Shown one piece after another: positions 1 to 33,355 of a stretch of DNA of 33,355 nt (its first letter is position 1; every line of letters starts with the position of its first letter). This stretch comes from Flavobacteriaceae bacterium (GTDB lineage: Bacteria; Bacteroidota; Bacteroidia; Flavobacteriales; Flavobacteriaceae), in NCBI GenBank assembly GCA_030830625.1, contig JAURMQ010000082.1, positions 1 through 33,355 on the forward strand. Reading direction: 5' to 3'. Under the pieces are notes generated by a model. That model saw only the letters and a program-made list of their open reading frames with translations. It did not search any database and was not told where the DNA came from. The position numbers were made by a program, and so were the translations under genes.

Positions 1-630
1 CAACCCAATTTCCTGTACAATTTTACTAACTTGGGTTATCAGAGTTATTGTGTAGCGCAAGAGGAGTTGGACCTGATGGAAAAACTCCACTTCGATTCAG
101 TCCGGCTGGGAGCTTTGTTAGACGATGTAAGACTGTCCGAACCCTTTTTTAGAGATGCGAATATGGCTGGATTTGATATGAAATCCCTCAGTTGGCAAGC
201 TACCAATCATCCTTCGGGCAACCCCAATGGAATTGATGCAAGAACCATGTGTGCGCTTGCTCGTTATGTTGGGATTAGCGATAAAATTCATATTTTCGGG
301 GTCTTTGAACTCCTAAATTCAAATATTTCTCATCAATTATTGGCACAAATCGTATGGTATTTTATAGAAGGTTATACCCGTAGATTTGATGAATATCCAG
401 TACTCACAAGTACTGGCTTCATCAGATATACAGTCGCTTTGTCAGATATTGAGTTGGTTTTTTACCAAAGCGAAAAGAGTGGTCGATGGTGGATGGAAAT
501 AATAAACCAAAACCATTTGAATAATAAAAATAAAACAACAGCGTTATTACCATGCACGCACCAAGATTATCTGGATGCTTGCGAGGATAAAATACCCGAT
601 AGATGGTGGAAGGCAACAAAAAGAATTTAG
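1..630 (+). CDS. Arginase-superfamily (formimidoylglutamase-like) hydrolase, 5' end missing
   Basis: The reading frame is open from base 1 and ends at 630, so about 209 C-terminal residues are present and the start lies outside the window. I recognise the C-terminal half of the ureohydrolase/arginase superfamily in its flavobacterial formimidoylglutamase-like form: an Asp-containing metal-site segment (RDANMAGFD), then NPNGIDARTMCALARYVGI, then the QIVWYFIEGY helix. The family hydrolyses guanidino or formimino groups at a binuclear Mn centre; the first metal motif would be upstream. The acidic segment departs from the classical SxDxDxxDP, so the substrate is uncertain and it may not be a true HutG. 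It lies directly upstream of gldK on the same strand, an arrangement I recall from other flavobacteria, but an exact -7 element between the two suggests gldK has its own promoter. Confidence 0.75.
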   Translation, partial: QPNFLYNFTNLGYQSYCVAQEELDLMEKLHFDSVRLGALLDDVRLSEPFFRDANMAGFDMKSLSWQATNHPSGNPNGIDARTMCALARYVGISDKIHIFGVFELLNSNISHQLLAQIVWYFIEGYTRRFDEYPVLTSTGFIRYTVALSDIELVFYQSEKSGRWWMEIINQNHLNNKNKTTALLPCTHQDYLDACEDKIPDRWWKATKRI

Positions 631-654
631 TAAAGTAAATGAAATATAAATTCC

Positions 655-662
655 TATTTTTG
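655..662 (+). promoter_or_regulatory. Candidate -7 promoter element for gldKLMN
   Basis: TATTTTTG is an exact match to the Bacteroidota -7 consensus TAnnTTTG. It lies in the gap between the arginase-family gene and gldK. No convincing -33 TTTG is seen at the usual 19-21 base spacing, so this rests on the -7 box and its position only. Confidence 0.45.
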
Positions 663-766
663 TCAATTGAACCTGCTAAGGGTTTTAATTTTGATATAGA
701 ATCATTAATATAGTGAAAAAATATTTAGTTTTACACTTATATAACCAACACCTTCTTTCGCGAATT

Positions 767-2146
767 GTGAAGAAAAGACTCCTTTTATTGTTTATAATAG
801 TATTAACCGTTCTCGGTTGTGGTAAGAAAAACAGAGGTGAGTTAATAGGGGTGAATCAAAAGAAATGGTTTCCCGAAAAACCCTATGGAATGACCCTCAT
901 TGAAGGCGGTGCTTTCATTATGGGTAAATCTGACGAAGACGTAGCCCGCTTGAATAACGCAGCTGCCAGAACCGTTACGGTTCCATCCTTCTACATGGAC
1001 GAGACCGAAATTACTAATGGCGAATACCGTCAGTTTGTGAATTGGGTAAAAGATTCGGTTACTATGGCGCTTTTGGCCAGAAAGGCCGATGAATTGGAAT
1101 TGGGGGAGGACAATACCGATGGTATTGGAGAATTTTCCTTTAAAGACGCCGATACTGCAGATTTGAATGAGTTTCAAAAGTACATGCGTGCCAATTACTA
1201 TGATCTTAGCGAAGACATCTACGCAGGAAGACCTCTGAACTGGGATAACGATATCTATTGGGAAACGGGGGATTATCCCGATCAAGCCTATGCCGAAGTA
1301 TTAGATTCTATGTATCTCCCTCCCGAGTTATGGTACAACGGAGAAATGAAAATTGATGTGTCCAAACTGATTTACAAATATACTTGGTTTGATGCAGAAG
1401 GTGCGGCAGCAGAGTCCAAAAGAACACGTCAAAAATTTATTGATCGAAAACCCTATATCAAGCAAGAAGAAATTCAGATTTACCCTGATACTACTGTATG
1501 GATCAAGGACTTTATTTATTCCTATAACGAACCCATGCACAACGATTATTTCTCTCATCCTGCTTTTCAAGACTATCCGGTTGTTGGAATTTCATGGGTG
1601 CAGGCTTCAGCATTTTGCAATTGGAGAACACATTATAAAAATAGTTATCAAAAATCTAAAGGGAAGCCGTTGGTGAATAATTTCAGACTTCCGAGTGAAG
1701 CCGAGTGGGAATATGCTGCTCGTGGAGGAATACCCTCTGGAACCTACCCATGGGGTGGGCCGTATTTGCTGAATGACAGAGCGTGTTTTTTGGCCAACTT
1801 TAAACCGCTCAGGGGAGATTATGCAGCCGACCAAGCGGTGTATACTGTCGAAGCTAAATCCTATTTGCCCAACGATTTTAACCTCTACAATATGGCCGGT
1901 AATGTTTCGGAGTGGACCAGTTCCTCCTACGACTCAGGGGCCTATGAGTACGTATCTTCTCTCAATCCTAATATGTCCCTAAAAACCGAATCCCGAAAAG
2001 TAGTTAGAGGGGGGTCATGGAAAGATGTAGCCTATTATCTAAGAGTCAGTTCAAGAGATTATGAGTATTCTGATACGGCGAGAAGCTACATTGGTTTTAG
2101 AACTGTTCAGGATTATCTAGGTACCTCTAAAGTTAAAATTAAATAA
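767..2146 (+). CDS. gldK: Gliding motility / T9SS lipoprotein GldK
   Basis: GldK (PorK in Porphyromonas) is an outer-membrane-anchored lipoprotein that forms the periplasmic ring of the type IX secretion and gliding machine with GldN. The frame opens with GTG at 713, but a second in-frame GTG at 767 gives a compact lipoprotein signal, hydrophobic and ending LTVLGC, so I take 767 (459 aa). The body is an FGE/SUMF1-type fold: GGAFIMG, the FYMDETEITNGEYRQF segment, RLPSEAEWEYAARGG, MAGNVSEWTSS, VVRGGSW and a final YIGFRTV. A GldK-typical insertion of roughly 150 residues separates the ETEITNGEYRQF part from PVVGISW. Where true formylglycine-generating enzymes carry their catalytic Cys, this protein reads RVSSRDYEYS, so the fold is presumably structural. 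It is the first gene of a tight gldKLMN operon. Confidence 0.95.
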   Translation: MKKRLLLLFIIVLTVLGCGKKNRGELIGVNQKKWFPEKPYGMTLIEGGAFIMGKSDEDVARLNNAAARTVTVPSFYMDETEITNGEYRQFVNWVKDSVTMALLARKADELELGEDNTDGIGEFSFKDADTADLNEFQKYMRANYYDLSEDIYAGRPLNWDNDIYWETGDYPDQAYAEVLDSMYLPPELWYNGEMKIDVSKLIYKYTWFDAEGAAAESKRTRQKFIDRKPYIKQEEIQIYPDTTVWIKDFIYSYNEPMHNDYFSHPAFQDYPVVGISWVQASAFCNWRTHYKNSYQKSKGKPLVNNFRLPSEAEWEYAARGGIPSGTYPWGGPYLLNDRACFLANFKPLRGDYAADQAVYTVEAKSYLPNDFNLYNMAGNVSEWTSSSYDSGAYEYVSSLNPNMSLKTESRKVVRGGSWKDVAYYLRVSSRDYEYSDTARSYIGFRTVQDYLGTSKVKIK

Positions 2147-2186
2147 ACAAAGACCATAAATTTAGTACAACTATAAAACAATACAA

Positions 2187-2831
2187 ATGGAAGATCAATT
2201 ATTGAAAAAAAGATTAAGAGGAAAAGTAGCGATGCATATGCTATTTGGTTTGGGAGGAGCAGTTGTAATTATCGGTGCACTTTTCAAAATTCTTCACTTA
2301 GAAATAGGCCCCATTACTGGAGGTTTGGTTCTGGGATTAGGTTTGGGAACCGAAGCACTTATTTTTACAGTATCTGCTTTGAATACAGGTGAGATCAAAG
2401 AAGAACACGATGACTTTGTAAAAAAGCTAAAAGGGGGAGCTCAAAAAGCCACTGGAGGTGGAGAATCTGGACTGTCTTCTAAAATCGATGAAATACTTAA
2501 AGAAGCCAAAATAGATGTCGCTTTGATGAATAATCTCACTAAGAGTATTAAAAATCTTGAAGCTTCAGCACAGGCTTTGACTCCTGCGGCAGATGCGGTT
2601 TCATCATCATCAAGTTACAGCCAGCAACTGGTTGTTGCCACTCAAAAATTGGAGCAACTCAACAAAGTCTATGCTGAGCAAGTCAATTCTTCTGGGAACC
2701 ATGCGGCTTTCAACGATAAAATTGCTGAAAATGCAGACAAACTCAAACAACAAATGGAAGCATTATCTTCCAATTTAGCGTCATTGAATCAAGTGTACAA
2801 TGGTATGCTCAATGCAATGAATAAAAAATAA
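2187..2831 (+). CDS. gldL: Gliding motility / T9SS motor protein GldL
   Basis: GldL is the cytoplasmic-membrane stator of the proton-driven GldLM motor that powers type IX secretion and gliding. The 214-residue protein has two N-terminal transmembrane helices (about residues 15-34 and 42-64) followed by a long soluble cytoplasmic tail rich in Ala, Lys and Gln, with coiled-coil character from about residue 115 on. The buried acid in helix 2, Glu56 in GTEALIF, corresponds by context to the Glu of Flavobacterium johnsoniae GldL that is needed for proton coupling. The ATG at 2187 is 40 bases after the gldK stop, and gldM follows after 9 bases, so the genes are surely co-transcribed. Confidence 0.95.
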   Translation: MEDQLLKKRLRGKVAMHMLFGLGGAVVIIGALFKILHLEIGPITGGLVLGLGLGTEALIFTVSALNTGEIKEEHDDFVKKLKGGAQKATGGGESGLSSKIDEILKEAKIDVALMNNLTKSIKNLEASAQALTPAADAVSSSSSYSQQLVVATQKLEQLNKVYAEQVNSSGNHAAFNDKIAENADKLKQQMEALSSNLASLNQVYNGMLNAMNKK

Positions 2832-2840
2832 GATAGAAAA

Positions 2841-4421
2841 ATGGCTGGAGCTAAAGAAACACCCAGACAGAAACTCATCAGTTTGATGTATTTGGTATTC
2901 ATTACCATGCTTGCTTTGAATGTAAGTAAGGAGGTCTTAGATGGTTTTGGCCAAATGTATGTCAAAATTACAGATGCCAATTCTAGGGTAGCAGATAGTA
3001 ATAATAATCTTTACGAAAATATTGCTGTAAATGCTGTTGAAAAAGGAGGTAAGTGGATAGGTCACGACCGCACGGGAAAAGAAATAAAAAGGGTTTCTGA
3101 TGAATTTTACACCAGAATCTCTGAGATCATTGAAACAATAACTGAAAAACAACGAGAAAAAGATCCTGATTTGAAAGAATATGCTCAGATGGACAAAGGA
3201 GAAAGCCTCGATGTAATCTTTTTTAAAGAAGGATCGGATGAGGCGGCTACTGAGTTTCTGGACATGATCAAAAATTATAAAATGAGGGTCATTCAAGTTT
3301 TTGGAAGTCAATATCCGGAGTACATCGAAATGGTTGAAGCTCGTTTTTTTACAGGCGACGAAAATGATAATATTATCAATAGAGACGGACAAGAAGAACC
3401 TTGGTTCAATTCCAATTATCAAGGCTTTCCCTTGGTCTCCTCTTTGGCAAAGTTTTCGATGATGCAAAATGATATCCGACAGACAGAACATGACGTATTG
3501 ATTACCCTTATGGGGAAAGAACTCAAAATGTCTTCTACGGTAAATGAATCCAACTACATCAGTTTGTTGAAAACGGAAAAGGGCGCATACTATCAAGGAG
3601 AAACTTTTGATGGGAGTATTGTTTTAGGTAGAAAAGGGGGGGCTCAAAATCCCAATCGAGTGGATCTGACCATTGACGGAAGACCCCTCACAGAGAATGA
3701 TTACGAGCTTATTGCTGGAGGAATACAATTAAAGGTAGGTGCTGGAAATCCTGGAGACCATGAGATTAAAGGAAGTTTGGTTTTCCTCAATGAAGGGGTT
3801 GAATCTAAGATTCCTGTGAATCAATCTTTTGCGGTCATTGCTAAACCCAATTCAGCGGTAATTTCTGCCGATAAGATGAATGTGGTGTATCGCGGTGTCG
3901 AAAATCCCATGACCATCTCTATCCCGGGTATTCCTGACAATAAAGTAAGTGCCTCTGCACCTGGACTCGTTAAGGTAAGAGGGAGTAAGTACAACATGAT
4001 CCCTGGGCAAGGAAGAGAAATTAATATCTCTGCGAGCGGAAGTTTACCCGACGGTCAAAGAGTTTCTACGACTACCACCTTTAGAATCAAAGATATTCCC
4101 GCTCCACAAGGAACAGTGAGAAAACAATCAGGTTCTATCTCTATTCCTAAAGCCAGTTTGGAAATTTCTTCTATCGGTGCAATTTTGGAAGATTTTGATT
4201 TTGACATTACCCTTCAAACGGTAAGTTTTAAATTCAAAGTTCCAGGCCAACCGACCATCAGTATTAACGGAGACAAACTGGATGCTCGAGCCAAAAGTGC
4301 CTTGAGAAGAGCTAAGAGTGGACAGTCGGTTCAGATTTTCGACATCAAGGTGGTTAACCCAAAAAACCCATCTTATAAATTCAAGAAAATATCACCTGTG
4401 ATTTGTGAGTTGGTCAACTAA
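2841..4421 (+). CDS. gldM: Gliding motility / T9SS motor protein GldM
   Basis: GldM is the periplasm-spanning rotor partner of GldL. The N-terminus MAGAKETPRQKL leads into a single transmembrane helix (about residues 14-34, LISLMYLVFITMLALNV). Arg9, just before the helix, matches the Arg of F. johnsoniae GldM that pairs with the GldL glutamate. After the helix come the four periplasmic domains typical of the family: a helical D1 (about 35-225) and Ig-like D2-D4 to the end, including the GRKGGAQNPNRVDLTIDG region. At 526 residues it is close to the usual length (about 515). The ATG at 2841 follows the gldL stop by 9 bases, and no truncation is seen. Confidence 0.96.
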   Translation: MAGAKETPRQKLISLMYLVFITMLALNVSKEVLDGFGQMYVKITDANSRVADSNNNLYENIAVNAVEKGGKWIGHDRTGKEIKRVSDEFYTRISEIIETITEKQREKDPDLKEYAQMDKGESLDVIFFKEGSDEAATEFLDMIKNYKMRVIQVFGSQYPEYIEMVEARFFTGDENDNIINRDGQEEPWFNSNYQGFPLVSSLAKFSMMQNDIRQTEHDVLITLMGKELKMSSTVNESNYISLLKTEKGAYYQGETFDGSIVLGRKGGAQNPNRVDLTIDGRPLTENDYELIAGGIQLKVGAGNPGDHEIKGSLVFLNEGVESKIPVNQSFAVIAKPNSAVISADKMNVVYRGVENPMTISIPGIPDNKVSASAPGLVKVRGSKYNMIPGQGREINISASGSLPDGQRVSTTTTFRIKDIPAPQGTVRKQSGSISIPKASLEISSIGAILEDFDFDITLQTVSFKFKVPGQPTISINGDKLDARAKSALRRAKSGQSVQIFDIKVVNPKNPSYKFKKISPVICELVN

Positions 4422-4434
4422 TTATTATAAAGTC

Positions 4435-5337
4435 ATGAGCCGAGCTTTTTCTCTTTTATCATTAATCACCTTTATCGTCGGAGGAATTCTTTCCGTGAAT
4501 GGTCAAGCCAATCTTTTGAATGCAAGAGTGCCGCAAGACATAGGAAGTCTTAATGATCAACAGAGAGAAACAAATGATGAAACCCCATTGGCTTATGGAT
4601 ATGTTGACGATAGAGACGTAATGTGGTCCAAGACGGTTTGGGAAATCATTGATTTGGATGAAAGGGTTAATTTTCCTTATTACTATCCAACAGATACGCT
4701 CAACTTAGGACCGGAGAGAAGATCCCTTTTTGACGTGCTCAAAAAAAATCTCAGCAATAACAATATCAAGGAAGTTTACAAATCTGCTTATTTCCATGAA
4801 AAACTGACCTATGAAGAAATTCAGGAAAGATTGGTGGCGGTAGATACCACCGATGCAGGATATGAACAATTCAACGCAGATGGTTTTGTAGATCCTCAAT
4901 TCATTGAGCGCAGACGAATTACTGCAGCCGAGATCCGACAATATAAGATCAAAGGAACATGGTACGTTGACAAGCGATTGGGTGAACTCAAATATCGATT
5001 GTTAGCCCTTTGCCCTGTTGCACCCGATGTTGCCGTCAAAACTGCCAATGGGGAACAGGAAGATTTGGTCGAACTATTCTGGGTTTGGTTCCCAGATGCT
5101 AGGTTGTCTTTGAACAAAAATAAAGTGTTTAACAGTAGAAATTCCTCACAGCCTATTACCTACGACCATCTATTGAATTCAAGAAGATTCAGTTCTACCA
5201 TTTACAAAGAAGAAAATGTGTATGAGGATCGAGAGGTGAAGGATTACATTTATGAGGACGCTTTGAGAATGTTGTTAGAATCTGAAAAAATTAAATCTGA
5301 AATTCGTGATTTCGAACAAGACTTGTGGAACAATTAA
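4435..5337 (+). CDS. gldN: Gliding motility / T9SS periplasmic protein GldN
   Basis: GldN (PorN) is a periplasmic protein that binds GldK and forms the ring contacting the tips of GldM. The frame is open from a GTG at 4405 inside the end of gldM, but ATG at 4435 begins a clear type I signal peptide (hydrophobic LLSLITFIVGGIL, then SVNGQA), so I choose 4435 (300 aa). The mature part shows GldN hallmarks: DRDVMWSKTVWEIIDLDERVN, FPYYYPTD near the start, the IKGTWYVDKRLGELKYRLL block and VELFWVWFPDAR. It is the last gene of the gldKLMN operon, starting 13 bases after the gldM stop and followed within 30 bases by a strong terminator. No gldO duplicate is present. Confidence 0.95.
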   Translation: MSRAFSLLSLITFIVGGILSVNGQANLLNARVPQDIGSLNDQQRETNDETPLAYGYVDDRDVMWSKTVWEIIDLDERVNFPYYYPTDTLNLGPERRSLFDVLKKNLSNNNIKEVYKSAYFHEKLTYEEIQERLVAVDTTDAGYEQFNADGFVDPQFIERRRITAAEIRQYKIKGTWYVDKRLGELKYRLLALCPVAPDVAVKTANGEQEDLVELFWVWFPDARLSLNKNKVFNSRNSSQPITYDHLLNSRRFSSTIYKEENVYEDREVKDYIYEDALRMLLESEKIKSEIRDFEQDLWNN

Positions 5338-5357
5338 ACACAAAACCCTATAATTTT

Positions 5358-5390
5358 AAAGCGTTATCTTTTGGTAACGCTTTTTTTGTT
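5358..5390 (+). terminator. Rho-independent terminator after gldN
   Basis: A perfect 9-bp stem (AAAGCGTTA paired with TAACGCTTT) with an 8-base loop, followed by a T-run from 5381. It ends the gldKLMN operon. The T-run reaches almost to the ATG of the next gene at 5393. Confidence 0.88.
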
Positions 5391-5392
5391 TT

Positions 5393-6451
5393 ATGAAAAT
5401 TGATACGCTTATTGTCGGTTTTGGGATTGCCGGAATGAATTACTCTGAGCAATTGCGAAGACGTAAAAAAAGCTTTGTGGTAATGGCTCCCAGCGAGAAA
5501 AGTGCCTCTCACATGGCTGCGGGTATTATTAATCCAACTGTTTTAAAACGATTCAAACCCGTTTGGAAAGCCGAAGAATTTTTAAACTATGCTCTCCCTT
5601 TTTATGATGAGTTAGAAGCATTGGTTCAAACCAATGTAATTCATCTTCTACCTATACACAGAATACTGAACAGCATACAAGAGCAAAATGAATGGGGCAT
5701 TGCTGCTTCAGTTCCTCCTCTTGACAACTACTTAAATAAAGAATTGGTTACGGCTAAAAAACATCTTGGTATCGTCGCTCCTTTTGCTTATGGTGAGCTC
5801 ATTCAGACTGCCAGGGTTGACAATGAAGTGCTTTTGACCCTCTACCAAAAAAAAATGATTCCCGATCAGTTTGTAGAACACAAATTAAACCATCAGGCAC
5901 TAGAAATTCATAAGGAGTATATTAAATATCAGGATATTCAAGCAGATAAGATTGTTTTTTGTGAGGGGTATCAGGGGATAAAAAATCCTTATTTTAATTA
6001 TTTGCCCTTGATGGGCTCTAAAGGGGAAATTCTCGTGATTGAGTGCGACACGCTCAATGAGGAGGTTATTTTTAAAGGGCCTATTTTTTTATCCCCTATG
6101 GGAGAGCATAAGTTTTGGGTAGGAGCTACTTTTGACAGAGTAGATAAAACCACTCAAGTAACTGAAATAGGGAAGCATTGGTTGCTTTCAAAGCTCAATC
6201 AATTTTTGAAATCTCCTTTCCAAATCCTTCAACATAAAGCTCAGATTCGAGCAACAGTAAGCGACAGGAGACCTTTATTGGGAAGGCATCCTCGATATGA
6301 CAATGTATATGTTTTGAATGGATTAGGTACGCGAGGCGTATTGATGTCTCCCTTGTTGTCCCACTGGCTTTTCGAGTTTATAGAAATTAACCAAAAACTA
6401 CCCCCAGAAGCCGATATAAAACGTTTTGAAAATAAGTATTTTCGCAACTGA
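5393..6451 (+). CDS. FAD-dependent oxidoreductase of the DAO (amino-acid oxidase-like) family
   Basis: A 352-residue cytosolic flavoprotein. The N-terminal dinucleotide-binding motif GFGIAG occupies residues 9-14, which fixes the start at this ATG. The protein continues with a DAO-type substrate domain and ends with RATVSDRRPLLGRHP and VLNGLGTRGVLMSPLLSHW, the C-terminal FAD-contact signature of the DadA/ThiO/GlpD-like family (PF01266). The substrate cannot be told from sequence. Homologues lie next to gldN in other flavobacteria, to my recollection, but no motility role follows from that. The gene is separated from gldN by a strong terminator whose T-tract ends 2 bases before the start codon. 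An ABC-F gene follows 10 bases downstream, so the two probably share a transcript. Confidence 0.85.
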   Translation: MKIDTLIVGFGIAGMNYSEQLRRRKKSFVVMAPSEKSASHMAAGIINPTVLKRFKPVWKAEEFLNYALPFYDELEALVQTNVIHLLPIHRILNSIQEQNEWGIAASVPPLDNYLNKELVTAKKHLGIVAPFAYGELIQTARVDNEVLLTLYQKKMIPDQFVEHKLNHQALEIHKEYIKYQDIQADKIVFCEGYQGIKNPYFNYLPLMGSKGEILVIECDTLNEEVIFKGPIFLSPMGEHKFWVGATFDRVDKTTQVTEIGKHWLLSKLNQFLKSPFQILQHKAQIRATVSDRRPLLGRHPRYDNVYVLNGLGTRGVLMSPLLSHWLFEFIEINQKLPPEADIKRFENKYFRN

Positions 6452-6461
6452 AAAATGAACC

Positions 6462-8372
6462 ATGCTTGATGTTCAAAATTTAGGGGTTTCTTTTGGTGGA
6501 GAAGTGCTTTTTGAAAGCCTATCTTTCAGAATCGGCCGTGGAGATCGGATTGGTCTCATCGGAAAAAATGGAGCCGGTAAGAGTACCTTACTCAAACTGT
6601 TGGCCGGAGAGAACAGTCCATCCGAAGGGGTGATGACGCTTGAAAAAAAGGCGACAATGGGGTATTTGCCTCAAGAACTGGAAGTGGAAAACCACCGAAC
6701 GGTATTGGAGGAAACCTTTCAAGCCTTTCCTGAAATTTTAAAAAATCAGTCCCGTCAAGAAGAAGTGGGCAAACTACTCAACACTCGAACCGATTACGAA
6801 AGCGAAGCCTATCAAGAACTCATTCAAGAGTTAAGTGATTTGGGAACCGAGTTTGATGTTTTGGGAGGGTATCAATACCAAGCACAGACGGAAAAAATAT
6901 TGGTTGGTCTGGGTTTTACTACCCAAGATTTTGATCAGTTGACCGCCACCTTTTCTGGAGGCTGGCGAATGCGAATTGAATTGGCAAAGATCCTTCTCAA
7001 ATCTCATGATCTTTTATTGCTTGACGAACCCACCAACCATTTGGATATTGACTCTATTGAGTGGTTGGAACAATTTTTAATGAAATACAAGGGATCTGTC
7101 ATTTTGGTGTCTCATGATATTATGTTTTTGGATCAGGTTACCAATCGTACGATAGAAATCGTCAATAAAAGACATTTTGATTTAAAAAAGTCTTACACCC
7201 AATTCATGACTTTCCGAGAGGAAATGCGTATTCAACAACAAGCGGCTCAAAAAAATCAAGAAAAGCAAATTGTTCAGACCGAAAAACTCATTGAACGTTT
7301 TAGAGCCAAAGCTTCTAAAGCCAGTATGGCTCAATCGTTGATGAAAAAATTAGATAAAGTGGAACGCATCGAAATTGATGCTGAGGAAACGGATGTTATG
7401 AAGCTTAAATTTCCCGTTGCCTTGCAGCCTGGAAAAATGATTTTTGAAACCAAAAATCTGGCAAAAAGCTATGGGGATAAAAAAGTATTAAACGACGTAG
7501 ATCTATTTATAGAAAGAGGAACCAAAATGGCTTTTGTAGGTCAAAACGGGCAAGGGAAATCTACCTTGGCCAAGTTGTTGGTTTCTGTGATTCAAGGAAC
7601 GGGCGATCTTAGATTGGGTCATAATGTTAAAATAGGCTATTTTGCTCAAAACCAGTCGGAAACCTTAGAAGCTTCAAAGACGGTCTTAGAGGTGGCTCAG
7701 GAGGCTGCTACAGCAGAAAACAGGACCAGAGTAAGAGACCTCTTGGGAGCATTTTTGTTCAAAGGAGACGCCGTTGACAAAAGAGTGAGTGTACTTTCTG
7801 GAGGAGAACGGAATCGATTGGCATTGTGCAAATTACTACTCCAACCCTTTAATGTATTGGTTATGGATGAGCCAACCAATCATTTGGACATTCAGACTAA
7901 AAAAATATTAAAAGAAGCACTTATCCATTTTGAGGGAACTCTTTTATTGGTTTCTCACGATCGCGATTTTCTGTCGGGTTTGTGTAATCAGGTACTAGAG
8001 TTTAAGGACGGGAAAACCAAACTTTATTTGGACGACGTCAACACCTATTTGGAAAACAAAAAACTCGATTCCTTAAAAGCTTTAGAAAAAACGGAGCGCA
8101 AAAGTAAATCTACCGATCTAAAAGAAAACGATTATGTACTTCAGAAAAAGGAAAAATCACTCAAAAATCAACTCAGTAAAGTCGAAGATCAGATTGCAAC
8201 ATTAGAGCGAGAAATTAAAGCCATTGATATGGAATTGGAAATTAATTATAATCAAACCATCAGTACGCCCGATTTTTTTGATCGCTATCAAGAGAAGAAA
8301 AAACGATTGACACAACATATGGAAAAGTGGGAGGGAATTGTGGCCTCACTTGAAAATCTAAACCAAAGCTAA
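6462..8372 (+). CDS. ABC-F family ATPase (Uup/YheS-like)
   Basis: A 636-residue soluble protein with two ABC domains and no membrane segments. Domain 1 has Walker A GKNGAGKST (34-42), signature FSGGWRMR and Walker B LLLLDEPTNHLD. Domain 2 has Walker A GQNGQGKST (about 360-368), signature LSGGERNR and Walker B VLVMDEPTNHLD. A charged linker of about 80 residues joins them, and a Lys/Glu-rich coiled-coil tail (about 565-625) resembles the Uup C-terminal domain. ABC-F proteins act on the ribosome and are not transporters: they bind near the E site and modulate translation or rescue stalled elongation. Which ABC-F subfamily this is, and whether it gives drug protection, cannot be read here. The stop overlaps the start of the next gene (TAATG), suggesting translational coupling. 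Confidence 0.93.
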   Translation: MLDVQNLGVSFGGEVLFESLSFRIGRGDRIGLIGKNGAGKSTLLKLLAGENSPSEGVMTLEKKATMGYLPQELEVENHRTVLEETFQAFPEILKNQSRQEEVGKLLNTRTDYESEAYQELIQELSDLGTEFDVLGGYQYQAQTEKILVGLGFTTQDFDQLTATFSGGWRMRIELAKILLKSHDLLLLDEPTNHLDIDSIEWLEQFLMKYKGSVILVSHDIMFLDQVTNRTIEIVNKRHFDLKKSYTQFMTFREEMRIQQQAAQKNQEKQIVQTEKLIERFRAKASKASMAQSLMKKLDKVERIEIDAEETDVMKLKFPVALQPGKMIFETKNLAKSYGDKKVLNDVDLFIERGTKMAFVGQNGQGKSTLAKLLVSVIQGTGDLRLGHNVKIGYFAQNQSETLEASKTVLEVAQEAATAENRTRVRDLLGAFLFKGDAVDKRVSVLSGGERNRLALCKLLLQPFNVLVMDEPTNHLDIQTKKILKEALIHFEGTLLLVSHDRDFLSGLCNQVLEFKDGKTKLYLDDVNTYLENKKLDSLKALEKTERKSKSTDLKENDYVLQKKEKSLKNQLSKVEDQIATLEREIKAIDMELEINYNQTISTPDFFDRYQEKKKRLTQHMEKWEGIVASLENLNQS

Positions 8373-8557
8373 TGTTTGAGCATTTCTTTCAATGTCCTTA
8401 TTGTTGGGAGGAAATCTCCATGTTATTGGATTCCTCATTGGTCCAAACAGAATATGTTGAAGACTGTGAAATATGTTGTAACCCAATCAATTTGGTATAT
8501 GGTTTTGAGGATCAAAATCTGACCCACTTCGAGGCCCAAAACTTAGATGAAAATTAA
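8372..8557 (+). CDS. CPXCG-motif cysteine-rich small protein
   Basis: A 61-residue acidic protein with two Cys knuckles: CPYCWEEIS (C8, C11) and DCEICCNPI (C32, C35, with C36 adjacent). This is the layout of the Cys_rich_CPXG family of putative zinc ribbons, whose function is unknown. The ATG overlaps the ABC-F stop codon by one base, so translation is probably coupled to the ABC-F protein. That pairing raises the possibility of a ribosome-linked role, which is inference. The stop codon lies 1 base from the stop of the convergent trxB. Confidence 0.85.
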   Translation: MFEHFFQCPYCWEEISMLLDSSLVQTEYVEDCEICCNPINLVYGFEDQNLTHFEAQNLDEN

Positions 8558-8558
8558 T

Positions 8559-9491
8559 CTATAAACTTTGGAGATAACGCTCTGCGTCTAAAGCGGCCAT
8601 ACAACCTGTTCCCGCAGCCGTTACCGCTTGTCTATATTCTTTATCTTGAACATCACCAGAGGCGAATACTCCGGGTAGGTTGGTTTTGGTCGATTTACCC
8701 TTCGTAATCAGGTAGCCTTCGGTGTCCATGTCCAGTTGATCCTGAAAAATTTCTGTGTTGGGCTTGTGACCAATGGCGATAAAAAGTCCAGTAATTTTAA
8801 TTTCTTCCTTTTTACCAGTCTTGTTGTTTAAAATCCGGAGTCCTTCAACTACTTGATCTCCTATCACTTCGTCAATTTCGTGGTTGTATCGCAAGTCGAT
8901 ATTGGGAGTATTGGTTACACGATGCTGCATGGCTTTTGAGGCTTTCATTTGATCCTTTCTGACCAGCATGGTTACCTTAGAACAGATGTTGGCAAGATAG
9001 GTTGCTTCTTCTGCTGCAGTATCCCCCCCGCCTACAATGGCTACATCTTGTCCCTTGTAGAAGAAGCCATCGCAAACTGCACAGGCAGATACGCCTCCTC
9101 CACGAAGTTTTTGTTCGCTGGGTAGGCCCAAGTATTTGGCCGTCGCACCGGTACTGATGATCACAGTGTCTGCATGAATTTCAGTGCCGTCTTCAACAAA
9201 AGCCTTGTGGATCCCTCCCACTTCTTTGGAAAACTCAACCTTATTGATGTGTCCTATGCGAACTTCAGTACCAAAACGTTCGGCTTGTTTTTGAAGATCA
9301 ACCATCATGCTTGGGCCTTCTACACCATCGGGATAGCCCGGGAAATTGTCCACCTCAGTTGTCGTGGTCAACTGACCTCCCGGTTCCATTCCCGTGTACA
9401 ATAGGGGTTTAAGGTCTGCTCTTGCAGCATAAATGGCTGCGGTATAGCCAGCAGGTCCACTTCCAATAATTAATGTTTTAACTTTCTCCAT
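8559..9491 (-). CDS. trxB: Thioredoxin reductase
   Basis: An NADPH-dependent flavoenzyme that reduces thioredoxin. From ATG 9491 it is 310 residues, the usual length; an in-frame TTG at 9512 would add 7 residues with no family support. FAD motif GSGPAGYTAA is at residues 10-19, the redox-active pair CAVC at 137-140, the NADPH motif GGGDTA at 154-159, and the C-terminal FAD contact GVFASGDVQDKEYRQ is intact. It is a low-molecular-weight bacterial TrxR, apparently monocistronic and divergent from the SLC13 gene. An imperfect promoter-like pair is visible on the minus strand (TTTG at about 9554-9557 and TAATGTTT about 20 bases on), not strong enough to call separately. Confidence 0.97.
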   Translation of the reverse strand: MEKVKTLIIGSGPAGYTAAIYAARADLKPLLYTGMEPGGQLTTTTEVDNFPGYPDGVEGPSMMVDLQKQAERFGTEVRIGHINKVEFSKEVGGIHKAFVEDGTEIHADTVIISTGATAKYLGLPSEQKLRGGGVSACAVCDGFFYKGQDVAIVGGGDTAAEEATYLANICSKVTMLVRKDQMKASKAMQHRVTNTPNIDLRYNHEIDEVIGDQVVEGLRILNNKTGKKEEIKITGLFIAIGHKPNTEIFQDQLDMDTEGYLITKGKSTKTNLPGVFASGDVQDKEYRQAVTAAGTGCMAALDAERYLQSL

Positions 9492-9641
9492 AGACGACAA
9501 AAATAATTCCAAAATCGGGGAAATAAAACATTAGTTAATATCTAATGATAAGTCAAACCATTTTTTATTGAAATATTTTTTGTTCATTTGAAAAAAACAA
9601 GGGTTTGATTTTTACGCATTTTTTTCGAAATCTCAGAGCGT

Positions 9642-11114
9642 ATGTCTTCTAAAACAATTGGACTTTTTTTGGGTCCTACAATGTTTTTTTTGACCCTTTT
9701 GTTTTTTAATCCAGCAGATTTAAATGATGCTTCCAGAGCGGTTTTGGCTTCTTCACTTTGGATAGCCATTTGGTGGATTACCGAAGCACTTCCTATATCT
9801 GTAACGGCATTACTTCCCATGATACTTTTTCCACTTTCTAATGGAATGGAACTGGCCGATTCCACCGCATCCTATGGTCATAAGCTTGTTTTTCTTACCA
9901 TGGGTGGATTTATTATTGCGATTGCCATTGAAAAATGGAATTTACACAAACGGATTGCTCTCCATATTATTTATTTTATTGGAACAGATATGAAGAAGAT
10001 CATTTTAGGATTTATGGTGGCTACCGCTTTTCTTTCTATGTGGATTTCTAATACAGCTACTTCGGTCATGATGCTCCCCATTGGCATTGTCATTATTAAG
10101 CAATTACAAGACAATCCGAATATCAATGGATCTGATACCCATAAATTTGCAAAGGCCTTAATGCTCTCAATTGCATACAGTGCTTCTATTGGAGGGGTCT
10201 CTACTTTGATTGGAACTCCAACCAATATGGTTATGGCTGGAGCCATTTCTCAAATTTACAATATCGAGATATCTTTTTTAGAGTGGTTTATTTTTGGATT
10301 TCCACTTGCACTAATCATACTCTTTTTTTCATGGTATTATCTAACCAGAGTTGCCTTTACGTTTAAAGACATTAGTATTCCAGGAGGAAGAGAAGAGATT
10401 TCAAAATTGAGAAAGGCATTAGGAAAAATATCTTACGAGCAAAAGGTAGTCAGCTTTGTTTTTGTGGCTGCAGCCTTTTGTTGGATTACAAAGAATTTTT
10501 TGTTGAAAGATGTTTTTCCGAGAATCGATGATACGATTATATCGATTTTTTTTGCTACCCTTTTGTTCTTGATCAATTCAAAAGACAAAAAGGAAAAAAT
10601 TCTAACATGGGAGGACACCCACAATTTGCCTTGGGGAGTATTACTTTTATTAGGTTCTGGAATGTCTTTTGCCAAAGCAGTTGACAGCAGCGGATTGTCT
10701 ATATGGGTGGGCACTCAAATTTCTGCTTTTGGCACTATAAATTTCTTTCTCCTCCTCATTTTATTAATTACGGTGGTGAACTTTTTAACTGAGATTGCCT
10801 CCAATATGGCGACAATTGCCATGATGTTGCCCATTTTAGCTCCTGTGGCTTTGGAGTTCAATGTACATCCCTATATGTTGATGGTGGCCGCTTCTGTATC
10901 GGCTTCATGTGCCTTTATGCTTCCTGTAGCTACCCCTCCCAATGCGGTTGTATTTGGCTCCGGCTATTTGAAAATGCCTGACATGGTGAAAAAGGGTTTT
11001 ATATTGAACCTGACTTCAATCATGATCATTGCCTTAATGGTTTATTTTTTGTTGCCTATTCTTTGGGAATTCGTTCCCGATAAGTTTCCTCATGAGTTTA
11101 TATCGTTTAAATAA
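9642..11114 (+). CDS. SLC13/DASS-family anion:sodium symporter
   Basis: A 490-residue inner-membrane protein with about 11 hydrophobic segments. The DASS substrate/sodium motifs are visible: SNTATSVMMLPI (SNT at 136-138) in the first repeat and TEIASNMATIAMMLPI in the second, where the SN-x-AT variant is normal for SLC13 carriers. It also has WWITEALPISVTALLPM near the N-terminus and LPVATPPNAVVFGSGY near the C-terminus. The family imports di- and tricarboxylates or sulfate with Na+. The enolase-superfamily gene starts 14 bases downstream, so the pair is probably one operon and the cargo may be an acid sugar or aldarate. That is inference from context only; succinate-type C4 acids are the default alternative. 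Confidence 0.9.
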   Translation: MSSKTIGLFLGPTMFFLTLLFFNPADLNDASRAVLASSLWIAIWWITEALPISVTALLPMILFPLSNGMELADSTASYGHKLVFLTMGGFIIAIAIEKWNLHKRIALHIIYFIGTDMKKIILGFMVATAFLSMWISNTATSVMMLPIGIVIIKQLQDNPNINGSDTHKFAKALMLSIAYSASIGGVSTLIGTPTNMVMAGAISQIYNIEISFLEWFIFGFPLALIILFFSWYYLTRVAFTFKDISIPGGREEISKLRKALGKISYEQKVVSFVFVAAAFCWITKNFLLKDVFPRIDDTIISIFFATLLFLINSKDKKEKILTWEDTHNLPWGVLLLLGSGMSFAKAVDSSGLSIWVGTQISAFGTINFFLLLILLITVVNFLTEIASNMATIAMMLPILAPVALEFNVHPYMLMVAASVSASCAFMLPVATPPNAVVFGSGYLKMPDMVKKGFILNLTSIMIIALMVYFLLPILWEFVPDKFPHEFISFK

Positions 11115-11128
11115 AATCAGTGGAATAA

Positions 11129-12253
11129 ATGGAAATTAGGATTACAGACATTATCAGTGAGTCATTTGAATGGGAAAGACCCGGGATTTGGAATGGGATG
11201 CATTTTTATGGACCCGGTCGAATGCATAAAGTTACTCTATTCACCAATCAGGGAATTCAAGGTATAGGATGGAATGGAGGGACTGCTGCGGTCCGTCCCC
11301 ATAATTTTTATGCTCCTTTTGTAGAGTATTACAAGTCTTTTTTAATCGGAAAAAATCCACTTGAAACCGAAAAATTGACTTTAGAGCTGGGGGAGAAACA
11401 AAATAAAATTCTCGGCTCTGCGGGATTGCACACTCAAGTATTGGGCGCCATAATCATCGCCTGTTGGGACATAAAGGGAAAAGTAGAAGACCAATCCATC
11501 CATACTCTTTTGGGGGGGGAGCAAAAAAGGGTAAGGGCTTACATAGCCGGAGGATATTACGCAAAAAATAAAGGAATAGAGGAGTTGCAGCAGGAGTTAC
11601 TTTACAATGTAAACGAGTTAAATGCCACTGCCGTTAAAATTAAAATTGGTGATCCCACCGCAGGGATTTCATTAGACATGAAGCGTGTGGAAGCAGCAAG
11701 AGAGGCCTTAGGGCCTCATATAGACTTACTTGTTGATGCCAATTGTGCTTTTGATTTGCCCACCGCCTTGGAATACGCCAAAGAAATGGAAAACTACAAG
11801 GTGTACTGGTTTGAAGAACCTTTGGCAATTCATGATTTCAAGGCACACAAAATCCTTAACGAATCCACAAGTCTCACCATTGCTGCAGGAGAAAATTATT
11901 ATACACTGGCCGATTTTGAAACGCTTATTGAAAACAAAGGAGCAAGCATGTTGAATGTTGATGCTACTATTTGCCCGGGTTATGATGTGGCTTTGTCGGT
12001 GGCAAAATTGGCTCAAGAAAAAGGGATAAAAATTGCGCCTCACGGATGTCAAGAAATTCATCTACCTCTGGTTGCTGCGGTCTCCAACGGAGAATTGTTG
12101 GAATATTATCCGCCAGAGGTTGACGAACTCCGCAAAGAGCTATTTTATCCAAATTTAAAATTAGACTCCGATGGATACGTAACCGTTCCAGATGCTCCTG
12201 GAATTGGGTTTGACCTCAATATGGACTTATTGAATCGCTATAGGGTAGGATAA
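11129..12253 (+). CDS. Enolase-superfamily (mandelate racemase/muconate lactonizing) enzyme, acid-sugar dehydratase-like
   Basis: A 374-residue two-domain protein with an intact enolase-superfamily active site. Lys170 and Lys172 in VKIKIG supply the general base. Asp203 (LLVDAN), Glu229 (WFEEP) and Glu255 (AAGEN) are the Mg ligands. Asp278 (NVDAT) and His305 (APHGC) form the Asp-His dyad. The KxK plus His-Asp arrangement places it in the mandelate-racemase subgroup, mostly acid-sugar dehydratases, racemases and cycloisomerases. The exact substrate (rhamnonate, fuconate, galactonate, aldarolactone or other) cannot be told. The rhamnose genes nearby encode the phosphorylated route, which needs no dehydratase, so this gene probably serves a separate acid substrate imported by its SLC13 partner. 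It converges on lldD with 20 bases between stop codons. Confidence 0.88.
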   Translation: MEIRITDIISESFEWERPGIWNGMHFYGPGRMHKVTLFTNQGIQGIGWNGGTAAVRPHNFYAPFVEYYKSFLIGKNPLETEKLTLELGEKQNKILGSAGLHTQVLGAIIIACWDIKGKVEDQSIHTLLGGEQKRVRAYIAGGYYAKNKGIEELQQELLYNVNELNATAVKIKIGDPTAGISLDMKRVEAAREALGPHIDLLVDANCAFDLPTALEYAKEMENYKVYWFEEPLAIHDFKAHKILNESTSLTIAAGENYYTLADFETLIENKGASMLNVDATICPGYDVALSVAKLAQEKGIKIAPHGCQEIHLPLVAAVSNGELLEYYPPEVDELRKELFYPNLKLDSDGYVTVPDAPGIGFDLNMDLLNRYRVG

Positions 12254-12261
12254 CGATTTAC

Positions 12262-12295
12262 AAAAGGGGGTTCTCAGTAATTTAATCCCTCTTTT
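12262..12295. terminator. Candidate bidirectional terminator between convergent genes
   Basis: AAAAGGGGG (12262-12270) pairs with CCCTCTTTT (12287-12295) as a 9-bp stem with one G-U wobble and a 16-base loop. The A/T ends of the stem give a U-run in either direction. The hairpin lies between the stop of the dehydratase gene (12253) and the last codons of the convergent lactate dehydrogenase gene. Confidence 0.45.
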
Positions 12296-13449
12296 ATGAG
12301 TCTGTTGGGAAGGTCTTCGATTTTTTCGCAACACATTTGCTCCATTACTTGAGTCAATTGAGTTTTCAGTATTGAGATGGTATGATCTCCTCCTTTTTTG
12401 CCCAAAGCCGATACTCCATACATAAAACTCCTTCCCAGAAAAGTAAAATCTGCTCCCGAGGAAAGCGCTCTGCCAATGTCTGCTCCACCACGAATTCCGC
12501 TGTCCATCATAATTTTGATTTGGCCTTTGTATTTGGGAGCGATGGTTTGTAATGAAGTAATGGTGGCCTGTCCCATATCAACCTGTCTCCCTCCGTGATT
12601 AGAAATGATGATTCCATCTAATCCCAATCTTATAGCAGTCTGAACATCTGCCTCAGACTCTACGCCTTTGATTACCAGTTTACCCTTCCACATGTCTCTC
12701 AATTTTTTTACTTTTTCTTCATTGAGACGGCCTTCAAAAGTGGTGTTCATGAATTTACCCAATTGACTCAGATTAAGATTTTTGGGCATGTAAGGTTTAA
12801 GGACTTCAAAACTGGGTTGACCATTGATCAATGTTTTCAAGGCCCATTCTGGTCTTTTCATGACCCTCAATATATTTTGCAGGGTCATCCTCGGGGGCAT
12901 GGACAATCCGTTTCGGATGTCTCTTGGGCGATACCCAAAGGAAGGAACATCTGAAAGAATCACCAATACGGGACACGCTACAGCATCAATTCTTTTGATG
13001 AGATCTTGGGTTACTCTATCCTCGGCGGGGTGATAGAGTTGGAACCATGCCCTACCTTCTGTAATTTCGGCAATGGTTTCTATACTGGCAGTGGTAACCG
13101 TACTCAAAACAAAAGGAATGTTGTGTTCAAAAGCCGCTTTAGCCAAAATTTCAGGAGATTTGGGCCACATCAATCCTTGTAAGCCTACGGGAGAAACACC
13201 AAAAGGAGCATCGTATTCATGACCAAATAGCTCTGTTTTCAAATTGGCTCCTTTGAAGGGCACCAAATAGCGGGGTTTCATTTCCACCTTACGGAGCTCA
13301 TTCGTATTTTTGTAGAGGCTGACGTCTTCATTACAGCCTCCATCCAAATATTCAAATGCGAACTTAGGGATCTTTTTTTGGGCTTTGGCTCTTAGGTCCT
13401 CTATTGAGGGGTATCGAGGATTGTATTGTATGGGTTTAGACAATGGCAA
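12274..13449 (-). CDS. lldD: FMN-dependent alpha-hydroxy-acid (L-lactate) dehydrogenase
   Basis: A 391-residue TIM-barrel flavoenzyme that oxidises L-2-hydroxy acids, most likely L-lactate to pyruvate. The catalytic set known from glycolate oxidase is present: Tyr34 (FEYLDGG), Tyr139 (QLYH), Asp167 in LSDVPSFGYRPRD, Lys261 (VIKGV), and His285 and Arg288 in SNHGGRQVD. No in-frame ATG exists before Met57, which would remove Tyr34, so translation must start at TTG 13449 or TTG 13443. It follows the NCS1-like permease gene by 9 bases, in the same reading frame. In context it would consume the L-lactate produced by RhaEW. Other 2-hydroxy acids are possible substrates; the choice of lactate rests mainly on neighbourhood. 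Confidence 0.85.
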   Translation of the reverse strand: MPLSKPIQYNPRYPSIEDLRAKAQKKIPKFAFEYLDGGCNEDVSLYKNTNELRKVEMKPRYLVPFKGANLKTELFGHEYDAPFGVSPVGLQGLMWPKSPEILAKAAFEHNIPFVLSTVTTASIETIAEITEGRAWFQLYHPAEDRVTQDLIKRIDAVACPVLVILSDVPSFGYRPRDIRNGLSMPPRMTLQNILRVMKRPEWALKTLINGQPSFEVLKPYMPKNLNLSQLGKFMNTTFEGRLNEEKVKKLRDMWKGKLVIKGVESEADVQTAIRLGLDGIIISNHGGRQVDMGQATITSLQTIAPKYKGQIKIMMDSGIRGGADIGRALSSGADFTFLGRSFMYGVSALGKKGGDHTISILKTQLTQVMEQMCCEKIEDLPNRLIKEGLNY

Positions 13450-13458
13450 TAGATTGAA

Positions 13459-14844
13459 TTATTTTTTTTGAAAAACTTTACTAAAGATAATAAAAAGCCC
13501 TCCACAAGTTAACCAAGCAGGAAGCGTTAAAAAAGAGAGAAATACATCTTGGGTTTGGGACCAACCAAAAAAGAGGATAAAACTAATGAGCCAAGCAAAA
13601 AAAACAGATTTGTTGAAAGCCACATTCTTCTTTTCAGCATAGTTTTTAATTACCCCATATCGTTCAGCAAAAAAATATTCAAATACAATAACAGCACCCA
13701 CCGGGGCAAGAATAAATCCATATACTGCAACAAAATCAAGAAGTTTCATGGCAAAGGCTGGAAAAATTCCAGCAAGGGTTGCTACAGATCCAGCCAATAC
13801 AGTTGCCTGTGTGATGGACCATTTGGGGAGTATGGCTTGAAACGCCAAACCCGATCTATAGATTGTAGGATTGGCAGTGGTCCAACCAGCCAATATTACC
13901 GCGATAATTCCAAACCAGCCGATGGCATTATAGGCCAAGGGTCCAGGAGCGACAGGTGGGGCAGTTCCTTCTGCTAAAAAAGCAGCTGCCTCAGGTGATT
14001 TAAGATAAACAGCATACAACAAACAGGCAGCAATCCAAGCCATATAGTGACCTACATACATCCCTGCAGCAGTAGTCCATCCCGATTCAGGGGATTTGGC
14101 ATATCTGAATACCGAAAGGTCAGACATCCCGATGTGCATGGCAGCATTACAAAACCACGACCACATAAAAACATGCCAAAAAGTATATTTAATTTGTCCA
14201 GGAAAGGGGTCCGACCCTTCTCCCCATACAGCAATAAAATCAGAAAAACTTTTGACTCCCAATTGGTTGGCAGCAAATATTCCGCAGGCTAAAAAAGCCA
14301 AAACAATGAAAGGAGACATCCAGTTGGCCGCTTTTGAAACCATTCCATAGCCTTTCGCAGCAATCCAGGTAGTCAACCCCCCTATCACGATCACTACAAT
14401 GACCCATGTGATACTGTTGGGCATTACGTCTGTCAATTTGGGCATTTCCAAACCAGTAGGGACACCCACAGCAGTAGCCGAAACCGTTATCATCGATCCT
14501 GCTAAAAAACAAAACAGTATGCCATTGGCCACATTGTAAAAACTCACTAATTTTTTTCCTGATATTTTTTCCAATTTGAAATAAAGCGTAAAGCGTTCTT
14601 TGACTGCAATATTGGCAGTGATAAAACGCCAACACAAAACGGCCATCAAATTTCCCAATAATAGACCCGCGAGTAAATCGAAGGCACTAACTCCCACGGT
14701 GAGGAAGAGTGGACCGATCATAAATTCAGTTCCGGCTGCATGCTCTCCTGCATACATCCCCAAAAAACTTTTCCAGTTTTTTAATTCGGTTTTTGGGACG
14801 GCCTCTCTTTCAAATTCCGAGGACTGTTTGCTGTCTTTAGCCAT
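13459..14844 (-). CDS. NCS1-like (cytosine/purine permease family) transporter
   Basis: A 461-residue inner-membrane protein with about 12 hydrophobic segments. The N-terminal FLGMYAGEHAAGTEFMIG region, the early GNLMAVLCW helix and the centre (FWHVFMWSWFCNAAMHIGM, then GWTTANPTIYRSGLAF) fit the nucleobase:cation symporter-1 fold of CodB and Mhp1 (LeuT-type). The family normally carries cytosine, purines, hydantoins or thiamine. The context is different: the gene sits between the rhamnose-locus regulator and lldD on the same strand, 62 bases after the former and 9 before the latter, and no purine or pyrimidine gene is near. It may therefore import L-rhamnose or another metabolite of the island. 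This is inference; the fold assignment is moderately sure, the cargo unknown. Confidence 0.8.
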   Translation of the reverse strand: MAKDSKQSSEFEREAVPKTELKNWKSFLGMYAGEHAAGTEFMIGPLFLTVGVSAFDLLAGLLLGNLMAVLCWRFITANIAVKERFTLYFKLEKISGKKLVSFYNVANGILFCFLAGSMITVSATAVGVPTGLEMPKLTDVMPNSITWVIVVIVIGGLTTWIAAKGYGMVSKAANWMSPFIVLAFLACGIFAANQLGVKSFSDFIAVWGEGSDPFPGQIKYTFWHVFMWSWFCNAAMHIGMSDLSVFRYAKSPESGWTTAAGMYVGHYMAWIAACLLYAVYLKSPEAAAFLAEGTAPPVAPGPLAYNAIGWFGIIAVILAGWTTANPTIYRSGLAFQAILPKWSITQATVLAGSVATLAGIFPAFAMKLLDFVAVYGFILAPVGAVIVFEYFFAERYGVIKNYAEKKNVAFNKSVFFAWLISFILFFGWSQTQDVFLSFLTLPAWLTCGGLFIIFSKVFQKK

Positions 14845-14906
14845 AATTAGTAGTTTTTTTTAAATGTAAAAAATTCTTTGGGACCCAATGACCTGTAATG
14901 TCCTGT

Positions 14907-15941
14907 TCAAAGAGAATTACGTTCAATAAATCTAAATTCATTTTTCTGTAATACATTTTTCTTTTCAAGTATGGTTTCGGCAGCCGTATTTCCCATCGAT
15001 TTGAAATTTGTTGAAATTACCGAAATTCCATTGGAAAGGATTTCTTTGAGCGGAGTATCATTATAGGAAAGAACCCCAACATCCTTTGAAAGTTGAAGCT
15101 TTGAAAGACGAATGTTTTTAATTAAATTGACTAAATCAGATTCTTTGATCACGATGTAAGCCGTGTTTTTTTTCACCGGGTGGTCACTTGGGATTTCGTG
15201 AATTAATTCGCTTTTAAAATCATTAATGCTACAAAAAAACATAAAGCCCTGTACAATTGATATGGGATATGGGTAATTAAATCCTTTTGGAAAAACCAGA
15301 CAAATCGACCCATATTTCTTCAGGTTTTCCTTTGCTGTATTCAGAGAGCTGATAAGATCCTCTTTAAAATCCTGATAAATACACGAGTTGTAATGGGTAA
15401 AATTAGGAATGAAATCATCCAGCAAAATGATCTTTTCTTTTTTGATTTTGCGCATCAAAGTGTCAAACTTTTTGAAGTCAAAATCGTTAAAGTGAGGCAT
15501 TACAACATAATAATTATAACCATTTAAATTTTCCTCAATGATTTTTTTAAAATTATCGAATTCACAGTGGTGAACGTGAAAATAAACACTGGCCGTATCC
15601 CCTAATGTGTCACAAAAAGCATTAAAAATCTCTTTTTTATAGGAACTCAATTTATTGAAAACCACCAATATTCTATTTTGAGTTTTGGGTTTTGAGTTGA
15701 CCACAAAGTGTCCCCGTCCTTTTACAGATTCAATAACGCCAGTATCCTTGAGTATACTGTAGGCTTTCTCTACAGTATCTCTTGAGATGTAATAATCAAA
15801 ACTCACTTGATTGATAGAGGGTAGTTTTTGACCGTACTTTATGCTACCGGATTGTATGAGTTCGGAAATGCTGTCTACAATTTGCTTGTATTTCGGTTTA
15901 TTATTTATGTCGTTTAACTCGAGTTTAAAAAAATCGATCAT
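14907..15941 (-). CDS. GntR-type transcriptional regulator with LacI-like sugar-sensor domain
   Basis: A 344-residue regulator. Residues about 13-80 form a GntR winged helix-turn-helix: KYKQIVDSISELIQSG, YGQKLPSINQVSFDYYISRD, TVEKAYSILKDTGVIESVKG, ending GRGHFVV. Residues about 89-340 look like a periplasmic-binding-protein/LacI-type effector domain, starting NRILVVFNKLSSYKKEIFNA and ending with FKSMGNTAAETIL, the latter typical of LacI sensor domains. It is divergent from rhaEW across 79 bases and probably heads the operon that continues into the permease and lldD. It most likely controls the rhamnose genes in response to rhamnose or a pathway intermediate. Well-known rhamnose regulators are AraC-type (RhaR/RhaS), so this is a different solution. 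Repressor action is inferred from the operator-like palindrome over the rhaEW start. Confidence 0.85.
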   Translation of the reverse strand: MIDFFKLELNDINNKPKYKQIVDSISELIQSGSIKYGQKLPSINQVSFDYYISRDTVEKAYSILKDTGVIESVKGRGHFVVNSKPKTQNRILVVFNKLSSYKKEIFNAFCDTLGDTASVYFHVHHCEFDNFKKIIEENLNGYNYYVVMPHFNDFDFKKFDTLMRKIKKEKIILLDDFIPNFTHYNSCIYQDFKEDLISSLNTAKENLKKYGSICLVFPKGFNYPYPISIVQGFMFFCSINDFKSELIHEIPSDHPVKKNTAYIVIKESDLVNLIKNIRLSKLQLSKDVGVLSYNDTPLKEILSNGISVISTNFKSMGNTAAETILEKKNVLQKNEFRFIERNSL

Positions 15942-15993
15942 AATTTTTTATTTTTACCCACACCTACAGGATACTTTATCGCACCAACAACAA

Positions 15994-16001
15994 TAAATTT
16001 G
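15994..16001 (+). promoter_or_regulatory. Candidate -7 promoter element of the rhaEW operon
   Basis: TAAATTTG matches the Bacteroidota -7 consensus TAnnTTTG exactly, 19 bases before the rhaEW ATG. No -33 TTTG is found at standard spacing, which suits a regulated promoter. The implied start of transcription, about 6-7 bases downstream, falls inside the palindrome at 16004-16015. Confidence 0.5.
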
Positions 16002-16003
16002 AT

Positions 16004-16015
16004 GTTATTAATAAC
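16004..16015. promoter_or_regulatory. Candidate operator: perfect 12-bp palindrome upstream of rhaEW
   Basis: GTTATTAATAAC reads identically on both strands. It lies 5 bases before the rhaEW start codon, just after a consensus -7 element, and next to the divergent GntR/LacI-like regulator gene. A bound regulator there would block the start of transcription. A looser relative with TTAT and ATAAC arms is seen upstream of the GH78 gene at 20795-20806, but AT-rich sequence makes that a weak match. Confidence 0.45.
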
Positions 16016-16020
16016 TATTT

Positions 16021-18123
16021 ATGGAAAATAAAAGTAAGTATAAGTTTGTAAACTATCTCTGGAATGAGAAAAAAGCACAAGAATTGGGCGATGACCAAGT
16101 GGCTCTTTTTTTATACCGCTCGAATCTTTTAGGGGCAGACTTAAGGATCACCAATTTTGGAGGAGGAAACACCAGCTGCAAAACCATTGAAAAGGATCCG
16201 CTCACCCATGAAGAGGTTGAGGTAATGTGGATTAAAGGATCCGGTGGAGACATTGGAACCCTCAAACGAGATGGTATTGCAGGTTTGTACAACCAAAGAC
16301 TCCATGATTTAAAAAAAGTTTACCGTGGTTTAGAACATGAGGATGAAATGGTTGCGCTTTTCAATCATTGTATCTATGATTTGGACAGCAGGGCTCCTTC
16401 CATCGATACTCCCCTCCACGGCTTACTTCCTTTCAAACATATAGACCATTTACACCCCGATGCCTTGATCGCTATTGCTGCAGCCGAGGACAGCCAAAAA
16501 ATTACCAAAGAAATCTGGGGAGACACTATGGGATGGGTGCCTTGGCAACGTCCTGGGTTTGATCTTGGCTTGCAACTGGAAGCCTGTTTAAACGAAAACC
16601 ATGGAATTAGAGGTATCGTTTTGGGCAGTCACGGTGTCTTTACTTGGGGAGATACCTCATACGAATCCTATATAAACAGTCTCGAAGTCATTGAAGCCGC
16701 TTCTCAATATATAGAGGACAAAATTGCCAAAAATGGAAGTGTTTTTGGTGGGCAAAAAATCAAAAGCTTGACCACAGAACAAAGAAAAGATCAAGCGGTA
16801 AAGCTTGCTCCTACCTTAAGAGGTTTGTGTTCTTCTGAAAATGCGATGATCGGTCATTTTACGGATGATGAAAAAGTGTTGGAATACATCAATTCAAATG
16901 ATTTGGAGCGTTTGGCACCTATGGGTACTTCCTGCCCAGATCATTTTTTGAGAACAAAAATTAAGCCTCTCATACTGAATTTAGCCCCTAATGAGGATCT
17001 GGATGAGGAGCAAAAGGTTTTAGACAAAATATCCCATTCATTTGAACAGTACCGTGAGGACTATATAGCCTATTATGAATCGTGTAAGCATCACAATAGC
17101 CCTGCCATAAGGGATGCCAATCCTGTGGTAATTTTGTATCCAGGAGTGGGGATGTTTACTTTTGCCAAAAACAAACAAACAGCAAGGGTCGCTAGTGAAT
17201 TCTACATCAATGCCATAAACGTAATGCGAGGAGCAGAAGCCATTTCAAAATACACTTCTCTCCCTCGTCAAGAAGCTTTTGATATAGAGTATTGGTTGTT
17301 GGAAGAGGCCAAACTTCAACGTCAACCCAAAGAAAAACCTTTGTCCAGAAAAGTAGCTTTGGTGACGGGTTCTGGCGGAGGAATTGGAAGAGCCATTGCC
17401 GACAAACTCATCGCCGAGGGAGCCAACGTTGTGTTCACAGATATTTCTGAGGAATTTCTTCAGGAGGCTACCCAACAATACAGCTCAGATCAAGCCATAG
17501 GCTGTCATTGCGATGTGACTCAAATAGAGAGTTTGGAAGCCGCAGTTCATAAAGCTTGTTTGCAATTTGGAGGATTGGATATTGTAGTCCACAGCGCCGG
17601 ATTGGCCATTTCTAAGTCGATAATCGATACCACTGAATCAGATTGGGATTTACTTCAAAACGTTTTAGTAAAAGGTCAGTTTTTGTTGTCAAAAACAGCC
17701 GCGATAATCATGAAAAAACAGAATTTAGGAGGAAGCATAGTCAACATCGCCAGTAAAAATGGATTGGTTTCTGGGCCTAACAACGCAGGATATGGTACAG
17801 CAAAAGCGGCTCAAATGCATCTTTCAAGGCTATTGGCGGCAGAATTGGCAGCCGACCAGATACGGGTCAATACGGTGAATCCTGATGGAGTCATTATCGG
17901 GAGTAAAATTTGGGAAGGAGATTGGGCAGAAGGCAGAGCAAAGGCCTATGGAATTACTGTTGAGGAACTGCCCGCTTTTTATGCCAAAAGAAATATTCTA
18001 AACAAAATCATTAGACCAGAAGATATTGCCAACGGAGTTTTTGCTTTTTTGGCGATTTTAGACAAAAGTACAGGAAACACCATCAATGTTGACGGTGGGG
18101 TAGCCAATGCTTTTGTAAGATAA
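16021..18123 (+). CDS. rhaEW: Bifunctional rhamnulose-1-phosphate aldolase / L-lactaldehyde dehydrogenase
   Basis: A 700-residue fusion protein. The N-terminal part (about 1-430) is a class II aldolase/epimerase domain with GGGNTSCK (47-54), the metal-binding HLHPDAL (His143, His145) and GSHGVF (His204); it should cleave rhamnulose-1-phosphate to DHAP and L-lactaldehyde. The C-terminal part (about 441-700) is a short-chain dehydrogenase: TGSGGGIG (449-456), NIAS (575-578), YGTAK (Tyr591, Lys595) and a closing INVDGGV. In characterised relatives from Bacillus and Chloroflexus this half oxidises lactaldehyde to L-lactate with NAD. The gene opens the plus-strand operon with rhaI and rhaB, 15 and -1 bases apart. 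It is full length with both active sites intact. The domain call is sure; lactaldehyde oxidation, as opposed to reduction to propanediol, is by family and fits the adjacent lldD. Confidence 0.93.
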   Translation: MENKSKYKFVNYLWNEKKAQELGDDQVALFLYRSNLLGADLRITNFGGGNTSCKTIEKDPLTHEEVEVMWIKGSGGDIGTLKRDGIAGLYNQRLHDLKKVYRGLEHEDEMVALFNHCIYDLDSRAPSIDTPLHGLLPFKHIDHLHPDALIAIAAAEDSQKITKEIWGDTMGWVPWQRPGFDLGLQLEACLNENHGIRGIVLGSHGVFTWGDTSYESYINSLEVIEAASQYIEDKIAKNGSVFGGQKIKSLTTEQRKDQAVKLAPTLRGLCSSENAMIGHFTDDEKVLEYINSNDLERLAPMGTSCPDHFLRTKIKPLILNLAPNEDLDEEQKVLDKISHSFEQYREDYIAYYESCKHHNSPAIRDANPVVILYPGVGMFTFAKNKQTARVASEFYINAINVMRGAEAISKYTSLPRQEAFDIEYWLLEEAKLQRQPKEKPLSRKVALVTGSGGGIGRAIADKLIAEGANVVFTDISEEFLQEATQQYSSDQAIGCHCDVTQIESLEAAVHKACLQFGGLDIVVHSAGLAISKSIIDTTESDWDLLQNVLVKGQFLLSKTAAIIMKKQNLGGSIVNIASKNGLVSGPNNAGYGTAKAAQMHLSRLLAAELAADQIRVNTVNPDGVIIGSKIWEGDWAEGRAKAYGITVEELPAFYAKRNILNKIIRPEDIANGVFAFLAILDKSTGNTINVDGGVANAFVR

Positions 18124-18138
18124 ATACATCAAAATCAT

Positions 18139-19413
18139 ATGTTTGATCCAAAAAAACTAAAAGCATTCAACGAAGAACGGATATCGGAACACCAAAGGAA
18201 ATATAATTTTTTGGCCGAAGGACTCACCCGAAAAGGATTTGATTTGGATCGGATGATCGATCAAATGCGTGCTTTTCAGATAGCCATACCCAGTTGGGCT
18301 CTCGGTACAGGAGGAACACGTTTTGGTCGATTTCCGCAAGGGGGAGAACCTTCGAGTTTGCAAGATAAAATCAAAGACGTAGGGATACTGCATGCACTCA
18401 ATCAATCAAGTGGGGCAATTAGCCTCCATATACCTTGGGATATTCCTAAAGATTACAATGCCATAAAGCAATTGGCAAATGGATTGAACATTAAGTTTGA
18501 TGCAGTCAATTCCAACACTTTTCAGGATCAACCGGAGTTTCACCATTCTTATAAATTTGGATCTCTTTGCCATATAGACAAAGGGGTAAGAAAAGAAGCC
18601 ATTCGTCACAATAAAGAGGTCATCGATCATGGAATTCAACTGGGTTCTAAGGCTTTGACGGTATGGTTGGCCGATGGTTCATCTTTTGCAGGACAGCACA
18701 ATTTTCGAGGAGCATTTCAGCGAACCTTGGAGTCATTAGAGGAAATTTATGATCACTTACCTTCCGACTGGAAACTCCTGATCGAGTACAAACCTTATGA
18801 ACCCAATTTTTACTCTATGGTCATTCCAGATTGGGGAACTTCCCATCTTATGGCTTCTCAATTGGGAGAACAGGCCACCACCTTGGTCGATTTGGGACAT
18901 CATTTACCCAACACCAATATCGAGCAAATAGTAGCTGTACTCATGCATTTGAATAAATTGGGAGGATTTCATTTTAACGACAGCAAATACGGGGACGATG
19001 ATCTTACAGTAGGAGCCGTCAAACCCTATCAGTTGTTTTTGATTTTTTGTGAATTGGTGCAGGGTATGCAGGAGACCTCAAATCCAGAATTGTCCTGGAT
19101 GATCGATGCGAGTCACAATCTCAAAGATCCCATGGAAGATTTATTACAATCTGTAGAAAGTATTAAAATTGCCTATGCTCGGGCTTTGTTGGTGGACTAC
19201 AACGGGTTGAAAGTTGCTCAAGAACAAAATGATGTGGCAGCCGCTCAATCGATATTACAAGAGGCTTTTAGAACCGATGTCAGACCTTTAGTCAATGAAT
19301 GCATTTACTCCGCGGGTGGGGCATTGGATCCTCTTGGAGCCTATCGCCATTTGGATATTCGCAATCAATTGATCGCCAACCGAGGCCAAGATTCTAAATC
19401 TACGGGATTGTAA
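18139..19413 (+). CDS. rhaI: L-rhamnose isomerase, RhaI (Pseudomonas stutzeri) type
   Basis: A 424-residue xylose-isomerase-like TIM-barrel enzyme converting L-rhamnose to L-rhamnulose. Residues fitting the P. stutzeri-type active site are seen: His97 in LHIPWD, Glu216 in LLIEYKPYEP, Asp251 in VDLGHH, His278 and Asp281 in GGFHFNDSKYGDDD, and a late Asp in SWMIDASHN. The N-terminal GTGGTRFGRFPQGGEP loop is also typical of this subtype. It is not the E. coli RhaA type. It starts 15 bases after rhaEW, and its stop overlaps the kinase start as TAATG, so translational coupling is likely. Confidence 0.92.
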   Translation: MFDPKKLKAFNEERISEHQRKYNFLAEGLTRKGFDLDRMIDQMRAFQIAIPSWALGTGGTRFGRFPQGGEPSSLQDKIKDVGILHALNQSSGAISLHIPWDIPKDYNAIKQLANGLNIKFDAVNSNTFQDQPEFHHSYKFGSLCHIDKGVRKEAIRHNKEVIDHGIQLGSKALTVWLADGSSFAGQHNFRGAFQRTLESLEEIYDHLPSDWKLLIEYKPYEPNFYSMVIPDWGTSHLMASQLGEQATTLVDLGHHLPNTNIEQIVAVLMHLNKLGGFHFNDSKYGDDDLTVGAVKPYQLFLIFCELVQGMQETSNPELSWMIDASHNLKDPMEDLLQSVESIKIAYARALLVDYNGLKVAQEQNDVAAAQSILQEAFRTDVRPLVNECIYSAGGALDPLGAYRHLDIRNQLIANRGQDSKSTGL

Positions 19414-20729
19414 TGAAAAAAAACTGCTGTTTGGTTTTTGATATAGGCAAGACCAATCAAAAATATTTTGTATTCGATTCGGATCACAACATCCTGAGGA
19501 GAGAAAAAGTATCCTTTGCCAAAATAGAGGATGAGGACGGTCATAAAGCCGAAAATATCCCATCCATTGTATCTTGGATGAAAGAAAGCTTCAACAATCT
19601 TTTAAAGTCCGACGACTTTGATATTGAAAAAGTAAGTTTTTCTGGTTTCGGGGCTACTTTGGTCCATTTGGATGATAAGGGAGAAGTTGTGACTCCGGTT
19701 TACGATTATCACAAAACAGTAGATACCGATACTTTCACTCAATTTTACAAAGATTATGGACCAGAGTCTGTTTTTGCCAGTCAAACGGGTTCCAAAAATT
19801 TGAATCTGCTCAATTCTGGTAAACAGCTTTACTGGTTAAAATACAAACGCCCTTCACTATTCAAAAAAATTCGTTTCAGTTTGCATTTACCCCAGTACCT
19901 AAGTTATGTTTTTACCGGCGAAATGTTTACAGAATACACCAGTATAGGTTGTCATACCGATTTGTGGGATTACGAAAAAAAAGAGTATCATCACTGGGTA
20001 AAAGTAGAGGGGATTGACCGCCTTTTTCCGCCCATTGTTCAGACTCAAAAAACAATAATTAAAAATGTTGAAGGTCGAAAAATCACCTTTGGTGTTGGAA
20101 TTCACGATAGCTCATCGGCTTTGCTGACCTACCTACTGGAGGGAAAGGAGTCGTTTGTGCTCTTGTCAACAGGAACCTGGTGTATCAATTTCAATCCTTT
20201 TTCCGACGACTCTCTTTTTGACGAAAAACAGATCGATGAGGGAGCCACTGCCTATATGAAAATTGATGGCAGTCCTGTAAAAACCTCTCGTTTGTTTTTG
20301 GGTGAAGAGCACCGTTTGAAAGTACAAAAATTGGTAGCGCATTTTGGAGCTCCTGAATTTTATCATCGACAATTAAAATTTGATAAAACCACTTACGAGG
20401 AACAGGTGCAAAAATCAGTCTGCCATTTCCATTGGCAGTTCATTGATAATGATGACTCCCCTGACAATGATATTTTAGACTTCCCAAATTTTGAAGTAGG
20501 GTATCATCAATTAATGCACGAATTGATTGGGGTACTGAAAAATAAAATTCAAGTGATATGTGAAAAGATGCCCGAAAAAATATTTGTTGACGGGGGTTTT
20601 TCAGACAATAATATTTTCGTAGAGCTCTTAAAACTCCAATTCCCCAATCAGAAAATCAAAGCCAAGCCGGCCTCTTATGCTTGTGCTTTAGGAGCTGCAT
20701 TATTAATTGAAAACTCAGTCTGTCCTTAA
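19413..20729 (+). CDS. rhaB: FGGY-family rhamnulokinase
   Basis: A 438-residue sugar kinase of the FGGY/hexokinase-actin fold, expected to phosphorylate L-rhamnulose at O-1. It shows the N-terminal phosphate motif DIGKTN (10-15), a central GIHDSSSAL with Asp232 as the likely catalytic base, the LSTGTWC strand and the adenosine-site DGGFSDN motif (Asp393). It is somewhat shorter than E. coli RhaB (about 490 residues), as is common for Bacteroidota homologues of this type. The start codon overlaps the rhaI stop. Substrate specificity comes from the operon; from sequence alone it could be another FGGY kinase such as one for fuculose. It closes the rhaEW-rhaI-rhaB operon. Confidence 0.88.
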   Translation: MKKNCCLVFDIGKTNQKYFVFDSDHNILRREKVSFAKIEDEDGHKAENIPSIVSWMKESFNNLLKSDDFDIEKVSFSGFGATLVHLDDKGEVVTPVYDYHKTVDTDTFTQFYKDYGPESVFASQTGSKNLNLLNSGKQLYWLKYKRPSLFKKIRFSLHLPQYLSYVFTGEMFTEYTSIGCHTDLWDYEKKEYHHWVKVEGIDRLFPPIVQTQKTIIKNVEGRKITFGVGIHDSSSALLTYLLEGKESFVLLSTGTWCINFNPFSDDSLFDEKQIDEGATAYMKIDGSPVKTSRLFLGEEHRLKVQKLVAHFGAPEFYHRQLKFDKTTYEEQVQKSVCHFHWQFIDNDDSPDNDILDFPNFEVGYHQLMHELIGVLKNKIQVICEKMPEKIFVDGGFSDNNIFVELLKLQFPNQKIKAKPASYACALGAALLIENSVCP

Positions 20730-20745
20730 CCGATCGGAGTACTCC
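20730..20745. repeat. Two overlapping palindromes after rhaB
   Basis: CCGATCGG (20730-20737) and GGAGTACTCC (20736-20745) are both perfect palindromes sharing two bases, directly after the rhaB stop codon and followed by an A-run. They are too short-looped to form a classical terminator hairpin. They could be a protein-binding site upstream of the GH78 gene, or chance. Confidence 0.4.
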
Positions 20746-20834
20746 TAAAAAAAGTTAAATTGGAAATTAAATATTATCACTACATTATAAAAAATTATCA
20801 AATAACATTAGAATTAACCAAAAACTGAACCCTC

Positions 20835-23570
20835 ATGAAACGCTTTATTCATTTTGCTTTAACCCTATTGATTACTTCTCTTCAGGCACAGAAAACCTTT
20901 ATTTCTAATTTAGAGGTAGATAAACTGATAAATCCAATAGGGTTGGATACTCAAAATCCCGACTTTTCGTGGGTCATCCATTCGGAAAATTATAATCTAA
21001 ATCAAACCCATTATCAGGTTTTTGTTGCTACCGATAAAATCTTTTCCAAAAAAAGTTTGGTGTGGGATTCGGGAAAAGTAAGCTCTTCGGAATCCGTTTA
21101 TGTAAAATATGAAGGAAAACCCCTTGACTATGCCACTAAGTATTATTGGACAGTAAAAGTTTGGACCAATCAATCTTCAAGACCCAGACAGAGTGGAATT
21201 GGTTTTTGGACTACTGGAATGATGAATGAAAAGCAATGGAAGTCAGATTGGATAGGAGTGAACAGTGGAGATGAAAATTCAGCAGAAAGCCCCTATTTTA
21301 CTAATGATTTTGTGGTGGATAACCAAATTGAATCTGCTCATTTATTCATAACTTCAAGAGGGGTTTATGAGGCGCATATCAACGGGAAAAGAGTGGGAGA
21401 ATCTTATTTGACACCTGGATGGACTTCTTACAATAACCGAATCCAATATCAAGCCTATGATGTACAAGATCTTCTTTCGGATGGAGATAATAGATTGGGA
21501 GTGATTATTGCTGACGGTTGGTTCCGAAACTTCAGACCCAATAGCGGAACGAGATCAACAAATTATGGCAACGAGACATCCTTCATCGCTGAGCTGGTGG
21601 TCACTCTTGAAGACGGTACGAAGAAAACAATCATCAATGATGATAATTGGAATTATCATTTTGGTTCGATTCTGAGCTCATCAATATACAATGGCGAAAC
21701 TGTTGATTATAATCTGTCCAATCCCCATTGGTCTAAACCCAATAATAACTCTTTCCCCTCCAAAAAAGCGAAATCTGTTGATCGGTACCTTGGAAAATTA
21801 GATCATACAAGAAATGAAATGATCAAAAAAAGAGAAGTGTTGAAGGCCAAAGAATTGATTATAACCCCATCAGGGGACAAGGTTATTGATTTTGGTCAAA
21901 ATCTTGTGGGGTGGGCACAGTTCAAGTCCAACCTTCCCAAGGGATCCAAGGTCACCCTATATCATGCCGAAGTTCTTGATCAAGCAGGAGAGTTTTACAC
22001 CACCAATTTGAGAAAAGCCAAGCAGACCAATAGCTTTGTTTTGAATGGTGTAAAAGATCAAATTTATCATCCTACCTTCACATTTCAAGGGTTTAGATAC
22101 CTAAAAGTGGAAGGGATTGATCAAATCAATCTCGAAGATTTCCAGGCGGTAGCACTGTATTCGGATATGGAATTTACGGGTACTCTCACCACTTCAAATG
22201 ATCTGATCAATCAGCTTCAAGAAAACATACAATGGGGGCAAAGAGGAAATTTCTTAGATGTTCCTACCGATTGTCCTCAAAGAGACGAAAGATTGGGATG
22301 GACTGGAGATGCGCAAGCATTTTTCAATACTGCTGGATTTAATATGGATGTCAAAAACTTTTTTGACAAGTGGTTGATGGATTTGACGTATGACCAAAGA
22401 TCCGATGGAGCAGTTCCAGGAGTTGTGCCTCATAACAATTATTTAGATTCGAATGAATTACTTCAACTCAGTGGCAGTTTTGGAAGAACCGGTTGGGCCG
22501 ATGCAGCGACCATTATACCTTGGAATTCCTATCTGATTTATGGAGACCCGAAAACGCTGGATCGACAATACAATAGCATGAAAAAATGGATTGACTTCAT
22601 GACTCAAAATTCAAAGAATAATATTTACATTAAAAAAGACCATTGGGGCGATTGGCTCTTCTTTTCTCGAGATGATGATAATGCAGGCAGATCGGCAGTG
22701 ACCAGTCAAAAAATTATCGCTCAAGCTTTTTATTGTTACTCTACACAGTTATTGATTAAGTCTGCAAAAGTATTGGGCCACGACCAAGATGTCAAAAAAT
22801 ATTCAGAGCTTTATGAGAAACTGCTCAAAGCCTTTAACAATGAATTTGTAACCAAAAACGGAATGTTGGTTTCCGATTCTCAAACCGCTTATGTTTTGGC
22901 ATTACAATTCAATTTACTTTCGGAAGAACATACAAAAATTGCCGTCAACCGATTGGTTGAGAATATTGATAAATACGGCCATCTGACCACAGGTTTTCTG
23001 GGAACACCATTCCTGTGCCACGTGCTGTCCCAAAATGGAAAATATGACGAGGCTATTAAATTATTACTCAGAACAAAATACCCTTCATGGCTGTATCCCG
23101 TTACCAAGGGAGCCACTACCATCTGGGAACGTTGGAACGGGATCAAACCTGATGGAAGTTTTCAGTATCCCAGTATGAATTCATTCAACCACTATGCCTA
23201 TGGTGCTATTGGAGAGTGGATGTACAACAACCTTATGGGATTGAAACTCAATGAAGATTTTCCAGGATATAAGCGCTTTACTATTGAACCTATTTTTGAT
23301 GAAAATTTTGAAAATATTCTCGGCAGTTTTGATTCCAATTATGGAAAAATTAAAGTCGAGTGGAAGCGAAATAATGGAGTGCTAAACGTGGTGGTTGATA
23401 TTCCCTCCAATACGTCTTCGGATGTAATTCTCAATAAACCCATGGAGGGGAGCTGGAAATTACTCAATGCCAAATTGGATTCGAAAATCCAGCAACGTCA
23501 GGAACAAAACAAAAAAACAATTCTGCTGCTCGGATCCGGAAAATATGAGTTTTATTTTGCAGCAAATTGA
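20835..23570 (+). CDS. Secreted GH78 alpha-L-rhamnosidase
   Basis: A 911-residue exported glycosidase that removes terminal alpha-L-rhamnose by inversion. A Sec signal peptide (residues about 1-19, ending SLQAQ) is followed by an N-terminal beta domain (VDKLINPIGLDTQNPDFSW), the bacterial rhamnosidase N domain (AHLFITSRGVYEAHINGKRV), the (alpha/alpha)6 catalytic barrel and a C-terminal beta domain. GH78 acidic residues are present in DVPTDCPQRDERLGWTGD (Asp479, Asp484, Glu485, Asp492) and in TTIWERW (Glu765, the likely catalytic base). No type IX C-terminal sorting domain is obvious, so it is probably periplasmic. It follows rhaB after 105 bases, where it may have its own promoter. Confidence 0.93.
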   Translation: MKRFIHFALTLLITSLQAQKTFISNLEVDKLINPIGLDTQNPDFSWVIHSENYNLNQTHYQVFVATDKIFSKKSLVWDSGKVSSSESVYVKYEGKPLDYATKYYWTVKVWTNQSSRPRQSGIGFWTTGMMNEKQWKSDWIGVNSGDENSAESPYFTNDFVVDNQIESAHLFITSRGVYEAHINGKRVGESYLTPGWTSYNNRIQYQAYDVQDLLSDGDNRLGVIIADGWFRNFRPNSGTRSTNYGNETSFIAELVVTLEDGTKKTIINDDNWNYHFGSILSSSIYNGETVDYNLSNPHWSKPNNNSFPSKKAKSVDRYLGKLDHTRNEMIKKREVLKAKELIITPSGDKVIDFGQNLVGWAQFKSNLPKGSKVTLYHAEVLDQAGEFYTTNLRKAKQTNSFVLNGVKDQIYHPTFTFQGFRYLKVEGIDQINLEDFQAVALYSDMEFTGTLTTSNDLINQLQENIQWGQRGNFLDVPTDCPQRDERLGWTGDAQAFFNTAGFNMDVKNFFDKWLMDLTYDQRSDGAVPGVVPHNNYLDSNELLQLSGSFGRTGWADAATIIPWNSYLIYGDPKTLDRQYNSMKKWIDFMTQNSKNNIYIKKDHWGDWLFFSRDDDNAGRSAVTSQKIIAQAFYCYSTQLLIKSAKVLGHDQDVKKYSELYEKLLKAFNNEFVTKNGMLVSDSQTAYVLALQFNLLSEEHTKIAVNRLVENIDKYGHLTTGFLGTPFLCHVLSQNGKYDEAIKLLLRTKYPSWLYPVTKGATTIWERWNGIKPDGSFQYPSMNSFNHYAYGAIGEWMYNNLMGLKLNEDFPGYKRFTIEPIFDENFENILGSFDSNYGKIKVEWKRNNGVLNVVVDIPSNTSSDVILNKPMEGSWKLLNAKLDSKIQQRQEQNKKTILLLGSGKYEFYFAAN

Positions 23571-23639
23571 TCTGCAGATCTCTCAGCTGGTGAAAAAATA
23601 AGTACGAACGAAAAAGGGGATAAACCACTCTTCAGTACG

Positions 23640-23948
23640 TTAAAGGGAGAATACTTTTTGTAAATCCATTTGTAAGGGAGCGTAATCGGGTTGGGTTTCC
23701 ATCAAATCACTCATATACTTCCACCATTTTTGGACCACGGGATTTTTACCCAAGGACTGGGAGTCGGTTCCATGGTTTTCCTGATAGGCGAAGAGACAAT
23801 TGGTTTCTGAATCGTAGAAAATGCAGTACGTACCGATTCCTGTATTTTTAAGTAAGGCCTGAAGTTCAGGCCAAATTTCATCATGTCGTTTTTTATATTC
23901 TTCTAACGCATTGGGTTTTAAATACATTTTAAAGGCCAGCTGATTCAA
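23640..23948 (-). CDS. rhaM: L-rhamnose mutarotase
   Basis: A 102-residue dimeric ferredoxin-like protein that interconverts alpha- and beta-L-rhamnose so that the isomerase receives the right anomer. YKKRHDEIWPEL carries Tyr18 and His22 at the same positions as E. coli RhaM, and the WWKYMSDLM motif (Trp75, Trp76) is present. The start is TTG at 23948. The first in-frame ATG encodes Met8 and would remove the first beta strand, while the TTG start gives exact N-terminal register with E. coli RhaM. It lies 54 bases downstream of the GH106 gene on the same strand, so they are probably co-transcribed. Confidence 0.93.
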   Translation of the reverse strand: MNQLAFKMYLKPNALEEYKKRHDEIWPELQALLKNTGIGTYCIFYDSETNCLFAYQENHGTDSQSLGKNPVVQKWWKYMSDLMETQPDYAPLQMDLQKVFSL

Positions 23949-24002
23949 TAGAATTCGATTTAAATTAGTGTTTGTATGTTACATCAATATACCAAAATAT
24001 TT

Positions 24003-26810
24003 TCAGGGAGAAATTTCAAGAGGAGTTAAAATGGGATCTTCCAAAATCCCAGCGTCTAAAACATCTAAGGTTGAAGCATCAAAAGGCTGGTAATCTAAAC
24101 CTACCATATTGATTTCGTGAAATATTTTCCATTCCTCGCCTCGAGCCTCCTTGGCTTTGATTCGGTTGGATCCCAAATTGGTGACCTGAATGCGGAGGGT
24201 ATTCCCCTCTTTTTTCAACTGTTCAAGTGTAATCCGATAGGGGTTGGACCAAAGAGTTCCGATGTATTGATTGTTCAGCCATATCTTACCACTTTCTCTA
24301 AGGTCTCCCAAATCCAAAAGCCAAGGACCATCATGGTCTGCAGGTCTTTCAAATTTAATTTCATATTCGGCAGTTCCCGAAAATGCTTTCATGCTCTCTC
24401 CCCATTCGGTCCAGGATGTCAACGTATTGATTTTTTTTGTAAAAGTTGTATCTGGCCCTCCTTTGATTAATTTAAAATTCCAGTGGCCTTTTATCTTATA
24501 CGCTGTATCTGATGGCTTGTAATATTCCCAATTGGGAACATTGATTTTATCAAAAGTTTTGAGAAAAAGACTTCCCCCCGAGGGCAGAGCTATTTTTATT
24601 TGAGTTTGGTTTCCGATTGTCTGGGTTTGGCCCTTTCCCGTTTTTCCATTCAATGGATCCATGATCAATACCTCATTGGCCTCTACTCCAAGGGGAATAA
24701 AACCTTCAATTTTTTCGGGAGTGTGGTTGACGATAAAGTAGGTTTTTTTACCTTGATGATCCCTCCTGATGAATTTAAGGCCTTTCTCCACCATTTTTTC
24801 TTGAATCACTCCAGCTTTTTTCAGTGGGATTTCCATTTCTTCAAACGAATAGATTTTGTTGACCTTGTCTTTGGCCAATGCTTTCAATTCATTTTCTCTT
24901 TTTTGATGGTCAAAAAAACCAGGGGCACTTTCGGGGATTCCTAAAAAAACCACCGACGCTCCCCTAGATCTCAGCTCGATGAGTTTTTCCAAAGTTTTTA
25001 GGGGCATATACTTTGTAGCTGGCACTACTATAGCACGGTAGTTTCCTCCTGGTAACTGAAGGATACCATTTTCAACATTCATTTTTTCCAAGAATCGATC
25101 TGAAATGTAGTCAAATCCATACCCTTCTTCGATCAGGTGATGGGCCGTTTCGTAAAAAGAGGTTCCAGATAACCAAGTATCGAGGCGATGAATGGCAAAT
25201 TGCACCAAGAGGTTCCCGTCATTAAATTTTGTCCAACTGTCATGAACAGGCCAATAAACCAGTACATCATTGTCTGGCAAACCCTCTTGCAAGAGGGATT
25301 GTGATCGACCGATGTATTCAAATAGGGCGGGAGCGTCCTCCCAAACGGGATTGGTGTCGTTAAAATTTACGGGGGCATAAAACTTCCAGCCCGGCCAAGG
25401 AGCCGATGCAGGCGAATAGGTCGAACCGTGTAAAAAAACATGGTTAACCCCATTGAGAAATAAATCCTCTACCTCGGGTTTGCATTGAGATAGGGCAGCC
25501 CCAAAATGCTCTCTCAACCAAGTGAAAGTTTCGGAGGAAACCAATTTTTGGCCAGACAAATGAGCAGCAGAGGAGGAAAATTTGATCATAGCGGCATCCG
25601 CATCCCCTGCTCTAAAATTCCTATGAGGGAAATCCGCAGAGCTACCCTTTCCCTCTACCCGCCTAAAACCCTTAATATTGTATGGCATGGATCCAAACGT
25701 TTCACACTCTGGAATATCGGCCGATGCATATAAATCTATTAAATTTCCAGGTGCGCCATGGGCTTGATATTTGGTCTCTACATTCATGCTTTCTGCCCAC
25801 AGTTTCAACTCAGGATTGAAGCCTTCTATCAGTAAATCGGACAATGTTTCTCGGTAATCTCCTCTGATTCTATTGCTGATTTCATTGTCATTTTTATCCA
25901 AGAGTCTATTCATGTAGGGTTTGAGATCATAGCCGCGATAATATTTAAAAAGCTTAAAAAAATCGGAGGTGTAATCCGCTTTATACACTTCATAACTATC
26001 ATTGAAAACAGATCGGATTCTACCCTTCATTTTTTCAAAACGTTGACTAAAAAGCTGTAAGTAATTTTCAAGTGCTTCAGGAGAAAAATGGTCTAATACC
26101 CACCCCTCTCCCCCAGGAGCCGCTCTTTTGACCTTTTGCCTTGTGCGGTCTTCAAACACGAAAAATAGCGCGTAATCATCTTCTACGGCTTTCCATTTCA
26201 AGCGATCTTCAAAAGTTTGATGCGTAAGATCTATAAATTTATTGTGTGAATCAAAGGCAAAAACCCCTTGAAGTTTTGGACCCAAATTTTCAGTATCCCC
26301 CCCTTTAACATCTCGGAGCGTGGGGGTAACCAATTCTCCCGTTTTGTAGGGAGAAATCGTTTCCGAAAACAGCTCACCTTTAGTGAGATTTACTTTTCTT
26401 ACCAAGAGCCGTTTGGCAGCATCTGTGTGAGTCACATGAGAGCCTCCCCAAGGCCACCCCGTTCCCAAGGTCAGGTCAACTCCCATATTGAGGCTGTCTG
26501 CCACCCTGACCGTATGGTCCAGCAAATCGATCCATTTGGGGCTCAAAAAATCAATAAAGGATCCTTCATATCCTTTTACTCCATAGATGGGTTCTATTTC
26601 TACTCCTCCTATTCCTGCTTTTTCAAATGTGATTAAGGATTGGGTAATGTTTTTTTTATCGACTGCACTGCCCATCCACCACCACCGGGTCCAGGTTTTG
26701 GATTCTTTTTTTAACACAGGCCAGAGAGACAAATCGTTTTGAGCGTTTACAAATCGTCCACTCAGCAATATACTCCCTACAAACAGTACAGTGTATAATT
26801 TCCTTAACAT
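24003..26810 (-). CDS. Secreted GH106-type alpha-L-rhamnosidase
   Basis: A large exported glycoside hydrolase, 935 residues from ATG 26810. That start gives a clean signal peptide (LYTVLFVGSILLSG, then FVNAQ); the longer frame from 26843 adds only 11 residues. GH106 features are the early TWTRWWWMGSAVDKKNI segment, GIGGVEIEPIYGVKGYEG, the LTLGTGWPWGGSHV motif, the SSETFTWLREHFG region and a C-terminal galactose-binding-like sandwich (IWLNNQYIGTLWSNPYRITL). Family members are calcium-dependent inverting alpha-L-rhamnosidases that act on pectic or rhamnose-rich polysaccharides. The rhamnose catabolic neighbours and downstream rhaM support that activity. The linkage attacked cannot be predicted. 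Confidence 0.88.
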   Translation of the reverse strand: MLRKLYTVLFVGSILLSGRFVNAQNDLSLWPVLKKESKTWTRWWWMGSAVDKKNITQSLITFEKAGIGGVEIEPIYGVKGYEGSFIDFLSPKWIDLLDHTVRVADSLNMGVDLTLGTGWPWGGSHVTHTDAAKRLLVRKVNLTKGELFSETISPYKTGELVTPTLRDVKGGDTENLGPKLQGVFAFDSHNKFIDLTHQTFEDRLKWKAVEDDYALFFVFEDRTRQKVKRAAPGGEGWVLDHFSPEALENYLQLFSQRFEKMKGRIRSVFNDSYEVYKADYTSDFFKLFKYYRGYDLKPYMNRLLDKNDNEISNRIRGDYRETLSDLLIEGFNPELKLWAESMNVETKYQAHGAPGNLIDLYASADIPECETFGSMPYNIKGFRRVEGKGSSADFPHRNFRAGDADAAMIKFSSSAAHLSGQKLVSSETFTWLREHFGAALSQCKPEVEDLFLNGVNHVFLHGSTYSPASAPWPGWKFYAPVNFNDTNPVWEDAPALFEYIGRSQSLLQEGLPDNDVLVYWPVHDSWTKFNDGNLLVQFAIHRLDTWLSGTSFYETAHHLIEEGYGFDYISDRFLEKMNVENGILQLPGGNYRAIVVPATKYMPLKTLEKLIELRSRGASVVFLGIPESAPGFFDHQKRENELKALAKDKVNKIYSFEEMEIPLKKAGVIQEKMVEKGLKFIRRDHQGKKTYFIVNHTPEKIEGFIPLGVEANEVLIMDPLNGKTGKGQTQTIGNQTQIKIALPSGGSLFLKTFDKINVPNWEYYKPSDTAYKIKGHWNFKLIKGGPDTTFTKKINTLTSWTEWGESMKAFSGTAEYEIKFERPADHDGPWLLDLGDLRESGKIWLNNQYIGTLWSNPYRITLEQLKKEGNTLRIQVTNLGSNRIKAKEARGEEWKIFHEINMVGLDYQPFDASTLDVLDAGILEDPILTPLEISP

Positions 26811-26880
26811 TACATCCGAAAATGGAGTAGAGTTCATGAGCATATTATTATGGGCTAATTTAAAATTTCAGACATTAAAT

Positions 26881-26910
26881 TTTACCAAAAAAAAATAAAA
26901 TCTATTTTTA
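26881..26910 (+). promoter_or_regulatory. Weak promoter candidate for the exported flavoprotein gene
   Basis: TTTA (26881-26884) and TATTTTTA (26903-26910) are separated by 18 bases. Each differs by one base from the Bacteroidota -33 TTTG and -7 TAnnTTTG. The site lies 20 bases before the ATG, in the 119-base divergent region shared with the GH106 gene. Confidence 0.3.
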
Positions 26911-26929
26911 GGGGATCATTTAATAAATT

Positions 26930-28591
26930 ATGAAGCCAAACCGATTCCTTTTCAATTTTTGCATTTTATTTTTTTTGTGCTGCTCTCCTGCCTCTGAATC
27001 CTCCCAAGCCTATCGAGCAGACGTAATCGTTTATGGTGGAACTTCTGCCGCAATAATTGCTGCTGTAGAGGTAGCCCAATCGGGTAAATCAGTAATGGTA
27101 GTTTCTCCCGACAAACATTTGGGTGGGCTGACTGCCGGGGGTTTGGGCTGGACCGATACAGGAAAAAAAGAGGCCATTGGAGGGCTTTCAAGAGATTTCT
27201 ACCATCGTGTGTGGCGGCATTACGATCAAGAAGATGCGTGGGATTGGCAGCAAAAGAAAGATTTCGGAAAACGTGGATTGGGAACAAGAGGCGCTGATGG
27301 GAATAACACCATGTGGGTTTTTGAGCCGCATGTAGCAGAGAAAATTTTTGAAGACTATATTGTCGAAAACAACATTAAAGTGTATAGAGAGGAATGGCTT
27401 GAGCGTAAATCTGGAGTTAAAAAAATTGACGGTAAAATCATTTCTTTTACTACGCTTTCGGGAAAAACCTTTGAAGGGAAGATGTTTATCGACGCCACCT
27501 ATGAAGGGGATTTAATGGCCAGTGCAGAGGTGAGTTATCATGTGGGGCGGGAAAGTTCTAAGACGTATGATGAAAAATGGAATGGAGTTCAAACCGGGGT
27601 TTTGCATCATCAGCATTGGTTTTGGGAGAATATTTCTCCTTACCATATTCCTGGAGACCCAAGCAGTGGGCTTTTACCCAGAATTTCTCCAGAACCTCCT
27701 GGAGAATACGGTGCGGCCGACAATAAGATTCAAGCTTATTGTTTTAGAGTATGCATGACCGATAACGACAAAAACAGGATTCCATTTCCTAAGCCGAAAA
27801 ATTATGACCCCTCTCAATACGAATTACTTCTCCGATCTTTGCAGACGGGTAGGAAAGACTTTTTTGAAAAATTTGACCCCCTCCCCAATTTTAAAACCGA
27901 TACCAACAATCACGGACCCTTCAGTTCTGACAATATCGGGATGAATTACAATTATCCCGAGGCGAGTTATGAAAGAAGAAAAGCCATTATTGAGGAGCAT
28001 AAAGACTATCAAATGGGTTTATTGTGGTTTGTAGCCAACGATCCTAGGGTTCCCGCCGAAATAAGGGAGAAACTGTCTCAGTGGGGTTTAGCTCAAGATG
28101 AATTTTTGGATAACGGGAATTGGCCCCATCAGATTTATGTTCGTGAAGCCCGAAGAATGATTGGAAAATATGTTACAACCGAACACGATGTACTCTTAAA
28201 AAGAGAAGTGCCAGAACCCATTGGAATGGGCTCTTATGCAATGGACTCTCACAATGTTCAGCGCTACATCACTCCAGAAGGATTCGTTCAAAATGAGGGA
28301 GATATTGGGGTAAAACCACCTGAGCCTTACGCCATATCCTATGGATCAATTGTCCCTAAAAAAAAGGAATGCACCAATTTAATGGTTCCTGTATGTGTAT
28401 CCAGTAGCCACATAGCTTTTGGCTCCATCAGAATGGAACCTGTTTTCATGATATTGGGACAATCGGCAGCTGTTGCCGCCTGTCTGGCCATAGATAAAAA
28501 CAAAGCGGTTCAGGATTTGAATTATACAGATATCGAAACTATACTGGTCAAAAAAGGTCAAGTTTTATCCCTTGATCAATTGATTAAATAG
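26930..28591 (+). CDS. Exported FAD-dependent oxidoreductase of the PUL-associated FAD_oxidored type
   Basis: A 553-residue flavoprotein with an N-terminal export signal: residues 1-18 (hydrophobic LFNFCILFFL) end in Cys17-Cys18, possibly a lipoprotein anchor though Cys at -1 is atypical. The FAD motif is VIVYGGTSAAIIAAVEV (about 33-48), then LGGLTAGGLGWTDTG, FIDATYEGDLMASA and a late GSIRMEPVFMILGQSAA. This is the family (PF12831) often found in polysaccharide utilisation loci beside rhamnosidases and other glycosidases. The substrate is unknown; oxidation of a carbohydrate is plausible but unproven. It is divergent from GH106 across a 119-base region. No twin-arginine motif is present, which is odd for an exported protein that binds FAD. 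Confidence 0.82.
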   Translation: MKPNRFLFNFCILFFLCCSPASESSQAYRADVIVYGGTSAAIIAAVEVAQSGKSVMVVSPDKHLGGLTAGGLGWTDTGKKEAIGGLSRDFYHRVWRHYDQEDAWDWQQKKDFGKRGLGTRGADGNNTMWVFEPHVAEKIFEDYIVENNIKVYREEWLERKSGVKKIDGKIISFTTLSGKTFEGKMFIDATYEGDLMASAEVSYHVGRESSKTYDEKWNGVQTGVLHHQHWFWENISPYHIPGDPSSGLLPRISPEPPGEYGAADNKIQAYCFRVCMTDNDKNRIPFPKPKNYDPSQYELLLRSLQTGRKDFFEKFDPLPNFKTDTNNHGPFSSDNIGMNYNYPEASYERRKAIIEEHKDYQMGLLWFVANDPRVPAEIREKLSQWGLAQDEFLDNGNWPHQIYVREARRMIGKYVTTEHDVLLKREVPEPIGMGSYAMDSHNVQRYITPEGFVQNEGDIGVKPPEPYAISYGSIVPKKKECTNLMVPVCVSSSHIAFGSIRMEPVFMILGQSAAVAACLAIDKNKAVQDLNYTDIETILVKKGQVLSLDQLIK

Positions 28592-28739
28592 CTTCTTTTG
28601 GAAAAAGGATTCCCATGTATTACCCCATTTAACTGACTTCTTTGAGGGTAAACCCATAAAATTATTTCAGCAGATTCAGTTGACCGAATTACAGCTTCTG
28701 AAATTCAATCATGAGCCATTCCCCAAAACCATGATTCGA
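28592..28739. other. Convergent spacer, longest gene-free stretch in the window
   Basis: This 148-base gap between convergent genes holds an inverted repeat AATCATG (28707-28713)/CATGATT (28730-28736) with a 16-base loop, and a short GGGT-AA-ACCC (28646-28655). Neither has a proper T-run. One plus-strand frame stays open across the whole gap but has no start codon before 28731. Confidence 0.5.
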
Positions 28740-29753
28740 TCAGTCACTGAAATTTACGATTGCTTTCATCACTCCGGTTTCGGGCTTAAGCCATTGCTCA
28801 AAATGGGGAATCATTTCGGTAAAATGCACATTATGTGTAATAAATGAGTGGGTAGGAAATTGATCTAAAATATTTATTACGTGATCAAAATCCTCTAAAG
28901 TAGCGTTTCTGCTACACATCAATGTGGTTTCTTTGGCGTGTATTTTTGGATGAGCATAGGTGAGTGCCCCGTTGGACAATCCCACCATAACAAACCGTCC
29001 ACCGTGCGACATATAATCGGGTCCTGTTTCCAGAGCGATTTTATTTCCAGAGGCATCAAAAACAGCCGTGCATAAATTCCCATGACTTAATTGTGCGACC
29101 TCTTTGACGGCATCAGGACCGGCCTTCACACAATGATCTATACCCATATTTTCTTTGGCGTATTGCAGCCTTTGCTCGTTTACATCAACAGCAATGACTT
29201 TGGCCCCTTGTATTTGAGCCAGCTTCATAATTCCAATACCAATGGGACCACATCCCATCACAGCGATCATTTCTCCAGATTTTAGCCCCGCCCTTCGAAT
29301 GGCATGAGCGCCAATGGCTAAGGGTTCTACGATGGCCATTTCGTCATAGGAAAGCGCATGGGTTTTGAGTAAAATACGAGTGGGTACAGAAATATATTCT
29401 TGCATTCCACCATCGGTATGTACCCCCATTACTTGAATATGAGTACAACAATTGGATTTTCCGCAAGTACAAGCTATACAGTGACCGCAGCTCAAGTAAG
29501 GCATGAGGACTACAGGATCACCCACAACAATGTCATTTTCATTAGGATCAATCTCAACCACCTCCGCAGCAAGCTCATGGCCTAAAATACGCGGATAACT
29601 AAAAAAGGCTTGATTTCCTGCATAAGCATGTAAATCAGTTCCACAAATACCTACTTTTTTTATTTTCAAAAGCGCCTCATGAGGCGCTCTTATCGGGAAA
29701 GGCTTTTCTTTCTGAGCAAATTTACCGGGCTGTTCACAAACGATATATTTCAT
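28740..29753 (-). CDS. Zinc-dependent medium-chain dehydrogenase, LgoD/YjjN (L-galactonate 5-dehydrogenase)-like
   Basis: A 337-residue MDR-family dehydrogenase. Catalytic zinc ligands are Cys37 (GICGTD), His59-Glu60 (GHE) and Glu143 (VEP); structural zinc Cys are 89, 92, 95 and 103 in YLSCGHCIACTCGKSNCC; the nucleotide motif is GCGPIG (167-172). The GNQAFFSYPRILGHE and ETTLMCSRNATLEDFD segments and the overall length resemble E. coli YjjN/LgoD, which oxidises L-galactonate to tagaturonate. A related aldonate or polyol is therefore the likely substrate, with NAD. It is transcribed alone, towards the exported flavoprotein gene. It may feed on the acid-sugar side with the upstream dehydratase, but the two genes are 16 kb apart and the link is speculative. 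Confidence 0.85.
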   Translation of the reverse strand: MKYIVCEQPGKFAQKEKPFPIRAPHEALLKIKKVGICGTDLHAYAGNQAFFSYPRILGHELAAEVVEIDPNENDIVVGDPVVLMPYLSCGHCIACTCGKSNCCTHIQVMGVHTDGGMQEYISVPTRILLKTHALSYDEMAIVEPLAIGAHAIRRAGLKSGEMIAVMGCGPIGIGIMKLAQIQGAKVIAVDVNEQRLQYAKENMGIDHCVKAGPDAVKEVAQLSHGNLCTAVFDASGNKIALETGPDYMSHGGRFVMVGLSNGALTYAHPKIHAKETTLMCSRNATLEDFDHVINILDQFPTHSFITHNVHFTEMIPHFEQWLKPETGVMKAIVNFSD

Positions 29754-29812
29754 GTAAAAATTTACGACTAAATAGAGAATAAATTAAATATTTTTTTTGT
29801 ATATTTAAATTG

Positions 29813-30226
29813 ATGAGAGGTATGCTAAATAAAATATGCGCTGCTGTAATGGCCATTGTGATCGTATTGTCTACAATGTCTTATACCTTCAATTTACATT
29901 TTTGTGGAGATACCATAGTAGAAACAACCTTATTTCTCAAAGCAAAAGGTTGTGGTATGGAAATGAAAAACATATCCACCCAAAGCTGTTCTCTTGAAAA
30001 GAAGAATTGTTGTGGTGACAAGCAATTGTTGATTGAAGGACAAGATGAATTACACCTTATCATCAACAAAATTTCTTCTGAACGGCTTACATTCCTTAGC
30101 CCTTTTGCTTTTTCGTACTTCAATGTTTTTGAAATTTCCAAAAGAAACGTTTCTCATTACGAAAAATATAAGCCACCTCTGGTCGTCAGGCCCATCTATA
30201 AGATTGACGAAACCTACCTAATTTGA
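29813..30226 (+). CDS. HYC_CC_PP-family small exported or membrane protein
   Basis: A 137-residue protein of unknown function, next to a metal efflux gene. It has an N-terminal hydrophobic segment (about residues 5-26) that may be a signal peptide or anchor, then HFCGD (Cys31), Cys47, Cys59, the pair KNCCGD (Cys66-Cys67), and a late KPPLV (Pro121-Pro122). The His-x-Cys, Cys-Cys and Pro-Pro order is what names the HYC_CC_PP family of Bacteroidota. The Cys-rich periplasmic part suggests metal sensing or binding, which is inference. Start choice is uncertain: ATG 29813 and ATG 29822 are both possible. The CusA-like pump gene starts 108 bases downstream on the same strand. Confidence 0.75.
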   Translation: MRGMLNKICAAVMAIVIVLSTMSYTFNLHFCGDTIVETTLFLKAKGCGMEMKNISTQSCSLEKKNCCGDKQLLIEGQDELHLIINKISSERLTFLSPFAFSYFNVFEISKRNVSHYEKYKPPLVVRPIYKIDETYLI

Positions 30227-30245
30227 TTTTTAAGTAATAGACTGT

Positions 30246-30277
30246 GTTATCCTTTCAATTAATGCGATAAGGATAAC
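30246..30277. repeat. Inverted repeat between the HYC_CC_PP gene and the RND pump gene
   Basis: GTTATCCTT (30246-30254) and AAGGATAAC (30269-30277) are perfect 9-bp inverted arms around a 14-base spacer. No T-run follows at once, so a simple terminator is unlikely. It may be an operator for metal-responsive control, an attenuator or a partial terminator upstream of the pump gene. Confidence 0.55.
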
Positions 30278-30334
30278 GTGCTGTATTTGTTGTTTTCCAT
30301 ACGTCCATGTCTCATTATTTAATTGTCAAATCTT

Positions 30335-33300
30335 ATGCTAAATAAAAGCATCAAATTTTTAATAGAAAATAAACTTATCGCTGTTTTACTCCTTATTCTT
30401 TTTATAGGATGGGGAACGGTTCATGCCCCTTTTAATTGGGATACCGGTTTTTTACCGAGCAACCCTGTTGCAGTAGATGCCATTCCTGATATTGGAGAAA
30501 ATCAGCAAATAGTATTTACCAAATGGGAAGGGCGCTCACCACAAGATATTGAAGATCAAATTACTTATCCCCTAACGACTTCTTTATTAGGGATCTCAGG
30601 GGTAAAAACCATTCGTAGTTCTTCTATGTTTGGGTTTTCAAGTATCTATATCATTTTTGAAGAGGATATTGAGTTTTATTGGAGTAGGAGTCGCATCATC
30701 GAAAAACTAAACTCATTACCGAGCGGATTATTACCCGATGGTGTTAATCCTGCTTTGGGTCCAGATGCTACAGGTTTAGGTCAAATTTTTTGGTACACCT
30801 TAGAAGGTCGTGATGAAAACGGAAACGTGACCGGTGGTTGGGATTTACATGAGTTGCGAAGCATACAAGATTACTATGTGAAATATGCTTTATCGTCAGC
30901 AAGCGGTGTTTCTGAAGTTGCTTCTATTGGTGGACATGTTCAGGAATATCAAGTCGATGTTAATCCAGAATTGATGCGTCAATATAATATGGGATTGCAT
31001 CATGTTGTGAAAGCAGTTAAAGAAAGTAACAAAGACATAGGAGCACAAACCTTAGAAATTAACCAAGTAGAATATTTAGTGCGTGGTTTGGGCTATGTAA
31101 AATCTATTGAAGATATAGAAAATGCAGTCATTTCTTCTGAAGATTACACATCCATTCGAATTAAAGACATCGGTAAAGTTTCGTTAGGTCCTGCAACACG
31201 TAGAGGATTGTTAGATAAAGAAGGGGCCGAAGTTGTTGGAGCTGTTGTAGTGGCAAGATATGGAGCGAATCCAATGGAGGTCATAAACCGTGTAAAAGAA
31301 AAAATAAACGAGTTAAGTGCAGGATTACCTTCTAAAGTTTTAGCAGATGGCAGAACTTCACAAGTTACTATTATTCCCTTTTATGACCGAACCGAACTGA
31401 TCCAAGAAACATTAGGAACACTCAATGAAGCCTTAACATTAGAGATTCTTATAACCATTTTGGTTATCATCATAATGGTATTTAATCTTCGAGCTTCTAT
31501 TTTAATATCAGGCTTGTTACCTGTTGCGGTATTAATGGTTTTTATAGCCATGAAACTTTTTGGTGTAGATGCCAATATTGTTGCACTTTCAGGTATTGCA
31601 ATTGCTATTGGTACTATGGTCGATGTAGGGGTCATACTTTCCGAAAATATTATCAGGCATTTGGACGAAGATGATGGTAAACTACCAATAAACACTGTAG
31701 TTTACAATGCTACCGCAGAAGTTTCTGGTGCTATTGTTACAGCCGTTATGACAACGATTATTAGTTTCATTCCTGTATTTACAATGATAGGTGCAGAAGG
31801 GAAATTATTCAGACCATTAGCCTTTACCAAAACTTTTGCCTTAACAGCATCCATTATTGTCGCGTTATTTTTAATACCACCGTTTGCAGCATTTTTGTTT
31901 AGAAGAAAAAGAATCAAAAAGAATTTCAGTTATTTCATAAATGCAGCTTTAATTTTAGCAGTATTAATAGGGGTTATCGATGGCCATGGGTTAGGAATCA
32001 TAGTAATAGGTTTTGGAATTACAGGCGTTTTAAAACTTCAAGAAAAATTAAATGAAAAGCAAGCAAACCTTGTCAATAGTATCATTACTGTAGCTGCAAT
32101 TGTATTTCTTTTAGCAGAATATTGGAGACCTTTAGGTATGGATAAAAGTATCTTTTGGAATCTAATTTTTGTAAGTATTATTTGTTTTGGATTATTAGGC
32201 CTTTTTTCATTATTCATAAAGTATTACACCCGTATTTTAGAATGGTGTTTAAGCCACAAGCTCTTTTTTCTTTCCCTACCCACAGCAATAGTTATTGCAG
32301 GGTTTTTCATTATGAGGAATACAGGAAAAGAGTTTATGCCATCCCTAAATGAAGGTTCTTTTCTTTTAATGCCAACCTCAATGCCACATTCCGGTATTGA
32401 AGAAAACAAAAGAGTCTTACAACAATTGGATAAGGCTGTTGCCAGTATTCCAGAAATTGAAACTGTAGTTGGAAAAGCGGGACGTACAGAATCGGCCTTA
32501 GATCCTGCCCCCTTGTCTATGTACGAAAATGTGATTCAGTACAAATCGGAATATATGTTAAATGAAAATGGAGAACGGCAACGTTACAAAGTGAACCAAG
32601 AGGACTTGTTTGAATTGAAAGATGGCCATTGGATTGCAAACCCTAACAATACTGATAATTTACCCATGAGGGTCGTTAAAAGGTCTCAATTAATAGAAGA
32701 TAAAAAGGGGGAATTCTATAGAAATTGGAGGCCAGAAATAAAATCACCTGATGACATTTGGAATGAAATCGTGAGAGTAACAAAGTTACCAGGCGTTACA
32801 TCAGCCCCAAAATTACAGCCCATTGAAACACGATTGGTAATGCTTCAAACGGGAATGCGTGCACCGATGGGAATCAAAGTAAAAGGGCAAAATTTGAGGC
32901 AAATAGAAGCATTTGGAGTTCAATTAGAAAACATTTTAAAGCAAGCGGAAGGGGTAAAACAAGAAGCTGTTTTTGCAGACCGTATTGTTGGAAAACCATA
33001 TCTACTGATTGATATAGATAGAGATAAAATTTCACGCTATGGCATTTCCATACAAAAGGTACAAGATGTTTTAAAAGTTGCTGTGGGAGGAATGGTATTA
33101 ACACAAACCATTGAAGGAAGAGAGCGTTATGGTGTTCGTGTTCGTTATCCAAGAGAATTACGATCGAATCCAACCGATCTAAAGCAAATCTATGTACCTG
33201 TTGAGAAAGGGAGTCCTATTCCCTTAAGTGAATTAGCAACCATTCGTTATGAGCAAGGTCCACAGGTCATTAAAAGTGAAGATACCTTTTTGGTGGGCTA

Positions 33301-33355
33301 TGTCTTATTTGATAAATTAGAAGGATATGCGGAAGTGAATGTCGTCGAAAATGCA
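30335..33355 (+). CDS. CusA/CzcA-type heavy-metal efflux RND pump, 3' end missing
   Basis: The frame is open from ATG 30335 to the last base (1007 codons) with no stop, so the C-terminus lies outside the window. Inner-membrane RND pumps of the CusA/CzcA family export Cu/Ag or Co/Zn/Cd in exchange for protons. Seen here are the N-terminal helix ([14 protein letters not shown]), [24 protein letters not shown], the pore-domain [20 protein letters not shown], transmembrane helix 4 with [13 protein letters not shown] (Asp430, equivalent to the CusA proton-relay Asp), [20 protein letters not shown] and [12 protein letters not shown]. The Met-containing [10 protein letters not shown] segment and overall similarity favour the CusA (Cu/Ag) branch, but the ion is not certain. 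Membrane-fusion and outer-membrane partners would be expected downstream. Confidence 0.93.
   Translation, partial: [1007 protein letters not shown]

Follow-up and report, generated by a model that had tools for sequence, protein, structure and literature searches.

The permease gene located in the L-rhamnose utilization island of this Flavobacteriaceae contig most probably (our estimate is roughly 0.8) encodes the island's inner-membrane L-rhamnose importer, a probable Na+ symporter with an NCS1-like LeuT fold that would take the place of RhaT. Among genomes of the phylum, the pathway seems to be served by either the permease or RhaT, one substituting for the other, and this mutual replacement argues most strongly that the substrate is L-rhamnose and that it is imported. 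Substrate, Na+ coupling, and transport direction are those that the permease probably has, as we infer them, and the fold is that of a predicted model. The window, namely the whole 33,355-nt stretch of DNA that was analysed, is one entire contig (C57) from a genome of 1.89 Mb that is 86% complete, and carries the following features:

6462-8372: ABC-F-like protein, not an importer (two ABC ATPase domains plus ABC_tran_Xtn)
9642-11114, plus strand: DASS anion symporter (domain match), outside the edge of the rhamnose block
12274..13449, minus strand: lldD-like FMN-dependent L-lactate dehydrogenase (FMN_dh PF01070, E 3e-116)
13459..14844, minus strand: NCS1-fold permease, proposed L-rhamnose:Na+ symporter (ORF with ATG start, 461 aa)
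14907..15941, minus strand: GntR-type regulator with a periplasmic-binding-like (Peripla_BP_3) ligand domain (PF00392, E 4.5e-13)
16021..18123, plus strand: rhaEW, bifunctional rhamnulose-1-phosphate aldolase / lactaldehyde dehydrogenase (TIGR02632, 933 bits, cut-off 568)
18139..19413, plus strand: rhaI, L-rhamnose isomerase (TIGR02629, 486 bits, under the cut-off of 647)
19413..20729, plus strand: rhaB candidate, FGGY-family rhamnulokinase (PF00370; TIGR02627, 62 bits, far under the cut-off)
20835..23570, plus strand: GH78-type alpha-L-rhamnosidase (PF17389, E 2e-119)
24003..26843, minus strand: GH106 alpha-L-rhamnosidase (PF17132, E 2e-59)

The gntR, permease, and lldD genes lie on the minus strand, and rhaEW, rhaI, the FGGY kinase, and GH78 genes on the opposite one. 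A first-pass annotation of this DNA had placed the permease between the island's regulator and lldD in one apparent operon. The position within the rhamnose island was confirmed, with a shared strand and gaps of 62 bp between permease and gntR and 9 bp between lldD and permease (taking the longest lldD ORF); the permease has an operator-like box of its own at 14889-14906, therefore the permease–lldD pair need not rely wholly on the gntR promoter. The lldD-like protein scored 286.6 bits against PRK11197, under the cut-off of 376, and the GntR-type protein, a probable rhamnose regulator, matched PF13377 with E 9e-6 and 26.3 bits, slightly below the cut-off.

In the proposed pathway, the GH78 and GH106 rhamnosidases would release L-rhamnose, presumably outside the cytoplasm, and the permease would bring it in together with Na+, which would occupy the Na2 site that lies between TM1 and TM8 (T322, T323). 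RhaI, RhaB, and RhaEW would then convert L-rhamnose to dihydroxyacetone phosphate and L-lactate, and LldD would oxidize the L-lactate to pyruvate. Both arms would be governed by the GntR-type regulator via ACAGGAY boxes, with which it is presumably paired.

As the first-pass annotation had stated, no RhaT, SSS, MFS, or ABC sugar importer was present among the 20 window ORFs that were scanned with Pfam. In the 86%-complete genome, a profile search found no RhaT (PF06379), and neither a PF02133 member nor a BPD_transp_2 permease was present. About 10 SSS (PF00474) genes (12 matched stretches) and two Sugar_tr MFS matches, one strong and one marginal, were detected, all of them off the window's contig, and these carriers might offer another route for rhamnose.

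Several other genes were observed in the window. The DASS gene is followed by an MR_MLE enolase-superfamily, sugar-acid-dehydratase-like gene that adjoins lldD (the pair spans 9642-12253, plus strand); because few related loci have homologues of DASS (7/80) or MR_MLE (3/80), the two are regarded as optional members of the neighbourhood that may handle a sugar acid. A FAD_oxidored (PF12831) protein of secreted appearance directly adjoins GH106 (26930-28591, plus strand), the gliding / type IX secretion genes gldK, gldL, gldM, and gldN occupy 713-5337 (plus strand), and an RND efflux protein, identified by eye, is truncated by the window end.

The resemblance of the permease to NCS1 carriers, claimed in the first-pass annotation, proved real but remote. 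The sole curated match was TIGR00800 (NCS1), with E 1.1e-7 and 30.9 bits, which does not reach the cut-off of 353.1, and Pfam gave nothing even at E<=10, PF02133, PF06379, and PF00474 included. Among 59 family members, 22 hit TIGR00800 at E<=0.01 (lowest E 4.5e-14) and one hit PRK11017, a model of cytosine permease, at the same threshold; none hit PF02133 (Transp_cyt_pur) at E<=1. Searches against solved structures returned a light-harvesting protein at E 0.21 as the only phmmer match and, with the family profile, no match at E<=10. Neither Pfam nor NCBIfam holds a model naming this permease, and its relatives are publicly annotated as 'nucleoside transporter', 'membrane protein', or 'hypothetical'; among the matches listed, the nearest relative is from a Flavobacteriaceae MAG (L002), at 91% identity, on which ground Bacteroidota was adopted as the window's phylum.

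An AlphaFold2 model was then built from an alignment (A1) of 59 of the 81 available proteins, with L075 (truncated at a contig end) and others excluded, and reached a pLDDT of 86.0 and a pTM of 0.85. With this predicted model, Foldseek placed CodB at the top (TM by target 0.84), followed by Mhp1, and VIA-align gave Z values of 38.0 for CodB (2.7 A over 395 residues at ~16% identity), 31.9 for Mhp1, and 26.0 for SiaT, so the predicted fold is of the CodB/Mhp1 type. Further, an hhalign comparison of the family (81 sequences) to eight NCS1 proteins covered 410 columns, with 18% identity and E 8.7e-19. The fold search and the profile–profile comparison therefore indicate that the permease is homologous to NCS1 proteins and shares their fold.

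In the tree, for which 28 of 86 close rows were used, L099 and L102 (misread frames) were removed and L105 was trimmed, a very long branch, supported at 100/100, separated 57 family rows from 8 NCS1 rows; the mannitol-dehydrogenase-linked clade described below, the Alteromonadales rows, and the NCS1 rows all meet there as long branches. The rhamnose-linked Alteromonadales rows grouped with the mannitol-linked clade at 85/71, and because this grouping is weak, the rhamnose-linked proteins are not established as one clade. Taken as a whole, it appears likely that these proteins form an unnamed family of NCS1-fold carbohydrate carriers, apart from the nucleobase carriers, that comprises L-rhamnose members and a polyol clade and occurs in Bacteroidota and Alteromonadales.

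The co-occurrence of the permease with the rhamnose pathway was evaluated in 296 genomes of the window's phylum, the same set being searched with the family profile, with TIGR02629 for RhaI (E<=1e-60), and with PF06379 for RhaT (E<=1e-20). The permease scored above 500 bits in 27 genomes, and RhaI was found in 27/27 of them, so that the linkage of this clade with rhaI across Bacteroidota, for which the first-pass annotation had proposed to look, was borne out. Of 49 genomes with RhaI, 25 had the permease only, 20 had RhaT only, two had both, and two (G004 and G096) had neither, i.e., RhaT was found in 20 of the 22 RhaI genomes that lack the permease, and the permease was the more frequent transporter in rhaI-bearing genomes (27 vs. 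22). The two permease genomes that also have RhaT were G162 (208 bits) and G178 (79.7 bits), and six of the 296 genomes had RhaT without this RhaI. Fisher tests gave p 3e-25 for permease and RhaI, and p 3e-9 for permease and RhaT within the RhaI genomes, values that ignore relatedness among genomes that are not independent. Counted by genus (n=34), 17 had the permease only, 13 RhaT only, two both, and two neither; this table, with genera of either kind inside family f1, indicates that the association is not one single event.

Whichever transporter is present mostly lies near rhaI. In 22 of the 27 genomes, the permease and rhaI share a contig and are no more than ~5 kb apart, and in 18 of the 20 RhaT-only genomes RhaT is found no farther than ~10 kb from rhaI. 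In the remaining five permease genomes (G064, G119, G162, G179, and G219) the permease is away from rhaI; the assemblies of G119 and G219 consist of at least 250 contigs each, and that of G179 is a single contig.

Gene neighbourhoods were then inspected for the best 80 of 175 relatives, nearly all from Bacteroidota and many on short contigs. At least one of rhaI, rhaEW, and rhaB was in view in 60 of the 80 loci, a tally in which the cut rhaEW of L038 was left uncounted, and lldD and gntR homologues were present in 44 and 26 loci, respectively. In the 44 loci with full 10-kb flanks, rhaI/rhaEW was present in 37 and absent within 10 kb in seven. A further 26 loci scoring above 500 bits were viewed with 1.5-kb flanks, and 21 of them carried rhaEW, rhaI, or rhaB. 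The Alteromonadales members are 569-571 aa long and ~40% identical; in L114 and L115 the permease directly adjoins rhaEW and rhaI, and in L113, located on the ulvan plasmid pAlt76, ~10 kb separate it from rhaEW. A role of pAlt76 in ulvan degradation is described in passages of PMC6431674 in which the permease gene goes unnamed, and in passages of PMC13050008, MFS transporters are predicted to take up rhamnose in Pseudoalteromonas marina.

Some relatives have other surroundings. L116 (9998-11683), a divergent member from Alteromonadales encoded on plasmid pAltI4, is located among glycosyl hydrolases and hypothetical genes, with no rha genes listed. In L072 (8427-14321), an MFS sugar porter gene flanks the permease on one side and araB/araD-like genes (identified by eye) on the other, away from rha genes, and because of these neighbours substrates may vary within the family.

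The substrate-site and Na2-site residues of CodB, as given in the relevant passages of PMC9379551, were compared with those of the family, and the nucleobase contacts turned out to be not all conserved, the Na2 threonines being kept and the TM3 tryptophan lost. The TM8 segment AGWTTAN of the permease aligns with NIWTTND of CodB, so that T322 and T323 correspond to the CodB Na2 residues Thr278 and Thr279. In the MAFFT alignment, both threonines are kept in 28/28 close, 4/4 Alteromonadales, and 5/5 mannitol-clade rows, and in 20 of the 22 rows of the middle group, the remaining two (L099 and L102) being the misread frames. At the position of CodB Asn280, nearly every family row has Ala, and the Alteromonadales rows have Ser.

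The stacking Trp of TM3 (CodB Trp108) is present in 8/8 NCS1 rows, whereas the family column is mostly Leu/Ile, and an alternative register puts Phe111 at this position; residue pairs in TM3 are uncertain, because the hhalign gaps fall inside the helix and MAFFT picks another register. No Trp occurs in TM3 of the window permease (residues 97-130), and one row (L013) of the 81-row alignment has a Trp within this stretch. L088, L090, L104, L106, and five mannitol-clade rows have a Trp closer to the start of TM3, off the Trp108 position.

Further, all correctly read rows of the family have E34, H35, and E40 at the TM1 break and R330 in TM8, residues that occur in none of the eight NCS1 rows. The invariant W230 in TM6 falls at or beside the position of CodB Phe204, depending on the alignment, and after the TM6 break the family has three extra residues compared with NCS1, the last of which is an invariant His (MAFFT alignment). 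A pocket with E34, H35, E40, R330, and W230 and without the TM3 Trp suggests a site that would suit a sugar.

A related clade supports carbohydrate transport as the role of the permease family. Three Bacteroidota proteins (L109-L111, 308-320 bits) and two from Alteromonadales (L117 and L119), all of ~570 aa, form one clade with 100/100 support, and in 5/5 of their loci the next gene belongs to the mannitol-dehydrogenase family, an assignment made from Pfam domains (PF01232/PF08125) for the Bacteroidota loci (L120-L122) and from annotation for L117 and L119. A carbohydrate kinase follows the dehydrogenase in three of the five (L121, of PfkB type, L117, and L119). From these neighbours, the clade members are likely polyol carriers. 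The NCBIfam models nearest to the dehydrogenases of L120, L121, and L119 were fructuronate reductase and D-arabinitol dehydrogenase, and since all these matches fall under every cut-off, the polyol is not fixed and mannitol is a guess. RhaI had no match in G107 and G130, two of the three Bacteroidota genomes of this clade. An XdhC-family protein is encoded four genes from the L119 permease.

Three other readings of the window permease were weighed against L-rhamnose import. That it imports L-lactate, or exports the surplus derived from RhaEW, is suggested by the adjacent lldD gene and by the lldD homologues in more than half of the 80 related loci. In L046 (129-4240), the permease is followed by a CCG-domain and two LUD-domain proteins (LldEFG/LutABC type) that replace lldD, and L014, L035, L037, and L065 have lldD but no rha genes in their flanks, both of which would also fit lactate. 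However, 13 of the 37 full-flank rha loci have no lldD, although some of them may use LldEFG; L114 and L115 have none listed next to their rhaEW and rhaI, in a gene table that is incomplete; and the related clade adjoins polyol-dehydrogenase-family rather than lactate genes. Because so many rha loci lack lldD, and with the complementarity to RhaT favouring a sugar, transport of L-lactate is very unlikely, and of the substrates that the first-pass annotation had put forward, which included rhamnose and lactate, L-rhamnose fits best. It is improbable, too, that the permease imports another product of the rhamnosidases, be it an oligosaccharide containing rhamnose, rhamnose bearing methyl or sulfate groups, or a different deoxysugar, with free rhamnose entering through SSS or MFS carriers. 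The GH78 and GH106 enzymes of the island, the family member on the ulvan plasmid, and the SSS and MFS genes on other contigs all speak for such a substrate, but RhaT, which the permease complements, is a monosaccharide carrier, and the pocket of CodB, described in passages of PMC9379551 as accommodating a nucleobase-sized ligand, favours a small substrate.

The database names would be right if the permease were a conventional carrier of nucleobases, nucleosides, or hydantoins and lay in the island by chance. CodB and Mhp1 are indeed the closest folds to the predicted model, Alteromonadales relatives are annotated 'nucleoside transporter', and TIGR00800 and PRK11017 match part of the family. 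Against this, every permease genome has RhaI, the TM3 position is not Trp, charged residues stand at the TM1 break, the family and NCS1 rows are split in the tree, and no nucleobase genes were seen adjoining the permease, by annotation or by eye on ORF starts, in the stretches viewed, in line with the earlier statement that none is nearby. An ordinary nucleobase carrier was rejected on the RhaI co-occurrence and the site residues, and we regard it as extremely unlikely.

Compared with known systems, the permease as an L-rhamnose importer shares with CodB and Mhp1 the predicted fold across nearly the whole length, the TM8 Na2 threonine pair, and profile homology, but differs from them in its place in sugar operons, its score below the NCS1 cut-off, and its TM3 position. 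CodB and Mhp1 belong to the NCS1 family (TC 2.A.39). RhaT, an L-rhamnose:H+ symporter of the DMT superfamily (PF06379), has the same inferred role and genomic slot but is of another family, and its fold differs from the NCS1-type fold of the permease. The SSS carriers (SiaT, vSGLT, SGLT) likewise have a LeuT fold with a Na2 site and are known to carry sugars; however, SiaT is structurally more distant than CodB, and the permease has no PF00474 match. RhaY (MFS) and RhaFGHJ (ABC) are, as the permease probably is, non-orthologous replacements of RhaT and come from different protein families (described in parts of PMC3870299). In the relevant parts of this 2013 comparative study, rhamnose uptake of Bacteroidales was assigned to RhaT, with some genomes left without a candidate, the rhamnose transporters given were of RhaT, ABC, and MFS types, and 'NCS1' has 0 occurrences in its main text (PMC3870299).

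Our literature search found no publication on an NCS1-like rhamnose carrier. In GapMind / Fitness Browser, Echvi_1617 of Echinicola vietnamensis is reportedly given as an L-rhamnose transporter, and if this protein belongs to the permease family, mutant-fitness support would already be present in a database. If the reading as a carbohydrate-carrier family with rhamnose and polyol members is true, NCS1-like proteins would gain sugars and polyols as a new class of substrates, and many Bacteroidota would have their missing rhamnose importer; if confirmed, the NCS1 fold would have been adapted to carbohydrates by a route separate from that of the SSS family. Because no model names the family and its members are recorded under the names given above, sugar and polyol uptake of marine polysaccharide degraders may have been overlooked or misread.

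Operator-like boxes were found at two sites of the island:

14889..14906, minus strand: tandem operator-like box ACAGGACATTACAGGTCA, ~45 bp before the permease start, 0 mismatches
15966..15975, plus strand: single box ACAGGATACT, between the gntR and rhaEW genes

For the tandem pattern (ACAGGWYA with a 10-bp period), 0.17 chance matches at <=2 mismatches are expected in the whole window. The box had been spotted by eye in the same loci that were later counted, and the T variant was added after seeing the window's box; since the same loci had supplied the pattern, the counts are descriptive. A search for exact palindromes ahead of the rhaEW and permease genes gave no motif that is widely shared, and the first tandem pattern, CAGGA-N4-6-CAG[GA]A, occurred upstream of 9/79 permease, 3/52 rhaB, and 0/50 rhaEW genes. 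Within 250 bp upstream, ACAGGAY was present at rhaEW in 23 of 50 loci, where shuffles predict 1.6, and at gntR in 19 of 26, largely in the same divergent region. It was also found upstream of rhaB (12/52 vs. 2.4 expected) and of the permease (10/79 vs. 4.1 expected, a mild enrichment that is weak alone), and in this 250-bp range of neither lldD (0/43) nor rhaI (0/46).

The tandem box at <=2 mismatches stood before the permease in 13 of the 80 loci, ~0.7 being expected from the loci's overall rate, and 67 loci had none there; it was located in the gntR/rhaEW region in 10 loci. At <=3 mismatches, this tandem pattern, which is looser than the first one, gave 134 matches in the 80 loci, 91 of them outside the 250 bp upstream of named genes. 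Among the 20 loci in which no rha gene was visible, five (L069, L072, L076, L078, and L079) had a tandem box at <=3 mismatches, that of L072 with 0 mismatches. Tandem boxes off named genes, such as those in L032 (11362, plus strand), L041 (2686, minus strand), L043 (13755, plus strand), and others, may mark further members of the rhamnose regulon.
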